Source: Variimorphobacter saccharofermentans (GTDB taxonomy: Bacteria > Bacillota > Clostridia > Lachnospirales > Lachnospiraceae). Taken from it: a stretch of 64,000 nt of DNA. Under the pieces are notes generated by a model, which had not been told where the DNA came from, did not search any database, and worked only from the letters and a program-made list of their open reading frames with translations. Positions 1-64,000 of this stretch are shown one piece after another (the first letter of the stretch is position 1; each line of letters starts with the position of its first letter). The translations under genes were made by a program, and so were the position numbers. The DNA is taken from assembly GCF_014174405.1 (NCBI RefSeq), contig NZ_JACEGA010000001.1, positions 2,695,001 through 2,759,000 on the forward strand. Direction: 5' to 3'.

Positions 1-611
1 GTCTGATAAAGTTCTTTAACCCGAAACTTATTATCTTTATCTTCTTCTGTTTCTTCCATCCAGTCAATGCGAAGCAATTGGAATAATGCAAAAATCCGAA
101 CCTCATGAAAATAATTCAGTTTACAGAATGCCACTATCCCTCTCCCATATGAATTCGACAGTGCTCCCTCTCCTCTTATCTCTGTCATTGTCTCAAATAT
201 CCTGCCTCCCACATACGCCGAATAGGAATTGCCTAAGGCTTCATGATATTCTCCCAGCCATACCGTCATCATAAGAATATATTGTTCCATAGCCTCCATT
301 TGAGAAAACCATTGGTATCTTTGACCTTTTTGAAGAGTCATGCCCTTTCCCTTCATACTCCTAATTTGCAAAATACCAGTACGCACCGAAAAGTAGTAAA
401 AGAAATCAATCACTGTATAATACTCCTGCGTTCTTCCGCAGGAATGATATCTCTCTCTCACTATATCAAACTGGCTGTTCAATGCAAAACAGTCCTTTTT
501 CCCAATATGTCCAGTACGCTTCGACAGCTGTACGTCATTTATCTCCAAGTAATCCAAGAAACATTGATACTCTCTTCTTAATCTTTCTGCTGCATTTTGA
601 AATAATTCCAT
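1..611 (-). CDS. Hypothetical protein, 3' end outside the window
   Basis: The frame stays open for 203 codons from an ATG at 611-609 to the window edge, so the C-terminus is missing. An AAGGAGA ribosome site lies 5 bases upstream of the ATG. The protein is rich in aromatic and charged residues (runs such as VIDFFYYFSVRTG and MTVWLGEYHEALG) and has no signal peptide or membrane segment. I do not recognise a family. It lies 71 bases downstream of the primase-helicase gene on the same strand, so it is probably in that operon and may be its partner. The short palindrome at 626-640 lies just upstream. That the gene is real is well supported; its function is unknown. Confidence 0.7.
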   Translation of the reverse strand, partial: MELFQNAAERLRREYQCFLDYLEINDVQLSKRTGHIGKKDCFALNSQFDIVRERYHSCGRTQEYYTVIDFFYYFSVRTGILQIRSMKGKGMTLQKGQRYQWFSQMEAMEQYILMMTVWLGEYHEALGNSYSAYVGGRIFETMTEIRGEGALSNSYGRGIVAFCKLNYFHEVRIFALFQLLRIDWMEETEEDKDNKFRVKELYQ

Positions 612-625
612 ATAATCTCCTTATT

Positions 626-640
626 CACTTGTATCAAGTG
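626..640. promoter_or_regulatory. Short perfect palindrome upstream of the leftmost gene
   Basis: CACTTG-TAT-CAAGTG is a perfect inverted repeat with 6-bp arms. It lies between the helicase stop and the ribosome site of the next gene. It could be an operator or a small hairpin in the intergenic message. No regulator for it can be named. Confidence 0.35.
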
Positions 641-682
641 TGTATAGTTTACTTTCTTATCGTATTCACTGTTTTGAGCTTA

Positions 683-3637
683 CTAATTCACAGTTTCTCT
701 CCATGCTATCTCCAGTAATTCTGCCGCAACCTGATGACTTTTGATACGCATAAGATTGTCCCAAGCGTCTTCTTTTCCAAGTAAATTCATACCACCATGC
801 CATACAAGTTCATCATCAATTACCGCAAAATGTTCTTCTACTACTTCTTTTAACTTCACTATAATTCCTGCTAGTTTCAGTTGTTCTACTAATTCATTGC
901 AAACATCTGGGCTACCATAGGAGACATTTTCAGGGGCCGTTGTTATTACAACAACGCAGGCACCAGCTTCCTGTCTGCTCTTCACAAGAAATATTAACCG
1001 ATCAATCTTATCAAGCATAATTTCAGGACTTGAGATTACAATCTTCTTTTCGGCTTCAACAAGATCCTGTTCAAATACTTCAACGTAGTTACCGGAGTCA
1101 TATATTGCATTTACTATTTGCTTTGTAGCCTCTTCACCAGTCCATAATGTAAATCCAGTCTTTTTGTAGGTTCGTAAACGCTTTGCATACATATTATCAA
1201 AATATCTAATGTGAGAATCTATATAATCATAGACATATACTGCCTCTTTTCCCTCATAATCTCGATTCAATCGTCCCACATATTGTTCTAAACGTCCTTC
1301 AAAAGAAACTGGCGCAGCTAACATCAGTACGTCAAGTCTTGGAAAATCAAAACCTTCTCCAATTTTCTGTCCTGTTGCAACCAGAATAAGGCTTTCATCT
1401 TTTGGAACTGCTTTTAAAGACATTCTGATTTCAGCATTTTCTTTATCCGTATTGTCTCCATACAAAATAAATACGTGATTAGCACTACCTTGCAGTTCGT
1501 CATATAAAAGTTTCGCATGCTCTTTATATTTTGTAAGAATAACTGGAGTATGTCCCGCTGTGATACATTCCCTTACATCGCTAGTAATCATTTCATTTCT
1601 AACATTGCTTGAACTAATCAAACCATACGCACGATTTATATCATCTTTACTGTCTTCCGTATCCACCACTCTGGTATACCTTGGAACAAAATAATGCCCA
1701 ATGCCCTGTTCTTCAGCTCTTTCAAGTGCAGTGAACTTATGACGCAGTGGTCCAAGCATCATATATATGATTTTGTCCAGACTATCACCTCTTTTAGGCG
1801 TAGCTGATACACCATATACATATTTTGCATCAACCTTCTGCAATAACTCCATAGATGTAGTTGATGCTGCATGATGACATTCGTCCATTATTACCATTCC
1901 ATAAGAATTGATTAATTCATTGAATTTACCCTTACTATACATAGAACCAACCATAGCAACATCAACAATTCCTGTTAATGTATTTTTACTTCCATGTAAA
2001 ATTCCAATGACACTTTCTCGTTTCTTTTTTCGTCCAGTCTTTGTCTCATATTCTGGTGATTCTTCTTTGATATCCAGAAATTTATTTAGTTCATCCACCC
2101 ACTGATTTAGCAGATCTTTACTCTGTAATAAAATTAGCGTATTCACTTTTCTTTGTGAAATCAGGTAACTACATACTACCGTCTTACCAAAAGCAGTAGC
2201 CGCGCTCAACACTCCATCGGTATAAGTAAGTAATTTCTGGGCAGCAAGATCTTGCTGTGTTCTTAAATCCCCATTAAATGATACTCTAATGGGACGCCCC
2301 TTTTCTCTCTTATCTGTAATATTTATACCAATACCAGCTTTTTCGCATTCTTCAATAATAGACTCCTTCAGTCCACGCGGGATCCTTATATACCCATCTA
2401 TATCTTTACCAAGATATACAGCGCTAAAATTATAATAATTGGAATAACCAAGACGCTTGTTTTTATAAAACTCAGGATTATCAAAAGCCGCCATACTACG
2501 AATCTGATTCTGTAAACGTGGCATTAGATTAAGCGTATCAACATATACACCATTACTTAGAACCAAATGCACTTTTCCTACAACATCTGCTTTCTTAAAT
2601 CCTTCCTTCTTTTTCCACGGCTTAGGTCTGTTATCAGTAACTGAATTGGCAAGCATCCCCCTGGCTTCGGCAAGTTCTACCTTCCATTTTGTCATATACT
2701 TCTCGATATCTTCCAGCGATAGTTTTTCTGTTTCATCTAGCAATACCTTCCATTGATCAGGATATGCATTCCAGTTTTCATCCACAAAAGCACTGTTTCC
2801 ATTTTTAAGAGCTTGTCCTTGCAATGGAAGAGCAATTAAATTACCAATACGACTAGCAACATCCTGAGAAGGATACATTCGGTCATAATAGTGAAAAGAT
2901 TTCATATTAATAGAAGCTGATCCCTTGTCCAACAAAAGAAAACCAAAATTCCTAGCTAAAGATGCAGCTATTGGTCTTTTAAAGAATATCCATACATGAG
3001 CACCTCTTCCAGAGCGAGACCTTTCAACCAAAGACTTAATGCCATTCTGCTCACACATTTTTCTTAGTGCGTCAACTTCATCATGCCATTCGTCATCTGT
3101 ATTAGCAAAATCCGTCTTCTCTGCATCCTTTTCATGGTTATCAAAATCGAATACTATGAATCGGCATGTACCATCTGGTAAAAGCGGATAAATTCCAAGC
3201 ACATCTGTTCCATCCTCTTTTTTACCAACAAGATGACTTACAATTTTCTTCAAATCAAGCTTAGTCCATTTTGTATGCTCACATTCATCACAAAACATTT
3301 TTTCACCACGTTGTTTTGGACACAAAGCATCATTCCATCTATTATCACACTGTGGAAAATATCCGCCATTCTTTCCTCTTTTGGCATAAACATCTTCTCT
3401 ACCCCAAAACATAGCAAAATATCGTTTTGCTAAATCCTCCGTTATATATCTTTCAAGAATACGCTCTCCCTGATCAGGATCATACTCATTAATACTCTCT
3501 ATTTTCTCCTCAAATGGATTTGGAACATCGAATGCAATATCAGCCTTTTTCAACTGAGCTTTCAAGGCTTCATTTTCTTTTTGAAGAGTTCGCACTATTT
3601 TTCTAAGTGAGTCAAGGTCATAAGCCTCTACATTCAT
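683..3637 (-). CDS. Primase-helicase-PLD fusion, TOTE conflict-system type
   Basis: This 984-aa multidomain protein begins with a short coiled coil (about 9-32). An archaeo-eukaryotic primase (AEP)-like domain follows, with the metal-binding DFD at 164-166, SRSGRGAHVWIFF at 207-219 and a cysteine cluster (C97, C106, C116, C119) that may bind zinc. A superfamily 2 helicase follows: AFGKT Walker A near 482-486, DECH box 585-588, SAT 611-613, QYVGRLNR near 785-792. The C-terminus (about 870-970) resembles a phospholipase D-like domain with HFAVIDDELVWHGGMN, a degenerate HKD motif. AEP-SF2 fusions of this sort are annotated as TOTE conflict-system primases. A role in anti-mobile-element defence or replication-linked conflict is inference. 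The start is the ATG behind GGAGGTGCAAGA. The same-strand gene downstream may be a partner. Confidence 0.8.
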   Translation of the reverse strand: MNVEAYDLDSLRKIVRTLQKENEALKAQLKKADIAFDVPNPFEEKIESINEYDPDQGERILERYITEDLAKRYFAMFWGREDVYAKRGKNGGYFPQCDNRWNDALCPKQRGEKMFCDECEHTKWTKLDLKKIVSHLVGKKEDGTDVLGIYPLLPDGTCRFIVFDFDNHEKDAEKTDFANTDDEWHDEVDALRKMCEQNGIKSLVERSRSGRGAHVWIFFKRPIAASLARNFGFLLLDKGSASINMKSFHYYDRMYPSQDVASRIGNLIALPLQGQALKNGNSAFVDENWNAYPDQWKVLLDETEKLSLEDIEKYMTKWKVELAEARGMLANSVTDNRPKPWKKKEGFKKADVVGKVHLVLSNGVYVDTLNLMPRLQNQIRSMAAFDNPEFYKNKRLGYSNYYNFSAVYLGKDIDGYIRIPRGLKESIIEECEKAGIGINITDKREKGRPIRVSFNGDLRTQQDLAAQKLLTYTDGVLSAATAFGKTVVCSYLISQRKVNTLILLQSKDLLNQWVDELNKFLDIKEESPEYETKTGRKKKRESVIGILHGSKNTLTGIVDVAMVGSMYSKGKFNELINSYGMVIMDECHHAASTTSMELLQKVDAKYVYGVSATPKRGDSLDKIIYMMLGPLRHKFTALERAEEQGIGHYFVPRYTRVVDTEDSKDDINRAYGLISSSNVRNEMITSDVRECITAGHTPVILTKYKEHAKLLYDELQGSANHVFILYGDNTDKENAEIRMSLKAVPKDESLILVATGQKIGEGFDFPRLDVLMLAAPVSFEGRLEQYVGRLNRDYEGKEAVYVYDYIDSHIRYFDNMYAKRLRTYKKTGFTLWTGEEATKQIVNAIYDSGNYVEVFEQDLVEAEKKIVISSPEIMLDKIDRLIFLVKSRQEAGACVVVITTAPENVSYGSPDVCNELVEQLKLAGIIVKLKEVVEEHFAVIDDELVWHGGMNLLGKEDAWDNLMRIKSHQVAAELLEIAWRETVN

Positions 3638-3718
3638 TCTTGCACCTCCATCTTGATTTCCTGTCTATCGTATACCATCTTCATTCCTTCTGAATGAAAG
3701 GATAGGACTAGTCTTACT

Positions 3719-3736
3719 AATATCAGTATTGATATT
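3719..3736. promoter_or_regulatory. Inverted repeat upstream of the primase-helicase gene
   Basis: AATATCA-GTAT-TGATATT is a perfect 7-bp inverted repeat about 80 bases upstream of the start codon. Its position fits an operator for the primase-helicase operon. Nothing in the window identifies the regulator. Confidence 0.35.
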
Positions 3737-3860
3737 CACTGTATTATTACATTGTTCTATCGACATATCTGGAATCGGAAAAAGGACATGCCATGATGAC
3801 ACGCATGCCCTAAAACAATACAGCAGTTACCTTAATCTCTATATATAAGGCAAAAAACGC

Positions 3861-6347
3861 TTAAATTTCTATTGCTATTGCTGTTTTAATATGTTCTTCG
3901 ATTATTGTCTCAATAGGTGTATAAAAATCAATTTCTTCGTCTGGGGTTGAAAGGGTAACTATTAAAGCATATCTCATTTTTTCATTGTATTTTCCAAGAT
4001 TATGTCTCTCTCTCCACCAGCCAATTACTGGGTAGACAGCAATAAAGTCACTTTCAGCCAAATCTATTGCAGCACCGGTCCAAGTATCTGAGTGAATAGA
4101 TCCTACATCTCGATTATCTTTCCCCAAATACCACCTATCCGAGCCAGCGCTACCATCCCCTTTATCTTTCTTGTCATCACCTCGTGCCGCCGCATTAACT
4201 CTCTTTAAAAAATCTTCTTTTGTTTGATTTTTATTTATAACTTCAAAGCGAAGTGCACTAGAAGAATATCTATATTTATTATTCCAACCTTTTTGTTCCG
4301 GTGCTGGTTCAATATAATATGAAAGGGTAACTTTCATGCGTACTTCTGTGTTTTCAAGAGATACCAATAAGTCTTTTGGCCACGGTATCTTATGTAAATG
4401 CATGTCTTTCGTTTTATATGAGCTTCCTTCTTTACAATATGGTTGAATATCTGCCTGTATAATCATATTTACAGAATTATTCAAACTCTCAACCGCTCGT
4501 TCAAAACTGGCTACACCGTACCCACATGCTCTTAATAGATTTTTTCGCCCAGTTGTTTTCTTGTCATCCGAGCAAAACTGATGCCTCATCTTATCTGTCC
4601 ATTCTGCTGAATGAACCATAAGACCTCTAACAGTTTCTTCCCAAAGCGTTGGATTTATTGCCATCAATCTTGCAGCTATATTTGCAGCTTGCGCTGTTGC
4701 TGCACTGGTTGCATTAATCGTTGAAAATGGACGAATTAGAGGATTGCGATGGGTTGTTAGTAATGAAAGATCATCATTTATATCAACATTTTTCCCATCT
4801 GTAATAGCATTTCCACCCTCAAGTAATATTTCCGGTTTAATGGGCCACTTTGAATCCCATGTCATAGATGTTGAACTAAAAGGACTTAGTTCACTAACAT
4901 CAGCAACAGGAGACCACCCAGAAAAGCATGTGTCGTTCAGTTCTATTTTATCCGTATATGCCCCAACTGTTATTGCATTCCAAGACTGTCCTGGATCTTC
5001 TATTGGATGATTTACATTAGCATCAGTATAACCAACCTCTTCTATTTCATTTGTCTGCACATTTCCAGCTGAAACCACAAATATTTTTTTGATACCATCT
5101 TCGACTCCCGATATAATCTTGTCCAACTCTGCTGACCAAGAAGATGGGCTACCATCTTTTGTTGCATATTTGTCTGCTGTTACAGCCATGCAATATACTC
5201 TTTTTACAGAAGGATTTGCAATTTCAGCTATACTAGCAGCATCTGATGTAATTGCTCCATAAAGTTTAGGATCTGTACTTGTTCCATCATCAGGTAGAAT
5301 CTTTACCGATTCCAGATGATGATTTAGTATTACATTTTCACTTTTCGTTAATAATGGTTCTAATTCAAAATATTCACAGATCCCAGCCATTTCCGTTCCA
5401 TGGCCTTCATGATCGTTTGTCCTCCAAGCTGAGTTCGCACTTTGTATCATATTATCAGCCATTACATTTTCTAATAATGGGTGTCCTTTATTAACTCCTG
5501 TATCTAGTATACAAATATAACTTTCTGGAGATGATTGAGTAATTCTATCTTTTAAATCATCAATCCATTCTTTTGCCTCACCAGAATTCATTTTTGTGTA
5601 AAATCCAGCTGCTACAGGCGCTCTTCTTATTTCTGCAATTTTACCACTAATATTTATCAGATGTTGAATTTTTTCTCTATTAACTTTAAGTAAAACAATT
5701 ACTTTTTCCGGAAACACTATATAATTATCATCATGTAATATCTGGTATTGATCACATAATTGATAAAATTCTTTTGCTTCGTTTATTTCACTGCCCGATG
5801 CTGTTCTTAACCAAAATTCACACCAAGTATCAACCTCGTCCGGAATATCTTTAGTTTCTCCAATCCAAAATGATGATAATACAGCTAATTGGATTGTTTC
5901 TATGCTTTCAACCAATTCTTTATACCTTATATTTCCATCTTTGGTCTCTTCGTGCAAATACTTTTGAACTCTGTCATTGAAGTAATTTTCTTTTCCTTCT
6001 GGAATAAAGACAGTTGCAGACTGAACAATCCCTTCTCCAACTTCTTCATTTCGTAAATTTAAAAATTCAATTCCTTGTTTTGCACTTTCAAGACTTTTAA
6101 ATAATAAATCACAATTTTCTGCACCTTTTACCTCTATATATGTTCCTTGTCTCTCTCGTATAGAAGCAAACATAGCTTTTCTTTGATCTTCATCAGCCCA
6201 TACCTGATTCAATTGTTTAAGTAAATATTCTCCATGTTCTTGGCGAATTCTTGGTTTATAGTTCTTTGTTATTACAGTGCTATCCGAAGTATAAGAATGC
6301 TCTTCATATGTATTTGTCAAAAAAATATTCTTCTTATGAAATGCCAA
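3861..6347 (-). CDS. Subtilisin-like S8 serine protease paired with an AAA+ ATPase
   Basis: This 828-aa protein has the full S8 catalytic set. The aspartate is in LDTG (D282), the histidine in DHEGHGT (H316), the oxyanion asparagine in SAGN (N429) and the serine in NATSAATA (S548). About 270 residues without a recognised domain precede the protease, and about 250 follow it. There is no signal peptide, so it should act in the cytoplasm, which is atypical for subtilisins. The start is a TTG whose GGAGG site lies inside the end of the AAA+ gene; the two genes are 5 bases apart and so translationally linked. AAA+/S8 gene pairs recur in bacterial genomes and are suspected conflict systems. The protein target is not known. 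Confidence 0.85.
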   Translation of the reverse strand: MAFHKKNIFLTNTYEEHSYTSDSTVITKNYKPRIRQEHGEYLLKQLNQVWADEDQRKAMFASIRERQGTYIEVKGAENCDLLFKSLESAKQGIEFLNLRNEEVGEGIVQSATVFIPEGKENYFNDRVQKYLHEETKDGNIRYKELVESIETIQLAVLSSFWIGETKDIPDEVDTWCEFWLRTASGSEINEAKEFYQLCDQYQILHDDNYIVFPEKVIVLLKVNREKIQHLINISGKIAEIRRAPVAAGFYTKMNSGEAKEWIDDLKDRITQSSPESYICILDTGVNKGHPLLENVMADNMIQSANSAWRTNDHEGHGTEMAGICEYFELEPLLTKSENVILNHHLESVKILPDDGTSTDPKLYGAITSDAASIAEIANPSVKRVYCMAVTADKYATKDGSPSSWSAELDKIISGVEDGIKKIFVVSAGNVQTNEIEEVGYTDANVNHPIEDPGQSWNAITVGAYTDKIELNDTCFSGWSPVADVSELSPFSSTSMTWDSKWPIKPEILLEGGNAITDGKNVDINDDLSLLTTHRNPLIRPFSTINATSAATAQAANIAARLMAINPTLWEETVRGLMVHSAEWTDKMRHQFCSDDKKTTGRKNLLRACGYGVASFERAVESLNNSVNMIIQADIQPYCKEGSSYKTKDMHLHKIPWPKDLLVSLENTEVRMKVTLSYYIEPAPEQKGWNNKYRYSSSALRFEVINKNQTKEDFLKRVNAAARGDDKKDKGDGSAGSDRWYLGKDNRDVGSIHSDTWTGAAIDLAESDFIAVYPVIGWWRERHNLGKYNEKMRYALIVTLSTPDEEIDFYTPIETIIEEHIKTAIAIEI

Positions 6348-6352
6348 TTATC

Positions 6353-7309
6353 TTATGCCTCCTTACTTGCATATGCCCCAGTCCGTTCAACTAAAGATTT
6401 TGCAATTAATTCTGAACTCAATGTCTTATTTTCCAATATAATGTCTTTAATACAATCTTCGCATGCCTTTGAAATTTCAGCATGACTTAATCCACTTGCC
6501 AACTCTATTACTTTTTTTGTGATTGATTTTGCTTTATAAAATTCTCCAAGTTTTATTTCAAAGAGTTTTTTTATCTGTTTTTCATCAGGAATCGAATAAT
6601 GTAATACATCATCAAATCTTCTAAACAATGCTTGATCCAGCATTTTATGATTATTAGTTGCCGCTAAGATAATACTGTCTGAATCATCTCGTTCTAAAAA
6701 CTGAAGAAAGGAGTTTAAAACCCTCCGCATTTCACCAACTTCATTATCAAGACTTCTATCCGCACCAATTGCATCAAATTCATCAAACAAAAATACCGCT
6801 CTATTATCAGCTATTAAATCAAATATTTGCCGTAATTTAGCACTTGTTTCTCCCATAAATTTTGTGATTAATTTATCCATTTGCACAATATATAATGGCA
6901 AATTCAACTCACATGCTATTACAGAAGCTGTCAATGTTTTTCCTGTTCCTGGTGCACCTTCAACAAGAACTTTGCTTCTATTTTTCATACCAAAACTTCT
7001 CAATCTTTCCCTTTGCCGATATTCTGACAGAATTCTCTCTATTCTTATTCGTATCTCCTCAGATACAACCAATTCTTGCGATTTATTATCTGGAACAACG
7101 AATTCTACTAGATGATTATCACTTTTAATTTGGACTATATTGTTTGAAGAACCATTTTTATCAATGATTTCTTTAATTTCTCTAGCTAATGCTGCATGAC
7201 CTGCTCTCGCTTCACTTGCAGCAATCTGTAGGGCTACCGTTTTAAAGCGATTTTCATCCCTATTATAATATGCATTAAGCAATGATTTAATTTGATCGCC
7301 ACTTGCCAT
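6353..7309 (-). CDS. AAA+ ATPase, partner of the S8 protease
   Basis: This is a single-AAA+-domain protein of about 318 aa. Visible motifs are Walker A GAPGTGKT (about 118-125), Walker B FLFDEFDAIGADR, sensor 1 LAATNN and the arginine-finger region ALFRRFDD. The classical fold suggests an oligomeric ATP-driven unfoldase or switch. The roughly 85-residue N-terminal helical region is probably the substrate or partner domain. The ATG at 7309 is chosen because an AGGTG site precedes it; a GTG three codons upstream lies inside that site. Its end carries the ribosome site for the protease gene, so the two products are made together. A model in which the ATPase controls or feeds the protease is inferred from context only. 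Confidence 0.82.
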   Translation of the reverse strand: MASGDQIKSLLNAYYNRDENRFKTVALQIAASEARAGHAALAREIKEIIDKNGSSNNIVQIKSDNHLVEFVVPDNKSQELVVSEEIRIRIERILSEYRQRERLRSFGMKNRSKVLVEGAPGTGKTLTASVIACELNLPLYIVQMDKLITKFMGETSAKLRQIFDLIADNRAVFLFDEFDAIGADRSLDNEVGEMRRVLNSFLQFLERDDSDSIILAATNNHKMLDQALFRRFDDVLHYSIPDEKQIKKLFEIKLGEFYKAKSITKKVIELASGLSHAEISKACEDCIKDIILENKTLSSELIAKSLVERTGAYASKEA

Positions 7310-7318
7310 GCCGTTCAC

Positions 7319-7809
7319 CTGCTTTCTATTTCAAAATATACTTTCTCATAATTATTATATCGCATATTATTGAAAAGTACAAAATTTTTCTAAAAATATC
7401 TCTCGAAAAACAAAAAGACAAAAAGCTACAATTCACCTTGCACATTATCTGTTGCATTTTGTTTTGTAGGAATCAAATCGATAAATTGCTCACCTTTTCT
7501 AATCAAATTGACCGCAGTTCTTTTTTACTCTAACAGGGGTAAATATAGGCACTACGTTATCGCCCTTATGCTCCTTCGACAAAGCTTGTTCAAGTCTCTC
7601 CTCCATGGGCGATACTATCACTTGCTTCTTTATAACACCTTTCCATAAAATTTGTCGTTACAATATTCGAATATCTTTCCTGAAGAAATGTACTGAATGA
7701 TTCTTAAACCTCGGAACCATTAACAAAAGCGTATTTCCTTCCGTAAGTGCAATCACCGTTCTCTTCTTAGAAAATTCCAACAGATATTCACTGCTTTTGC
7801 ATCAGAATA
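7319..7809. other. Gene-free stretch with possible coding remnants
   Basis: No intact gene is visible. On the minus strand, around 7658-7780, a short open stretch reads like protein (KKRTVIALTEGNTLLLMVP...) and ends in a stop. A second stretch around 7545-7625 contains PMEERLEQALSKEHKGD. These look like remains of deleted genes, but I cannot assign a family. The promoter of the AAA+/S8 operon must lie in the AT-rich part next to 7319. Confidence 0.35.
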
Positions 7810-8283
7810 TCATAAATATACATGATTAGATTTTGTATTATATGTAATTGATTTCATTGGTATTTTATATTCAATCGATTTCATTCCGTTGTAATATGAA
7901 AAGATTATCCTTGTGGCTTCATGCGAATTCTCTATTTCTTTAAAAATTGAAATTCTTTTTGTTTCCCCCGGTTGTAGATATATTATTTCATCAATTGGAG
8001 TTAATATATTTAAAGTATCAAATCCGTCATTCTTTCGAACGATTTCATACTTTACTATCTCAATTTTTCCTATAAGAGTTTTCTTATTATATAAAAATAA
8101 ATTTTTTTTGGAAATAGACATAGCTTTTTCAGATCAATTTGTAATCAACAATGCAAAATCTACTACATCTGCTTTGTTTTCAAATTGATTTATAGAAAAT
8201 TCTTTTACCTTTATATTAGGTCGTATATATAATGATAATAACTTGTTTAAGATCCATTTCAGAAATTGAATCGCATATTCCAA
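7810..8283 (-). pseudogene. Small hypothetical gene interrupted by an in-frame TGA
   Basis: A TTG start at 8283-8281 with a GGAGG site opens a frame that reads 49 codons and meets TGA at 8136-8134. It then continues in the same frame for 107 more codons to the stop at 7810. The first part begins LEYAIQFLKWILNKLL and ends FALLITN; the part after the stop begins SEKAMSISKKNLF. The join reads as one continuous beta-rich protein of about 157 aa. The downstream 103 codons could still be translated from the ATG at 8121, but that start has no good ribosome site. The family is not recognised. A real nonsense mutation is more likely than recoding. Confidence 0.6.
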
Positions 8284-8321
8284 TTTAATACCTCCTGTCA
8301 GGTTATTAATTGATAAAATAA

Positions 8322-9377
8322 CTAATTTTCTATCATGTCATAAAATACATTTTCGGTAATTATCTCAATATCGACCCCTTTAAGTCTTAATTCTTCTGCT
8401 TTTTTCTGCTTATTACTTTTTCCATCTTTTATAAGTGAGCAGTAATCATTATTACCCAATATTAAAAAATTGGTTTTAGCAGTAACAGAGTCACCATTTA
8501 TACCACCTAAATCAACAACAACCTGCATGGCATCTTTGCGAGCCATTCTCTCTAACGTACCTGTAAATACGCACAGTTTTCCATATAAGGGGTTTTCTTC
8601 ATCGAATTCTGTTTTTTGACTAGTTATGACATTAGCTGATGCACTCTTATGATTACCCGAAATTTTGAGAAATTCCTCTATTGTATGAAATTTTGATAGA
8701 ATATCCTCTTTCAAACTTACTAAGCAATCATTTGTAATCTTACAATCACCGACTGCTCTATGCGCTCCATCATAATTAAGGTTATAATACTCGGCAACAT
8801 CTCTTAAACGATGATGTTTGAGCTCTTTAAGTATTCTTCTGGCTAGTCGCATTGTATCAATAAAATCATTCATCAATGGCTTTAATAATATCTCTTGATA
8901 TGCATCATACAGAAAATTTATATCAAAATTAACATTATGTCCTATCACAATATCATTTGATAAAAATGTATCGAAATCAGCAAGAACCTTTTTCGTATCC
9001 CTTGCATTTTCTAGCATTTTGTTAGTAATTCCCGTCAGATCTGTAATAAAACTATTAATATATTGAATGGGTTTTCCATTTACTACACAGTAATCATCAG
9101 TATGTCTAGTATCTTCTTCATCTAAATAATAATAAGAATTTGGCTTTACCAATTCCGAGAAGCGATCAATCTCTTTACCCATTTCATAACGTATAGCTCC
9201 AATTTCTATAATTGAATCAAATCTCGGATCTAGTCCTGTAGTCTCGATATCTACAACAACATACTTATTAGGAAAATCTACCAAACTTCTTCCTTTATAC
9301 TCTCGAATGATACGCTTCTGACCTGTTGATTCATTTAATATGATTTTACCGCTCTCATCAATGCTAATACTTATCAT
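8322..9377 (-). CDS. DnaQ-like 3'-5' exonuclease with C-terminal BRCT domain
   Basis: The 351-aa protein has a DEDDh exonuclease domain at about 38-225: DIETTG with D43 and E45, HNVNFD with D152, and AHRAVGD with H206 and D211. All catalytic residues are present. Residues about 264-351 form a BRCT domain of the kind found at the end of NAD-dependent DNA ligases (GKLCVFTGTLERMARKDA, then NFLILGNNDY). The fold predicts removal of nucleotides from 3' ends of DNA or RNA, with BRCT as a DNA-end or protein-docking unit. Similar exonuclease-BRCT fusions are usually annotated as DNA polymerase III epsilon-like. It is a single gene next to recombinase genes and the defence-like cluster. Its exact substrate is unknown. 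Confidence 0.85.
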   Translation of the reverse strand: MISISIDESGKIILNESTGQKRIIREYKGRSLVDFPNKYVVVDIETTGLDPRFDSIIEIGAIRYEMGKEIDRFSELVKPNSYYYLDEEDTRHTDDYCVVNGKPIQYINSFITDLTGITNKMLENARDTKKVLADFDTFLSNDIVIGHNVNFDINFLYDAYQEILLKPLMNDFIDTMRLARRILKELKHHRLRDVAEYYNLNYDGAHRAVGDCKITNDCLVSLKEDILSKFHTIEEFLKISGNHKSASANVITSQKTEFDEENPLYGKLCVFTGTLERMARKDAMQVVVDLGGINGDSVTAKTNFLILGNNDYCSLIKDGKSNKQKKAEELRLKGVDIEIITENVFYDMIEN

Positions 9378-9717
9378 AATTTATATACTCCCCCTTTATT
9401 ATTTGCTCGCTAATCTACTTGTAATATTGTAATATTTTATACTATATTTTACCATTATCAATGTCAGAGAGATAGCTTTTTTTACAAATTTCTCTTCTTT
9501 TTATTAAATTATACATATATATTGGTCATACTATGTCCATAATAAAAAATAGCAATAAATTTCATATCTTTATGCCGTAGACTTTCACACTGTCATAGAA
9601 ACATATTCCTTCCTGAAACACTGACAGCAAAACAGAGTAGCAACAACATCAGATCTATTATCAATAGAATCAAATAGTTACTCCTACATTTTTTCATAAT
9701 CTCATATATCCCCAAAA
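9378..9717. other. AT-rich gene-free stretch upstream of the exonuclease
   Basis: No coding frame of interest was seen. The part next to the exonuclease start is very AT-rich, with a direct repeat of AATATTAC on the minus strand and several TATAAA-like boxes. It probably holds the exonuclease promoter, but I could not pick one -35/-10 pair with confidence. Confidence 0.3.
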
Positions 9718-9771
9718 AGCCGGTAGGTAAACCACTAATCAACTTCTGATTACTACCTTACCTACCGGCTC
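9718..9771 (-). terminator. Rho-independent terminator of the recombinase pair
   Basis: A 13-bp stem (AGCCGGTAGGTAA at 9719-9731 against 9758-9770) encloses a second small stem. On the minus strand it is followed by CTTTTTGGGG. It starts about 8 bases after the stop of the recombinase gene at 9779. Confidence 0.8.
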
Positions 9772-9778
9772 TTTCTCC

Positions 9779-11185
9779 TTATTCGCATTTTATTGTTATC
9801 TCTGTTCCTTCCAAGAATGTTATGATTATCTGACCGTCCGAGAATACCTTCATGTTATCAAGTGTCGCAAGCATATGATTAGTTTCCATCGTTTCAATCA
9901 TTCCAATATCATCAACCATATGTATGAACTCTCTGGCATAATATTTATTTAGCAAATCCTCACCTTTAATATTCTCTTTCCACTTCCTAGTGTAGAAACG
10001 TTTCTCGGCAACCAACTTATTCCAAGCTATAATAAATAGTTCCTGCAATGTACTGTCATCAATATGCCTGTTGCTACATCCAAGTACTCCCTTAATCCGG
10101 TACCTTTCAATGCACTGCCAGACTAGCCTTGTCTCCCCGTTTCCTTGGCGCCATCCCTTTCTCGTGTAGGCCTTACCACAATCTCCGCAAATAATCTTGC
10201 AGGCAAAGGGATTCTTCTCTGTATTGTTCCCGTATGCCTTTAAACCATGTTCCTCCATGAACTTCTTCCTGCGTTCCAGTTCCTGCTGCACACAGTTCCA
10301 TGTATCTGGATCTATGATGGCTTCGTGATCATCCTCGATATAAAAGCTTTGAAGCTGGCCTTCATTCTTAGCTCGCCGCTTTGTCAGGAAGTCTGCTGTA
10401 TAGCCCTTCTGTAAGATAGCATCCCCCTTATACTTTTCATTCTCCAGCATACTCTGCAGGGTGCTTGCATGCCAGTTTACCTTACCTTCCCAGTTCTTAA
10501 CTTTTTCCTTTGTAAAAATCCTGGCAATATAACCAACCGTCTTTCCCGCCATAAATTCCCGATACAGTCCTTCCACTACTTTTGCCTGCTTTGGATTCAC
10601 AGCCAGCTTGCCATTTTCATCAATGTCATAGCCTAAAAATCTGGTAGTACTGATTGCGTATTTGCCCTGTTCGTAGCGCCTGTGAATGCCCCATTTGGAA
10701 TTGCTAGAGATTTGCATTGATGTGTTCTGACTAAGGCTTGCAAGTATCGTAATCAGTACTTCTCCTTGCCCATCCAAGGTTTTTATATTCTCATTTTCAA
10801 AGATTATTTCAATACCCAACCCCTGTAATTCTCGAATGTAATTCAGGCAATCGAGAGTGTTTCTGGCAAATCTTGAAATTGACTTTGTAAAAATGCGGTC
10901 TATCTTATGATTTCTGCAATCCTGTATCATCCGATTAAATTCAGCTCGCTTCTTCGTATTAGTGCCTGAAATACCTTCATCAGCATAAATATCCACCAGT
11001 TCATATTCCGGATGGTCACTCAGCATCGATTTATAATATCGAATCTGATTTTCATAACTATTAAGCTGTTCTTCCTGATCCGTTGATACACGGCAATATG
11101 CAGCCACTCGTATCTTTTGTGATTTATTATCTTCCACCTGCAGTTGCTTTTGCTGAGCAGGTATTACTGTTATTTTTCTTGCCAT
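9779..11185 (-). CDS. Serine recombinase (resolvase/invertase fold, intact)
   Basis: The 468-aa protein has an N-terminal resolvase domain with the nucleophile S34 in YCRVSTDQ, and the conserved DEGISGT and SISRFARNTLD segments. The recombinase domain (about 185-300) and a zinc ribbon (CGDCGKAYTR, then a later WQC and LGCSN) follow. Such enzymes cut and rejoin DNA at short attachment sites through a 5'-phosphoserine link. It starts at ATG with a GGAGGAGAC-type site, 12 bases after the stop of the second recombinase gene, so the two were co-transcribed. Paired recombinases of this type often belong to integrated elements; no partner attachment sites were found. Coding is certain; the element it serves is not known. 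Confidence 0.88.
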   Translation of the reverse strand: MARKITVIPAQQKQLQVEDNKSQKIRVAAYCRVSTDQEEQLNSYENQIRYYKSMLSDHPEYELVDIYADEGISGTNTKKRAEFNRMIQDCRNHKIDRIFTKSISRFARNTLDCLNYIRELQGLGIEIIFENENIKTLDGQGEVLITILASLSQNTSMQISSNSKWGIHRRYEQGKYAISTTRFLGYDIDENGKLAVNPKQAKVVEGLYREFMAGKTVGYIARIFTKEKVKNWEGKVNWHASTLQSMLENEKYKGDAILQKGYTADFLTKRRAKNEGQLQSFYIEDDHEAIIDPDTWNCVQQELERRKKFMEEHGLKAYGNNTEKNPFACKIICGDCGKAYTRKGWRQGNGETRLVWQCIERYRIKGVLGCSNRHIDDSTLQELFIIAWNKLVAEKRFYTRKWKENIKGEDLLNKYYAREFIHMVDDIGMIETMETNHMLATLDNMKVFSDGQIIITFLEGTEITIKCE

Positions 11186-11197
11186 GTGTCTCCTCCT

Positions 11198-12388
11198 TTA
11201 AATCTTTACTCTAACCATTGTGCCGGCATAAAAGTAAATGTCAGCATAGCCATCTTCGCCTATTTCCATATGATCTAGTGTCTGAAGCATTCGTTCATAA
11301 TTAAACATTTGAAGCGGACCTTGTTTAAATAATTCTTCAAGTTCCTCCCTGCGATATTCCTCGAGAACATTCGCTGGCACTTTCGAATATCTCACCTTTT
11401 TCCTAAGCAACTTGTTCCAAGCCTCAACAAATAACTGTGTTGGTCTTTCGTCTGTGATGCTATACTTATCAGGATGCCTCTCTATGTTTTTATAAAAAGA
11501 ACCGCAACACCAATAATACTGATGCTGCAGTTTCGCCTTTTTATACTTCCTTCTAACAAATGTGTATCCGCATTGCTTGCAAACCATCTTTCCGATCAAA
11601 GGAAGTTGTTCCGTATCTCTATGACAACTGTTGAGATAATGTGCTTTTTCATATTTCTTATCTCTTTCATGCATTAACTTTACAACATCCCAAATACGCT
11701 TATCTATAATTTCAGGATGTGTATTTTCAATATAATACTGAGGTAGTTCTCCCATATTCTTCTTTTTCTTCTTTGTCAAATAATTCGTGCTGTATGTTTT
11801 TTGACAAAGCATATCCCCTCGGTACTTCTCATTTCGCAATATTTTCTCAACCGTACTCCAAGACCATTTCGTATGGCCCTGGTTTGAAGGTATCCCTTCA
11901 TCTTCAAGAATCTGACTGATCCGATAGCGCCCATATCCTTTCAAATATAGGTCGTATATATGACGTATTATTTCAGCTTCTTTTTCATTAATCACAAGAT
12001 TTCCATCTTCATTCTTGTCGTAGCCCTGTAAGGTTCCAAGCGGTATACTTTGTATCTCGCCTCGCTCATACCTACGTCGAATTCCCCATTTTACGTTATC
12101 CGATTGTTGCTTGCTCTCATTCTGCGACAAGGCCATCAACACCGTAAGTAACAACTCGCCTTCTACTTTCATGGATTCGATATGCTCTTTCTCAAAGATG
12201 ACATTTACATTGTATTCCATTAGCGTTCTTATACTTTCCAAAGCATCCACTGTATTTCTTCCGAACCGGGACACTGATTTTGTATATATCACATCAATTT
12301 TTCTACTCTTGCAATCTTCCATCATTTGAAGAAAAGCCTCTCTTTTCCGTAATGCAGTTCCCGATATTCCTTCATCACCTTGTGTCAA
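11198..12388 (-). pseudogene. Serine recombinase lacking its catalytic N-terminus
   Basis: The frame starts in the middle of the resolvase domain at GDEGISGTALRKREAF. It then keeps SVSRFGRNTVDAL, the recombinase domain, and the zinc ribbon (CKQCGYTFVRR, then YWCCGSF). The first 60 or so residues, including the nucleophilic serine in the usual RVS motif, are missing. The 3-4 codons before GDEG are unrelated AT-rich sequence, so similarity stops at about 12375-12385. The GC-rich conjugative element begins immediately to the right. The simplest reading is that the element inserted into this gene and removed or displaced its 5' end. The fragment cannot catalyse recombination, though it could still bind DNA. 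Confidence 0.8.
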
Positions 12389-12506
12389 GTAGGGACTTAA
12401 AAAAATATAAAATATTTATCTGAAACTGTCTGTTGGATGATGATTATCGCAAATTTAAGTGTAGCTTGATATGAGGGGGCGGAGGGCAACATTTCCTTCC
12501 CGATAT

Positions 12507-12553
12507 AAAAGGGCGACTGTCGCAGACCAAAGTCTGTGTACCGCCGCCCTTTT
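12507..12553 (-). terminator. Terminator of the large serine recombinase operon
   Basis: A 9-bp stem, AAAAGGGCG at 12507-12515 with CGCCCTTTT at 12545-12553, contains an inner hairpin CAGAC-CAAA-GTCTG. On the minus strand it ends in a T tract, 30 bases after the recombinase stop at 12583. Confidence 0.7.
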
Positions 12554-12582
12554 CTTCATGCCCAACAAGAAATCAAAACTGG

Positions 12583-14175
12583 TTATTTCTGTCCTCGTTC
12601 TTCTCCTTTGTCACAGAACATCCAATCAATGTGAATGGACTTATCATTATAGATATAAATACAATCCACAAAATCAACCACCATCTGCCGGGTAAGGGTG
12701 TCCGTCTGCAAATAGTGCAGAAGCTTTGGTTCTCCTTGCTTGGCAGCAGCCAATTTGCCTTGCAGCTCCACCAGCTCAATTTCTAACCGGTTTATCAGCC
12801 GTTCCATATCGGCCTGTTCCCGTGACAGTTTTTCACGCTGGTGCCGGTATTGCTCTCTGCTGATCTTTTCTTCTGCCATGGCGTCGTATAATTCGGCTTT
12901 TTGCTCGGCAATCCCTTTGCAAGAGGAGTCATAGACGGCAATCTGCTTTTGCAGCTTGGCCATTCGGTCACTGTTTCCTGCCTTTAGCAGCAGATTCTTT
13001 TCATCAAACAGAACCCTGATGTAAGCATGAATTGCAGACAAAACAACCCCTGCAATCTCATGTTCCTTGATATTTCCTTTCATACAGCCATAGCTGGATG
13101 TTTTATTTTTTGTGTTGCAGATAAATTGGGGCGTCGGTTTCGATCGCCGGGACATTGTATAACCGCAATGCCCACAACGTATTCTGCCGGTAAACAGATG
13201 AATCGCAAATGGCAAGCTGTCCTTTTCCACAAACTCCGCTAAATTGTCCTGTGCAGCCTGAAACTCCTCTGCTGTTACAAGCGGTTCATGGGTTTCCTCC
13301 ACCACAATCCAGTCCGATTTTTGACTTTTCAGCGTTTGTCGGCTTCCAACTTGAGGACGGTATCGTTTTCCATAGATGACGGAACCCAAATAGCGTTCAT
13401 CCCGCAAAATCCTCGTTACCATGCCGTGATCCCAAAGGTCAGCACCCTCAACACCATTCCACCATTTATGATGATGGCCTTGCCGGTTTTTTATCATGCT
13501 GGCAGTAGGAATCTTTTCCGTATTAAACAAGCGGGTGATTTCCTTTGTGGTCATTCCCATTCCAGCCAACCGGAAGATGCGCCGTACAATGTCTGCGCTG
13601 TCCTCATCAATGACAAGCTGATTCTTGTTACCCTCGGCCTTCCTGTAGCCGATGGGGGCAAAGGGGCTGAGAAAATCTCCTTTGCGTGCTTTGGTCATCT
13701 TGCCGCTTTTTACTTTCAGGGATAAATCCTTGCTGTAATACCCGTAGATCACATTGCGAAAGGCAATGTCCACGCCGCTTGTCTTTCCCTGCATAGTAGC
13801 ACTGTCATAGCCATCGTTGACCGAGATAAACCGCACACCTAAAAAGGGGAAAATCTGATCCACATAATCACTGACTGTGATGTAGTCCCTGCCGAACCGC
13901 GAAAAATCCTTGACGATGATACAGTCAATTTCCTTTGCCTTGGCTTTCTGCAAGAGCTTCTGTATATTGGGGCGCTGCATATTGGTTCCTGAAAATCCAT
14001 CATCACATAGCTCTATGACCGTACTGTCCTGAAATTCCGGGCAGCTTTCCACATACCTGCGGAGTAAATCCCGCTGGTTGGTCACGCTGTTACTTTCATC
14101 CTTGATGCCGCCTCTGCTGTCCTCGTCCTCCACGGAAAGACGGATATACAAAACGATAACAATGCCCCTACTCAT
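12583..14175 (-). CDS. Large serine recombinase 3 of the ICE
   Basis: About 530 aa from the ATG at 14175. This start overlaps the stop region of the upstream recombinase and has GGAGGTGG ahead of it. The resolvase domain has the nucleophile S14 in YIRLSVED, then DDGFSGTNMQRP and DFSRFGRDY. The recombinase domain is near 165-270 and a zinc ribbon begins CGHCGYTMSRR. A long coiled coil (about 395-480) follows, as in transposon-type large serine recombinases. The family integrates and excises circular elements. Last of three overlapping paralogues, it is probably co-translated with them. Which of the three performs excision or integration cannot be told from sequence. Confidence 0.88.
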   Translation of the reverse strand: MSRGIVIVLYIRLSVEDEDSRGGIKDESNSVTNQRDLLRRYVESCPEFQDSTVIELCDDGFSGTNMQRPNIQKLLQKAKAKEIDCIIVKDFSRFGRDYITVSDYVDQIFPFLGVRFISVNDGYDSATMQGKTSGVDIAFRNVIYGYYSKDLSLKVKSGKMTKARKGDFLSPFAPIGYRKAEGNKNQLVIDEDSADIVRRIFRLAGMGMTTKEITRLFNTEKIPTASMIKNRQGHHHKWWNGVEGADLWDHGMVTRILRDERYLGSVIYGKRYRPQVGSRQTLKSQKSDWIVVEETHEPLVTAEEFQAAQDNLAEFVEKDSLPFAIHLFTGRIRCGHCGYTMSRRSKPTPQFICNTKNKTSSYGCMKGNIKEHEIAGVVLSAIHAYIRVLFDEKNLLLKAGNSDRMAKLQKQIAVYDSSCKGIAEQKAELYDAMAEEKISREQYRHQREKLSREQADMERLINRLEIELVELQGKLAAAKQGEPKLLHYLQTDTLTRQMVVDFVDCIYIYNDKSIHIDWMFCDKGEERGQK

Positions 14176-15877
14176 TGACCGCCACCTCCACCCGGAACAG
14201 CAGACTTTCTTGCAGGCGTCTGTATTCATCCTCAAAACGGAGGTTTACGGTAAGGTTGGTCTTGCTGTGGACGATGATTTGATCCACCAATTCCAACGCC
14301 ATTTTTCTTGTCAGCGCCAAATCTTCACGAAAGGGCAGTAACGTCCGAAGCCACGGGTTTTCCTCTGTCCGTGTTTCTATGATAGACTGCTCCTGTGCCG
14401 AAAGCTCACTTAAAAGGGCGGCCAGCTCTGTTTCTTGCTCCTTATATCGGTTTTGGGCATAAAGATAGTCCTTTTCATCCATCAGCCGATCTAAGTAGTC
14501 ATCACAAAGACTCTCCCTCAGACGGGCTACCCGGTCAAGCTGTCCCCTTGTCTGTTCTATACGCTGCTTGATTTTCTGCTTTTGGGAGAGAACGGTGCTT
14601 TGATTCGCTGTACTCTGGATGAGTTTTTCCATATCCAAAGCCGTCATAAGCTGGGACTGTATCACGCCAAAAACTGTTTCCAAAAGTTCAGTTTCGGGTA
14701 TGCTTATAAAGGAACACCGGTCAGTGTCGGTGGCATGAACGGGGCAAATATAGCTGTACCAAACATGGAATTTCGGTATCTTATGCTTGTTTTCCCGCAC
14801 GTTCTTATACCGCACAAGATTGGTTCCGCAGTCACCACAGCAAACAAGTCCTTTCAGGATGTTTTCGGTGTTCACCACCTCTGTGAATCGGGTCTGCTTC
14901 TCATAATACGCACTTGTCATCTGCTCGTTGAGCTGCTGCACGCTACTAAACAGGGAGTCTGCAACAATGGCCTCATGGGTGTCTTTCACAACAATCCACT
15001 GCTCTTTGGGTATGTAGGTCTGCTCCTGTCCCTTCCAAAGTGCCGCCTGTTTTCTGCCCTGTACCATGTGTCCCAAATAAACCTCATTGGACAGCATGGA
15101 TTTAATCACCGCTATTTTCCATACCGTATTGGCAAAGCGTTTGTCTTTTACCATCCCTGTTTCAAAGCGGTAACGGCTGGGGGATGGAATATCACGCCTG
15201 TTCAGCTCCCGTGCGATATTTTGGTAACTCATTCCCGAAAGCCGCCAGCGGAAAATATCCCGCACAATGGGGGCAGTCTCCTCGTCTACAATCAAGCGGT
15301 GCTTATCCTTGGGGTCTTTTAAGTAGCCATATGCTGCCCATGCCCCGATAAACTCACCACGCTCCTGCTTCCCACGGAGTACCGGGCAGATTTTCTGCGA
15401 GATGTCACGGGCATAGATATCATTTACAAGGTTTTTTAGATGGATGGTAAGGCTGTCGAGGGTAGAGGGGTCAAGGCTGTCGTAGCCATCATTTATGGAG
15501 ATGAAGCGCACGCCCATGAACGGAAATACCTTTTCCAGATATTCTCCTGCTTCAATGTAATTTCTTCCAAAGCGGGAGAGGTCTTTGACAATGACACAAT
15601 CCACATTGCCCATGCGTATATCATCCAAAAGTCGTTCAAAATCATCTCTTACAAAGTTGACCCCGGTTTCCCCGTTGTCCGTATAGACGCAGTGAAGGGA
15701 TAGGCTTGGGTCGTTTGCAATATATGCACGGAGCATGGCTTCCTGATTTTCAATGGAGTCGCTGCTCTCCTTATGCCCATCCAGCACGGAAAGCCGCACA
15801 TATGCCCCCGTTTTATAGATCTTTAACTTTATTTCCTGTTGCGCCGAGATATGCCTGAACTTGCTTTTCCTCGCCAT
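14168..15877 (-). CDS. Large serine recombinase 2 of the ICE
   Basis: About 569 aa from the ATG at 15877, chosen because GGAGGTGGTGTAAT precedes it and the conserved domain starts right after. The nucleophile is S30 in YVRLSVLD; NGETGVNFVRDDF and DLSRFGRNYIEAGEYLEKVFP follow. The zinc ribbon contains CCGDCGTNLVR and a later ICPVHATDTDRC. A coiled coil lies in the last 150 residues. Its start is one base from the end of the preceding recombinase gene, and its 3' end overlaps the start of the next. Sequence differs clearly between the three paralogues, so this is an old triplet and not a recent tandem duplication. Confidence 0.88.
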   Translation of the reverse strand: MARKSKFRHISAQQEIKLKIYKTGAYVRLSVLDGHKESSDSIENQEAMLRAYIANDPSLSLHCVYTDNGETGVNFVRDDFERLLDDIRMGNVDCVIVKDLSRFGRNYIEAGEYLEKVFPFMGVRFISINDGYDSLDPSTLDSLTIHLKNLVNDIYARDISQKICPVLRGKQERGEFIGAWAAYGYLKDPKDKHRLIVDEETAPIVRDIFRWRLSGMSYQNIARELNRRDIPSPSRYRFETGMVKDKRFANTVWKIAVIKSMLSNEVYLGHMVQGRKQAALWKGQEQTYIPKEQWIVVKDTHEAIVADSLFSSVQQLNEQMTSAYYEKQTRFTEVVNTENILKGLVCCGDCGTNLVRYKNVRENKHKIPKFHVWYSYICPVHATDTDRCSFISIPETELLETVFGVIQSQLMTALDMEKLIQSTANQSTVLSQKQKIKQRIEQTRGQLDRVARLRESLCDDYLDRLMDEKDYLYAQNRYKEQETELAALLSELSAQEQSIIETRTEENPWLRTLLPFREDLALTRKMALELVDQIIVHSKTNLTVNLRFEDEYRRLQESLLFRVEVAVNE

Positions 15878-15878
15878 A

Positions 15879-17555
15879 TTACACCACCTCCCTGTGGTCA
15901 GATGGCTTGGGCACGATACGTTCCACACACTGAATGAAAGCCATCGTGTTTTCATATTCATACTGGAATTTGAAATCAATATGTATGCGCCGGTCTTCGT
16001 ACACAGCGATGCGGTCAATGAGTTCTACCGCCAACTTGCGGTTTAATTCCTCAATGTCCTGATGCCGCTTGAAGTAGGCAATCCATTGTTGCTGCTCGGA
16101 CTTGCCCTCTACAAGACGGTCAATCTCCTGACTCAAAGCAAGGATGGCGTCCTCGGCTTCCTTCACTTTTTGGTCATAACGCCTGCCAAAAGCAATATAG
16201 TCCTCACGGGTGATGATTCCATCCGTATAATCCTCATGGAGTTTCATTCGATAGCGGCGGTATTTCTCTACCTCAGATTGCTTGGCGTTCAACCTTTCAT
16301 CCGTCTTTTTGACCTGCCTGCCGGTATAGGGCAGCCTTGCAATGTCGGCAAGGGTCTGTTCCACTTCAAGAACAAAACGGATATGTGCCTGAACCGTTGC
16401 AAACACGGCTTCAATCAGCAGTTCATCACGAATGCTGTGGCTTTTACAGCCGCTTTTCTCTTTGCTGCCAGAACAAATATAATAATAATAAGGATTGCTG
16501 GCGGTGGAATTGTTTTTCCGAACCATGCTGCGCCCACAGTCGGCACAGTAAAGCAGCCCGGCAAGGGGAAACAGCGTTTCCTCGCCGGGAGCCGTGCGGG
16601 TATCAGTGCGCAAGATTTTTGCGGTATTTTCAAAGGTATCCCTGCTCACAATCGGCTCATGGGTGTTTTCCAGGACTGCCCATTGCTCCTGCGGTACCGC
16701 AAACTGCTTTTTCACCTTATAATTCGGACTGCTGCGCTTTCCCTGCTCCAGTACGCCGATATACAGGGGGTTTTTCAAAATACGCAAGACGGTAACAGCC
16801 GTCCATTGCGCCTTTGGGTTTCTTTTGAATGGAGATTGATAGTTACTTCCAATCAAACGTTTGTACTCTAACGGCGAGGGGATGCCGCGCTTGTTTGTGT
16901 ATTCTGCAATCGCTTGGGCAGAATAACCGTTCAAAAATAGCTTGAATATATCCTGTACCACACCGGCCGCAAATTCATCAACAATCAGATGATGTCTGTC
17001 CTCCGGGTCTTTCAGATAGCCAAACGCAGCAAAGGGCGCAATGAACTGTCCCTTTCTGCGCTTGATTTCAAGCTGACTGCGGATTTTAATGGAAATATCC
17101 CGGCAGTACGCATCGTTCATTAAGTTTTTGACCGGCACAATCAAATTATCCGATGCTGTTTTGGGCTTTGCACTGTCATAATCATCGTTGATGGAAATAA
17201 AGCGCACACCCATGAAAGGGAAGATTTTTTCAATGTATTTTCCCGTTTCAATAAAGTTTCTGCCAAGGCGTGAAAAGTCCTTGACGATAATGCAGTTAAT
17301 TTCCTTGTTTTTAACCGACTCCATCATAGAAATAAAGTCTGGGCGGTCAAAGTTAACCCCGGTATAACCGTCGTCAATCCGCACTTTATGCAGCGTGATT
17401 TCGGGGTGCTTTTCCAAAAAGGCGGAAATTAAATCCCTTTGGTTTGCGATGCTATCGCTTTCTGATTTGTTTCCATCCTCTTTATCGCCATCCTCACGGG
17501 ATAGGCGCAAATACATATCACAAATATAGTGTAAGGTTGCTTGTTTTGTGTCCAT
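15879..17555 (-). CDS. Large serine recombinase 1 of the ICE
   Basis: The 558-aa enzyme starts at an ATG behind AGGAGAATACCG. The nucleophile is S19 in YLRLSRED, followed by DDGYTGVNFDRPDF and DFSRLGRNFIETGKYIEKIFP. The recombinase domain and zinc ribbon (CADCGRSMVRKN, then ICSGSKEKSGC) are complete, followed by a coiled coil. It is the first gene of the three-recombinase operon, and a perfect 15-bp palindrome lies just upstream. In related conjugative elements such enzymes excise and insert the element; here that is inferred from family and position at the end of the element. Confidence 0.88.
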   Translation of the reverse strand: MDTKQATLHYICDMYLRLSREDGDKEDGNKSESDSIANQRDLISAFLEKHPEITLHKVRIDDGYTGVNFDRPDFISMMESVKNKEINCIIVKDFSRLGRNFIETGKYIEKIFPFMGVRFISINDDYDSAKPKTASDNLIVPVKNLMNDAYCRDISIKIRSQLEIKRRKGQFIAPFAAFGYLKDPEDRHHLIVDEFAAGVVQDIFKLFLNGYSAQAIAEYTNKRGIPSPLEYKRLIGSNYQSPFKRNPKAQWTAVTVLRILKNPLYIGVLEQGKRSSPNYKVKKQFAVPQEQWAVLENTHEPIVSRDTFENTAKILRTDTRTAPGEETLFPLAGLLYCADCGRSMVRKNNSTASNPYYYYICSGSKEKSGCKSHSIRDELLIEAVFATVQAHIRFVLEVEQTLADIARLPYTGRQVKKTDERLNAKQSEVEKYRRYRMKLHEDYTDGIITREDYIAFGRRYDQKVKEAEDAILALSQEIDRLVEGKSEQQQWIAYFKRHQDIEELNRKLAVELIDRIAVYEDRRIHIDFKFQYEYENTMAFIQCVERIVPKPSDHREVV

Positions 17556-17574
17556 TCGGTATTCTCCTAATCGC

Positions 17575-17589
17575 TTCTGAATTTCAGAA
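17575..17589. promoter_or_regulatory. Perfect palindrome ahead of the recombinase operon
   Basis: TTCTGAA-T-TTCAGAA lies 20 bases upstream of the first recombinase ATG. It could be an operator limiting recombinase expression, or a small hairpin in the leader. The remaining gene-free part (17556-17743) shows no clear promoter pair. Confidence 0.4.
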
Positions 17590-17743
17590 AACCAATCGGG
17601 AGTTTTACCGCAAGTCCTATACCGCAGGGGGCTTACCCTAACCTCCTACGGATTTGTGACTCAGCTTACCACAAAACTCCCCTCGCGTCCAGATTGATTC
17701 CCTATTTTCATGCTCCTCATAATGATTACTCATACTCATTGCC

Positions 17744-18007
17744 TCACAAGGTTTGTAAATAGTGTTCCATCCGCTGTTCAAAGGATGCGCCATTGGTTGC
17801 AAAGCCTACGCTGACAGCAATTTTGCCCACTCTAAAACAATAGGGGTTCCCAATTTGCCTCATAAATTCTTTCTGACGCTCCACTTTGGGAAGGTTCCTG
17901 TCTACTTTAATTTCTCTTATATCTACAAGCGTTGCCGGATCGACCGTCCGAACATCCACTTGACGCAATTTTTCCAAATTCATCTGTGTTACATCAAATC
18001 TCTCCAT
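17744..18007 (-). CDS. Small ICE protein, DUF6870-like
   Basis: This is an 87-aa protein starting at the ATG at 18007 with AAGGAGGG six bases upstream. It contains the conserved-looking run VDIREIKVDRNLPKVERQ and ends GNPYCFRVGKIAVSVGF...FEQRMEHYL. It resembles the small family annotated as DUF6870 in Clostridia, which I recall being common beside serine recombinases of conjugative elements; the family name is from memory. It sits between the helicase and the recombinase operon on the same strand. Its function is unknown. A role linked to element maintenance or excision is only a guess from location. Confidence 0.65.
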   Translation of the reverse strand: MERFDVTQMNLEKLRQVDVRTVDPATLVDIREIKVDRNLPKVERQKEFMRQIGNPYCFRVGKIAVSVGFATNGASFEQRMEHYLQTL

Positions 18008-18072
18008 GGCCACCCTCCTTGCTTCCTCTTATCATCTATATGAAAACCTCTGATTGTCCTATTACCAAAGCG

Positions 18073-18105
18073 CAGGGCGCCCACTTAATCAAAGTAGGCG
18101 CCCTG
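18073..18105. terminator. Strong hairpin spanning the helicase stop codon
   Basis: CAGGGCGCC at 18073-18081 pairs with GGCGCCCTG at 18097-18105, and the helicase stop codon lies in the loop. A T run follows on the plus strand (18106-18111), so it would terminate plus-strand transcription. On the minus strand there is no T run, so there it may protect the message end or slow ribosomes. Confidence 0.5.
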
Positions 18106-20346
18106 TTTTTTAACCGAGATAAAATGCTTTACATCGGAAAGCTGATGGGTAACGGGCATATCAGGCAATGCCGCCAGTATATCGTTCCGGTAGCGTCTGC
18201 TTGCCCGACTGTCAAGGATAGAAAAAACACAGGTATCCGTTTCTCTGCGGATTCCTCGGCCAAACCATTGGCGCAGCTTGATAAGCATACCCGGCACAAT
18301 GACCTCATTCAGATAGCCGTAAAAGTCAGGATACAGGGTCTTTTCATATTCCAGCACCGGATCGGGTGCCGGAAACGGAAGCCGTACCACAATGAGGGAA
18401 GATAAAATATCCCCGGCAAGGTCAATGCCCTCTCCGGCGCTGTCACTGGCACAGAGGATACCGTTTCCGCTTTTACGAAAAGCGTCGATGGCATCCAGAC
18501 GACCTTTGCCCATGCGGAACAGGGGAAATGAAGTGATTCGTCCGCACAGCTCGTCATATGCCTGCTCCATCATGCGGTAAGATGTAAACAAAATCAGGGT
18601 ATGCCCATGGGTCGCTTCGATCAGCTCCACCAGCCGATTGACCACCGCCTGAAAATAACCACTCTCCTTGTCTGAAGGAGTGGGCATATCCTGCGGAAGA
18701 TACAACAGAGCATGGTTCGGATAATCAAAGGGAGAAGCCTTGCTGGTTTCAAAGACACGGCGTTTCTCTGCCAGAATAATTCCGCTATTTCGCTTGAAAT
18801 GCGAAAAGTCACTCCCCACAGAAAGCGTACCGGAGGTCAGGATATACGGAATTTCTTCCTGCCAAATGTCCTCCGACAGTAGATAATCAAGCTGCTTTGG
18901 CAAGACGCAGACCCGGCTGGCCGTTGCTCCGGTCATTTCCAGCCAAAGAATAGAACTGGCATGATGGAACAGGATGGATAGCTTGGTTTCCTGCTGCTCC
19001 ATGCGGTTCACTAGTCGGTCGTACCGATCCCTTTTTTCACGGGCGGTCGTATAAAAAAGCACCGACAGTCTGCGCAGTACAGCCATCAGTGTTTTCAAAG
19101 CTCGTATGCAGTTTAAGTCAATCTGTACGGCATAGCAGTTTTTATCATAGCTTATGCCTGCGGCATACCGCAGGGCTTCAAAGAGTAAAGCGTTTTGTTC
19201 CTGCATGGTTTCGCATATCCTGACGATCTCCGCTTTATCAGGATTGCCTGCGCCTATGGTATGGTAAATACTTGCCACCAGCCGTTCTAACTCCACATTT
19301 TCCAGCGTCATGCCGTACATCTGCCTTGCGGCATCAAGGAGCTTGTGGGCCTCGTCAAAAATTACCACTCCACGGGGCGGGAACAAGGACCTTCTCCCAT
19401 TCTTCCTGCCAAGGACATCCGCCAGCACAAGGTTGTGGTTGGCGATCTGAAAGTCATATCCAAGGGACTGTGCCTTTCGGATAAAGCCACGGTATCGGCA
19501 GACCGAGGACAGCGGGCAGTTCAGATGGCAGCGTTCCACATTGATACAGGATTTCACATAGTCCGTTAAGGGGAGCGTATCCAAATCAAGGGGACAGGCT
19601 CCGGTAAAAAGTCCGGTCAGGACAGAAAGCAGTTCCTTATCCTCATGGCGGTCATTGTGTGTGATAGAGGAACGATACCCCTTTACCCGGCTGTCGCAGG
19701 CATAATGGGATTTCCCCTTGCGGACCACAAAGGACAGGGGTTTATCAATGATACGGTGTTCCATCAAAATATCGGAAATCTGAGGGATATATTCTTCCGT
19801 CAGTGCCTTTTGCAGGGCGATGGTGGAAGTTGAGATAATCGTCGGCAATTTATTGTTGCTGAACAGGTTGTGGACCGTTACGGCCAGTATGTAGGCATGG
19901 GTTTTGCCTGTACCCACCTCGGCCTCACAGAGCGCCAGCCTGTTTCCCTGCAAGGACTCCAGCATTTCCAGTGCAAGAGCCGCCTGATTCTCCCGAAAGT
20001 CCATACCATGCTCCGGCAGAATGTTTGAAAAAATGTGTTCCAGCAGATTTCTTGCTCTCACGACAGGCTTGATGGAAAAGGTGCTTTCCGGTTCCGATAC
20101 TGCCTGCGAAAGCATTTTGTCCATCGCTTTTTGATAGCCGCTTTCATTCAGCGGCGCCGCTTTGGAAAAGAGCCGTTTTGCCTTTAAGGTAGAAAGCTCC
20201 ACCATGCGGTAGCTGTATGTTTTTCCGGTGTAGTATTCTAAAAGCACGCAGTTTTCGGCCGTCAGCACAATGCGTTCCTCTTGCCGAATTAAGCCTGCTT
20301 CATAAATCTTATTTTGAATATCTGCCATGTAGACAGGTTGTTCCAT
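18085..20346 (-). CDS. DinG/XPD-like superfamily 2 DNA helicase
   Basis: This 753-aa helicase has Walker A EVGTGKTHAY near 141-150 and the DEAH box in VIFDEAHKLLDAARQ. C-terminal motifs include SAGEGIDLAGD and WFGRGIRRETDT. Cysteines between Walker A and the DEAH box (CPLDL, CINVERCHLNCPLSSVC) match the iron-sulphur cluster position of the XPD/DinG family. The expected reaction is 5'-3' unwinding of DNA, or of DNA-RNA hybrids, driven by ATP. In this setting it may help replicate or process the excised element. The start ATG follows a GGAGG-type site at the end of a 0.5 kb structured leader. Product family is clear; role in the element is inference. Confidence 0.88.
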   Translation of the reverse strand: MEQPVYMADIQNKIYEAGLIRQEERIVLTAENCVLLEYYTGKTYSYRMVELSTLKAKRLFSKAAPLNESGYQKAMDKMLSQAVSEPESTFSIKPVVRARNLLEHIFSNILPEHGMDFRENQAALALEMLESLQGNRLALCEAEVGTGKTHAYILAVTVHNLFSNNKLPTIISTSTIALQKALTEEYIPQISDILMEHRIIDKPLSFVVRKGKSHYACDSRVKGYRSSITHNDRHEDKELLSVLTGLFTGACPLDLDTLPLTDYVKSCINVERCHLNCPLSSVCRYRGFIRKAQSLGYDFQIANHNLVLADVLGRKNGRRSLFPPRGVVIFDEAHKLLDAARQMYGMTLENVELERLVASIYHTIGAGNPDKAEIVRICETMQEQNALLFEALRYAAGISYDKNCYAVQIDLNCIRALKTLMAVLRRLSVLFYTTAREKRDRYDRLVNRMEQQETKLSILFHHASSILWLEMTGATASRVCVLPKQLDYLLSEDIWQEEIPYILTSGTLSVGSDFSHFKRNSGIILAEKRRVFETSKASPFDYPNHALLYLPQDMPTPSDKESGYFQAVVNRLVELIEATHGHTLILFTSYRMMEQAYDELCGRITSFPLFRMGKGRLDAIDAFRKSGNGILCASDSAGEGIDLAGDILSSLIVVRLPFPAPDPVLEYEKTLYPDFYGYLNEVIVPGMLIKLRQWFGRGIRRETDTCVFSILDSRASRRYRNDILAALPDMPVTHQLSDVKHFISVKKQGAYFD

Positions 20347-20388
20347 AATATTTTGCCTCCTTTGCTTGCCTAAAGGAGCGACACAAGA

Positions 20389-20758
20389 ATGCGGCGGAAT
20401 CAGGAAAAGGGTTGAAAGTTTGTTGACTCAATAAGCCTGTTCCGCCGCATGGTTTCTATCGCTCCGATAGAACACGATAGATTTTTATATCAAAGCAAAG
20501 GTGTGACAAGCGATCCGGCTGGTGCTGCCGGACTCCATAAAAGCCGCCCCTCATTCTTTCTCAAATGAGGGTGATGCGTTTTCCCGGCCGTCTGCCGGGC
20601 TATCCAATGCGGTGAAGCGTTCAAGATAGAAGTACCATGATGACCGGCAGGGATCGTCGCAATCCGTCCCACCATGGGGCGTAACTGCCGCAGACAGTAT
20701 CGCTCGGAGGGCATTGCCCTCGTCTTGGCGTGTCCCAGCGTGTTGCTCCCCCTGCCGG
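20389..20758. ncRNA. Highly structured gene-free leader or candidate RNA
   Basis: The stretch between the sigma-like gene and the helicase (20347-20859) has no convincing gene but at least six hairpins. They are: 20389-20399 with 20440-20450 (11 bp), 20455-20461 with 20465-20471, 20514-20519 with 20527-20532, 20549-20555 with 20564-20570, 20583-20588 with 20594-20599, and an outer arm 20644-20652 with 20750-20758. The last encloses about 100 bases with an inner GGGCATTGCCC. Such density suggests a structured RNA or 5' leader of the helicase message, or a DNA site such as a transfer or replication origin. The strand and function are not known. Confidence 0.4.
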
Positions 20759-20859
20759 TGATGTACCCATCACACCCGTATTCTGTTTTCAATGTTCAGG
20801 CGAAAGGCGATTTGAAAAATTCCTTTCACCCAACGTCCGAAAACAGGGGGGGTGATGAG

Positions 20860-21351
20860 TCATTCAGAGAAAAATTTTTTTAATTTTTTTGAAGCCCAAT
20901 GCAGACTATCCCAAACCGCCCGATAATCCACGTTATCCAAGGCAGCTATCTGACGTATGGATAATCCCTGAAAGAAATGCTGGACAAACCTCCGTTGCTG
21001 GGTTTCCGTCAGCTTTCCACTATGCAAAAGCCTATCCGCTGCTTTTCTGGCATTGGTTTCATCATGTTTCCGTATGAACTGCTCGTCCATGGACAAGGCA
21101 GAAGGCTTGTCCACTTCCTCCATGCCGTTCAGTGTCCGCTTGCGCTTGTTGTAACGGTTATCTGCAAGGTCTTGATCGTGATAAATTTCATCCGACAGAG
21201 CCTTCAGTTCTAAAAAATCCTGTTCCGTTTTGCCGGGGTTTTCCGAAAGGTACCTCTCCAGTGTGACCTCTACGATACGGTCTGCAAAACGGTAAACGAT
21301 GCCCTCACTAAACTTATTTAGGGCATAATCACTCTTTTTATAGCTTTCCAT
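20860..21351 (-). CDS. Sigma-70/HTH-like regulator of the ICE
   Basis: About 163 aa from the ATG at 21351, which has GGAGGAAAGGAC ahead of it. The N-terminal half is helical and charged. The C-terminal 60 residues (LTETQQRRFVQHFFQGLSIRQIAALDNVDYRAVWDSL) look like sigma region 4, a helix-turn-helix that would contact promoter DNA. Proteins of this size and form are common in clostridial conjugative elements and are annotated as sigma-70-family or HTH proteins. The ribosome site lies in a 16-bp hairpin, so translation may be controlled. A true sigma factor would also need region 2, which I do not see, so it may be only a DNA-binding regulator. Confidence 0.7.
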   Translation of the reverse strand: MESYKKSDYALNKFSEGIVYRFADRIVEVTLERYLSENPGKTEQDFLELKALSDEIYHDQDLADNRYNKRKRTLNGMEEVDKPSALSMDEQFIRKHDETNARKAADRLLHSGKLTETQQRRFVQHFFQGLSIRQIAALDNVDYRAVWDSLHWASKKLKKFFSE

Positions 21352-21358
21352 GTCCTTT

Positions 21359-21399
21359 CCTCCAATCTGTTTTGCTGGAATGCCAAAACAGATTGGAGG
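21359..21399 (-). promoter_or_regulatory. 16-bp hairpin hiding the Shine-Dalgarno of the sigma-like gene
   Basis: Positions 21359-21374 and 21384-21399 are perfect inverted copies with a 9-base loop. On the minus-strand message the downstream arm ends in GGAGG, the ribosome site of the sigma-like gene, and the upstream arm begins with the complementary CCTCC. If the hairpin forms, the site is closed. This could be a translational switch opened by a protein, a small RNA or upstream translation. Confidence 0.65.
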
Positions 21400-21574
21400 G
21401 CGGAGAGCGGCAGCATGGTTCGACAATCAGATGGATATTCATGTCTGAACTTGGGATAGAATGGAAATAAAGCAGTTTTTTTGTCGAACAAAAAAAGCCA
21501 GTACGTTGCCCAAGGCAAAATACTGACTTTTTTATAATATTACTATTAAATTGTATAATTGCGAGGAGGTATGT

Positions 21575-21634
21575 ATGAGCTTTGTTTTCTCTATTTCCAC
21601 CTCTGAAAAAGCAAAAGGTAGGGCATACGCATAA
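21575..21634 (+). CDS. Possible 19-aa leader peptide
   Basis: A GAGGAGG site at 21563-21569 precedes two overlapping ATGs at 21571 and 21575. The second opens a 19-codon frame (MSFVFSISTSEKAKGRAYA) ending in TAA. TATAAT at 21554 is too close to be its own promoter, but TATAAT at 21533 could be. It is one of very few plus-strand signals in the element. A leader peptide is possible; it may also be chance. Confidence 0.3.
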   Translation: MSFVFSISTSEKAKGRAYA

Positions 21635-21713
21635 GGAAACCCCTTCCGCCACGGCGTAGACCAAAAGCCCTGCCTGATGCTACAAACACCCGAAATGCCC
21701 GTAAAATAGGGCA

Positions 21714-21745
21714 AGAGCCTACCCCCAAAATTGAGGGCAGGCTCT
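21714..21745 (+). terminator. Hairpin downstream of the small plus-strand gene
   Basis: AGAGCCT at 21714-21720 pairs with AGGCTCT at 21739-21745 with an inner CCC-GGG extension. A GTTTTT run follows about 5 bases later on the plus strand. It could terminate the short plus-strand transcript. Confidence 0.45.
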
Positions 21746-21854
21746 GCTCGGTTTTTGGCAGCCAGGCTATCATAACGTAAAACGCCGTAGACCCTCGGCT
21801 TTGCGTCCCCGGCTTTAGCCGGGTTTGCCCTTGGCTTTATTTATTTTGTTGTCA

Positions 21855-24800
21855 CTATTTCGTCTTTCTTACACCTTTTTCATCGACCTCATAATCGTCG
21901 ATTTTGGTACTTCTGGCAAGCGTACCATCAGCATTAAGGTAATACCACTTGCCGTCGACCTCCAGCCATTTCCCGGCAACCATGATGCCGTCCTTGGTGA
22001 AGTAGTAGGTTTTGTTGTTGCCATTGGCGCCCAAATCCCAAAAGCCTACCAGCATGGTATTGCCGGAGTAGAAGCGCCAGTTTCCGGTGTCGTCCTTGAC
22101 CCAGCCGGTTTTTAGCGTTCCGTCGGTGTTGAAGAAATACTTCACGCCATTGATGGTCTGTGTGCCGGTAAGGGCTTTTCCGTCCTTGTAGTACAGGTAC
22201 TGTCCGGCATCGTTTTTCGCCCATCCCTGTGCCGTGGCGGGGTCAATGGTCAGCTTGATATAGCGGTGAAGCAAGGAGCTGACCTCCGCACGGGTAGCAC
22301 TGGATTTCAGGTTAAACTTGTTGCTTGTGCCGCCCATCATGATGCCCGCCTGCTGCATGGCGGTGACCGCTGTTTGGTAGGTGCTGCCAATGCTGGAGGC
22401 ATCCGCATAAGTTGTTGCGTTACGGGTTACCGGCAGAGTATAGCCGGTAGCTTTCGCAAAGTTTGCGAAGACCACTGCGATTTCCTCACGGGTGATGGCA
22501 CGGTCGGGTTCAAACTTGCCGTTTCCAGTGCCCTGCACAACGCCTTTTTTATACGCCCACTCAATGTAGGGGCGGAAAGCGCTGTCTGCCTTCACATCCG
22601 TGAAGCTGTTTGTGGCGTACGCCTTGGTGTCCACGCCAGCCAGCCTGCCGAGCGCTGTTACCAGCATTCCACGGGTCATGGCGGTGTCAGGTGCAAAGGT
22701 GGTTTCCGTTGTGCCGGAGAGTAGCCCTCTGCCGACCACATAATCAATGGATTCTTTTGCCCAATGGGTTGTAATATCCGTAAACTTTGCGGACGGCGCG
22801 GTATAGCCGATGCCGTACAGAGAGAAGTGGGTGGTGGTAAACATCACGCAGCCGCTATTCGCATCATACGCGGAGCCTGCGATACGGGTTGCATTGCCGC
22901 TTGCGTCCACATAGACCGCATACAGACCGTCGATTGCTTCACCCTTGGCGGGAGTGTAAGGCACGGAAACCGTAGCCGTACCGCCGCCGAAGCTGCTAAC
23001 CGTGCCGTTCTTGCCGTCCTTAGTATAGTTTACTGTCAGGTCATAGACCGGGCGTGTGCCGATCATGGTCTTGGCCGTAGCGGATAGCTTGGCATTGGGG
23101 GCAATGGTGATGCTGATGTTGCCGCTGCTCTGCTTTTGGATTTCCGCCAGCGCCTTGGTATCAAAGGATACAGTCACAGGGGAACCATTCAGCTCAAGGC
23201 TGGTGACCCCTGCGCTCACAAGGCTGTCAAGGGATTGTTTCGTCAGGGTTGCTGTCAGGGCAGTTGTGCCCTTTGGCATGGTGACATTCAGCGCAACTGT
23301 GGTGCCGTTTGTAGTCTTGCCCTGCGCCTTTGCATCAGCCTGCGCTTTTGCAATGGCATCTGTTACGGATTTCTCCGGGATTGATGCATTTGCTGTGCCG
23401 TTTTGGCCTGCGGTTGCCGTAACAGGAGCCGCCGCCGTTATCGGCTGGTTCGGAGCCTTTCCGGGTGTGGTTGTGGCTGGTGTGGTTGTACTGCTGGAAC
23501 TTCCGCCGGAGGAAGAACCGCCGCCATTTCCGCCGCCACCGCCGTTGTAGCTCCAGTTTGCCGTAAGGGTTACCGCATTGGCAGGCATGGTAAAGGTCGT
23601 CGAAGCATTGCTGGAATTTGCGAGGGTTACGCCGCTTGCCGTCCAGCCGGTAAAGCTGTAACCACTGCGGTTGCCTGCATAAATGGTTACGGTGGTGCCC
23701 TGTGCATAGCTGCCCGCACCTGTAGTGGCGGCATAGCTGCCGCTGATGTCAACGGAGTAGGTGTCGGGAGTGACAACCTTATCCTTGTAGGTCGCCGTAA
23801 CGGTTACATCCCCGCCGGGCATGGTGACAATAGTGATGGGGGCGGTTTCATTGGCAAGCACTCCGGAAACGGTAGATGTCCACTTGTCAAATTCCTTGCC
23901 GGTATCCGGTGCATCCGCTGTGACGGTAACTTTTGCGCCCTCGGCAAAGCTGCCGTCGCCTGTGCCATTTGTGACCGTCAGGATGTGCTTGGTGACCGTC
24001 TCTTCGGTGACGGTTACGGTGGCGGTGCCTGCTTTGGTGCCGTCTCCGTTGGAAGTGGCGGTGACGGTCAGGGATGCTGCCGTTTCGCCTGCATCTACGG
24101 TGAGCTTGCCGGATGTGTCAATTTGCGTACCGGCTGCGCCACCGCTCACGATCCAGCTTACAGTAGTGTCAAAAGCGCCGGTGCCGGTAACCGTGGCGGT
24201 GAACGTCTGCGTTTTGCCTTTTTGCACGCTGGTGGTGGAGGGCGAAACGGTCACGCCGGTGACAGTCACAGGGGAAGCAGCCCCTTCGGGAACTGCAACT
24301 ATGGCATAGGCTCCCGCTTCATGGGTAGCAGTAGCCTTTACACGCACATAGTAGTTTCCCGCGGCAAGGCCGGTGATCTCGGTGCCGGTGCAGTCTGTCG
24401 CACCGGTAAAGCTTGTGTTGGAGGAATACTCCATCAGAGCCGTAGTGCCTGTTATTTTGCCGTCACTGCCGCCTGCGGTGGTTGGCTTCACACCTGTAAG
24501 CCCAGTGGGTGCGGCGGGGCCATCGGCTTTTGCTATGCTGATGGTGTAGGTCGTAGTCTTTCCTTCATAGGTGATGGTCAGTGTCTGGCTTGTGGCCGCT
24601 GTGGTGCTGTTAAAACCGGATACCATATCTGCGGTTATCGGCACGGTCGACTTGCTCCCATCGGACTTGCTTGCCTCGATGGTGAGATTTGTCACATCCA
24701 GCATATCGCCCACCTTGTAGGCGGTTTTATGGATCGTGCTGTTAACCGCTATGGACGATACCGTTGCCTCAGGCGCAGCATATGCCGCCGCTTCAATTTT

Positions 24801-27743
24801 CAGCGGACTACTGATATTGCCCGCTGCATCTTTTACGACAACGTAGATATCCTTTGCACCTGCGGTCAGTGTTACGGCCTTATCGGTAACCGTACCGGCA
24901 GATACAGAGCCCAGAGAGGTTCCCGCCGCAATCAAAGCAGCTGCCGGAGCGGCGGCACCACTGTTTACAACAAGGTAATAGGCGGTTCCGGCTTCGTCGG
25001 TGGTAAAGACGATGGCAGCCTGTGTATCACTGGCGCGGTTCACACTGCCGCCCGAGAGTACGGGCGCTGTAATATCTCCGCTCTCCACATAGGTCAGGTT
25101 CAGCGTTCCAGACAGCTTAAAGTTGGGATTGCTATGACCCGTAGCTACCGTGAAAGGAGAGGAGGCAATGGTATTGCTGTTACTGGTGAGGATGCCATTA
25201 TTGTAGGTCAGCCCCTCCGCAAGGGTGGGATTATTGAGTGTGATATTCGCTGTGTAGCTGCTTCCACTTCTTGTAAGCGTGATGGGAACCTCCTGGGCAT
25301 CACAATTTATTCTCTCCAGTGCGGTATTTTTGCTCAAGTCAAGCTCGCTTATCGCATTTAAGAAGCCGTCCAGTTCCGTCAGCCCGGTACAGTATTCAAT
25401 TCCTGCAAGGCTTGAAATGCTTTCATTATTTACGCCCAGATATGTTATGCGAGCGGCCTCATTATCGTAAATTGGTTCGTTCGAACCCCGACCAAGCAAT
25501 GCACGCACAGCCGCACGAAAGTTTGGGTCGGTAAACGCAGATGTAACGTCCTTGCCCGGCGTGCTTGGCTTCTGCAGGTCAAAGGTCAGTTGCGTCTGGC
25601 TATTGAGACCCTTGATTGCGGCCTGATTCGGAAGATAGTTCAGATTCACGTACAGAGTGGACAGCTTGGTGTTCTTGCTTACGTCCAGCACGGTCAGTTT
25701 ATTTGATGAGCAGAACAGTGCGGCCAGCTGGGTGTTCTTGCTCACATCCAGCTCGGTCAGTTGATTAGGTCCGCAGCTCAGCCTTTCTAACGAAGTATTC
25801 TTACTCACATCCAGCTGGGTCAACAGGTTTTCATCGCAGTACAGCCAGGTAAGCAGGGCGTTTTTGCTCACGTCCAGCCCGGTCAGCTGATTAGAGCCGC
25901 AGACCAGCCTGGTCAGCAGGGTGTTCTGGCTCACATCCAGCTCGGTCAGCTCATTCGAGCGGCAGTCCAGCTTGGTCAGTTCGGTATTTTGCTTCACATT
26001 CAGCTCGGTCAGCTCATTCGAGCGGCAGTCCAGCTCGGTCAGCTGGGTGTTCTTGCTCACATCCAGTGCGGTGAGCCGGTTGTAGGCGCAATCAAGCTTT
26101 TCCAGCGCAGGGTGGCCGCTCACATTCAGTTCGGTCAGCTCATTTCCGTCGCAGTACAGTATGGACAACTTGGTGTTCTTACTCACATCCAGCTCGGTCA
26201 GCTGATTGTTTCTGCAGTTCAGCTCCGTGAGCTCGGTAAAATGCTCGATCCCCGTCAGGCTGGAGATTTGTTTTTCTGCTGCAACGAAGGAATGTACATC
26301 AATAACTTTAATCTCGGCAATTTCCTCCGGTGTCAGAGTACTGTCATTTCCGTAGGACTGCGAGAGCAGCCAACTTCGGAAATTTTCATCCGGAAAATTA
26401 GCTGCGTTGACTTTTAAATTCTGCGGAGCAAATGTAACTGTTGTACGGATTTCGTCAAGCCCCGTGATTGCAGACTTGTTAGGGAAATAGTTCCTCCTCG
26501 CATCCAGCGTGGTAAGCTTTGTGTTCTTACTTACATCCAGCCGGGACAGGCTATTCGAGGAGCAGTTTAAGTTGGTCAGTTCGGTAAAATACTCAATTCC
26601 CGTCAGATCGGTGATAAATTTGTTAGATACATCAAGAACAGTAATGTTAGCAATTGCCTCCACTGTCAACTTACCATCGGCTACATAGGAGCTATTCAGC
26701 AGAAATGACCTGAATTGTTCATCGGGGAAATTGAAATGGTTAATCGTAATTGAATCAACTTTCTGATTACCAAACGTAAACGTCGTCGTCCGAGCCTCAT
26801 CAAGTCCCTTGATTGCGGACTTGTTAGGAAGATAATTCTCCTGCACATTCAGCTCAAGCAGCTTGGTATTATTGCTTACATCCAGCTCGGTCAGCTTATT
26901 CGAGAAGCAAGTCAGACTTATCAGTTCGGTATTCTTGCTCACATCCAGCTCGGTCAACTTGTTCTTGCCGCAACGCAGATAGGTTATCGCAGTGAAATAC
27001 TCTATTCCTGTCAGATCGGTGATTCCTTTGTCCAGTACCCCTATACCGGTTATACTGGCGATTTCCTCCGCCTTCAGAATAGCATCCGTTCCGTAGGTTT
27101 GCGCCAACAGATAGTCACGGAAGTTTTTATCCGGGAAATTGGCTTCGTCAATGGCAATATCCTCCCCGGTACTCTGTGGCACAGCTGCACCGCGAGCCGC
27201 AGGTGCTTCTTCTGCAGGTGCTGCTGTTTTCGCCACCGTTACAGCAATAACTGGCGCACTCACACCCTCTGCCAGTATCAATCCGTCCGGCAAATCCAGC
27301 GCGGGTGTAAACACATAGTCCCCCTCGGTATCGCCGTCATAGGGGGTGCCGCAAACCCAGTCGGACACATCCACGGTGGTTTCTTCCGTAATTTCCTTCG
27401 CTTCTTCCTGCTGTTCCTGTTTCTGAGCCTCGCTGCCTGTGGCAGTGTCATTTTCGCTTACCGTGGCTGTAACAGCGGAGCCGGTGGTGATCGTTACCGT
27501 TTTTGTAACGGTGACTTTCAGCGTCTTTGGCAGGTTCAGATCGTCCTTTGCAGTGCCGATATCCTCCGTCTGTACGGCAATATCCTCATCCAACGCCGCA
27601 AATGCGGTGATCTCACCGCTGGCTCCCAGCGGAGAGCCGGAATCCTTTGTACCTGTTTCGGCAAAGGCTGTCACCGGCAGCATGGTTACCACCATGCACA
27701 CCGACAGGAACAGACTGCCGATTTGTTTCCATGTTCGATTCAT
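21855..27743 (-). CDS. Giant LRR adhesin with Ig-like, SLH and cell-wall repeats
   Basis: This 1962-aa secreted protein has a signal peptide (1-29, ending VTAFAETG). About 15 leucine-rich repeats of the form LTELDVSKNTxLxxLxCxxN fill about 200-720. Bacterial Ig-like domains follow (for example VTGVTVSPSTTSVQKGKTQTF), then InlB-type repeats (GYSFTGWTASGVTL) and a Gly/Ser/Thr linker. Three SLH domains (FTDITTHWAKESIDYVVGRGLLSG and two more, about 1615-1800) precede glucan/choline-binding-type repeats (GWVKDDTGNWRFYSG). SLH domains bind pyruvylated wall polymers, so it should be anchored on the cell surface; LRR domains usually bind proteins. Having both SLH and choline-binding-type repeats is unusual. 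It is the last gene of the operon. The start has GAGGAGG upstream. Confidence 0.9.
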   Translation of the reverse strand: MNRTWKQIGSLFLSVCMVVTMLPVTAFAETGTKDSGSPLGASGEITAFAALDEDIAVQTEDIGTAKDDLNLPKTLKVTVTKTVTITTGSAVTATVSENDTATGSEAQKQEQQEEAKEITEETTVDVSDWVCGTPYDGDTEGDYVFTPALDLPDGLILAEGVSAPVIAVTVAKTAAPAEEAPAARGAAVPQSTGEDIAIDEANFPDKNFRDYLLAQTYGTDAILKAEEIASITGIGVLDKGITDLTGIEYFTAITYLRCGKNKLTELDVSKNTELISLTCFSNKLTELDVSNNTKLLELNVQENYLPNKSAIKGLDEARTTTFTFGNQKVDSITINHFNFPDEQFRSFLLNSSYVADGKLTVEAIANITVLDVSNKFITDLTGIEYFTELTNLNCSSNSLSRLDVSKNTKLTTLDARRNYFPNKSAITGLDEIRTTVTFAPQNLKVNAANFPDENFRSWLLSQSYGNDSTLTPEEIAEIKVIDVHSFVAAEKQISSLTGIEHFTELTELNCRNNQLTELDVSKNTKLSILYCDGNELTELNVSGHPALEKLDCAYNRLTALDVSKNTQLTELDCRSNELTELNVKQNTELTKLDCRSNELTELDVSQNTLLTRLVCGSNQLTGLDVSKNALLTWLYCDENLLTQLDVSKNTSLERLSCGPNQLTELDVSKNTQLAALFCSSNKLTVLDVSKNTKLSTLYVNLNYLPNQAAIKGLNSQTQLTFDLQKPSTPGKDVTSAFTDPNFRAAVRALLGRGSNEPIYDNEAARITYLGVNNESISSLAGIEYCTGLTELDGFLNAISELDLSKNTALERINCDAQEVPITLTRSGSSYTANITLNNPTLAEGLTYNNGILTSNSNTIASSPFTVATGHSNPNFKLSGTLNLTYVESGDITAPVLSGGSVNRASDTQAAIVFTTDEAGTAYYLVVNSGAAAPAAALIAAGTSLGSVSAGTVTDKAVTLTAGAKDIYVVVKDAAGNISSPLKIEAAAYAAPEATVSSIAVNSTIHKTAYKVGDMLDVTNLTIEASKSDGSKSTVPITADMVSGFNSTTAATSQTLTITYEGKTTTYTISIAKADGPAAPTGLTGVKPTTAGGSDGKITGTTALMEYSSNTSFTGATDCTGTEITGLAAGNYYVRVKATATHEAGAYAIVAVPEGAASPVTVTGVTVSPSTTSVQKGKTQTFTATVTGTGAFDTTVSWIVSGGAAGTQIDTSGKLTVDAGETAASLTVTATSNGDGTKAGTATVTVTEETVTKHILTVTNGTGDGSFAEGAKVTVTADAPDTGKEFDKWTSTVSGVLANETAPITIVTMPGGDVTVTATYKDKVVTPDTYSVDISGSYAATTGAGSYAQGTTVTIYAGNRSGYSFTGWTASGVTLANSSNASTTFTMPANAVTLTANWSYNGGGGGNGGGSSSGGSSSSTTTPATTTPGKAPNQPITAAAPVTATAGQNGTANASIPEKSVTDAIAKAQADAKAQGKTTNGTTVALNVTMPKGTTALTATLTKQSLDSLVSAGVTSLELNGSPVTVSFDTKALAEIQKQSSGNISITIAPNAKLSATAKTMIGTRPVYDLTVNYTKDGKNGTVSSFGGGTATVSVPYTPAKGEAIDGLYAVYVDASGNATRIAGSAYDANSGCVMFTTTHFSLYGIGYTAPSAKFTDITTHWAKESIDYVVGRGLLSGTTETTFAPDTAMTRGMLVTALGRLAGVDTKAYATNSFTDVKADSAFRPYIEWAYKKGVVQGTGNGKFEPDRAITREEIAVVFANFAKATGYTLPVTRNATTYADASSIGSTYQTAVTAMQQAGIMMGGTSNKFNLKSSATRAEVSSLLHRYIKLTIDPATAQGWAKNDAGQYLYYKDGKALTGTQTINGVKYFFNTDGTLKTGWVKDDTGNWRFYSGNTMLVGFWDLGANGNNKTYYFTKDGIMVAGKWLEVDGKWYYLNADGTLARSTKIDDYEVDEKGVRKTK
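25640..27030 (-). repeat. Tandem leucine-rich repeat DNA
   Basis: Inside the LRR adhesin, units of 60-66 bases recur with near-identical text (variants of TCACATCCAGCTCGGTCAG on the plus strand). The central block at 25680-26250 is the most regular. This can gain or lose units by slippage or recombination and so change adhesin length. Confidence 0.75.
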
Positions 27744-27920
27744 TTTCTCTCATTACCTCCTCATTGTTTGTGCGGCTGTAAGGACAGCCATGCAAAAATA
27801 TCCGTGAGCACAATTTGCGGGACGCCCCGTCAGAATACAGTTTCTTCCTCCGTTTGAGATAAACGGGGAAAGCAATCCGGCGTCCCTCTCTTGCTGATTT
27901 CGTCTCACGCCTCGCCGGTG

Positions 27921-28820
27921 CTATTCCAGCTTTGTATACGTCCCGAACAGGTGCGCCCACTCGGAATCCTCGTAACCCATAATTTCTACCGCTCTGAAAT
28001 CTTCGGTGAGACTAAAGTTGATTCTAAAATCACCGAATGTGGCATACAGGTTATGCTCCGGGTTCACATCCACCTGTGCCGCCAAAACAATGCTGCCGTT
28101 TCGCAGCAGGCTGATTTCAGCCCAAAAGCCTGTTTCGCTGTATTCGGTGATGATAACGGAAAAGCCCAGCTCGTCGTTTTGATACGTTCCCCACCATTCC
28201 GGCTGGCCGGTATCGTCGGGGTCGCTTTCGCTGTTTGTGACATCTCCATTTTCGTCGATCAGGTCGCCTCTGCCACCCTCATGGGAAAAGTAAAAGACAC
28301 TGCCCATATAGGGCAAATCGGTCGGGAATTCGCTAACCGGGGAGAGCTCGTCAAAGGTCAGCGCCTGCCCTTCGTTCCTGGTGTAGTAGACATTTTCAGG
28401 GCTGAGGTTGGTGTTCAGGGTGTACAGCAGACTATCCATCATGAACCAGCGCAGGGATTCTGCGTCGTAAAAGTGAAAATCGTCTTTTTGCGCCCGGTCG
28501 TCAAGCCCCGCAATCAAGGTGGAATTTTCCGCCCAATCCACAGAAATGCCGTCAGGCGCGTCGCTGTCCGTCACAAAGAAATCCAGCCCCGTCCATTCAG
28601 AAAGCCCTTTTGCCAGTTTTTCTGCTGTCAGCTCTCCGGTGTATTCCATGGGTTCACTTATCAAATCGGATTGGGTTGTTCCAGCCCAAAGGGTGGCTGT
28701 TTTGGTTTCTGCCTCTTCGCTTTCAGCGCCCGTTTTGCCGCACCCTGTCAGGAGCAGGGAAAGGGTCAGTAGCAAGGCGGTAAAAATAGACACCTGTTTT
28801 ATGGTCAGATATTTCTTCAA
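27921..28820 (-). CDS. Lipoprotein of the adhesin operon
   Basis: The 299-aa protein starts at TTG 28820 behind AAGGAGG (13 bases away, rather long). The lipobox LTGC (near C27) predicts a membrane-anchored lipoprotein. The mature part is acidic and unrecognised, with conserved-looking stretches LDFFVTDSDAPDGISVDW and NDELGFSVIITEYSETGFWAEISLLRNG. It lies between the two SLH adhesin genes in the same direction, with gaps of about 75 and 180 bases. It could assist placement or sensing of the adhesins at the cell surface, but nothing shows this directly. Confidence 0.75.
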   Translation of the reverse strand: MKKYLTIKQVSIFTALLLTLSLLLTGCGKTGAESEEAETKTATLWAGTTQSDLISEPMEYTGELTAEKLAKGLSEWTGLDFFVTDSDAPDGISVDWAENSTLIAGLDDRAQKDDFHFYDAESLRWFMMDSLLYTLNTNLSPENVYYTRNEGQALTFDELSPVSEFPTDLPYMGSVFYFSHEGGRGDLIDENGDVTNSESDPDDTGQPEWWGTYQNDELGFSVIITEYSETGFWAEISLLRNGSIVLAAQVDVNPEHNLYATFGDFRINFSLTEDFRAVEIMGYEDSEWAHLFGTYTKLE

Positions 28821-28895
28821 AATAATTGCGGAACCTCCTTAGCTATGGAATGCCGCATAGGGCTGGAGCAAAAGCCACAGCCCTATGCGTTTTCC

Positions 28896-30570
28896 TTAGT
28901 TTCCCTTCGTTTTTCTCACACCATCTTCATCGACCTCATAGCCGTCGACCTTGGTGCTCTTGGCAAGAGAGCCATCGGCATTGAAGTAATACCACTTGCC
29001 GTCGATCTCCAGCCATTTCCCGGCAACCATGATACCGTCTTTGGTGAAGTAGTAGGTTTTGTTGTTACCATTGGCGCCTAAATCCCAAAAGCCTACCAGC
29101 ATGGTATTGCCGGAATAGAAGCGCCAGTTTCCGGCGTCATCCTTGACCCAGCCGGTTTTCAGGGTGCCGTCGGTGTTGAAGAAATACTTCACGCTGTCAA
29201 TGGTCTGCGTACCGGTGAGGGACTTGCCGTTCTTGTAGTACAGATACTGTCCAGCGTCATTCAGTGTCCAGCCCTGTGCCGTATCCGGGTCAATGGTCAG
29301 CTTGATATAGCGGTGGAGCATGGAAGAAACCTCGGCGCGGGTAGCACTGGATTTGGGATTGAACTTATTGCTTGTGCCGCCTATCATGATGCCTGCCTGC
29401 TGCATGGCCGTTACCGCTGTTTTGTAGGTGCTTCCAATGCTGGAAGCGTCCGCATAGGTCGTGGCATTGCGTGTCACAGGCAGGGTGTATCCGGTTGCCT
29501 TGGCAAAGTTGGCAAAGATCACTGCGATTTCCTCACGGCTGATCGCCCTGTCGGGTGCAAACTGGCTGTTGCCAACGCCCTGCACAATGCCTTTCTTGTA
29601 CGCCCACTCAATATAAGGACGGAAGGCGCTGTCCGCTTTCACATCCGTAAAGCTGTTGGTGGTGTACACTTTGGTATCTACATTCGCCAGTCTGCCGAGG
29701 GCTGTTACCAGCATTCCCCGCGTCATGGCTGTGTCGGGTGCAAAGGTGGTTTCCGCTGTGCCGGAGAGCAGCCCTCTGCCCACCACATAATCGATGGATT
29801 CCTTTGCCCAATGGGTTTTAATATCCGTAAATTTCGCGGACGGCGCGGTGTAGCCGATGCCGTACAGGGAAAAGTGTGTGGTAGTAAACATCACGCAGCC
29901 GCTGTTTGCGTCGTAAGCGGAGCCTGCGATGCGGGTTGCATTGCCCTTTGCGTCTACATAGACCGCATACAGGCCGCCGACCGCTTCTCCCTTGGCGGGA
30001 GTGTAAGGCACGGAAACCGTAGCTGTACCGCCGCCGAAGGTGGTGACGGTGGCATTTTTGCCGTCCTTGGTGTAGCTGACTGTCAGGTCATAGACCGGGC
30101 GTGTGCCGATCATGCCCTTTGCCGCTGCAGACAGCTTGGCGTTGGGTGCAATGGTGATGCTGATGTTGCCGCTGCTCTGCTTCTGGATTTCCGCCAGTGC
30201 CTTGGTATCAAAGGAAACGTTCACGGGGGAGCCGTTCAGCTCAAGGCTGGTGACTCTTGCACTGACAAGGCTGTTGAAAGAAGTTCTTGTCAGGGTTGCC
30301 GTCAGGGAGGTTGCGCCCTTTGGCATGGTGACATTCAGCGCAACAATGATGCCGTTTGCGGTTTTGCCCTGTGCCTTTGCGTCAGCCTGTGCTTTTGCAA
30401 TGGCATCTGTTACGGATTTCTCCGGGATAGATGCATTTGCTATGCCGTTCTGGCTTGCTGTTGCCGTGACAGAAGCCGCCGCTGTTACCGGCTGGTTTGG
30501 AGTCTTGCCGGGTGTGGTGGTCGTTGGTGTGGTCGTGCTGCTGGAACTTCCGCCGGAGGAGGAACCGCCA
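28896..30570 (-). repeat. Near-identical 3' block shared with the LRR adhesin gene
   Basis: This stretch and 21855-23520 encode the same linker, SLH and cell-wall-repeat region with only scattered differences at DNA level. The upstream halves of the two genes do not match. This indicates recent duplication or gene conversion, and gives about 1.6 kb of direct repeat 7 kb apart. Confidence 0.8.
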
Positions 30571-33500
30571 CCTGAACCACCGGAACCGCCGCCATTGCCT
30601 CCGCTGTCACTCGTATCTGTCCAATGGGCATAAATCGTGGTATTGGTACCAAATACAGTGCTTGCGGTCACTTTTGTGCCGCCGCTTGCCGCTGTAAACC
30701 AGCCGTCAAAGCGATAGCTGCCGCTGCGGATGGGGGCAGGCAGACTGGTCAGCTTTCCGTCAGTATCTGTCTGCATTGTGGTTGGGGAAACCGATCCGCC
30801 GTTTGCGTTTAATGCTATGGTATAAGTCTCTGCACCTGCCGGCTGTATCCGCACATATTTGCTGGCGGTAAAGGTTGCTGCGGTGGGGCTGGTGACTTTC
30901 ACAGCTGAAGCTGCACTTTCACCAGCGAATACGTCGGGTGTATAACTGCCACCGAAGGATGGCATGGTACTAAAGGCAAAATGCTCGCCGCCTTGGGTTT
31001 GGGTTGAGATAATGCCGCCCTCAATGACAATGCTGTTGCCATACAATCCCTTGGATGCGTAGGAGGTCAGATCCAAGCTGCCTCTTTTGATGGTGAGTAC
31101 CCCATCAGTTTTTAAGCAGCAGGCCTTACCCAAATCTCCATATTCTGTCACAATCAGGCTGCCGCCAATGTCTACGGTAAGAGTATCCACTCCATAAAGG
31201 CCTGTGACTGAATCGTATATCGTCAAGCTTCCCTCGCCGGTGATAGAAAGTGATTTTTGGCTTGCAATACCCCCACTCACATTGTAGTCGGCCTCATTCT
31301 TCGGATTGTTCGGCGCTGTGCCGATTCTATTTTGCCCTATCAGCTTGACGGTCAAGTCGTCCATCGCAGATATGCCAGTCTCTAAATATGCGGTAGAAAG
31401 ATTGGAGTAGGGAGAGATGGTCGCATTATTCAGCGTCAATGTCTTGGTGGCCGGGTCGTAGCTTACGCTGCCGCTGATACTCGGTCCCGTGATGTTATCT
31501 TTGTTGGTATCCGTGACGGGTGTGTCAAGGATATAAAGTGTTGACGAAGTGTCCTGCTCATAGGTGGCCGTAGCCGTGACCGCTTCATTTGGCATGGGAA
31601 ATTTTGCGCTCTCGCTATATTCGTCTGTACCGTCTGTAAAGGTAACGGTGGGGCTGATGCTCCACTCCTTAAATTGCTGTCCGCTGGGTGCAGCATCGGC
31701 TGTGAGGGTAACGGTTGTTCCTGCCGCTGCCGAAGTTGGGCTAGCTGTGCCGTTTATTACGGTGATGGTGTGGTCAGCTCCTGTGGCAATATTCCACTTG
31801 GCATAGTAGACCGTGTTGGTTACAACGCTACCGAAAACAGCTTCATTTTCCAGCGTAGCATCGGCATACCAGCCACCAAAGACAAAACCGAACTTTGTGG
31901 GATCGGCAGGCCTTGCCACGTTGTAAGAAGCTTCTCCCCAAAGGTATGTGTCCGCCACGAGGGAGCCGCCGTCTTCTCTGAACAGAGCGCTGCTTGTTGG
32001 GGCGGTGAGACCCACACCGCTGTTCAGTGTGCCGTAGGTGGTAATTTTGAGCTGACCGCCGGTGTGCTTCACGTTCCAAGATTTCAGGGTCGCGCTCCCG
32101 GTATCATTGAAAATCGCCGTGCCGCCCGATATTTCAAAAAAGTCGGCAACTCCGTCAGCGGTAAAGCTGCCGCTTTTGAGATGCAGTTTATTGATTGCCG
32201 TCTCATAGCTTGAAACGGTCAGGTTGGGACCATCAAGGACCAGATCGTCGCCGTTATTCAAACTAAGACCGACATTTGCCCTGACTTCCGAAGGCTTGGT
32301 AATTGCCAGTGTTCCTGTTCCGGTGTAAGTTGCGCCACTTTGGTTTCCGGCATAATACGTACCTCCGGAGGCGTTATTACCGTTCACTTGCACAGAAGCG
32401 GAATTGATGGCGTAGCTGCCGATAGTCATGCTGCTAAAGAGATAGGCGGAGGTTTCATTTGTATCCACCCAGCAGATGTCTGCACCGCTGCCGGTGAGGG
32501 TAAAGTTAGCCGCCTTTTTTGCCATTAGGAATGTGGTGAACGCTCCATACATATTCTGCAAGTCAGTAAAATGTGTACCGCCGGTTACAACCTCGTAATT
32601 CTCCGTAGAGGTGCTGGCACTTGCCAAATTCACTGTTACATCGGGCAGACTTGGTTTTGTGATGTTGCCCTCGGAGGCTGCCACAGCTCCGGTGACAGTA
32701 AAGCTGCCGCCCTCATTGTTGATTGCCTTGCCGAGGACAGAGCCATCGATGTAGACTGTGCCGCCATTGTTGGTGATGGTGGTCTTGTTATCGGTTCCCG
32801 CCAGATAGCCATGTCCGTTCCCATCGCCCTTCACGGTGGTAAAGCTTGCGGCGGAAGCCACTGTAACAGACAGAGTTTTTCCATTACCGTCCAGCGCCTC
32901 GTCATAGTTATTCCAGATATTTTTCAGGGTCAGGCTGCCGCTTTGAATTGCGAGAGTTCCACCCTCTGTGGACATGGGGAGCCTTTCATTGCCGCCTACG
33001 GCGGTGACAGCGGGGCCATTTACGATGCAGCTGTTACCCTCTATGTCGATGCCGCTTCCGCCGGAGTAGCCATCACCGCCGGTAACGGTCAGGCTGCCTG
33101 TACCTGTTAGGGTCAGATTGCCCGCTGCGTAGAGAGCGGAGATTGAAATCGCAGTGATGACATTGGTCGTACCGTTCTTCACCACAAGGCTGAGTGGAAC
33201 CGCCGAGCTGCGGCTAAAGAGAGGGCAGGCACCCTTGTTCAATTTGTTTTCCAAACCGTAATCGGATACGTCGGCCCCGGTAAGCGTCACGCCGTCCAGG
33301 ATTACGGTGGCGCCGTCTGCGGTCACCTCCACACCCATGCCGTTCGCTGTGCCGGTGAGGGTGTAAGTGCCTGTGCCTGTGAGCTTGAGCAGCTTGTTGG
33401 TGTTGCTCCAAGTCCACGCCGTAGCGTCGCTGCCGCCGCTTTCGTCCGTGGCAGGCAGATTGGCGAGGTTAAAGGTGGCGGTGGCAGTGTCGAAGAAGGT

Positions 33501-34997
33501 GCCGCCGCCCTTGGCAAAGTGTGTGCCGTCCCACACATAGTCACCAGCGGTCAGACTGTCTGCGGAAGGGGTTGCGTCCGCGGCGCCAACGGTAACATAA
33601 TCTTTCGTTAAGACAAAACCCTGATCCTCCATTTTGCCATTGGCAGAACCGATTTTTGTCCCCTCCGACAACCTAACAGTTCCGCTGTTTAAGCCAGTAA
33701 AGGCAACCTCGTCCGGAAAACTTAAATTCAGTCCGGTTCCCGATTGAAGCTCCAGGATGGAGCCGTCCACCGTCAAAGAACCGGAGTTTGTACTGAAGTG
33801 AATACCGCTTCCTGCCCCGCCAGCAATTACGTGGGCATTGTCTTTAAGTGTAATAGCACCACCAGAATTTTGAATGCCCACACTATATATGCTGTTGCTC
33901 ATTGTCACGGTGCTGTTGTCAATGGTAAGTGAAGAAGCGGAGATGCCTTTGCATCCCGTCATGCTACTGTTTGTATTGGAGATGGTCGCAGTGCTGTCCT
34001 TGATGGTTACATCTCCCTGAATACCGGTGTTAGTTCCGGTGTTTGCCACGGATAACACGCTGATGTTCTCTATACGCAATGAACCGATGGCCCAAATGCC
34101 GAGTGTGTTGGCACCGCTGTTTTTTACGGTTAGGTTTCCACCGCTGACAACCATGCTCCCATGCACCACCACTCCCGAAGAAGTGGTGGTATTGCGCACT
34201 TCAAGTGTTCCTGCACCATTTACCGTCAGCGTTTTATCAGTCGGGACGGTGAGTGTTGCTGAACCGGATGAAAAGTCGCCCAGGGTCAGAATGAAGCCAT
34301 CTTCAATAATCAGGGTATGGTCGGCCTTTACTTCTACCGCATCGGTCAGGGTGAAGCTTGCCGTCACGGTAATGGTGTCGGCGGTGGTGCTTTCCAAAGC
34401 GGTCTTAAGGTCGGTTGCGTTGCCGACTGATGAGGCGCCAGCCCCAAATGGCGCAGCCATGCCCCTTGCCTGCGGCGCAGAAGGTGGCAGTACGGCGGGT
34501 TCCGTCTCCACCGTCACGGTGACGGTCGGCGCACGCACACCCTCTGACAGCGTCAAGTCCTCGGGCAAAGCCAGCGTGGGGGTAAACACATAGTCCCCCT
34601 CGACATCGCCGTCATAGGGCTGATCGGAAGTCCAGCAGGTCACATCCACGGTGGTTTCTTCCGTGATTTCCTTCGTTTCTTCCTGCTGTTCCTGTTTCTG
34701 CGCTTCGCTGCCCGTGGCAGTGTCATCACCGCTGACAGTCGCTGTAACAGCGGAGCCGGTGGTGGTCGTTACCGTTTTTGTCACGATGACCGTCAGTTTC
34801 TTCGGCAGGTTGAGCTTATTCTCCGCAGTGCCGAGAACCACCGTCTGTACGGCAATATCCTCATCTAACGCCGCAAAGGCGGTGATTGCGCCGGAATCCT
34901 TTGTACCTGTTTCGGCAAAGGCTGTTACCGGCAGCATGGTTACCACCATGCACACCGACAGGAACAGACTGCCGATTTGTTTCCATGTTTGTTTCAT
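28896..34997 (-). CDS. Giant beta-helix-type adhesin with SLH and cell-wall repeats
   Basis: About 2033 aa from the ATG at 34997; an upstream ATG in frame lies inside the ribosome site GGAGGTAACG. The signal peptide is almost the same as in the LRR adhesin. The large middle part (about 190-1100) is made of short Thr/Ser/Gly-rich strands (GSLTVDGSILELQSG, NLTLTGTGSLTVTGGD), typical of a right-handed beta-helix. InlB-type repeats follow (FVFGGWYADATLENEAVFG), then a Gly/Ser linker, three SLH domains and the same choline/glucan-binding-type C-terminus. It is therefore a surface adhesin or polymer-binding protein. The last 540 residues or so nearly match the other adhesin, while the N-terminal halves are unrelated apart from the leader region. 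Confidence 0.88.
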   Translation of the reverse strand: MKQTWKQIGSLFLSVCMVVTMLPVTAFAETGTKDSGAITAFAALDEDIAVQTVVLGTAENKLNLPKKLTVIVTKTVTTTTGSAVTATVSGDDTATGSEAQKQEQQEETKEITEETTVDVTCWTSDQPYDGDVEGDYVFTPTLALPEDLTLSEGVRAPTVTVTVETEPAVLPPSAPQARGMAAPFGAGASSVGNATDLKTALESTTADTITVTASFTLTDAVEVKADHTLIIEDGFILTLGDFSSGSATLTVPTDKTLTVNGAGTLEVRNTTTSSGVVVHGSMVVSGGNLTVKNSGANTLGIWAIGSLRIENISVLSVANTGTNTGIQGDVTIKDSTATISNTNSSMTGCKGISASSLTIDNSTVTMSNSIYSVGIQNSGGAITLKDNAHVIAGGAGSGIHFSTNSGSLTVDGSILELQSGTGLNLSFPDEVAFTGLNSGTVRLSEGTKIGSANGKMEDQGFVLTKDYVTVGAADATPSADSLTAGDYVWDGTHFAKGGGTFFDTATATFNLANLPATDESGGSDATAWTWSNTNKLLKLTGTGTYTLTGTANGMGVEVTADGATVILDGVTLTGADVSDYGLENKLNKGACPLFSRSSAVPLSLVVKNGTTNVITAISISALYAAGNLTLTGTGSLTVTGGDGYSGGSGIDIEGNSCIVNGPAVTAVGGNERLPMSTEGGTLAIQSGSLTLKNIWNNYDEALDGNGKTLSVTVASAASFTTVKGDGNGHGYLAGTDNKTTITNNGGTVYIDGSVLGKAINNEGGSFTVTGAVAASEGNITKPSLPDVTVNLASASTSTENYEVVTGGTHFTDLQNMYGAFTTFLMAKKAANFTLTGSGADICWVDTNETSAYLFSSMTIGSYAINSASVQVNGNNASGGTYYAGNQSGATYTGTGTLAITKPSEVRANVGLSLNNGDDLVLDGPNLTVSSYETAINKLHLKSGSFTADGVADFFEISGGTAIFNDTGSATLKSWNVKHTGGQLKITTYGTLNSGVGLTAPTSSALFREDGGSLVADTYLWGEASYNVARPADPTKFGFVFGGWYADATLENEAVFGSVVTNTVYYAKWNIATGADHTITVINGTASPTSAAAGTTVTLTADAAPSGQQFKEWSISPTVTFTDGTDEYSESAKFPMPNEAVTATATYEQDTSSTLYILDTPVTDTNKDNITGPSISGSVSYDPATKTLTLNNATISPYSNLSTAYLETGISAMDDLTVKLIGQNRIGTAPNNPKNEADYNVSGGIASQKSLSITGEGSLTIYDSVTGLYGVDTLTVDIGGSLIVTEYGDLGKACCLKTDGVLTIKRGSLDLTSYASKGLYGNSIVIEGGIISTQTQGGEHFAFSTMPSFGGSYTPDVFAGESAASAVKVTSPTAATFTASKYVRIQPAGAETYTIALNANGGSVSPTTMQTDTDGKLTSLPAPIRSGSYRFDGWFTAASGGTKVTASTVFGTNTTIYAHWTDTSDSGGNGGGSGGSGGGSSSGGSSSSTTTPTTTTPGKTPNQPVTAAASVTATASQNGIANASIPEKSVTDAIAKAQADAKAQGKTANGIIVALNVTMPKGATSLTATLTRTSFNSLVSARVTSLELNGSPVNVSFDTKALAEIQKQSSGNISITIAPNAKLSAAAKGMIGTRPVYDLTVSYTKDGKNATVTTFGGGTATVSVPYTPAKGEAVGGLYAVYVDAKGNATRIAGSAYDANSGCVMFTTTHFSLYGIGYTAPSAKFTDIKTHWAKESIDYVVGRGLLSGTAETTFAPDTAMTRGMLVTALGRLANVDTKVYTTNSFTDVKADSAFRPYIEWAYKKGIVQGVGNSQFAPDRAISREEIAVIFANFAKATGYTLPVTRNATTYADASSIGSTYKTAVTAMQQAGIMIGGTSNKFNPKSSATRAEVSSMLHRYIKLTIDPDTAQGWTLNDAGQYLYYKNGKSLTGTQTIDSVKYFFNTDGTLKTGWVKDDAGNWRFYSGNTMLVGFWDLGANGNNKTYYFTKDGIMVAGKWLEIDGKWYYFNADGSLAKSTKVDGYEVDEDGVRKTKGN

Positions 34998-35016
34998 TTC
35001 TCTCGTTACCTCCATT

Positions 35017-35274
35017 CTAAGTGTTGTTTTCGGAGCCTGTTTCGTCCGTCAACAGTGCCATAAGCGCATCAAGGCTCAGGCTTGCGCCGTTTGTCCAGTA
35101 GACGCGGCTGCCGTCCGTGCGGGGCAGGTGGAGCGTCTGGATTTCGGCAAACTTCGGGTCGTGCAGCTTCGGGGTCAGCTCCAGCATCAAGAGAACACCG
35201 TTATCCAGCTTCACGTTGATTGCATTGGGATTGCCGTCATTGATTTCGGCGCTGATAATTTTCCGTCCGTTCAT
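35017..35274 (-). CDS. DUF2442-like small protein 3
   Basis: An 85-aa protein whose ATG overlaps the stop of the preceding gene (ATGA at 35271-35274). It has the pattern VKLDNGVLLMLELTPKLHDPKFAEI followed by RTDGSRVYWTNGASLSLDALM, which resembles the DUF2442 fold. It is one of three tandem paralogues just upstream of the adhesin gene and shares its operon. Function is unknown; DUF2442 proteins often accompany small regulatory or toxin-antitoxin genes. Confidence 0.7.
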   Translation of the reverse strand: MNGRKIISAEINDGNPNAINVKLDNGVLLMLELTPKLHDPKFAEIQTLHLPRTDGSRVYWTNGASLSLDALMALLTDETGSENNT

Positions 35275-35525
35275 CCCGAATTCCCCCTCACCATCTGCAA
35301 TATCTCAGCACAGGAGAGGCTGGGACCGCCGACCCAGTAAACCCGGTCGCCGTCCGTTTTCGGCCTGCAAATACGGTCATCCTCAAGCAGCTCTGTAAAT
35401 GCCAAATCGTGCGCCTTTTCGGTCAGCGGAAGTAAAACGGTCTGCTCATTTGAAAATGTAATATCCAGAAAAATACCGGATAAGTCATCCCCCTCCCAGT
35501 GTGTCCCGACCATTCGTATTTTCAC
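35271..35525 (-). CDS. DUF2442-like small protein 2
   Basis: An 84-aa protein starting at GTG 35525 behind a GGGGGTG-type site. The core is DITFSNEQTVLLPLTEKAHDLAFTEL and KTDGDRVYWVGGPSLSCAEIL. It is a clear paralogue of both neighbours, overlapping the next by four bases, so the pair is translationally coupled. Function is unknown. Confidence 0.7.
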   Translation of the reverse strand: MKIRMVGTHWEGDDLSGIFLDITFSNEQTVLLPLTEKAHDLAFTELLEDDRICRPKTDGDRVYWVGGPSLSCAEILQMVRGNSG

Positions 35526-35586
35526 CCTGTCACCCCCTTTGCGCCGAGAGGAACAGGCTGACCATTCGTTCCCATGCTTGTTTCAT

Positions 35587-35883
35587 CTACTCAATCCTCC
35601 TGTCTTTGTTTTGCCGGGCATTTCCATGGGACAGCAGCATATCCAGAATCTCCTTCAGGGTAAGGGCCGTCCCTCCGGGCCAACAGAGCCGCTCCCCATC
35701 GGTGTAGGGTTTGCAGAAATCCCCGCTTTCGATGAGGGCGGCATAAGTCGGCTCGTGGATTTTGTCCCCAAGCTCCAGCAGGATGGCGTGCCCACTCTCC
35801 AGCGTAATGCCGAAGCTGTCCCCATCAAATGCCTCTACCCGGATGATTTCGTGCTTCTCCTCAGCAATTCGTTCCAGTCGCAT
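35587..35883 (-). CDS. DUF2442-like small protein 1, first gene of the adhesin operon
   Basis: About 98 aa from the ATG at 35883, with GGAGGTGG upstream. The core reads ITLESGHAILLELGDKIHEPTYAAL and YTDGERLCWPGGTALTLKEIL. It is the first of three paralogues leading into the 14 kb adhesin operon. It lies back to back with the response-regulator gene, so the 190-base gap (35884-36073) probably holds promoters for both directions. Function is unknown. Confidence 0.7.
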   Translation of the reverse strand: MRLERIAEEKHEIIRVEAFDGDSFGITLESGHAILLELGDKIHEPTYAALIESGDFCKPYTDGERLCWPGGTALTLKEILDMLLSHGNARQNKDRRIE

Positions 35884-35995
35884 TTTCTTAACCACCTCCT
35901 AAGCACAATAGCGTGGAATTTACCTTCTATTTCATTTTTCTTCTGGTTTTCTTGAAACCTTCTATAGTGTAACAGGCAATTTTAACCTTGTGCGC

Positions 35996-36036
35996 GCGAT
36001 TACAAAATTGTAATCGCACACATTTCATGCTATAAT
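35996..36036 (+). promoter_or_regulatory. Palindrome and promoter of the response regulator gene
   Basis: GCGATTACAA-AA-TTGTAATCGC (35996-36017) is a perfect 10-bp inverted repeat. Its right arm contains TTGTAA (36008-36013), which with TATAAT (36031-36036) and a 17-base spacer forms a good promoter. A protein on the palindrome would cover the -35 box. Autoregulation by the response regulator is a natural guess, as is control of the divergent adhesin operon. Confidence 0.7.
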
Positions 36037-36073
36037 GCTGGTAGAATGACAGGCAGAAAAGGAGGGGTAATCC

Positions 36074-36763
36074 ATGCGAAAAGCACATATTTTAATGGTT
36101 GAGGATGAGCAGAAGGTCAGCAGCTTTAACCGTGAATATTTGGAAGGACAGGGCTATACTGTTTCGACAGCCGAAACCATTTCAAAGGCACGATTTTTGT
36201 TGGAAGAATATACGCCGGATTTGGTTTTACTGGATGTCATGCTACCGGATGGCCTGGGCTTTGATTTCTGCGCCGAGCTGCGGCAAAAAACAAACGCCCC
36301 TATTATCTTCCTGACAAGCAGGGATGAACAGGACAGCGTTATAAAAGGGCTTATGCAGGGCGGCGATGATTACATCGCCAAGCCATATGATTTGAGAATT
36401 CTGGGAGCGCGGATTGCTGCGCAGCTTCGCCGCAAGGGAATTGAGTTCGCAGGGCGGATTGAATTACCGCCCATGTCGATTGATGTGCTGTCCGGCATTG
36501 TCACGCTGGAGGGAAGGCAGGTTTCTCTGCCGCCCAAAGAATTGCAGCTGCTTTGCTGCCTTGCACTGTCAGCTGGACAGCGCATCAGCGGTGAAGAGCT
36601 TTACCGGCGCACATGGGGCACCGAGCAGGGCGACTGGAAAAGCATTGTTCCTGTCAATATTTCCAGACTGCGCAAGCGGATTGGTTTGGATGATGCCAGC
36701 GTTTTTGAGATCAGCAATACAAAGCAAATGGAATATGTTCTGCGCAAGATACGCTTTACCTAA
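36074..36763 (+). CDS. OmpR/PhoB-type response regulator
   Basis: This 229-aa protein has a receiver domain (1-115) with acidic residues near E10-D11, phosphoacceptor D54 in LLDVMLPDG, T81 and K103 in AKPYD. A winged-helix DNA-binding domain (about 130-229) follows, with VTLEGRQVSLPPKELQLL and SIVPVNISRLRKRIG. It should activate or repress promoters when phosphorylated. The AGGAGG site precedes the ATG. It is the only large plus-strand gene in the element, divergent from the adhesin operon and convergent with a histidine kinase. Control of the adhesins is inferred from this placement. Confidence 0.9.
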   Translation: MRKAHILMVEDEQKVSSFNREYLEGQGYTVSTAETISKARFLLEEYTPDLVLLDVMLPDGLGFDFCAELRQKTNAPIIFLTSRDEQDSVIKGLMQGGDDYIAKPYDLRILGARIAAQLRRKGIEFAGRIELPPMSIDVLSGIVTLEGRQVSLPPKELQLLCCLALSAGQRISGEELYRRTWGTEQGDWKSIVPVNISRLRKRIGLDDASVFEISNTKQMEYVLRKIRFT

Positions 36764-36804
36764 AAAATGCCGGGAACAGTTTTGAACTGCTCCCGGCATT
36801 TTTT
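36762..36804. terminator. Bidirectional terminator between regulator and kinase
   Basis: AAAAAATGCCGGGA with CAGTT pairs with the inverted copy ending TCCCGGCATTTTTT around a TTGA loop. It carries A and T runs on both sides, so it can end both convergent transcripts. Confidence 0.85.
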
Positions 36805-36812
36805 CAACTTAA

Positions 36813-38396
36813 TTATGATAACGGCAGAGAAAATGTAAAGGCTGTGCCTTTTCCAAGCGCACTCTCTACCCGGATATTGCCGCCGTGCTCCTCCACAAGA
36901 TATTTGCAGATATAAAGCCCCAGTCCGGTGCCCGTTTTGCCGCTCCCCGGCCGATATCGGATGAAAAGATGTGATAACTCATCGGGTGAGATTCCCGCAC
37001 CCGTGTCGGATACCGACACATCCATAAACCCATTTCTTTCCTTTGCGGCAATGGTGACTTCGCCCTGCTCGGTATGCCGCAGGGCATTGGCAATCAAATT
37101 CACCAATACCTGCGTTATACGACCGGGGTCACAGGCCACCACCGGCAAATCAAGCTCTGCATGGATTTCCAGCCGGTTACCGGCTTTGTTCAGAATGGGA
37201 AAGTGCATTTCTACCGCATTGTAAATCAACTCGTCAATATGGCAGGGACGTTTATCTACCGTCAGCCTGTTTTCCTCGATACGGGTCACGTCCAGCACCT
37301 GTCCCACCATCAGCGCCAGCCGGTCTGCTTCTGAAGAAATAATGCGTGATTTGTCGCGCGCGACTGCCATTTTCTCCCCGACAAGCTGTGCTCCCAGTAA
37401 TTGTGCGTGCCCGGATACCACGGTCAGCGGCGTTTTTAACTCATGGGATACATTGCCTAAAAACTCCGTTTTCATCCGGTTTAAGTCCTCCAGTGCCGCA
37501 TTTTCGACAGCCAGCTTTTGTTCCGCCGCCTTTGCCTCAGACAGCACCCGGTTATTCATGATAAACAGGGAAATTGCCTGTGCCAGAACAAAGACCAGCA
37601 TGGCCATTTCTGTCAGCGGCTTTTTGGGGAGCGTTCCAAATCCATGGCTGTACATCAGAATATCATGGAATACCGCCAGAAAGAAAACGGCGATTCCATA
37701 GGCAGCCGCCGTCTGCTCCCGGTCGGGGCGGCGCATGGTGTAAAGCACGCCTGTAATGCCCGGAACAATACACAAAATCAGCAGAATCTGATAATACGTT
37801 AGCACGGAGGTATAGAGCAGGGAATCTCCAAACAGCACGCACAGTCCGTATATTCCGGCACCGGACAGCATCACATACTTAACAAGATGAAGAAATTTCC
37901 CCTTTGCATATTCTCCAAGATAAAGGGAGAGAAACACCGCCAGCAGGACGATAGTGAGATATTCCAGCCGGAAGGACAACGCCCCGGACAGGGGGAAGTC
38001 AGTCCATGCCTGACTGGTCAGGATTTCCCGAAGGGCAATGTCAAAGCAGGCAAGGGCAAAATACAGGGTTGCTTTCGTGTGGGCAAAGAGCAGATAAATG
38101 CCAAGCAGCAGAAGTCCCGCACTGAGCAGTGCGCCGAACATCGCCAGCCCTATATTCTTACGCCCGGCAATGCCATTGAACTCTGTCCCCACCGGGCTTA
38201 CCGTCAGCTCGGCCAGACTTGCCCCCTTCCCGGCATAATAGAACTGCGCGCTGTGGAGGATGATATCCATTTTTCCATCCTTGGGGGCGGCACTGACGGT
38301 GATGTTGTTTTCCCAAACCTCCGTATCCCGCTTGGTTGTGCCCAGCCTTCCGGTCTGCCCGGCAAGCTTATGAATCAGGGTTCGGATATGCGTCAC
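36813..38396 (-). CDS. 7TM-type sensor histidine kinase, probably shortened at the N-terminus
   Basis: This 527-aa protein has about seven membrane helices (about 83-285), a HisKA domain with H318 in NVSHELKTPLTVV, and an ATPase domain with NLIANALRHT, DTGAGIS and GTGLGLYICK. The layout is that of 7TM-DISM kinases, which normally carry a signal peptide and a full extracytoplasmic domain before the helices. Here only about 80 residues precede them and no signal peptide is seen, so the sensing part seems cut. The start is GTG within AAAGGAGGTG, which is weak. It converges with the response regulator gene and is the likely partner. It follows the small HTH gene by 30 bases. Confidence 0.82.
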   Translation of the reverse strand: MTHIRTLIHKLAGQTGRLGTTKRDTEVWENNITVSAAPKDGKMDIILHSAQFYYAGKGASLAELTVSPVGTEFNGIAGRKNIGLAMFGALLSAGLLLLGIYLLFAHTKATLYFALACFDIALREILTSQAWTDFPLSGALSFRLEYLTIVLLAVFLSLYLGEYAKGKFLHLVKYVMLSGAGIYGLCVLFGDSLLYTSVLTYYQILLILCIVPGITGVLYTMRRPDREQTAAAYGIAVFFLAVFHDILMYSHGFGTLPKKPLTEMAMLVFVLAQAISLFIMNNRVLSEAKAAEQKLAVENAALEDLNRMKTEFLGNVSHELKTPLTVVSGHAQLLGAQLVGEKMAVARDKSRIISSEADRLALMVGQVLDVTRIEENRLTVDKRPCHIDELIYNAVEMHFPILNKAGNRLEIHAELDLPVVACDPGRITQVLVNLIANALRHTEQGEVTIAAKERNGFMDVSVSDTGAGISPDELSHLFIRYRPGSGKTGTGLGLYICKYLVEEHGGNIRVESALGKGTAFTFSLPLS

Positions 38397-38426
38397 CTCC
38401 TTTTGGTTTGTTTGGTTCGTACCATG

Positions 38427-38630
38427 CTATCCCTTCTTCGCATCCTGTGATGCGGGTTCTCTTCCGTTGCCCTTCCGCCTATCCTCCGGCCGTGCGGCAT
38501 CTCTCGGAACCAGCCACACGCCTGCGATTTTCTGTGCGTCTTTAATACGGCCGTTGACACAATGGTAAACCACCATTCTTGGGGTAAGCCCCCACTTGTC
38601 CGCCGCCTCCTTTACACTAATCCATTCCAT
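38427..38630 (-). CDS. Excisionase-like HTH protein
   Basis: A 67-aa protein beginning MEWISVKEAADKWGLTPRMVVYHC, a MerR/Xis-type winged helix-turn-helix, then VNGRIKDAQKIAGVWLVPRDA. The start ATG has GGAGGAAAACC upstream. Such proteins bind DNA as excisionases or small regulators. The position 30 bases ahead of the kinase suggests joint transcription. Whether it serves excision or gene control is open. Confidence 0.75.
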   Translation of the reverse strand: MEWISVKEAADKWGLTPRMVVYHCVNGRIKDAQKIAGVWLVPRDAARPEDRRKGNGREPASQDAKKG

Positions 38631-38820
38631 GGTTTTCCTCCAAATCCGTACTCTTTATGATTTATTATATTTCATTTTGAAGAAATATTCAAGCAAAAGA
38701 AATAAGGATTTGGTAAAATCAGACTTTATACACGGACAGGGTGAATTTGTTTATAACCATAAGCTATTGGTTCTTATCTAACCTTATTTTCGCTGTTTAT
38801 AGCCAGTTCACATGAATAGT

Positions 38821-39474
38821 TCAAGGGGGTACCAAACTGGACTCCGCCCCCGTCCACTGTAGAAAAAGAGAGTTAGGGAATGGCACAAGATAGGGTACTC
38901 TCAGTCTGTCAAATATTCTTTGAGGTTTCATATACTTTGACAGCGCAGCAATTTGAACGGGGGTGCAAAAAACAGACCGTATTGGCCTATCATAACAATC
39001 GGAGCACTCTATTTCATCTTCCTGCACTTTTTCAGATGAGCTTGGTTTCTGCTCTGTTTTTGTCTTTTCAGCGAGTGTATCGAATGTGATGTACTTTACA
39101 GCATGACCTTTTGACTGCATTTCTTCGTCAGGTGTATTTATATCATCTCTGTGTTCTTCACCAGAGGTATTATCATAATCAGATGCCGGGGGCTGCTCCA
39201 CAAAGAGCAAGGTATAAAGGTTCGAGCTTTGCCCACGGTTTTTATCCCGGAAACGGGCGGCTTTTTCAAGATAGCCTGCGTCTACAAGCTCTTTTAAGGC
39301 TCGTTTCACAGTGGATACGGAGATATGGAGTTGTTCGGCCATAGTCGGAATCGCCGGAAAACAGGTTAGGTCTTTATTGGACCGGTCAATCAAATAAATC
39401 AGCACGGAAAGCGCACGGCTTTTCAGACTGCTGGCATATGCCCGTTGTTTTAGTTCAGCTTGCTTTGTCATCAT
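38821..39474 (-). CDS. Winged-HTH protein of the transfer/replication module
   Basis: About 217 aa. Residues about 10-75 (LSVLIYLIDRSNKDLTCFPAIPTMAEQLHISVSTVKRALKELVDAGYLEK) form a clear winged HTH of the replication-initiator-like type found at the start of transfer operons in clostridial elements. The middle is acidic and low in order. The final 30 residues do not look conserved, so the end may be altered. It follows the ParA-like gene by 24 bases on the same strand. DNA binding is well supported; the target is unknown. Confidence 0.7.
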   Translation of the reverse strand: MMTKQAELKQRAYASSLKSRALSVLIYLIDRSNKDLTCFPAIPTMAEQLHISVSTVKRALKELVDAGYLEKAARFRDKNRGQSSNLYTLLFVEQPPASDYDNTSGEEHRDDINTPDEEMQSKGHAVKYITFDTLAEKTKTEQKPSSSEKVQEDEIECSDCYDRPIRSVFCTPVQIAALSKYMKPQRIFDRLRVPYLVPFPNSLFLQWTGAESSLVPP

Positions 39475-39498
39475 CAATATCCTCCTTACGCCGGAGCA

Positions 39499-40503
39499 TT
39501 ACGCTCCGGCGATATATTTTGTCAGCATGGTTTTATATGTTTTGGCATTGCTCATACCGTCTGTAAGTTCAGGCTGGTACTCTAAAAACAATACTTTGTG
39601 AAAATCATTTTGCAAAAAGGCCGAGTAGTCCCCCTTCACCTTTTCATGGGTAAAAGGGCATAGTACATAGGCGTCCATGGTTTCCAGCCTTTTCAGCAAA
39701 AGCATGGAATGGGGAAGCTCATAGGGTTTTGTTCCGCAGACCGCCAGCAGCATATCGGCGGTCTGTACTGTTTCGTTCAGGCTTGTCATAATGCCAATGT
39801 CGTGAATAATGAAGTTTGCAGGCTCTTTGAGGGGGGAATTGCCGTAATACACACCATCCAGCCGCCAGCCGTCACCAGTCTGCTCCATGTCGTAATCAGC
39901 CGCCATGCCGGTCAAAATGCCGCTGTCGTTTTCTTCTATATAATAAACAGAAGCCCCCACAGCGGCAAGCCATGAGGACAGACCGATTGCCGTGGTGGTT
40001 GCTCCCATTCTCGGCTGTGAGGAAATCACGGCGATATGGATATTTTCACAGTCAAACCGATACCTTTTACAGCCCTCCGCTTTTTTAGCCCGTTCCTTGG
40101 GTTGATAGCGTGTCATTCCCTGCTCACTCAGGCACTCGGCTATCTCACACTGGATAGCGGCAATTTCCGTATCGCAGACGATATTGCCCACGCCGCTGTT
40201 CAAGAGCGCTTGAAACAGGCTGCTATCCTGTCTTAACCCTTCACAAATTACAGTGATTCGGGGACCGTACATGGTCAAAAATTCTTCGATGGCTTCGGCA
40301 AATTCCTCGTCACTGTCCCCAAAGGCAATGCGATCCAGTACCACCTCGGTAAAGTGAGAAAAATTACGCATATCGTAGATGATAAACTGCTTGAGTACAA
40401 AATTGCCCACCATTTTCTTGATGGGCAGTTCACTGCCACTTTCATAAAATCCTGTGAAATCCAGCAGGTTGGTGTGCTGTGTAGATGAAAGATATAAAAT
40501 CAT
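39499..40503 (-). CDS. ParA/MinD-like ATPase-related protein
   Basis: The 334-aa protein has a Rossmann-like start (VEFDMRNFSH-like segment at about 41-50 reads IIYDMRNFSH). A CpaE/MinD-like core begins IHIAVISSQPRMGATTTAIGL (about 155-175). The loop resembles a ParA P-loop but lacks the usual lysine (GATTT in place of GKTT), so ATP hydrolysis may be weak or absent. Neighbours are transfer genes, so a role in positioning or assembling the conjugation channel is likely. AACAGGAGGG precedes the ATG. Confidence 0.7.
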   Translation of the reverse strand: MILYLSSTQHTNLLDFTGFYESGSELPIKKMVGNFVLKQFIIYDMRNFSHFTEVVLDRIAFGDSDEEFAEAIEEFLTMYGPRITVICEGLRQDSSLFQALLNSGVGNIVCDTEIAAIQCEIAECLSEQGMTRYQPKERAKKAEGCKRYRFDCENIHIAVISSQPRMGATTTAIGLSSWLAAVGASVYYIEENDSGILTGMAADYDMEQTGDGWRLDGVYYGNSPLKEPANFIIHDIGIMTSLNETVQTADMLLAVCGTKPYELPHSMLLLKRLETMDAYVLCPFTHEKVKGDYSAFLQNDFHKVLFLEYQPELTDGMSNAKTYKTMLTKYIAGA

Positions 40504-40518
40504 GTCGTTTCCCTCCTG

Positions 40519-41343
40519 TTAGTTTCCTATCGCCCAAAAAGGACCGCCTGCGGCAGCACCTTTGCGGGCCTCATTCATAATCAGCGACAAATCCCACTCC
40601 TGCTGGCTGCGTTTATGGCTGGCAGGGTCGGCTACAAGGATTTTCCCCTCGCTGGTAACACCCCGCAGGACGATAAAATGTCCGCTGGTCGTAAAATGCC
40701 CCTTACTCATAATGGCAACCACCAGCTTGCCGTTTGATAAGGCGTCCACAATATCCTGTGCGGATAAATCCCCCTTGCAGGATAATCCATAGCTTTCAGC
40801 CGCAGCCGGTATCAAGCTGTGATAAGAACCGTTCCCCTCACAGCGGTGTCCGTTTTTTACAGACCATTTGGAAAGCTCTATGGGGTCGTGTGCCGTGCCG
40901 GTCAGGGTGGATATGACAATGGACATGGAGGTGGGACCACAGCCCGCCTCTCCGATGGTACTGGACTGTCCATACATGACATTTGCCCAGCGTTCATCAA
41001 GCTGGTTGTAGTAGATAACCTCCATGCCCCCGTCCGTAAACACCACGCCGTCATAGCTCTGTCCGCTCCCATCAATGTAATCCTGCTCATAAATGCCAAG
41101 AATCTGATTGTATCCGTAATTGATCTGTAAGTCTTTCATGGCGTCCAATTCATCACCCATCGCCCACTCTGCGAATATGGATAATGGGCTGGTCAGGATA
41201 TAGAGAATCAGCGAAATCAGCAAAAGCAGGGCAATGATTGGTGCTAAAATAATACAGAGCAGGCGCTTTCGCACCTGCTCATCGGTTACGGCCTGTGCCG
41301 CCAGTTGTGCCAGTATTTTGGCGGTAATCGGGTCTACTGCCAT
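40519..41343 (-). CDS. Membrane-anchored C39-like cysteine peptidase of the transfer module
   Basis: The 274-aa protein has one membrane helix (about 29-51). A papain-like domain follows, with catalytic C135 in AGCGPTSMS, H222 in SGHFIVLRG and D239 in VADP. The peptidase should face outside the cell, where it could trim a peptide or act in wall passage during conjugation. Comparable peptidases are common beside VirB4 in Gram-positive conjugative elements. Its gene lies between the VirB4 and ParA-like genes on the same strand, with short gaps. Confidence 0.78.
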   Translation of the reverse strand: MAVDPITAKILAQLAAQAVTDEQVRKRLLCIILAPIIALLLLISLILYILTSPLSIFAEWAMGDELDAMKDLQINYGYNQILGIYEQDYIDGSGQSYDGVVFTDGGMEVIYYNQLDERWANVMYGQSSTIGEAGCGPTSMSIVISTLTGTAHDPIELSKWSVKNGHRCEGNGSYHSLIPAAAESYGLSCKGDLSAQDIVDALSNGKLVVAIMSKGHFTTSGHFIVLRGVTSEGKILVADPASHKRSQQEWDLSLIMNEARKGAAAGGPFWAIGN

Positions 41344-41384
41344 GGAACACCTCCTATGGTTCTGTGGATAAAGCGGGCTTTCCT

Positions 41385-43223
41385 TTATCTTCCTCCCGCT
41401 TTTCCCATATACATCATCTTGTAATCCGGGATTTCAAAGTTGATATGCAGCCGCTTTGCCCCCACCATAAATAGGGCATGACCACGCTTTCTTGCCAGCA
41501 AAAGCTCCTGCTCTGCTTCCGTCAGATCGTAGAGCTTGGCGGTTTCTTTTAGGTTGGGGCCGTCCGTTCCCATCAGTAGCTTGTAGCAGGGCACATCCAG
41601 CAGGGCCTGCCCATACTGCTTGATGCTTTCCGAAAGAAAGTCAATCACGCTGTGGGAGATGATCCCCAGCGCAGCCTCATATTTTCTTGCCCGCTTCATG
41701 GCATTTCGCAGATAGACAAGGGATTGCGGCACCTTTTGGTCAATCATCAGATACGCTTCATCACAAATGAGCAGCACTCTCTCATCACGGTTCCGGCTCA
41801 TCTGCTCCCAGCAATAGGTAAGAATATTGAAATACTGTGTCCGTTTGATACTGTCGCTGGTTTCCTGCAAGGCATTGGTATCAAGACAAATAAAGGGGCT
41901 GTCACTGACAATGGTGCTGTGACCGTTCCAAATGAAGCTATCCGCACCCTCGGCAATATCATACAGAAGCAGGGACAGGTCGGCATATGCCTGTCTGTCC
42001 TGTTCGGTATCCGCTTTCCCCTTAACAAGCGTATAAAGGTCGGAGAAAATCGGGAAATCCTCCGGCTTCAAAGAGGTAATGTCGGTATCCCATGTGATAT
42101 GGAACTTTCTGTATAGCTCCACAAGACTTTTCTTCAAGACCGCTTTCTGCATATCCGTAAGGCTTGGGATATACAGGCTGAAAAAGATTTCAAGGTTTTT
42201 CATATGAAGAGCCAGGTCGTTCATGCCATAGCCTTCGTCACGGTACAAACGGTCGGTTTCCTTTTCCTGCTCATCATCACGGGGGGATGGACGGACCTGC
42301 AAGGGGTTAATCCTGCCTGTGGAACCTCCCACGGCATTGATCCAGCCATTGCCAAGGCCAAGGTTGTAGCAAAGGTCTTTATATTCTGATTCGGGGTCTA
42401 CCACAAGGATTTTCGTGCCTTTCATGTACTCGGATAAGATAATATGCTTGATAGCGGTAGATTTTCCTACGCCGGAATTGCCCATGATGACAAAATTGCT
42501 GTTGGTGCGGTCGCTTCCGCGTTTCCAAATGTCCACAACGACAAGACTGCCGCTTGCGTCCTGTGCAAAATAATAGCCCTCTCCGTCATTAAAGCCGGAG
42601 CTGGCAAAAGGAAAGCCGCCCACAAAGGTAGACAGGGGAACGATTTTTTGCAGGATGCTTTCTATCTTGCCTTCAGACGGAAAGGACGGTGAGATGTGTT
42701 GAAAGCACTCCTTTTGCAGATTGGGAATGACACGCATTTTGCACTTCAAGACACTTATCATGCTTTCCGCACGTCGGCAGACCTTTTTGAAGGTGCGGTC
42801 ATCCTTGGCAATGGGCATGACCGAGACATTCATAAGCCCTACGGTTTCACCCTCACGGTCAATCTGCATGATGATCTTCTCGCCGTCCTCGGCCGCTTTC
42901 TCCGCACGTTGACGGGTCAGCGGGTCTTTTGCACCCTCGGCAAAGCCGCGCTGCTGAACCACGCTTCGGGAAATGGCGTTAATTAAGGTGGCATTATCCA
43001 CCGGCTTAAAGCCGATGGATACAATAGTGGACGGTATATTTGTGATTTTGGACAGCCATTCTGTTTCCACCTTTTGGGGGTAGCGGATCAGTCCGTAAAT
43101 CTTACCGAAGTTCTCTCCCACGGAAAGGCTGTTTTTCGTAAATTCCAGCCCCATGGGGGTAATGACATTGAGCAAAGCTGTATTCGTAATATGACGCTCT
43201 TGAACGGCTTGTTTTTTAGGCAT
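41385..43223 (-). CDS. VirB4/TraE-type conjugation ATPase
   Basis: The 612-aa protein has Walker A GNSGVGKST near 248-256, Walker B VLLICDEAYLMID near 495-507, and the late RKRGHALFMVG segment typical of VirB4 ATPases. It powers type IV secretion in mating-channel assembly at the membrane. The N-terminal 200 residues form the usual VirB4 domain, though part of it seems to be encoded by the upstream gene, which overlaps by 8 bases. This is the only channel ATPase in the window. Confidence 0.9.
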   Translation of the reverse strand: MPKKQAVQERHITNTALLNVITPMGLEFTKNSLSVGENFGKIYGLIRYPQKVETEWLSKITNIPSTIVSIGFKPVDNATLINAISRSVVQQRGFAEGAKDPLTRQRAEKAAEDGEKIIMQIDREGETVGLMNVSVMPIAKDDRTFKKVCRRAESMISVLKCKMRVIPNLQKECFQHISPSFPSEGKIESILQKIVPLSTFVGGFPFASSGFNDGEGYYFAQDASGSLVVVDIWKRGSDRTNSNFVIMGNSGVGKSTAIKHIILSEYMKGTKILVVDPESEYKDLCYNLGLGNGWINAVGGSTGRINPLQVRPSPRDDEQEKETDRLYRDEGYGMNDLALHMKNLEIFFSLYIPSLTDMQKAVLKKSLVELYRKFHITWDTDITSLKPEDFPIFSDLYTLVKGKADTEQDRQAYADLSLLLYDIAEGADSFIWNGHSTIVSDSPFICLDTNALQETSDSIKRTQYFNILTYCWEQMSRNRDERVLLICDEAYLMIDQKVPQSLVYLRNAMKRARKYEAALGIISHSVIDFLSESIKQYGQALLDVPCYKLLMGTDGPNLKETAKLYDLTEAEQELLLARKRGHALFMVGAKRLHINFEIPDYKMMYMGKAGGR

Positions 43224-43896
43224 AAAAGTCCTCCTTTAACATAGGGATACTGGCCTCAAACTCCGTATCCTCCAGATGGGTGTAGGACGGATTGTTTATG
43301 AGGTTCAAAAGCCGTACAATCTCCTTTTCTGCCAGTACATCGCAGCCAATTCCATTGGTGGTAAACTTCTCTGCCAGAAGGGATGCCCGCTTAAATAAGT
43401 CTTTTTCCACACCGTCCTCGCACCGATCCCACATGGAGATATAAAACTGACGCTCCACGATTTCGCCGGACAAGGCGTAGCTGCTCATCTGCAAAATCTC
43501 CTGCCGCAACAGCTCCTTGCGTCGGTCATCGGCGGTTTTAAGCATTCCCTGCATATCAGCGATCAGGGGAGAAATATCCACGGGCCTGCTGACCGCCATG
43601 AACTTAAAGGGGTACTGAATATCGGACAGCTCTGCGGTAAGCTGCCGAATCAAGACACTTTTTTCAGCTTTGCTGAATAGATCAATGCTGATTGAGTGGA
43701 TACGCAGATAAATCAGAACCAACCCATCTTTGGTATATAGGTATTTGTCTTTTACATCCCGCACATTGATAAACTGCTGTGCGGTCTGCATGGATATGGC
43801 CGCTTCGTCTGATACCGGCCGTTTCTTAGCCGTTTTCAGGAACAAAAGCAAAAGGGGCTGTCGCACTAAGTAATTAGTGCGTAGCTCCTTTTTCAA
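43216..43896 (-). pseudogene. VirB4-partner gene with 5' end replaced by IS1182
   Basis: The 226-aa frame encodes a transfer protein (VRDVKDKYLYTKDGLVLIYLRIHS, then NNPSYTHLEDTEFEASIPMLKED) that resembles the N-terminal part of VirB4/TraC-type ATPases. The first 13-14 codons (MKKELRTNYLVRQP) come from the IS1182 end, because the IS boundary is at 43854. The native start and promoter are gone, although an outward IS promoter could still drive it. The loss may be just a few residues. Upstream transfer genes are missing altogether. Confidence 0.75.
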
Positions 43897-45743
43897 ATAA
43901 AATAAATCCCAAACTTCGAAAAGTAAGGGATTTATGGTAAAATATTAGTATGCTAATACAAAATAATTTACATAAAAATTATACTTCATTTCAGAGTGGA
44001 TATCAATTAAAACTTCCACTAAATCTCGAATGTATAATCTCAGAAAATGATTCCGTTCGATTACTAAGTCAGTTTGTGGAGGAAATGGATTTGACTGACT
44101 TATATTCTACTTACGAAAGAGTAAGAGAAAATTCTGTATCGCCTAGAACACTTCTAAAGATTGTACTTTATTCTTACATGAATGGTGATTACTCTTCACG
44201 CTCCATGGAGCTTAATTGTAAGAGGGATATTAATTTCATGTTTCTATTAGAAGGTGCAAATGCTCCTGACCATGCAACTTTTGCAAGATTTCGAAGTATT
44301 CATTTTGCACCCTGTTCAAAGCGTATCTTTGCTGAAATGTCTAACCGCCTTTATAATCTAGGTGAAATATCAGGTGAGACTATTTTTATCGATGGTACAA
44401 AGATAGAAGCAAGTTCCAATAAATATACATTTGTATGGAAAAAAGCTGTTTCAAAAAATCAGGCAAAGCTACTTCTAAAACTGGCGGATTTGATAGCTGA
44501 TTGCGAGCAACTGTATGATATAAAAATAGTTTATGGAAATACTGTAAAAATGAAGCACGTTAAGAAGCTGCGCAAGAATCTTTACACATTAAAAGAACGT
44601 GAGAACCTTGTCTTTGTTCATGGAATCGGCAAGAGAAAGTCCCCGCTTCAAAAAAGCATTGAAGCATTGGAGGAGTATCTGGCAAAGTTAAAAGAATACA
44701 ATCAAAAGATATATATTTGTGGTGAAAGAAATAGTTATTCTAAGACAGACCATGATGCTACCTTTATGAGAATGAAAGAAGATGCTATGAGAAATGGACA
44801 ATTAAAACCTGCGTACAATCTGCAGCATGGAGTTGATTCTGAATATATCACTTGGCTTACCATTGGGCCACAGCCAACAGATACAACAACTCTTATTCCA
44901 TTTTTAAAAGAGGCTGAGGAATACTTGAAATTTAAATATAAAAAAATCATAGCAGATGCTGGATATGAAAGTGAAGAAAACTACTTATTTATTGAAAGTA
45001 ATGGACAAACTTCATTTATAAAACCTGCTAATTATGAAATATCCAAAACACGAAAGTATCAACAAGATATAGGAAGAATCGAAAATATGGATTATGATAA
45101 AGAAGAGGATGCTTATATTTGTCGTAATGGAAAAAAATTAAACGTTGAATATATCAAACACTCCAAATCAAAAACAGGATATATGAGCGAAAAAACAATT
45201 TATACAAGTAGTGATTGTAGTGGATGTTCCTACAAAAACGATTGTATCAAAGGAAATAATTGCAAAACACCTTTTGAAGAACGAAATAAAGTTCTTCAAG
45301 TAGCAAAAAAGTTTATAAAACAAAGGCAAGAAGGTCTTGAGCGAATACTTTCAGAGGAAGGGATACTGCTAAGAATGAATCGTAGTATACAAGCAGAAGG
45401 TTCCTTTGGAGATTTAAAGCAAGACATGCAATTCAGACGTTATCTAAGTAAAGGCACATCAAATGTTCTGGCAGAAAGTGTGCTTCTTGCTATGGCGAGA
45501 AACATAAACAAACTACATAATAAGATTCAAAATGGAAAAACTGGAATGCATTTATTCCCAATTAAAAGTGCATAGATTTTAAAATGTCTAAATAAAATTT
45601 CAAGGCCTATTATTAGGTCTATTAAATTACATCATTTTTAAGAAACATAGATGGAACTAAGATGAAACAGATAATAAAAGGCTATTTTCAGGAAAAAGGA
45701 AGCTGTCGCTTCACGATTATTTAATCGTTAAAGCGACAGCCCC
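43854..45743 (+). mobile_element. IS1182-family insertion sequence
   Basis: The element is about 1.89 kb. Both tips begin GGGGCTGTCGC as inverted repeats. Each tip carries an inner hairpin: GCACTAA-GTAA-TTAGTGC near 43863-43880, and a long one formed by GCTGTCGCTT near 45700-45743. The flanks are not repeated (AGCAAAA on the left, TCTTATT on the right), so no target duplication is seen. The flanking genes are different broken genes, which points to a deletion or recombination between IS copies. Confidence 0.85.
43950..45575 (+). CDS. IS1182-family transposase
   Basis: The intact 541-aa DDE transposase has an N-terminal domain with LLKIVLYSYMNGDYSSRSMELNC. The catalytic region includes IFIDGTKIEASSNKYTFVW and IIADAGYESEENY. 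A cysteine cluster (SDCSGCSYKNDC) and the C-terminal RMNRSIQAEGSFGDLKQDMQFRR follow. It cuts at the IS tips and inserts the element elsewhere. The frame is complete, so the element may still be active. No strong ribosome site is seen before the ATG. Confidence 0.93.
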   Translation: MLIQNNLHKNYTSFQSGYQLKLPLNLECIISENDSVRLLSQFVEEMDLTDLYSTYERVRENSVSPRTLLKIVLYSYMNGDYSSRSMELNCKRDINFMFLLEGANAPDHATFARFRSIHFAPCSKRIFAEMSNRLYNLGEISGETIFIDGTKIEASSNKYTFVWKKAVSKNQAKLLLKLADLIADCEQLYDIKIVYGNTVKMKHVKKLRKNLYTLKERENLVFVHGIGKRKSPLQKSIEALEEYLAKLKEYNQKIYICGERNSYSKTDHDATFMRMKEDAMRNGQLKPAYNLQHGVDSEYITWLTIGPQPTDTTTLIPFLKEAEEYLKFKYKKIIADAGYESEENYLFIESNGQTSFIKPANYEISKTRKYQQDIGRIENMDYDKEEDAYICRNGKKLNVEYIKHSKSKTGYMSEKTIYTSSDCSGCSYKNDCIKGNNCKTPFEERNKVLQVAKKFIKQRQEGLERILSEEGILLRMNRSIQAEGSFGDLKQDMQFRRYLSKGTSNVLAESVLLAMARNINKLHNKIQNGKTGMHLFPIKSA

Positions 45744-46295
45744 TCTTATTCTCTTCTTAGTTCTTCTGCTTTTGACTCTTCCTGTTGCTCTTGTATATAT
45801 TTCTTTATCGCATCTTCGGTGATATTTCCGACGGTTGACACATAATACCCTCTTGCCCAAAATGACTTATTCCATTTGTTCAGTTTCTCAGGGTACTTAT
45901 CATACACCATTAATGCTGACTTGCCTTTCAGATACCCTACTATTTGTGACACACTATACTTGGGTGGAATACTTATACATAGATGTACATGGTCTTTACA
46001 AACTGCACCTTCTACTATTTCCACTTTCTTATAATCACACAATTTCTTTAAGATCTCTCTTACATCTGCTTTTACCTGACCATATAATACCTTTTGCCTG
46101 TACTTGGGTATGAACACTATATGGTACTGGCATTTCCACCTACAATGTGATAAACTTTTACTGTCCATTGGATGTCTCCTATGTATTTTGATTTTGGCTT
46201 GCGACACCATTATCATTATAACATAGGAGGCTTTTCTATTGTCCTCTGCGCTACTGCTTATTCCATTCTCCCCAGCTTAGCTGGGGGATTAGTGT
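45744..46295 (-). mobile_element. IS200-type insertion sequence, 3' end cut by IS1182
   Basis: The tnpA stop lies two bases from the IS1182 tip, so the usual non-coding 3' end with its hairpin is missing. At the other end, the palindrome CCCCAGC-TTA-GCTGGGG near 46269-46285 is a typical IS200 end structure. Beyond it the NUDIX-DUF429 gene begins. Confidence 0.7.
45746..46168 (-). CDS. tnpA: IS200/IS605 TnpA Y1 transposase
   Basis: About 140 aa from the ATG at 46168, with AGGAGACATCC upstream. The HUH motif is in KDHVHLCISIPP, and the catalytic tyrosine is in WARGYYVSTVG. It moves single-stranded DNA without making target duplications. The protein looks complete, but the element end needed for mobility is lost. 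No TnpB gene is present. Confidence 0.9.
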   Translation of the reverse strand: MDSKSLSHCRWKCQYHIVFIPKYRQKVLYGQVKADVREILKKLCDYKKVEIVEGAVCKDHVHLCISIPPKYSVSQIVGYLKGKSALMVYDKYPEKLNKWNKSFWARGYYVSTVGNITEDAIKKYIQEQQEESKAEELRRE

Positions 46296-47115
46296 TTTCA
46301 TTTAAAAAGGAGTCTAATTCTCTCATTTTTGGCATAATTGCCATTGTTTGTGACACAAGACCTTTTCCGATATTAATTTTATTTTTCTCAATTATTTCTT
46401 GTTCAGACTCAGCATAAACTGCCTGTCTACAGGGTACTGCGAAAATGGTAGGCGTCCTACCCGGAATTAGTTTACGTGCAACTGTATCAGGCCTTATGTG
46501 GTCATTATTACTTGGTAACCCAATTACCATATCAATCAGGAACTCATCGAATTTTTCATATCTACCAACAATCTCATCGACAGACGCAAACTTCTCAACC
46601 CTAAGTTCTCCGCTTGAAATAATAGCCGTAATCCATCCACCTTTGCATCCATCTACTCCAATACATAATGAGTCCATTTTTAACCTTTTGCCTGTATTAT
46701 GATTTTCATTACCTTTCAGTGGATGCTTTAATGCTACATTAACAATATGAGTAATGTTCTGCTCACCAGCAAATCGCCTAGGATTTGCAAAATCATCTGT
46801 TAACGGTAACCATACCAACGGATTGGCTTCTGCAATTAATTCCTTCTCACCGGACAACTTCCCTACATATAGCTCCAAGATAAACTCTTGATGATAATAT
46901 GTAATATCCATCAGTCGATACAAACGGATATCTTCTCTCGAAATACCAGTCTCTTCATATAATTCCCGATATGCAGCAATTGTGCTTTCTTCACCGACAT
47001 CCACTTTACCACCTACAAAATTGTAAAGACCTATGTATGGATCCTTCATTCTTTTGCAAAACAGTATTTTTGATTTATCATCATTAAACACTACAATACA
47101 ATTACATTTCTTCAT
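46258..47115 (-). CDS. NUDIX hydrolase fused to a truncated DUF429 domain
   Basis: About 285 aa from the ATG at 47115. Residues 1-145 form a NUDIX hydrolase with the box GGKVDVGEESTIAAYRELYEETGI, which would hydrolyse nucleoside diphosphates linked to another moiety. From MDSLCIGVDGCKGGW the protein continues as a DUF429 domain (predicted RNase H-like fold: FLIDMVIGLPSNN, RKLIPGRTPTIFAVP). The DUF429 part normally runs longer; here it stops after FLNENTN, and the last 10 residues come from the IS200 end. The NUDIX part is probably active and the DUF429 part broken. What the fusion recognises is unknown. Confidence 0.78.
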   Translation of the reverse strand: MKKCNCIVVFNDDKSKILFCKRMKDPYIGLYNFVGGKVDVGEESTIAAYRELYEETGISREDIRLYRLMDITYYHQEFILELYVGKLSGEKELIAEANPLVWLPLTDDFANPRRFAGEQNITHIVNVALKHPLKGNENHNTGKRLKMDSLCIGVDGCKGGWITAIISSGELRVEKFASVDEIVGRYEKFDEFLIDMVIGLPSNNDHIRPDTVARKLIPGRTPTIFAVPCRQAVYAESEQEIIEKNKINIGKGLVSQTMAIMPKMRELDSFLNENTNPPAKLGRME

Positions 47116-47218
47116 AATTAAATCCATTCCTTCCAAACATCCAGCAGTATCCGATTGCTATCTGCTTTCTCTTCGTACAATTGGAGTTCATTATCATTTT
47201 GGTTACTTTACCCCAAGT

Positions 47219-48424
47219 TCAAATATTTTCCAGCAGTTCAAGAGCTTTTATTGACTCCTGCTCTACCTTACAATTATGCTTTAGCATAAATTCAAAAATC
47301 TCACTATATTTTTGAAGCCTTTCTGATTTCATAGCCTTCCTATCGTTAACTGTCAATTCTTTATAAAGCCCACAATTATAATATCTTTCCAATGTATCAA
47401 TATCCATTTCTAATGGTTGAAAGGGTATTCCTGTTTTATTCTTTAAATTCTCAAGTATTGAAAACCCATAGACATCAAGATCTCCTTTGTGATAGTATTC
47501 CTTTTCTTGGTTCTGTGAGAATAACAATTTCAGAAATTGCTGTTTTGATAAATTATGAAATCCACCGAGATATATGAACATACTATCACCATCTTCGGAA
47601 TCATGGTATGTTGTTAAGTTTTCAACTGTTATAATCTTATCAGCATTGACTTCAATTCTAATAATATCACCAAGTGCTGAATTTGGAATTGCAATTCCAC
47701 CATTCATATCAGACAAATCAATATTTGAATTTTTATATGTTAATGTGGTATTTCCTTTAATCAATACATAGGTTGGATTGTCAAACAGGTTATATACTTC
47801 CAATATTCTTTCTTTTTCAACTACGACATCTGTGTAATCAAACAGAATACTCTCTATGATTGGACGCAACTTCTGGAATTTCTTTGAATCCCTAAATACT
47901 GCCGTTGAAAAATTTCGAATATAAGTCTCCTGATCTAAATTTATTACAGAGCTTAGCGTAAGCAATACTAAGTCTAATTTCCGGTCGTCAAACTTAATAT
48001 CATAAGGGAGCTTCTTATATTCTTCCAATTGCTTTGTGAAATCTTTAATCACCTTGCAAATGATCGCATTATTGTTACTCTGATAACGTTCTAAAACTAT
48101 CTTCATTTTATCGCACAATTCTGGAACACTCATTCTTCCAGCAAAAGCATAAGCGTCTTTTATTGCATCAAGGTTTAATTTTACTTTAGTATATTTCCCA
48201 GAAACATCTTGAATCGTATAAATAATTTTTTGTTGCTCCAATTTTTCTATAGCAACGTTAATATCCCTATAGGCTTCATGATCATAACGGTCAATGTACT
48301 CTTTATATTCTTTTGCTGGTTCTATTTGAATAGCTCTTATTTCATTATTATCTTTAGCAAATGACTCTCTTCTCTCATATATATCCAATAGCTTTTCAAG
48401 AAGCAATTTATAATATTTTTTCAT
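47219..48424 (-). CDS. jetD: Wadjet system nuclease subunit JetD
   Basis: About 401 aa from the ATG at 48424, with GAAGGAGTG upstream. The C-terminal Toprim-like nuclease domain (DUF2220) shows VENLTTYHD (E268), FIYLGGFHNLS and HKGDLDVYGFSIL (D315 and D317). The N-terminal part (KEYKEYIDRYDHEAYRDINVAIEKLEQQ) is a winged-helix arm. In Wadjet, JetD cuts small circular DNA held by the JetABC SMC complex and so blocks plasmids. The gene seems complete and follows jetC by 4 bases. Without JetA, JetB and full JetC it should not work as in intact systems, unless other copies exist. Confidence 0.85.
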   Translation of the reverse strand: MKKYYKLLLEKLLDIYERRESFAKDNNEIRAIQIEPAKEYKEYIDRYDHEAYRDINVAIEKLEQQKIIYTIQDVSGKYTKVKLNLDAIKDAYAFAGRMSVPELCDKMKIVLERYQSNNNAIICKVIKDFTKQLEEYKKLPYDIKFDDRKLDLVLLTLSSVINLDQETYIRNFSTAVFRDSKKFQKLRPIIESILFDYTDVVVEKERILEVYNLFDNPTYVLIKGNTTLTYKNSNIDLSDMNGGIAIPNSALGDIIRIEVNADKIITVENLTTYHDSEDGDSMFIYLGGFHNLSKQQFLKLLFSQNQEKEYYHKGDLDVYGFSILENLKNKTGIPFQPLEMDIDTLERYYNCGLYKELTVNDRKAMKSERLQKYSEIFEFMLKHNCKVEQESIKALELLENI

Positions 48425-48428
48425 ACAA

Positions 48429-51287
48429 TCACACTCCTTCAAAAGCTGCAATAGCATTTCTTGAGCCGTGTTTTACGATAGAATATGTTATATCACAGTA
48501 TGGAAAAATGGACGTACATTTTTCCGGCGTTGCAATCAATACTAACTGTAAGTTTAGATCACAGAACATTTTCATCATTGGTTCTATGCGGTCACTTGTC
48601 ATGTTATTAAATGCTTCATCCAATAAAACCAACCTAATACAATTATCATTTTGCTGATATATCTGTAGCAATGAAGCACAAATTGCAACATAAAATGGTG
48701 CCTGGTTTTCACCACCACTTCCATCTCCACTAACCTTTGATAGTTGAACTTCCAATCCGGTTACAGCATTTTTTACTATAATGTCATAATCCAGATAGGT
48801 ACGATAATCAACATAGGTAGAGATGCTCTTCGCTCCATTTTTTTGTCCTGTAAGTGTCTCTTGAGCATGATTTTCCACATCGACCATAATTCTTTGCATA
48901 AATTCTTCTATCTGGCTCTCAAATATCTTAGACTCATTTGTTGCAAGAAATGCCATAATTTCGTTTTCTTCATCAATCTGCTGATTGTCCTTATCCATGA
49001 TAATATTATAAAAAATACTCATTTCCTTATCTTTGCTACCATCAATAGAAAATCTGTAACTTTCCTCTCCATAAGAAAGATGTTCCATAACTTTATTTAA
49101 GCCGCGGAACTGCTGCCTTGCTCTTAGAATATCATCTTTCATGCGGAATAAAACTTCTTTACGGAATCGTTCTTTACATCGTATTTGAGCTTTTTTTAAT
49201 GCATCTTTGTGCTGTTCAAGTGCGATGTTTATTAGTGATGCATAAGCCTGCTGATACCTAGCATCACCATCTAGTCCTTCAGGATAGTCACAAGCATATG
49301 TGCCTGTATACTTTCTTTGAAGCGGAATCAAATCTGCATTCATGTATTTATTAAATGCGCTCAAATCCTGGTTTATCCTATTTCCAAAGTTATTTACAAT
49401 TGCTGATGCTTTCTTTGTCTTTCGTTCCTCGTTATACTTTTTCTCCACAACATCTATAAACGCAGCATGTGATTTTATGATCAGGTTATATTCTTCCTGA
49501 GCCTCATCAATATTTTGCTGTAATCCACCAATAACTAGCTTCGCATTGTTAATTAGATTTTCTGCATTTAGCTGCTCACCCTTAACATCTGTGATCAACC
49601 CTATTAATTCTGAATGCTTTTTTTCGCATTCTTCTACTCGGTTATACATAGCCATAAGAATCGGATTCTTTTTGAATTCTTCAATCTGTTTCTTAATTTC
49701 TGATATGGATGCATACAATTTATCTGCTTCCTTTTTAGCACCACAATATTCTTCTAATTCAAGAAGTGCATTACCTGATATAAACTGTCTATGCATATTA
49801 TCCAACACAGTATATTGTGTTTTTCTATTTTCTGTCTCCTGCTGTTCCTGTCTTTTATCCTTTAGCAGTGTTTTTGAATTTTCCAATTGTTGCTGTAATG
49901 CATCAATACCTATGTAACGTTCCAGTCTATGCATTCTTTGTAAGCAGTAACTCTGATAACGTAGACGATCTTTTGTAATACTTTTCTTATACAGTTCCAG
50001 ATCCTCTTTTGTTTCACAGCAGACAACACCACCCATAAGATAATCAGCATATGCTCTCGCATATGGATTCTTAGACTCAACAGTAAATGCCAGCATTTTT
50101 TCATTTGATACAGTTATATTATTACGCTTCATTAAACGTACTGTATCTACTAAACCTATTCCCCGAACACTATCCTGTAGAGAAACAAAAACAGTTTTTG
50201 CTATCAGATAATCCTCCGGTGCAATAATAATATTGAAACGCTGATTATTCAGATAACTTTCAACCGCATCCTGCCATTGTAAATCATTCATATATAATAA
50301 TTCACAGAATAATTTTGCATTAGGTTGTCTTCCAAGTTCTATCAATTTATTATTAATAGAATCTCTTACCAATTCAGCCTCTTTTGGATAGCACATAAAT
50401 CCAGCTTCAAGTTTCTTAATTTTTCCGAGTAACTCATCCAGCTCGCCGCGCAACTCTTTCAAACGGTTACGAATAGCTGCATCATTGTCCTTTATTGCTT
50501 CAGCAATATCTGATAGTGCTTCCCTAGATACTTTAATTGCTGTTAATTTTTCTTCTAATGAGGCATCTTCATCTTCTATGATTTCAATATTCCATTTGCA
50601 ATCGATATTTAATAATACCAACTGCTTTCTGAGCTTTTGCATTTGTTCCAATATTTCATCAAACTTGGCGGCATTCCTTATTAGCTTACTATATTCATTA
50701 CTCTTTGACTTCTCTTCTTCCTCTAAATATGAAAGGGCTTTATTCTCCTGATTATCATCAACATCTTTTCTTGCATTGTAAAGCTGCTTATCTGCTTCCT
50801 TTTCTTTCTCATTCAGCTCTTGCAACTTATTCTCGCAGATTTTTATCGTGGATTTTGCTTGTAGGATTCTACTATTTTCTTCTTCCTGCTGTTCTATTGC
50901 ATCTTGTAATTTTGCATAACTAACTAAAGCTTCATTCACTTTCACTTTGGAATCAAGCTCTTTAGCTACTTGCATTTTTTCATTAATATCCGCTAATAGT
51001 TTTTCCCTTTCCTGCGCTTCTTCTAAAATCTCCTGTAATCGTTCCAATTCCTGCATATCTTTATGCAGTATTTCAACATTGATCTCCGGCTCGGGCAAAA
51101 TGTATGTATAAATAAACTTTCTAATATCATTAATATCTTCAAGACTGGTTCCCATATGAAATACTTCATTGAACTTCTTTCCGATCTGTGAGTCTGCATC
51201 CCCTATTCCCAGCACTCGGCAAATTCTTCTTCTGGCTTCAGCCTGCCTTGAACGGTTAAAAAAGATGCCGCTTGTACTTATTACCAC
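48429..51287 (-). pseudogene. jetC: Wadjet SMC-like ATPase JetC, 5'-truncated
   Basis: The 952-aa frame lacks the SMC head N-terminus with Walker A. It begins at a point (RQAEARRRICRVLGIGDADSQIGKKFNEVFHMGTSL) that lies some 250-300 residues into normal JetC proteins. The long coiled coil with its hinge-like middle is present. The C-terminal head also remains, with the signature SGGENQ near 857-862 and Walker B LVLLDEAF near 886-893. Without Walker A it cannot bind ATP correctly. The break is at about 51250-51290, immediately next to the radical SAM gene stop. jetA and jetB should lie upstream but are absent. The GGENQAPFYVAI text looks more like type II than type I Wadjet; this is a guess. 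Confidence 0.82.
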
Positions 51288-51296
51288 CTTGGAGGA

Positions 51297-52346
51297 TTAT
51301 ATTTCCGACATCATCGCAGCATGATATGCACAAAATCTGTTTTCTCCATAAATATCACCCGTGTCCAGTAGCCGCACATTACTGCATCCACCAAGACATC
51401 TTACTGCATATTCACAGCTGCCGCATTTACCCTGAAGCTGCCTGGCCGTCATGTTTCTTCTCCAGGCAAATGAGTTCTCGTCCTCCCATATATCCATCAA
51501 TGAGCGCTCACGGATATTGCCCTCAATGAACTTCGCGTTGCGTATGGAAGTGCAGCCTATCACATCTCCATTGCTCAAAATTCCAAAGCTACGGATTCCG
51601 GCATTGCATCCCTCCCAGAGGGGTGTTGCTTCGGAGTGTGCGGCAATCTTGCGCGCAATAGCCTCCTTATGTGTATAGTACCCTATGGTATCTGGCAGAG
51701 TAATCAAGATCCTTCCTTCTATGTTGGTTTCATATGCAAAATCGATAATTTTCTTGATATCCTGTGGCTGAACTATCATGTCCTTATGCCTTAATAGGTT
51801 TCCTTCGGGCAGACCAGTCTGTAGCTGCCAGTAAGCTACACCCAGTCTGATCAATTCTTCTTTCAATGCAGGAAGCTCATTGATATTGTTCCTCATAACT
51901 GTTGTAATCGCACTCGTGACAAAGCCCGCCTCGCGTGCGAGCCGGAATGCCTCTTCACATTTTTCATAAGTATTTCCCCCACGGATATGATTATGGGTTT
52001 CTCGTAATCCATCGATACTGATGGAGAAGTTTGTAACTCTAGTCCCTTTCATTTTATTTATAATTTTATCGTCAACCAATGTTCCATTTGTAATAATGCA
52101 AATATTCACTCCTACATCAGAAAGTCTCTGAAGAATGATATCCCAATCTTTTCTGAGAAATAGTTCTCCTCCCATCAAGGATACCCACCGCAATCTCATA
52201 GCACCAATCTCTTCCGCTACCCTTAAAGCTTCCGCTGTTGTAATCTCATCCGGCCTTGCTGCCTTGCAGGAAGAGCCGCAATGCGTGCAATGCAGGTTGC
52301 ATTCCATTGTAAGCTCCCATACACATGTCTCTGGTGTATACTTCAT
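51297..52346 (-). CDS. Radical SAM enzyme with SPASM domain
   Basis: The 349-aa protein has the CxxxCxxC site (C16, C20, C23 in ECNLHCTHC), the glycine-rich MGGELFL and SISIDGLRETHNHIRGG segments. A C-terminal cysteine cluster (CGSCEYAVRCLGGC, near 313-326) is typical of SPASM domains that hold auxiliary 4Fe-4S clusters. Such enzymes modify peptides or proteins by radical chemistry. It lies 65 bases after the 439-aa gene in the DUF6603-like operon, in the same direction, so a protein of that operon may be its substrate; this is inference. The ATG has GGAGA upstream. No small precursor peptide gene was seen. Confidence 0.85.
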   Translation of the reverse strand: MKYTPETCVWELTMECNLHCTHCGSSCKAARPDEITTAEALRVAEEIGAMRLRWVSLMGGELFLRKDWDIILQRLSDVGVNICIITNGTLVDDKIINKMKGTRVTNFSISIDGLRETHNHIRGGNTYEKCEEAFRLAREAGFVTSAITTVMRNNINELPALKEELIRLGVAYWQLQTGLPEGNLLRHKDMIVQPQDIKKIIDFAYETNIEGRILITLPDTIGYYTHKEAIARKIAAHSEATPLWEGCNAGIRSFGILSNGDVIGCTSIRNAKFIEGNIRERSLMDIWEDENSFAWRRNMTARQLQGKCGSCEYAVRCLGGCSNVRLLDTGDIYGENRFCAYHAAMMSEI

Positions 52347-52411
52347 CTTGATTCTCCATTTCCGCGCTTATATTTTTGCGCTAATAAAGTTTGTTCCAAG
52401 GATGACGCATG

Positions 52412-53731
52412 CTATGTAACACTGACGGTTCTTTGAACATAATAACCGTAATTATCAAAAGCATATAAGATCACCTCATTTTGAGTTGCATAATCTACAA
52501 ACACTTTACCAGTCAGGCTATAATGCACTTCAGCTCCCTGCAGGCTTGTTGTGATATATGCAGCTCCGGTCACATTCCATTCCATCTCAATTCCATTGAT
52601 TGTTACCACATGTGGCTCCGGAGGATCATCCCCTCCATATACACTTCCTACAATAGGCGTACTAGTCATACGATTGACCATCGTGACCGGAATAAAATCA
52701 TCTTCTTCAAGCCCTGCCATCAGGGTATAACATCTTGAATTTTGTATCACCTGCCTGGAAGAATGCCTTGCAGTAAATGAATTAACCACAGGCATATCAT
52801 AACCTATACACTGATATGTTGTATCGACGACACCCTTCTTCTTTACAAATAAAGTAATATCCGTATGAGGTTGATTCGGATATGGGTATACCAGGCTTCC
52901 CGCTGCATCCAGATTAGTAAACCTATCAATCCACCGGGCATCTGTATTCTTCGTATCCCAGGAGAGAATCAGACCCGTTGTCCCGGCTCTTGCTTTCTCC
53001 AGCTGATATGATAATATGTATTGAAATGTCATCTCATAGGCCTGATCCACAGTATAATCTGCAGGATTCACTACTTCAAGAAGATATTGCCCTCCCACCT
53101 TAGCTTTTGCTTTGATGGAATCTATCGGGTTGACCGCTCTGCCATTCAAGGTAACCTTACACCCGTCACCAAAATCATCTACTTCCCAACGCAGTGTTAT
53201 ATCGTCATCAACATTGTATTCGACCGATGGTCCCAGAAAATATTTGATAACTGGCTGAGCTACTTTAATCAGAGGACACTGATATCTGCTATCATCATCC
53301 AGTCTTCTGATATGAAGGTTAGCCATCCCTCTGAACGGATTGCAATCAATCTGTGATATCGTAATTGCAATACCGGTATTGTTCTTCATCACCATTGTCT
53401 CCGGCGGAAAGAGACACCAATAAATATTATCCCCACTTGCAATCTTGGTAATACTCCACTTACAGTCATCACCCAGACTCATCGTAATTAGGTCAATATC
53501 TTTCGCTGCCACAAGGTCTGATGCATCATCCCCACAATCAAAGTGTAGGTAAAATGCAGAAAGATCCTCCTGCATCTTGGCATTCGCTGGCGGTAGATCC
53601 TCAGCTGTGAGTTTCAAATCATTACGCATTGTTATATCCCTGCCGCTATAGTTGTTCAGATATAGAACCCTCTGATTTCTATAGGAAACCGTCACATTTT
53701 CATTATTAAATTTATAGCTGATACTATCCAT
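52412..53731 (-). CDS. Unknown 439-aa protein of the DUF6603-like operon
   Basis: The start is the ATG at 53731, six bases after GGAGG; an ATG two codons earlier lies inside that site. There is no signal peptide. The sequence is rich in beta-strand patterns, with an Ig-like middle (about 160-230: VIKYFLGPSVEYNVDDDITLRWEVDDFG) and an end resembling a bacterial Ig or FN3 strand pair (VILYAFDNYGYYVQRTVSV). No family is recognised. It is the last large gene before the radical SAM enzyme and follows the hairpin array. It may be a structural or binding subunit. Confidence 0.75.
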   Translation of the reverse strand: MDSISYKFNNENVTVSYRNQRVLYLNNYSGRDITMRNDLKLTAEDLPPANAKMQEDLSAFYLHFDCGDDASDLVAAKDIDLITMSLGDDCKWSITKIASGDNIYWCLFPPETMVMKNNTGIAITISQIDCNPFRGMANLHIRRLDDDSRYQCPLIKVAQPVIKYFLGPSVEYNVDDDITLRWEVDDFGDGCKVTLNGRAVNPIDSIKAKAKVGGQYLLEVVNPADYTVDQAYEMTFQYILSYQLEKARAGTTGLILSWDTKNTDARWIDRFTNLDAAGSLVYPYPNQPHTDITLFVKKKGVVDTTYQCIGYDMPVVNSFTARHSSRQVIQNSRCYTLMAGLEEDDFIPVTMVNRMTSTPIVGSVYGGDDPPEPHVVTINGIEMEWNVTGAAYITTSLQGAEVHYSLTGKVFVDYATQNEVILYAFDNYGYYVQRTVSVT

Positions 53732-53763
53732 AAGCATCCTCCCTCTGCCTCACCGTTCTTATT

Positions 53764-54153
53764 CATTTCACATTAACTGTACATGCTGCCTCTTCGAGGC
53801 AGCTCAAATAGCTGTAAGAACAAGGAGTGAGCACCATAATGTGAATTTATGCATATAAATTCACATTGCGAACATTCGCAGTTCTTACTGTGTGAATTTG
53901 TTTTTAATTCACACTAACGAAGCATGGCTGCTTTTGCCGCAAATGCTTCATCAATACCCGATAATATAATAATGAATTTCCAATGGAATTCATTATTATA
54001 TTATCTAAGAATTCAGCTCGCTGAATTCTTTATTCACACTAACATTACATGCTGCATCTTCGATGCAGCCCAAAACCCGGAAGAATCAAGGAACGAGCAC
54101 CATTGTGCGAGTTTCGCAGGTTCTTCCCGTGTGAATTGCTTTTTAATTCACAC
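53764..54153. repeat. Array of perfect hairpins in three units
   Basis: The whole 390 bp consists of inverted repeats. They are 53785-53803, 53814-53821 with 53881-53888 (enclosing 53838-53867 and 53868-53879), 53890-53914, 53919-53949, 53960-54005 (19-bp arms), 54007-54030 (11-bp arms), 54051-54069, 54079-54085 with 54121-54127, and 54129-54153. The text GTTAGTGTGAAT or near variants recurs at the unit borders on the minus strand, and units 1 and 3 are related copies of about 110-145 bp. The last hairpin overlaps the stop codon of the 1156-aa gene. It may be a composite of small mobile repeats or a structured RNA; the T runs are weak for termination. Confidence 0.85.
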
Positions 54154-57100
54154 TATTCCATTTTACTTTATTATCTGCCTTTAGATATCCCTCCATAATC
54201 CTCTGTTTACTTTCAGGCAGCTTTTGCACCGGAGTCTTGATATCCTTTATCTCAATTAAGCTGTCTTTTGTATCTGTCAAGAAGAAGGACCAAGTCTTAT
54301 CCAGATTACCTGGCAGTGGGATCGAAAACAATTCCGGCTGAACCAGCACAGGCATTGTCCGGAGAAGGTACTGAAAGTTACTCATATGCTTATCATAGAA
54401 CACACTGGGTAATGTCACTTTCTTGGTCGGTAGAAATCCTGTCCGAATGGTGATATCTCCGGAAGGATTCAATAAAAGCGTCAGTTCTTTACCTCCCTCT
54501 GCCAGCGTCATGTCAAAGGCATTCTGCGGAATTATATAGCCGGAGGCGCCTACGGACTCCTGAAGACTGGAGTACATATGTTGATAGCAGTTTTTTGGGG
54601 AAGCTCCTAGATAGAAGCCTACTAATCCATCTTCTACCTTACGGATATCACCCAGTCTTACTTTGAATATCTCCTGATCATACTGATTACAGGGTTGCTG
54701 CGTGTCCCACAGCTGGACATGGGCTCTTTCTTCCTTCTCAAATATATGAATGGATGCCCTGGTAAGTGCCAGTACCTTACCGAAACATAGCTGCAGAAAA
54801 GGATCTTCATTTGAAGGAAGAATAGAATTTAAACTGTGATCCAGGCATACCAGAAAATCATGAAGCGAAGCATCCTTTGTGATAAGACTCTCTACAAATT
54901 CTTTAAGATGCTCCTCTTCAATATCCGTGTAATCGAACCGGGTACCCGGGCTGCTCATCCATCTGCTCCCCTCCTCAGTGGTCTGAAGGAAGCCCAGCAT
55001 ACAGCCCTCAGAATTATATACCTGAAGATTATGATCCAGAAAATTAGGCACAATGTATCCAAAAACCGGTGTTGTCCGGGAATCCACCGCTTCTATGCTT
55101 TCGTCCTGAAAAGAAAGCCATTGAAACCGCATTCCACACGCCTGCATAAAACGCGGTCGTAGCAGAGCACCAGACTTCTCATTGGCCAGCTGCATACTTT
55201 CAGCGATATGGAGTTTATCATCCTTCAACAATATCCTCTTTCGCTGACCAAAGGAATCCACAATCCATATCTGACTAAGCTTCGCCATACCTGCCCGTAC
55301 CGGAAGAAATTTTATGCTGTTACTTCCCACCCTAGGACTAGATACATATTGATTCAGATAGCTATTGATATCTCTTAACAAATCATTATGATTATTATCT
55401 ATTGCGCAGGCCGGTATAAAAGGATACATATCCTGCATCAGTAAAGCTTCATGAAAGCCATCCAACTGTTGTGACAGAATGTCTGAATTCTTAAGACGTT
55501 CCATTACTTTTTGCAGTAAATCGTAATCCTGCTCTTCCTCGCCATAATCAGCAATCAGCTTATTCAGCATATCATACATATTAGTAACGGCATGTGGGAG
55601 AATCAGAGTTGTCCCCTGTAACTTCCAGGACTCTGCTGTCATTTCATAGCTTTCATTCTCAAAATCCATCTCCCCCAGCTTAAATTGTGAGAAAGAATCA
55701 TCCTCAGAGATATTTTTCCTTGCCGGATGAATCTCTAGCTCCCATTCCATCAGCATCGGATTCCAGGGTTGGCTCCAGTCCTTATTGGAAATGTCAAAAG
55801 GGGCTTCCGACTGTAAGGCCAGCTCAGCTTGAGCGGCTTGGAGCTGATTTGCAGCATCAGATAAATCATCCTCCGAGTAAGAGATTCCAAGCTTACTGAG
55901 TGCCAATGCAGCAAGTGGAAGCCTGGCATTCGTATCCAGCAGAATGGCTTCTACTAACAGTCTCTCCTGTGGATTCTTATCCTTCTGGGACAAATCCGAA
56001 TAAAAAAGTGATACATCCTTTCCCTGTATGGTAACGGTGATCGTATCTAGGGTATTCCTTCTACAGGGCAGCTGTTCGGCAGCATTGGTCTGTGTTCCCT
56101 GTTTAAAGCTTCTTCTTACGCCCTCTCCTGCTAAAAGGACAGCCGGAGGATTACTTATGTAACAACGGTAGGCTTCTTCCTTAACCAGTAAAAGATGCGC
56201 TTCCTTTAATCTCTCATTGATGTAACTATCCAAATTAGCTATGGCGGTATTATTCTTATTTATTGTTTCATGATTCATTTTTATCTGACCCAATATCATT
56301 TGAAGCTGATCAATAAATATACCTGAGTCAACCGTTCCAGATCCACGATCACTTAACAATCCCGAAAAATGATATTCTGCATTCTTGAGAACACCCGTTA
56401 CTCCCGGTCCTCTCTTAATGCTAACATATTTCCACCAGTTAAAATATAGCTCTTTTACCAGAGTAGTATTCTTCGCCATAAGTGAATCTACCTCCGATTG
56501 AAGCTCGTTGATATCATTGATCTTTAGCGGTAGCTCGTTATCCATATCTTTACAGCTCTCTTCGGCATCCTTATCCTTACGTACCGTCCAGTGATATCCA
56601 TATAGTTCGGAGGAAAACATCTTCTCATGAATCAGTTCCTCAAAATCGATTAAAGCATCCGGGTTATTCTGGTTATCCAAAATTGATAACAAATTGTATT
56701 GCATTGCATTCAGGATTCGTTCCAGATCGGCTGCATCCGGAATATTATCCCTGATCAAAGCAGAAAGTGCCTCAGCCGAAGTATTACCGATGGCTATATC
56801 GATGTCTTCCTCCGGTATTGAACTAGGATATTGATAATCCTTGCCATACCAGGTAACCCCTTTCACCAAACCATGACAAACAGTACAGTCTGGTAGATTC
56901 TCCATCTCTTTACAGACCCAAGAATACTCTTCCAAGGTATTCTCCACATCTTTATTGAGTGGGTCTTGGTTGCAATCCTCATAATACCCATCTACAAGAT
57001 ATGTAAACACACCTTCCTCATTATCCTCCATGGAATCGTAGAAACCGAATACGCTCTGACATTTTGGATAAAAAGCGGCAAAGGTTGTATCACCGGGTCC

Positions 57101-57613
57101 CACTGCCGTCAGCTGATCCAAATAATATCCGCTCGCTGTTTTCGCTGTTCCTAACTCTCTAACATCACCCTGATATCCATATAGCTGATTATTGTTTCCG
57201 GCACCTACCCATAATCCATCTTCCAGCTTCAGGGTCGGCAGGGAGGTCTTTGACATTCCATAGGGTGTCTCTGCATTATCATTGGTTACAAAATCACTCT
57301 CAATGATCCATGCCTTTCTAAGAATCTGATCCTTTTTATATTGAAGTCGTTGAACAACCCACCGATTTGGAAGGCTTGGGAATTCAATCGTTTCGTTCTG
57401 TACACCGCGCAGGAGGGCATCAGGCATGGTCCAATGCAGATGTATTCCCGGAAGTTCTGTTTTCTCCTGAAAAAATTGATTTACTGTGATATTGGATAAG
57501 GGCATAAATCTTAAATGATTATATTGCGGAACAAGTTCTGCAAAATTATCACTTTTGCTGCTTACCACGAGAGCCTCTAATATTATCGGTACATATAACG
57601 GGTCAGACTTCAT
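54143..57613 (-). CDS. Unknown 1156-aa protein of the DUF6603-like operon
   Basis: The large cytoplasmic-looking protein has no signal peptide. Near the N-terminus are GIHLHWTMPDALLRG (about 56-70) and LPNRWVVQRLQY (about 81-92). I recall these motifs from large unannotated proteins in Actinobacteria and other groups. The middle holds charged coiled-coil segments (about 370-490) and the end is beta-rich. Its ATG overlaps the end of the 293-aa gene by four bases (ATGA type), so the two are co-translated. Codons just before the stop form one arm of a hairpin. Function is unknown; size and layout fit a scaffold or assembly protein. Confidence 0.8.
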   Translation of the reverse strand: MKSDPLYVPIILEALVVSSKSDNFAELVPQYNHLRFMPLSNITVNQFFQEKTELPGIHLHWTMPDALLRGVQNETIEFPSLPNRWVVQRLQYKKDQILRKAWIIESDFVTNDNAETPYGMSKTSLPTLKLEDGLWVGAGNNNQLYGYQGDVRELGTAKTASGYYLDQLTAVGPGDTTFAAFYPKCQSVFGFYDSMEDNEEGVFTYLVDGYYEDCNQDPLNKDVENTLEEYSWVCKEMENLPDCTVCHGLVKGVTWYGKDYQYPSSIPEEDIDIAIGNTSAEALSALIRDNIPDAADLERILNAMQYNLLSILDNQNNPDALIDFEELIHEKMFSSELYGYHWTVRKDKDAEESCKDMDNELPLKINDINELQSEVDSLMAKNTTLVKELYFNWWKYVSIKRGPGVTGVLKNAEYHFSGLLSDRGSGTVDSGIFIDQLQMILGQIKMNHETINKNNTAIANLDSYINERLKEAHLLLVKEEAYRCYISNPPAVLLAGEGVRRSFKQGTQTNAAEQLPCRRNTLDTITVTIQGKDVSLFYSDLSQKDKNPQERLLVEAILLDTNARLPLAALALSKLGISYSEDDLSDAANQLQAAQAELALQSEAPFDISNKDWSQPWNPMLMEWELEIHPARKNISEDDSFSQFKLGEMDFENESYEMTAESWKLQGTTLILPHAVTNMYDMLNKLIADYGEEEQDYDLLQKVMERLKNSDILSQQLDGFHEALLMQDMYPFIPACAIDNNHNDLLRDINSYLNQYVSSPRVGSNSIKFLPVRAGMAKLSQIWIVDSFGQRKRILLKDDKLHIAESMQLANEKSGALLRPRFMQACGMRFQWLSFQDESIEAVDSRTTPVFGYIVPNFLDHNLQVYNSEGCMLGFLQTTEEGSRWMSSPGTRFDYTDIEEEHLKEFVESLITKDASLHDFLVCLDHSLNSILPSNEDPFLQLCFGKVLALTRASIHIFEKEERAHVQLWDTQQPCNQYDQEIFKVRLGDIRKVEDGLVGFYLGASPKNCYQHMYSSLQESVGASGYIIPQNAFDMTLAEGGKELTLLLNPSGDITIRTGFLPTKKVTLPSVFYDKHMSNFQYLLRTMPVLVQPELFSIPLPGNLDKTWSFFLTDTKDSLIEIKDIKTPVQKLPESKQRIMEGYLKADNKVKWNSVN

Positions 57614-58491
57614 ATTCCGTCCCCCTTTCCTCTCTTGATCTGTATTCGGCAGCGGCAGCGTTTATAGATCATCTCGGATGCGAATTCTACCGCCGAGAAA
57701 TATTTTCCTTGGTTATCCCCAAGCTCCTGCAAAATACTGCAGATAAGATTACCAATATCAATTACTCCAAAATCCTTATCCTTATTACGGAATGGTATAG
57801 GAACTGACTGATCCAAGCTCCGTCCTACTTCGCCTTCCTTTAAAGAAACCAGATCCTGCTCTATCTCTCCGCCTTCTTCATTAAAGCCAAAATATAGGCT
57901 CTGATTTGGCTGGGTAAATTCTATCTCCTCCATCTCACCGTCCACAATACATAATAGTATACTATCTGTCAGATGCTCCAGCCTCAATAATTGTAGCTCT
58001 GTACCATTCTGATAACAGCGTACCTCCAGACCGGGCCAGCCTGATGCCAACTGCGAATTCAGCAGAAAGCCAGTTCTGACCTGCTGCGGTTCGCTTTCTG
58101 TCAGAGCTGCATTGCAACGTAGATTTCTGACATTCATTGAATTAGCATATGACACAGTTCGGATCCCCGGCAAAGCCATGTTATCATGCTCGATATCCTG
58201 AGTCGAATGCCGACCGATACTCAGTCCTCCATCAAGCAGACAGGTAACCCAGTTAGGATCAAGATAAAAAATGCGTAAGGATTCCGGTGGAAGCATTGCC
58301 GTATCCGGAACCATATAAGACAAAGGAACTCCCTTAAGCAGTTCCAATTCAGCGAAGTATCGGTTCACCTCATCGTCTTTAGAATAGGCGAAGGATAAAC
58401 TGCTAACTGCCCGCTGAAACCGCGTAGGCTCTCCTAATAATTTGCTATTTACAATATGAAAATCGATTCCCGAGGAAAACCAGGATTCCAT
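57610..58491 (-). CDS. Unknown 293-aa protein of the DUF6603-like operon
   Basis: The protein has the conserved-looking segment GFLLNSQLASGWPGLEVRCYQNG (about 141-163), followed by LLRLEHLTDSILLCIVDGEMEEIEF and SLYFGFNEEGG. Similar SGWPGLEV text occurs in large unannotated actinobacterial proteins, as far as I recall. There is no signal peptide or membrane segment. The end (CRCRIQIKRGKG) is basic. GGAGG lies 8 bases before the ATG. It overlaps the 1156-aa gene and follows the 452-aa gene by about 40 bases. Function is unknown. Confidence 0.78.
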   Translation of the reverse strand: MESWFSSGIDFHIVNSKLLGEPTRFQRAVSSLSFAYSKDDEVNRYFAELELLKGVPLSYMVPDTAMLPPESLRIFYLDPNWVTCLLDGGLSIGRHSTQDIEHDNMALPGIRTVSYANSMNVRNLRCNAALTESEPQQVRTGFLLNSQLASGWPGLEVRCYQNGTELQLLRLEHLTDSILLCIVDGEMEEIEFTQPNQSLYFGFNEEGGEIEQDLVSLKEGEVGRSLDQSVPIPFRNKDKDFGVIDIGNLICSILQELGDNQGKYFSAVEFASEMIYKRCRCRIQIKRGKGDGI

Positions 58492-58532
58492 TCAATTAAC
58501 CTCCAATCCAAATAAAAAAAGATGATATACAA

Positions 58533-59888
58533 CTACCAAAAGAATCGATCTGTATCTTTTTGATTAAAAAAATCCAGAAGAGCATGACCTGCTTTCCTAG
58601 CAACGGTGTTGTGTACTCCTTCTTTACCGAAACTGAGCTTATCCATGTCTTCGCCTCTTGTCTTTAATCTGCTTTCCAATTGCCTGTTCGCACAGATGCC
58701 TGCCAGCATACGAAGATTATTTGTACGACTGCGCATAATTTTAACCGCAATGGCTTTGCTGTTCATGGTAAGCAGTCTTCCTTCCTGCCAGGCAGCAGCA
58801 TAGGATACATCAAACATTCCAATCTCGGGATCGTATTTATACAGACTGTCTGCACTATCAAAGGAATAGCCTGCATTTTCTATGATATTGGGGGTAAATG
58901 GTCCCCGGTAGAAGGATACAGTCTGGCTTCCTTCCCGTAGCTTATGTTGGACAGGAACAAAGCCATGAGAAAGAATTGCATTCGTAGACTCATTCTTTAC
59001 AGTTTTGGAATAGGTCAGGCTGTTGATATCCAGCTTGTCGAACAAATCCTTTATATGCACATCACTGTCTGAGGAATAAAAATCCCAGCTATATAATACA
59101 GTCAGTCGGGCCGTTGCACCTTCAATCACATATTTATCTTCACCAAAGCATTTCACCATTTCAGGGATATTACCGTTCCCAATACATCTCTCATTGTTCT
59201 CATGTACCTCGTGATTGATGTAGCCCTCCAGGGATACAACATAGGCTCTGCTCTTGACATCATTAACCGGAAGTCTGTTTCCAATTAGGACAGAATGCAT
59301 ATCCGTCAATGGATCGTCTCCCACACTTTGCGCTGTGATATTTACCCTTCTGGTGTGACATAAAAATGTCAGCTCACTGGGAGTAGGCATAATCCTAAGA
59401 AAGAGATCTTTATCAAGATCAATGTAGTGACAGATTTCCTTCTTATTAAGTACATCAGTCTCCGGATAAACCTTACTTACCGGATCGGACTTAATCTCCT
59501 CGATTTCATTTCCACATAGCAAAAGCAGTGCCATCCAGGGTGTTTTGAAACGGGGTGGCGTCCCTGCTTCATTAGCAAGCATCGTAACCTGCTTAATTGG
59601 AGTCCGCTCCCAGGGCAGAGTTCTGCGCTGAAAAACAATGTGTGGTAAGGTTGTTCTAAATTTTCCTTTCATTCCCACCGGAGGATACACGGATTCCACA
59701 TCCGCTTCCGCCAGACTAAAACGGGGGCCTTCAATCCTAATGTTCTGAGTCTGGACTGCCTGATAGCCTATTGCATCAATTTTTTGTGTGACCGATATCT
59801 GATATTCACCGCTTTGCATCGGAGGAACACAGGATTCTATATAGTCAATCTGAACTTTTTCCTCCTGACTATTTATTACTGCTTTCAT
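58533..59888 (-). CDS. Unknown 452-aa protein of the DUF6603-like operon
   Basis: The ATG at 59888 is chosen, since GGAGGTGAT lies just before it and the earlier in-frame GTG is inside that site. The start overlaps the end of the 898-aa gene by 20 bases, so translation is coupled. The sequence has beta-strand patterns at the N-terminus (GEYQISVTQKIDAIGYQAVQTQNIRI) and a helical, basic C-terminus (MRSRTNNLRMLAGICANRQLESRLKTRGEDMDK, then KAGHALLDFFNQKDTDRFFW). No family is recognised. It may be a baseplate- or shell-like subunit, but this is only an impression from size and context. Confidence 0.75.
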   Translation of the reverse strand: MKAVINSQEEKVQIDYIESCVPPMQSGEYQISVTQKIDAIGYQAVQTQNIRIEGPRFSLAEADVESVYPPVGMKGKFRTTLPHIVFQRRTLPWERTPIKQVTMLANEAGTPPRFKTPWMALLLLCGNEIEEIKSDPVSKVYPETDVLNKKEICHYIDLDKDLFLRIMPTPSELTFLCHTRRVNITAQSVGDDPLTDMHSVLIGNRLPVNDVKSRAYVVSLEGYINHEVHENNERCIGNGNIPEMVKCFGEDKYVIEGATARLTVLYSWDFYSSDSDVHIKDLFDKLDINSLTYSKTVKNESTNAILSHGFVPVQHKLREGSQTVSFYRGPFTPNIIENAGYSFDSADSLYKYDPEIGMFDVSYAAAWQEGRLLTMNSKAIAVKIMRSRTNNLRMLAGICANRQLESRLKTRGEDMDKLSFGKEGVHNTVARKAGHALLDFFNQKDTDRFFW

Positions 59889-62565
59889 TCTTATCACCTC
59901 CCATAGTTGCCAGCATCGGATGGTAGCAAAACTGGTCCTTTAGTTCCCTTGCCAAATAAGTCATATCATCAACAACCTCCGAGAAACCCATATCCTTAAT
60001 TATGTCACCACGAATTCCTGCAACCAAAGGGTCTGCTATCGTACTGCTGATACTCTCGTAGGAGTTATCCTGAACGTAACTTTTCGCTTCAATCGCTAGC
60101 AACGGAGCCGGTATACATTCTATCAATGTTGTATCAACATCCTGCCGGTATTGTAATGTATAATATGATAACTGCTGTACAGTAATAATCATGCCTGTCA
60201 GTGCACAGATTGTATCCGAATGATCTTTCTTATTATGATCACCCCACAAGGCATAAGGAACCTGCTCCGTTATTTTTTGAAATGTTACCCGGGTATCTTC
60301 CGGAAGATTACTAATTGTTACCTCCTGGGTAGAATCAACTCCAGTCATTTTACATGGGTAGATATTGATTTTATCTCCTTGTGAAAATGTCTCTGCTCCG
60401 TTAAATGTTATTCTTGTCGAGGGCGCCTTACATTTTGTAATAATCTGCATGGTATCGGCACACATAATCCAACCTCGGCTGCCATCAAGCTCATATTCTC
60501 TAATCAAACCTGCACCTGCTAAAACAGCACAGCCTTCATACTCCTCCTGCTCAGCACCGAGCACGGAAGAGAGCTTTTGTTTCGCTTCCTTCTTTGGTAA
60601 GAAGCTTCGTCTAAAGTCTTCCGGCAAAATTGGATTCTGTGACCCCGGCGAACTATTAACAAAGTTAATATCAAAGGAAATACACCACAGCGATACATGC
60701 GCAATACCGGAGAAATCTGGTCCCCAGATATGTAAGCTGCAGCCCAGCTCCAGCCGAACCGTGAATAGCCACAGCTTGACTTTAACACCTATAAATATTC
60801 CTATGTAAAAATCGTAATAAAACGGTTTCCATTGGATATAGATATCAAGCGCTGCATCAAACCATGCTTCTACGCAGGATATGGAAAATACACATTTGAT
60901 ATTTCCACCCGCCATGATACAAGAGGGTGTCAAAGCAAAGTACAAGCCGCCTTCTGCATACAGATTCGAGCAGATTTTCCAGGATAATCCGATTCTTTTA
61001 GTTGTCGGATAGTGAGATGGCTTCACATAGTTTTTATGATAACCTCCCAAGGTGATCACAAAGTCTCCGGCATAATCACCAGCATACCAAACATAGAAAG
61101 CAAAGCCTCCTGTCAGGTGACAATCCTTAGAAAGAACATAAGAATCATCAGATAACATGGCTTCTACGGCAACCAGTCCACATTCCGGCTGAAACGATGC
61201 CTTGAGCAGCAGCTTGATATGGGCGATTACCTGGTTGTCCGATTTTGCGGGAATATCCAGCACGGATTCCCCTAAGACATCAATTTCAACATAATTACCA
61301 AAGGAAACCGTCAGAATTACATCTGACTTCAAAAGCTGAAATGTGGTAAAGGTTATTCCTGCCGCCAGCCAATAGTTTCCTTCCGAGATATAAAAATAGT
61401 TATCCAATTTTGTAATATCATTCAATGTCAAGGTACCGTCAATTAGCTTGAACATCGGAAAATCCTTCAAATGATCAATACTCGGAATAAACAGCCTTCT
61501 GTTGTAACCAAAACCGGCCGCAAAACCGGTCACAAAAAAACAAGGTGGCCCACCAATCGGTACCAGGATAGCTGCTGCAGCAAATACCGAAGTGACCGGT
61601 TTCTGGGCATAGGAACCGATAAGCGTGAAACTGAACGTTCCTAATTTGACCAAAGCCATTCCTGTATAAGCATCCGACGCTTCGGTATAGTAAAATGCTC
61701 CGGCTATTTCTACTGCAGAGGTCTTAACTCCTAGCTCAATTCCAGATATTGTAGGTCTGGTATCCATCAAGTCCTTGAAAGGTATCTTAACTCCTAAGCC
61801 TGCAAACGAGAACCTCAAGGGTCCAAGGCGAAAGCCTGCATTCAGCATAAGAAGAAGCACTCCATCACTCAATGCACCCCCGATTGCATCAAGAGAAACT
61901 GGACCAAAAGTTTTATTGACATCCTTCCATTTTACCTTACTATCTGCCGGACCCTCTTCAAATGCCACAAGTTTTTCATGATTGACAGTAGTTTTAAGCT
62001 TATCCTCATTATCCTTTTGCGGTGATACAATGCTAAATTCAATTGGTTCTTCCAGTTTACGATCGAGTAATTGAATATCCATTATCATCTTCAGCAAGAA
62101 GCCATCTTTTGAACTATAACCAACTGAGACCTTCTTAAACTTAACATCGCCATAAGGCTTAATATAATCTCCTATTAATGGCAGATTCGATAAAGCAAAT
62201 TGATTAAGAATCAGGAATACTCCAAAACCGTTTTCTTTTCCATATTGAAGTTGAGTCCGTCCCAATACATTTTTATTGCCATCATCAAAATCCATAAAGA
62301 CTGTATAAATTCCAGCTTTCCCTTGATATCCAAAGCCAATATCCATAATATTAATATCAGGCAGAAAGCTGACATCCAAATCCGCAATTTCAAAGCATTT
62401 TCCGCTTTCAGCCATAAGCTCATGTAATCCCTGAATTTGTCCGTTATTTATATATTCTCCCAGAAAAACAATTCCTTTGTCCTGCGAATATACTCCTGCT
62501 GCTTCGAATTGGAGCGAACCTAGACGAAAAATAACTGTAGCACCAACATGTAGATTCTTATCCAT
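59869..62565 (-). CDS. DUF6603-like large protein
   Basis: The 898-aa protein resembles DUF6603. It has long beta-strand-rich segments such as LNAGFRLGPLRFSFAGLGVKIPF (about 241-263) and the striking GGPPCFFVTGFAAGFGYNRRLFIP (338-361). A second half follows with alternating hydrophobic strands (LWLFTVRLELGCSLHIWGPDFSG). It has no signal peptide. The alternating pattern is like beta-barrel or lipid-binding repeat proteins, yet a Gram-positive cell has no outer membrane. AGGAGAGGT precedes the ATG, and a hairpin lies in the gap after the 182-aa gene. The family has no known function. The name is from memory of the motif, so moderately sure. Confidence 0.72.
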   Translation of the reverse strand: MDKNLHVGATVIFRLGSLQFEAAGVYSQDKGIVFLGEYINNGQIQGLHELMAESGKCFEIADLDVSFLPDINIMDIGFGYQGKAGIYTVFMDFDDGNKNVLGRTQLQYGKENGFGVFLILNQFALSNLPLIGDYIKPYGDVKFKKVSVGYSSKDGFLLKMIMDIQLLDRKLEEPIEFSIVSPQKDNEDKLKTTVNHEKLVAFEEGPADSKVKWKDVNKTFGPVSLDAIGGALSDGVLLLMLNAGFRLGPLRFSFAGLGVKIPFKDLMDTRPTISGIELGVKTSAVEIAGAFYYTEASDAYTGMALVKLGTFSFTLIGSYAQKPVTSVFAAAAILVPIGGPPCFFVTGFAAGFGYNRRLFIPSIDHLKDFPMFKLIDGTLTLNDITKLDNYFYISEGNYWLAAGITFTTFQLLKSDVILTVSFGNYVEIDVLGESVLDIPAKSDNQVIAHIKLLLKASFQPECGLVAVEAMLSDDSYVLSKDCHLTGGFAFYVWYAGDYAGDFVITLGGYHKNYVKPSHYPTTKRIGLSWKICSNLYAEGGLYFALTPSCIMAGGNIKCVFSISCVEAWFDAALDIYIQWKPFYYDFYIGIFIGVKVKLWLFTVRLELGCSLHIWGPDFSGIAHVSLWCISFDINFVNSSPGSQNPILPEDFRRSFLPKKEAKQKLSSVLGAEQEEYEGCAVLAGAGLIREYELDGSRGWIMCADTMQIITKCKAPSTRITFNGAETFSQGDKINIYPCKMTGVDSTQEVTISNLPEDTRVTFQKITEQVPYALWGDHNKKDHSDTICALTGMIITVQQLSYYTLQYRQDVDTTLIECIPAPLLAIEAKSYVQDNSYESISSTIADPLVAGIRGDIIKDMGFSEVVDDMTYLARELKDQFCYHPMLATMGGDKNESSNK

Positions 62566-62590
62566 ACCTCTCCTAATCCCTTAAAAATAT

Positions 62591-62622
62591 GAGAGGAATT
62601 CTGGTTTTACAAAATCCCTCTC
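62591..62622 (-). promoter_or_regulatory. Intergenic hairpin between the first two operon genes
   Basis: GAGAGGAATT at 62591-62600 pairs with AATCCCTCTC at 62613-62622 with one mismatch. There is no T run. It could be an RNA processing site or weak attenuator making the first protein more abundant than the rest. Confidence 0.45.
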
Positions 62623-62637
62623 ACACATAAGTCATAA

Positions 62638-63186
62638 TTAAGCCGCTAATAATTTCTGGATATCACCCATCGTCATCTTGGATAATATATTAGCCCTCTC
62701 AGTATTCCATATATTAACAAATACAGAGTCTAAGGAGATGAATTGGAAGCCCAAATCAGCGTCATCTTTATTAATCGAGATACTAAAGGCATATTCTACA
62801 GTTGTCAGCGGAGAATCTCCTAAGTCCTTCGTAATATATAGGAAAATCTCATTCAATTTTACACGGTAGTTGCTAAGAAATGTAGGATCCTTCTTGTCAG
62901 CACTCATATAGTCCTTCATCTGATCAGTAACATCACTAGTCTTAACCGGATTGTCCGTACCACCGGACCACTGTTTCAGCTGATCATTGATACCATCACA
63001 TATTTCCTGGATAGTGAAGGATTTGTCTTCCTGACCAGGTGTCGGTAACAATATAAATTGTATCTGTTTAGCTGTCTTTTCAAACACCGCTGTAAAAGAT
63101 GTTCCAAGTAAAGTAAATGTTATACCTGCATTAATATTAACCGGTTTTACAATTGTTGAATTCCCCGTCACTAAATCATTGCCCAT
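62638..63186 (-). CDS. Unknown 182-aa protein, first gene of the DUF6603-like operon
   Basis: The ATG at 63186 has AAGGAGA six bases upstream. The protein contains VNINAGITFTLLGTSFTAVFEKTAKQIQF at the N-terminus, then a helical middle, then TTVEYAFSISINKDDADLGFQFISLDSVFVNIWN, two beta-rich parts that resemble each other loosely. No signal peptide. No family is recognised. The first position in the operon and the hairpin behind it fit a protein made in excess, such as a tube or shell monomer, but that is inference. Confidence 0.75.
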   Translation of the reverse strand: MGNDLVTGNSTIVKPVNINAGITFTLLGTSFTAVFEKTAKQIQFILLPTPGQEDKSFTIQEICDGINDQLKQWSGGTDNPVKTSDVTDQMKDYMSADKKDPTFLSNYRVKLNEIFLYITKDLGDSPLTTVEYAFSISINKDDADLGFQFISLDSVFVNIWNTERANILSKMTMGDIQKLLAA

Positions 63187-63267
63187 AGATATTCTCCTTA
63201 TCAAATTGTTTAATAGTTGTAAATATTACCATTAATGTCATTTTTTTATCTATTTTTTACATTTTAT

Positions 63268-63296
63268 AATATATCATCTCGTATTTCTATTGTCAA
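63268..63296 (-). promoter_or_regulatory. Promoter of the DUF6603-like operon
   Basis: On the minus strand, TTGACA (63296-63291), a 17-base spacer and TATATT (63273-63268) form a near-consensus sigma-A promoter. The predicted start site is near 63261, giving an untranslated leader of about 75 bases before the 182-aa gene. Confidence 0.75.
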
Positions 63297-63343
63297 TGAT
63301 TCAGTTTGGATAATGGATATTTTAACAGGAGGTATGAAGATAG

Positions 63344-63583
63344 ATGAAGAGTAAGAGAAACCTGATAATATTTATTATAGTTGCATTGGGAAGCGGTTGG
63401 TTGGGAGTTTTTGTTGACAACATTCTAACGGAACAACCGGAGGGTAATTCACTCGGCATGGGGTTATGGCTGATTCTTCCATTGATCTTTTCTGTCATTT
63501 TACGTATTATCAATCATGACTGGAAAGATGGAGGATTGAAGACACACTTTAAAAATAATAGAAAATGGTATCTGTTTACATAG
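63344..63583 (+). pseudogene. Short CPBP-like membrane protein, probably truncated
   Basis: The 79-aa frame starts at ATG 63344 with AGGAGG about 12 bases upstream. It has two hydrophobic segments (LIIFIIVALGSGWLGVFV and GLWLILPLIFSVILRII), then WKDGGLKTHFKNNRKWYLF. This resembles the N-terminal end of CPBP-family intramembrane proteases, which are normally over 200 aa and hold EExxR and histidine motifs. It ends at TAG before those regions, so it cannot be an active protease. It is on the opposite strand to the operon and reads away from it. Confidence 0.6.
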
Positions 63584-63801
63584 CGGACTGTTATATATAG
63601 AAGATACGTTTACGCCCTTTTATATATTTAGTGTTTTTCTAAATCTGTATTCATAAACTATATAGAATTTTTAACACCCTTTTAGCGCACGTTACTGCCC
63701 ACTATTATAATAGTAGCTTCTAAAGCTAAACACAAAAGCTTAAAGTCAGACAGTAACACCTTTGATGCATGTATCTCATAGTTATCTTCCATTGTTATAA
63801 T
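63584..63801. other. Gene-free stretch near the right edge
   Basis: The stretch is AT-rich without a convincing frame. It may hold remains of the missing end of the CPBP-like gene and the terminator of the SEC-C gene. No clear hairpin with a T run was found. Confidence 0.3.
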
Positions 63802-64000
63802 TTATAACTTACCACAACATTTTTTAATTTCTTTCCACTGCCGCAAGGACATGGATCATTTGGTAGACTTTTTTCGTAGTCTTCGTCATCGTTCCATTAA
63901 TTCCATTTTCAAAAGAAATGGATGAAATATCTGTGCTGTTGCATCCAGATCGATTTTTATACCCTTTTGACCTAACTGTTCTTGACCTTCAGCCAGCATT
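63802..64000 (-). pseudogene. SEC-C motif protein end with two frameshifts, partial
   Basis: On the minus strand, one frame reads IDLDATAQIFHPFLLKMELME, a second NDDEDYEKSLPNDPCPCGSGKKL, and the first frame again ends KKCCGKL. PCPCGSGKKxKKCC is the SEC-C zinc motif seen at the ends of SecA and many stand-alone proteins. Two shifts, one near the GAACGATGACG text and one in the poly-A run near the end, are needed to read it as one protein, so the gene is broken. The beginning lies beyond the window. What the rest of the protein is cannot be told. Confidence 0.55.

Follow-up and report, generated by a model that had tools for sequence, protein, structure and literature searches.

Within the window analysed here (64,000 nucleotides of Variimorphobacter saccharofermentans), seven genes on the minus strand are one copy of a widespread cassette that looks like a set of delivery-particle parts: three conserved proteins for a body, a fibre-like protein that can be exchanged and, at other loci, an enzyme that can be exchanged too. 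Our preferred reading of these sequences, held tentatively, is that they may encode a new type of delivery particle that is guided by its fibre. The cassette provisionally appears undescribed, being set apart from known systems by its sequence families rather than by a comparison of folds. No paper naming DUF6603 or PF20248 was found in the open literature searched, in agreement with the preliminary description, which knew of no pathway for this gene set. If the cassette encodes a delivery particle, its chassis would be new, with modules exchanged naturally at the targeting end and at the cargo end alike; were it a defence system, it would represent a new family whose sensors are unusual. In both cases three large protein families gain a testable role, and a large fibre protein may be the substrate of the radical SAM enzyme.

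Gene order and expression signals

An ORF check placed the seven genes at 51297-63204, all on the minus strand, in the order F, A, E, D, B, C and radical SAM/SPASM enzyme, which agrees with the single operon proposed earlier, protein sizes being essentially as given then. The small first gene, F (62638-63204), encodes 182 aa from an ATG preceded by AAGGAG, or 188 aa from a TTG. Upstream of it, the near-consensus promoter noted before is a TTGACA-17-TATATT site (63296-63268, minus strand) that agrees with 11 of 12 consensus positions; this is a consensus match only, and because a scan found 41 sites resembling promoters against 35.0 +/- 6.2 in shuffled sequences, the site gains weight from its position alone. 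The putative body protein A (59869-62565, 898 aa) carries DUF6603 (PF20248; E 1e-133, 447 bits against a gathering score of 27), and the last gene (51297-52346, 349 aa) matches Radical_SAM (4e-25) and SPASM (5e-10). None of the others had a Pfam match at E <= 0.1, these being F, E (58533-59897, 454 aa), D (57610-58491, 293 aa), B (54143-57613, 1156 aa) and C (52412-53737, 441 aa). B, which bears the GIHLHW and LPNRW motifs and a possible coiled-coil stretch, is a conserved protein that would also belong to the body. Start-stop overlaps had been reported for most junctions, which is overstated: two of the six overlap, A/E by 29 nt if E uses a GTG start and D/B by 4 nt, and the other four have gaps of 72 nt (F-A), 41 nt (E-D), 405 nt (B-C) and 65 nt (C-radical SAM). 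The B-C intergenic region (53765-54142, minus strand) is strongly structured, with an array of hairpins and a fold z of -9.76 that none of 100 shuffles reached; it is present as a single copy in the genome and has no Rfam match at gathering scores, and no ORF of at least 20 aa listed in the gap was convincing as a precursor peptide. In all seven proteins, every 19-residue window of the first 35 residues has a Kyte-Doolittle mean of at most 1.13, so that a signal peptide is not apparent, as had been claimed for the first six. Farther along, at residue 327, the A of the window has a single hydrophobic stretch with a 19-residue mean of 1.99; such means exceed 1.9 in 18 of 86 A-type ORFs, and among 69 B-type ORFs there are 7 in which an N-terminal 19-residue segment exceeds 1.6. 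Contact with the membrane, or export, is thus possible. The N-terminal length of A differs among loci, the protein looks beta-rich by eye, and a search of two groups of long N-termini for internal repeats gave a single moderate pair, in one group. Among the ORFs searched of the relatives, homologs of F were found only in three loci (L010, L042 and L080), in the first two immediately 5' of A. The idea that F is a detached N-terminal piece of A was rejected, its similarity to the N terminus of A being undetectable; the positional hint remains.

Recurrence of the A-DE-B core

The core genes recur jointly in other genomes. Of 380 confirmed stretches, the best 80 were fetched through A, and among these loci six-frame counts, rather than ORF picks, gave DE in 74, B in 69 (always on the strand of A, 69/69) and A, DE and B together in 66. 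Such recurrence indicates that the set is more than a chance grouping and, with the Bacteroidota genomes described below, supports the earlier claim of a common gene set. The 293-aa and 452-aa products had been read as separate subunits, a reading that changes here: D and E are the two halves of what many phyla encode as a single fused protein, a profile of eight split E proteins matching the N-terminal part, and one of eight split D proteins the C-terminal part, of 8/8 fused DE proteins. DUF6603 loci with the gene set occur in Firmicutes, spirochaetes, Bacteroidota, cyanobacteria, Chloroflexi, Actinobacteria, Proteobacteria, Acidobacteria and others. On a haloarchaeal plasmid, DUF6603 stands beside a DE-type protein. 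The distribution is sporadic, with the cassette present in 1 of 34 genomes of the same genus. Sequence searches of solved structures returned nothing for the A profile and, for the B profile, weak matches to designed, coiled-coil and helical chains only, positions ~353-480 matching designed and coiled-coil chains only. Neither A nor B of the window matched any of 50,697 phage records.

In Bacteroidota, DUF6603 exceeded the cut-off in 12 of 296 genomes, and all 12 fall into two classes. Seven of them encode B, and these are the only B-encoding genomes in the sample (Fisher p 5e-10); the centre genome of the sample (G071), picked for having the cassette, was excluded from the Fisher tests. The other five carry a divergent A'-DE'-B' set in the same gene order. 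Similarity between B' and B is undetectable by sequence, and their pairing is therefore positional only. When compared by sequence with solved structures, one C-position protein of this second class gave nothing and one protein encoded in the slot before A' matched subtilisins.

Protein C, its probable radical SAM partner and the enzyme slot

The C family is modular and fibre-like, with distal modules that are exchangeable between loci. Its shared domain, confident over about residues 11-160 of C, is common to the Firmicutes-type proteins, including that of the window, and to the fibre-type proteins (profile comparison, 97.9%, E 3e-13). Among 46 hand-listed C-type proteins scanned at E <= 0.001, Laminin_G_3 occurred in 13, Peptidase_S74 in five, a lactonase propeller in three, a phage collar in two and Gp10_C in one, some of these matches, such as the collar of L036, lying below the curated Pfam cut-offs. 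In the same L036 protein the C terminus matches phage tail fibres, and that of another relative (L020) gave matches to three solved chains, of which two bear the name tail fibre. The C of the window continues after the shared domain with stretches that resemble Ig-like domains by eye; given that it has no Pfam match, a fibre role for it would rest on homology through that one domain. The modularity of the family, the exchangeable enzyme of other loci and the truncated Wadjet neighbour were absent from the preliminary description.

The radical SAM gene was found, by a single-pass profile search, in 4 of the best 80 loci, so it is optional and outside the core. In three further loci it lies 3' of C, and in a fourth, of a Dorea lineage, the two are fused; two clusters of the fused protein exist. 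This arrangement points to C as its partner and accords with the earlier suggestion that the enzyme is linked to one subunit. A family count of 57 ORFs was rejected because the iterated profile had drifted, probably through this fusion. The enzyme has the CxxxCxxC motif and the SPASM domain; its best NCBIfam score (209.7 bits) is below the cut-off of 591.75, and every one of the models listed (25 of 80) likewise stays below its cut-off, the two best being peptide maturases. The enzyme has both domains in common with the radical SAM/SPASM maturases of RiPP systems, but its partner here appears to be the large protein C.

Immediately 5' of A, many other loci have a slot for exchangeable hydrolases that is empty in the sub-lineage of the window. 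The 37 slot proteins, hand-picked from genes before A, form 14 sequence groups, of which the metallo-beta-lactamase group holds 19; subtilases, lipases and endo/exonuclease-phosphatases also occur, and a PhoD-like protein precedes A' in Chitinophaga. Two slot proteins matched no solved structure.

Computation shows that the genes co-occur in collinear order and in two classes, that the C family and the enzyme slot are modular, that C and the radical SAM enzyme can be fused, and that signal peptides are not apparent. That the products assemble physically, leave the cell, bind a target and deliver a payload, and that the enzyme modifies C, is inferred. In such a scheme, A, DE and B would build a large body in the cytoplasm, C would be fixed to it by the shared domain with its distal part as an exchangeable receptor-binding fibre, and the enzyme encoded just 5' of A elsewhere (metallo-beta-lactamase fold, subtilase, endo/exonuclease-phosphatase, lipase or others) would be the payload. 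In the sub-lineage of the window, the radical SAM/SPASM enzyme would modify C, maybe at a Gly/Pro-rich hinge before its last domain; lysis, or some other route, would release the particle, which would then bind its target via C. It is possible, if rather doubtful, that this would be a separate particle type, distinct from both contractile and Tc-type ones, with a body of three proteins and with fibre and enzyme both exchangeable; some lineages would then tune its fibre by using the radical SAM enzyme to modify a large structural protein and not a small peptide. Tc toxin complexes and Rhs cocoons likewise combine large proteins with an exchangeable toxic enzyme, a likeness by analogy; as sequence families rather than folds, RHS/YD repeat, TcA and TcB were not detected when Pfam was run on A to E. 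Phage tails or prophage remnants resemble the cassette in the phage-like tip of one C relative, and A and B of the window are without matches in the phage records searched. The empty slot and the Pfam-unmatched C of the window count against a particle, as do these unmatched phage searches, the hydrophobic segments of A- and B-type proteins and the lack of a sheath, tube, spike or baseplate gene among Pfam matches in the cassette of the window.

Neighbouring genes and alternative explanations

The main rival of the delivery particle is an intracellular defence or conflict system, which we regard as rather unlikely, in which C (or B/DE) would sense an invader, the large proteins would be a scaffold, the slot enzyme (nuclease, protease or lipase) would kill the cell or the phage, and the radical SAM variant would modify the sensor or effector. 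The cassette abuts a Wadjet (JetABCD) remnant that is not part of it, namely a jetC lacking its 5' end and an adjacent jetD, with no jetB-type gene nearby and jetA not recognised in the upstream ORF lists. Besides this neighbour, the sporadic presence and the lack of apparent signal peptides in the window fit defence, and so do the exchangeable hydrolases beside large scaffold-like genes, a combination shared with NTP-dependent conflict systems and other multi-gene defence islands, which are sporadic as well. For NTP-dependent conflict systems, one paper (PMC7159879) reports effectors that are proteases and also a radical SAM effector whose likely role is to modify a peptide. The NTPase and vWA families of those systems were, however, not found in the cassette of the window by Pfam or PADLOC; F, A, E, D, B and C matched no PADLOC model at E <= 0.1, and the radical SAM enzyme matched only viperin models (best E 1e-16), for which the superfamily common to both is sufficient. 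The tail-fibre tips, collar and endosialidase-chaperone modules of the C family also fit extracellular receptor binding better. Immunity, export and lysis genes were not noticed in passing, outside any systematic search, which counts against a particle and, for immunity, suits defence.

The cassette could instead serve extracellular contractile injection systems as an accessory, either a cargo shell or an additional fibre set, that is often encoded away from the main cluster; this seems improbable. Those systems (Afp, PVC, MAC, AlgoCIS) share with it modular fibres, exchangeable enzymes and a broad, sporadic spread, and their fibres use like kinds of module (S74, collar, propeller, Ig-like; PMC12923769); a modular tail fibre of this type is present in the C family, to which the C of the window belongs through the shared domain only. 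On the other hand, none of the tube, sheath, spike, baseplate and AAA genes was detected by Pfam in the cassette of the window, DUF6603 is not among the core families listed for such systems in PMC8213781, and no contractile family was among those listed (25 of 51) for 62 of 301 listed neighbours of relatives. Positional links exist in a few genomes. In two sister Chitinophaga, genes for the PhoD-like protein, A', DE' and B' run codirectionally with tube, VgrG-like, baseplate J and S74-fibre genes (domains annotated in one); a tube gene lies ~16 kb from DUF6603 on the opposite strand in Tateyamaria pelophila, and VgrG-like genes lie ~9-13 kb from A on a Paenibacillus plasmid. Among 29 genomes searched for 30 hand-chosen loci of the 80, a T4_gp19 tube gene was present in 15 and absent from 14, lying within 20 kb of DUF6603 in three, although draft contigs may hide some links; those of G122, G300 and G306 are 1.5 Mb away or on another contig. 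In Bacteroidota, 5/11 cassette genomes and 70/284 others have a tube gene (p 0.15, not significant), and this lack of significant enrichment, with the rarity of linkage, also speaks against a particle. Membership in these systems was rejected, the positional links being few and not significant overall. Adhesins often contain laminin-G, Ig-like and propeller modules, and the proteins are large, as would suit a surface, sheath or biofilm assembly with C as adhesin and hydrolases but no delivery to other cells, which is just as improbable given that the seven proteins have neither an apparent signal peptide nor an S-layer or anchoring domain and that exchangeable hydrolases have no obvious structural role. 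Two S-layer-homology proteins, a point in favour of such an assembly, are encoded elsewhere in the window.

Gene order and conservation of the cassette

The cassette is a minus-strand run of seven ORFs, from 63204 down to 51297, encoding F, A, E, D, B, C, and a radical SAM/SPASM enzyme. F has 188 aa from a TTG, or 182 aa from an ATG preceded by AAGGAG, and is followed by A (898 aa; DUF6603 in Pfam, E 1e-133), E (454 aa from GTG), D (293 aa), B (1156 aa), C (441 aa), and, last, the 349-aa enzyme with Pfam Radical_SAM and SPASM matches; at E <= 0.1, Pfam returned nothing for F, E, D, B, or C of the window. Two of the six junctions overlap, and the remaining gaps are 72, 41, 405, and 65 nt. A TTGACA-17-TATATT site lies at 63296-63268, in a scan whose total number of sites was close to random expectation. 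None of the seven proteins has a signal-peptide-like N terminus; a single hydrophobic stretch was seen in A, at residue 327. The B-C gap of 405 nt consists largely (53765-54142) of an array of hairpins that folds far more stably than its shuffles (-141.7 vs -90.3 +/- 5.3 kcal/mol, z -9.76); neither a second copy in the genome nor an Rfam match was found.

A search of a library of open-access papers found none that names DUF6603 or PF20248. The domain occurs in 1/34 genomes of the genus, the window's own, and in 2/61 genomes of a relatives search. Scanning a single genome of each species yielded 380 DUF6603 stretches, of which the best 80 were retained; these come from Firmicutes, Treponema, Bacteroidota, cyanobacteria, Chloroflexi, Actinobacteria, Proteobacteria, Acidobacteria, KSB1, Fibrobacter, and others. 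Searched with the window's A, plasmid records gave 11 matches, of which one is archaeal, and phage records gave none. A Paenibacillus sonchi plasmid (L111, 15094-17898) has a B match but gave no DUF6603 match in the plasmid search; transposase and group II intron genes lie within 12 kb, and it is perhaps a decayed cassette. A-type proteins of about 3600-3700 aa occur in a gammaproteobacterium (L068), a Hahellaceae member (L076), and Hydrogenophaga (L081), the first showing by eye a lipase-like AHSHTG stretch in its N-terminal part.

In six-frame profile searches of these best 80 of 380 loci, where A is present in 80/80 by selection, DE was found in 74, B in 69, and C in 48, and 66 loci had the full set of A, DE, and B; B lay on A's strand in 69/69. 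Among the 14 incomplete loci, ten are shorter than 15 kb; neither DE nor B is present in L010 (18.9 kb). With a cruder ORF picker, A preceded B in 40/65 loci and followed it in 25/65, and DE was fused in 45/80 and split in 20/80. Profiles of eight split E and eight split D proteins matched, respectively, the N- and C-terminal parts of 8/8 fused DE proteins; E and D correspond to its N- and C-terminal halves.

A reciprocal test was made in Bacteroidota. DUF6603 was found in 13/296 genomes, above the cut-off in 12, and B in 7/296; all seven belong to those 12, and in each B lies no more than about 12 kb from DUF6603. Leaving out the genome around which the sample was chosen, this is 6/11 DUF6603 genomes vs 0/284 others (p 5e-10). 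The ORF picker recovered DE in 6/7 of the re-fetched stretches of this first class and showed none in L121. A protein encoded beside a divergent DUF6603 gene (A') of Chitinophaga is present in the other five genomes, each time beside DUF6603, and these five loci share the order A'-DE'-B' followed by a protein of 594-644 aa. With seven genomes carrying B and five carrying A'-DE'-B', 12/12 fall into two collinear classes. Profile comparison relates A' to A (98.6%). DE' is a distant relative of DE, matching it at E 4e-4 to 5e-6 in 4/5 loci, with no match in L113; profile-profile comparison gave 52% with one copy of DE' and 9% with a second. Profile comparison detected no similarity between B' and B, which are paired by position alone.

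The C family and the radical SAM enzyme

C belongs to a family that is modular and fibre-like. In a Pfam scan of 46 C-type proteins at E <= 0.001, 13 carry Laminin_G_3, five Peptidase_S74 (the chaperone of endosialidase), three a lactonase-type propeller, two a phage collar, and one Gp10_C. Laminin-G lies near the N terminus in 4/5 mapped proteins that carry it; the collar, S74, and propeller modules are placed beyond the midpoint of their proteins. A catalogue of contractile-particle fibres includes S74, lactonase, collar, laminin, and Ig-like modules (PMC12923769). The L036 protein has matches in 136 phage records, its residues 712-880 resembling tail fibres (best about 31% identity, E 2e-9), and the C terminus of the L020 protein matches three solved structures, each with three chains; two carry the name tail fibre and the third "C24 protein". 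One domain is common to 12 Firmicutes-type C proteins, the window's included, and 13 fibre-type ones (97.9% probability, E 3e-13); it aligns with residues 11-235 of the window's C, confidently to about 160, and in that protein is followed by stretches that by eye resemble Ig-like repeats.

A single-pass search of the best 80 loci found relatives of the radical SAM enzyme in four, L009, L011, L015, and L012. In the first three the gene directly follows C, and in L012 the two form one 784-aa protein. Such fusions occur in two clusters (98% identical, 16 member sequences; 62% identical, 14 member sequences), which makes an assembly accident unlikely. An SCKGGG motif precedes the last C domain in L011, L015, L012, and the second fusion, and Gly/Pro-rich stretches occupy the same place in the window and L009. 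Given this adjacency or fusion and these hinge motifs, C is most likely the partner of the enzyme, which we infer modifies it, and the hinge is a candidate modification site.

The enzyme slot and a possible particle

In many loci a further gene stands directly before A. The 37 proteins hand-chosen from this slot form 14 sequence groups, and 19 belong to one metallo-beta-lactamase group, 14/19 of which carry the pattern that we took as its metal-binding motif. Others are a subtilase, a class 3 lipase, and, twice, an endo/exonuclease-phosphatase; several have no Pfam match. In the A'-DE'-B' class the slot holds a subtilase in 2/3 tested loci and a PhoD-like protein in Chitinophaga. A further family recurs in 11 loci, and the three members examined gave weak Hint matches alone, below curated cut-offs. 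The window cassette has no slot enzyme. Exchangeable between loci, the slot enzymes look like payloads.

Because A, DE, and B recur as a set, C-family proteins have the build of receptor-binding fibres, and the slot enzymes are payload-like, we tentatively favor, at a little short of even confidence, a model in which A, DE, and B would assemble into a particle in the cytoplasm that carries the slot enzyme and is aimed by C, with the radical SAM enzyme tuning C in one sub-lineage. Against it counts that no export, lysis, puncturing, or immunity genes were noticed, in an inspection that was not systematic. The main rival, an intracellular defence system, seems to us rather improbable.

A link of the cassette to contractile systems is taken as a lead and not as membership. 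A T4_gp19 tube gene occurs in 15/29 searched cassette genomes. In three of them, Tateyamaria pelophila and a sister pair of Chitinophaga, it lies no more than 20 kb from DUF6603. In Chitinophaga, the PhoD-like, A', DE', and B' genes are codirectional with VgrG-like, baseplate J, and S74-fibre genes. The Tateyamaria tube gene lies on the strand opposite DUF6603. The association in Bacteroidota is not significant (5/11 vs 70/284, p 0.15).

The Wadjet remnant and its surroundings

Directly downstream of the cassette lie a jetC-type gene, recognized by profile match (48429-51287), and then jetD (47219-48457). The best jetC match begins at profile position 163, ORF residue 13, and the first ~160 residues are thus missing; the frame has 955 aa vs 1079-1136 aa for the other JetC frames found in the genus, with the exception of a draft genome that has two shorter pieces. 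A second Wadjet copy in the same genome, at about 1.045-1.049 Mb, has a full-length jetC frame of 1104 aa at 1.046-1.049 Mb and adjoins the genome's only match to PF13835, which we take to be the JetB family, so that there is no jetB near the window's jetC. No jetA was recognized in the upstream ORF lists of the window. The cassette has a GC content of 0.42 vs 0.336 in jetCD. The cassette therefore occupies the place expected for the 5' portion of a Wadjet locus.

Elsewhere in the window, one protein (46258-47136) combines NUDIX and DUF429 domains and adjoins an IS200-type transposase (45746-46216). A TraG-like P-loop ATPase beside a C39-type peptidase (40519-43223) may belong to a conjugative element, and two proteins of ~2000 aa (21855-27743 and 28896-35015) join S-layer homology domains to choline-binding repeats.
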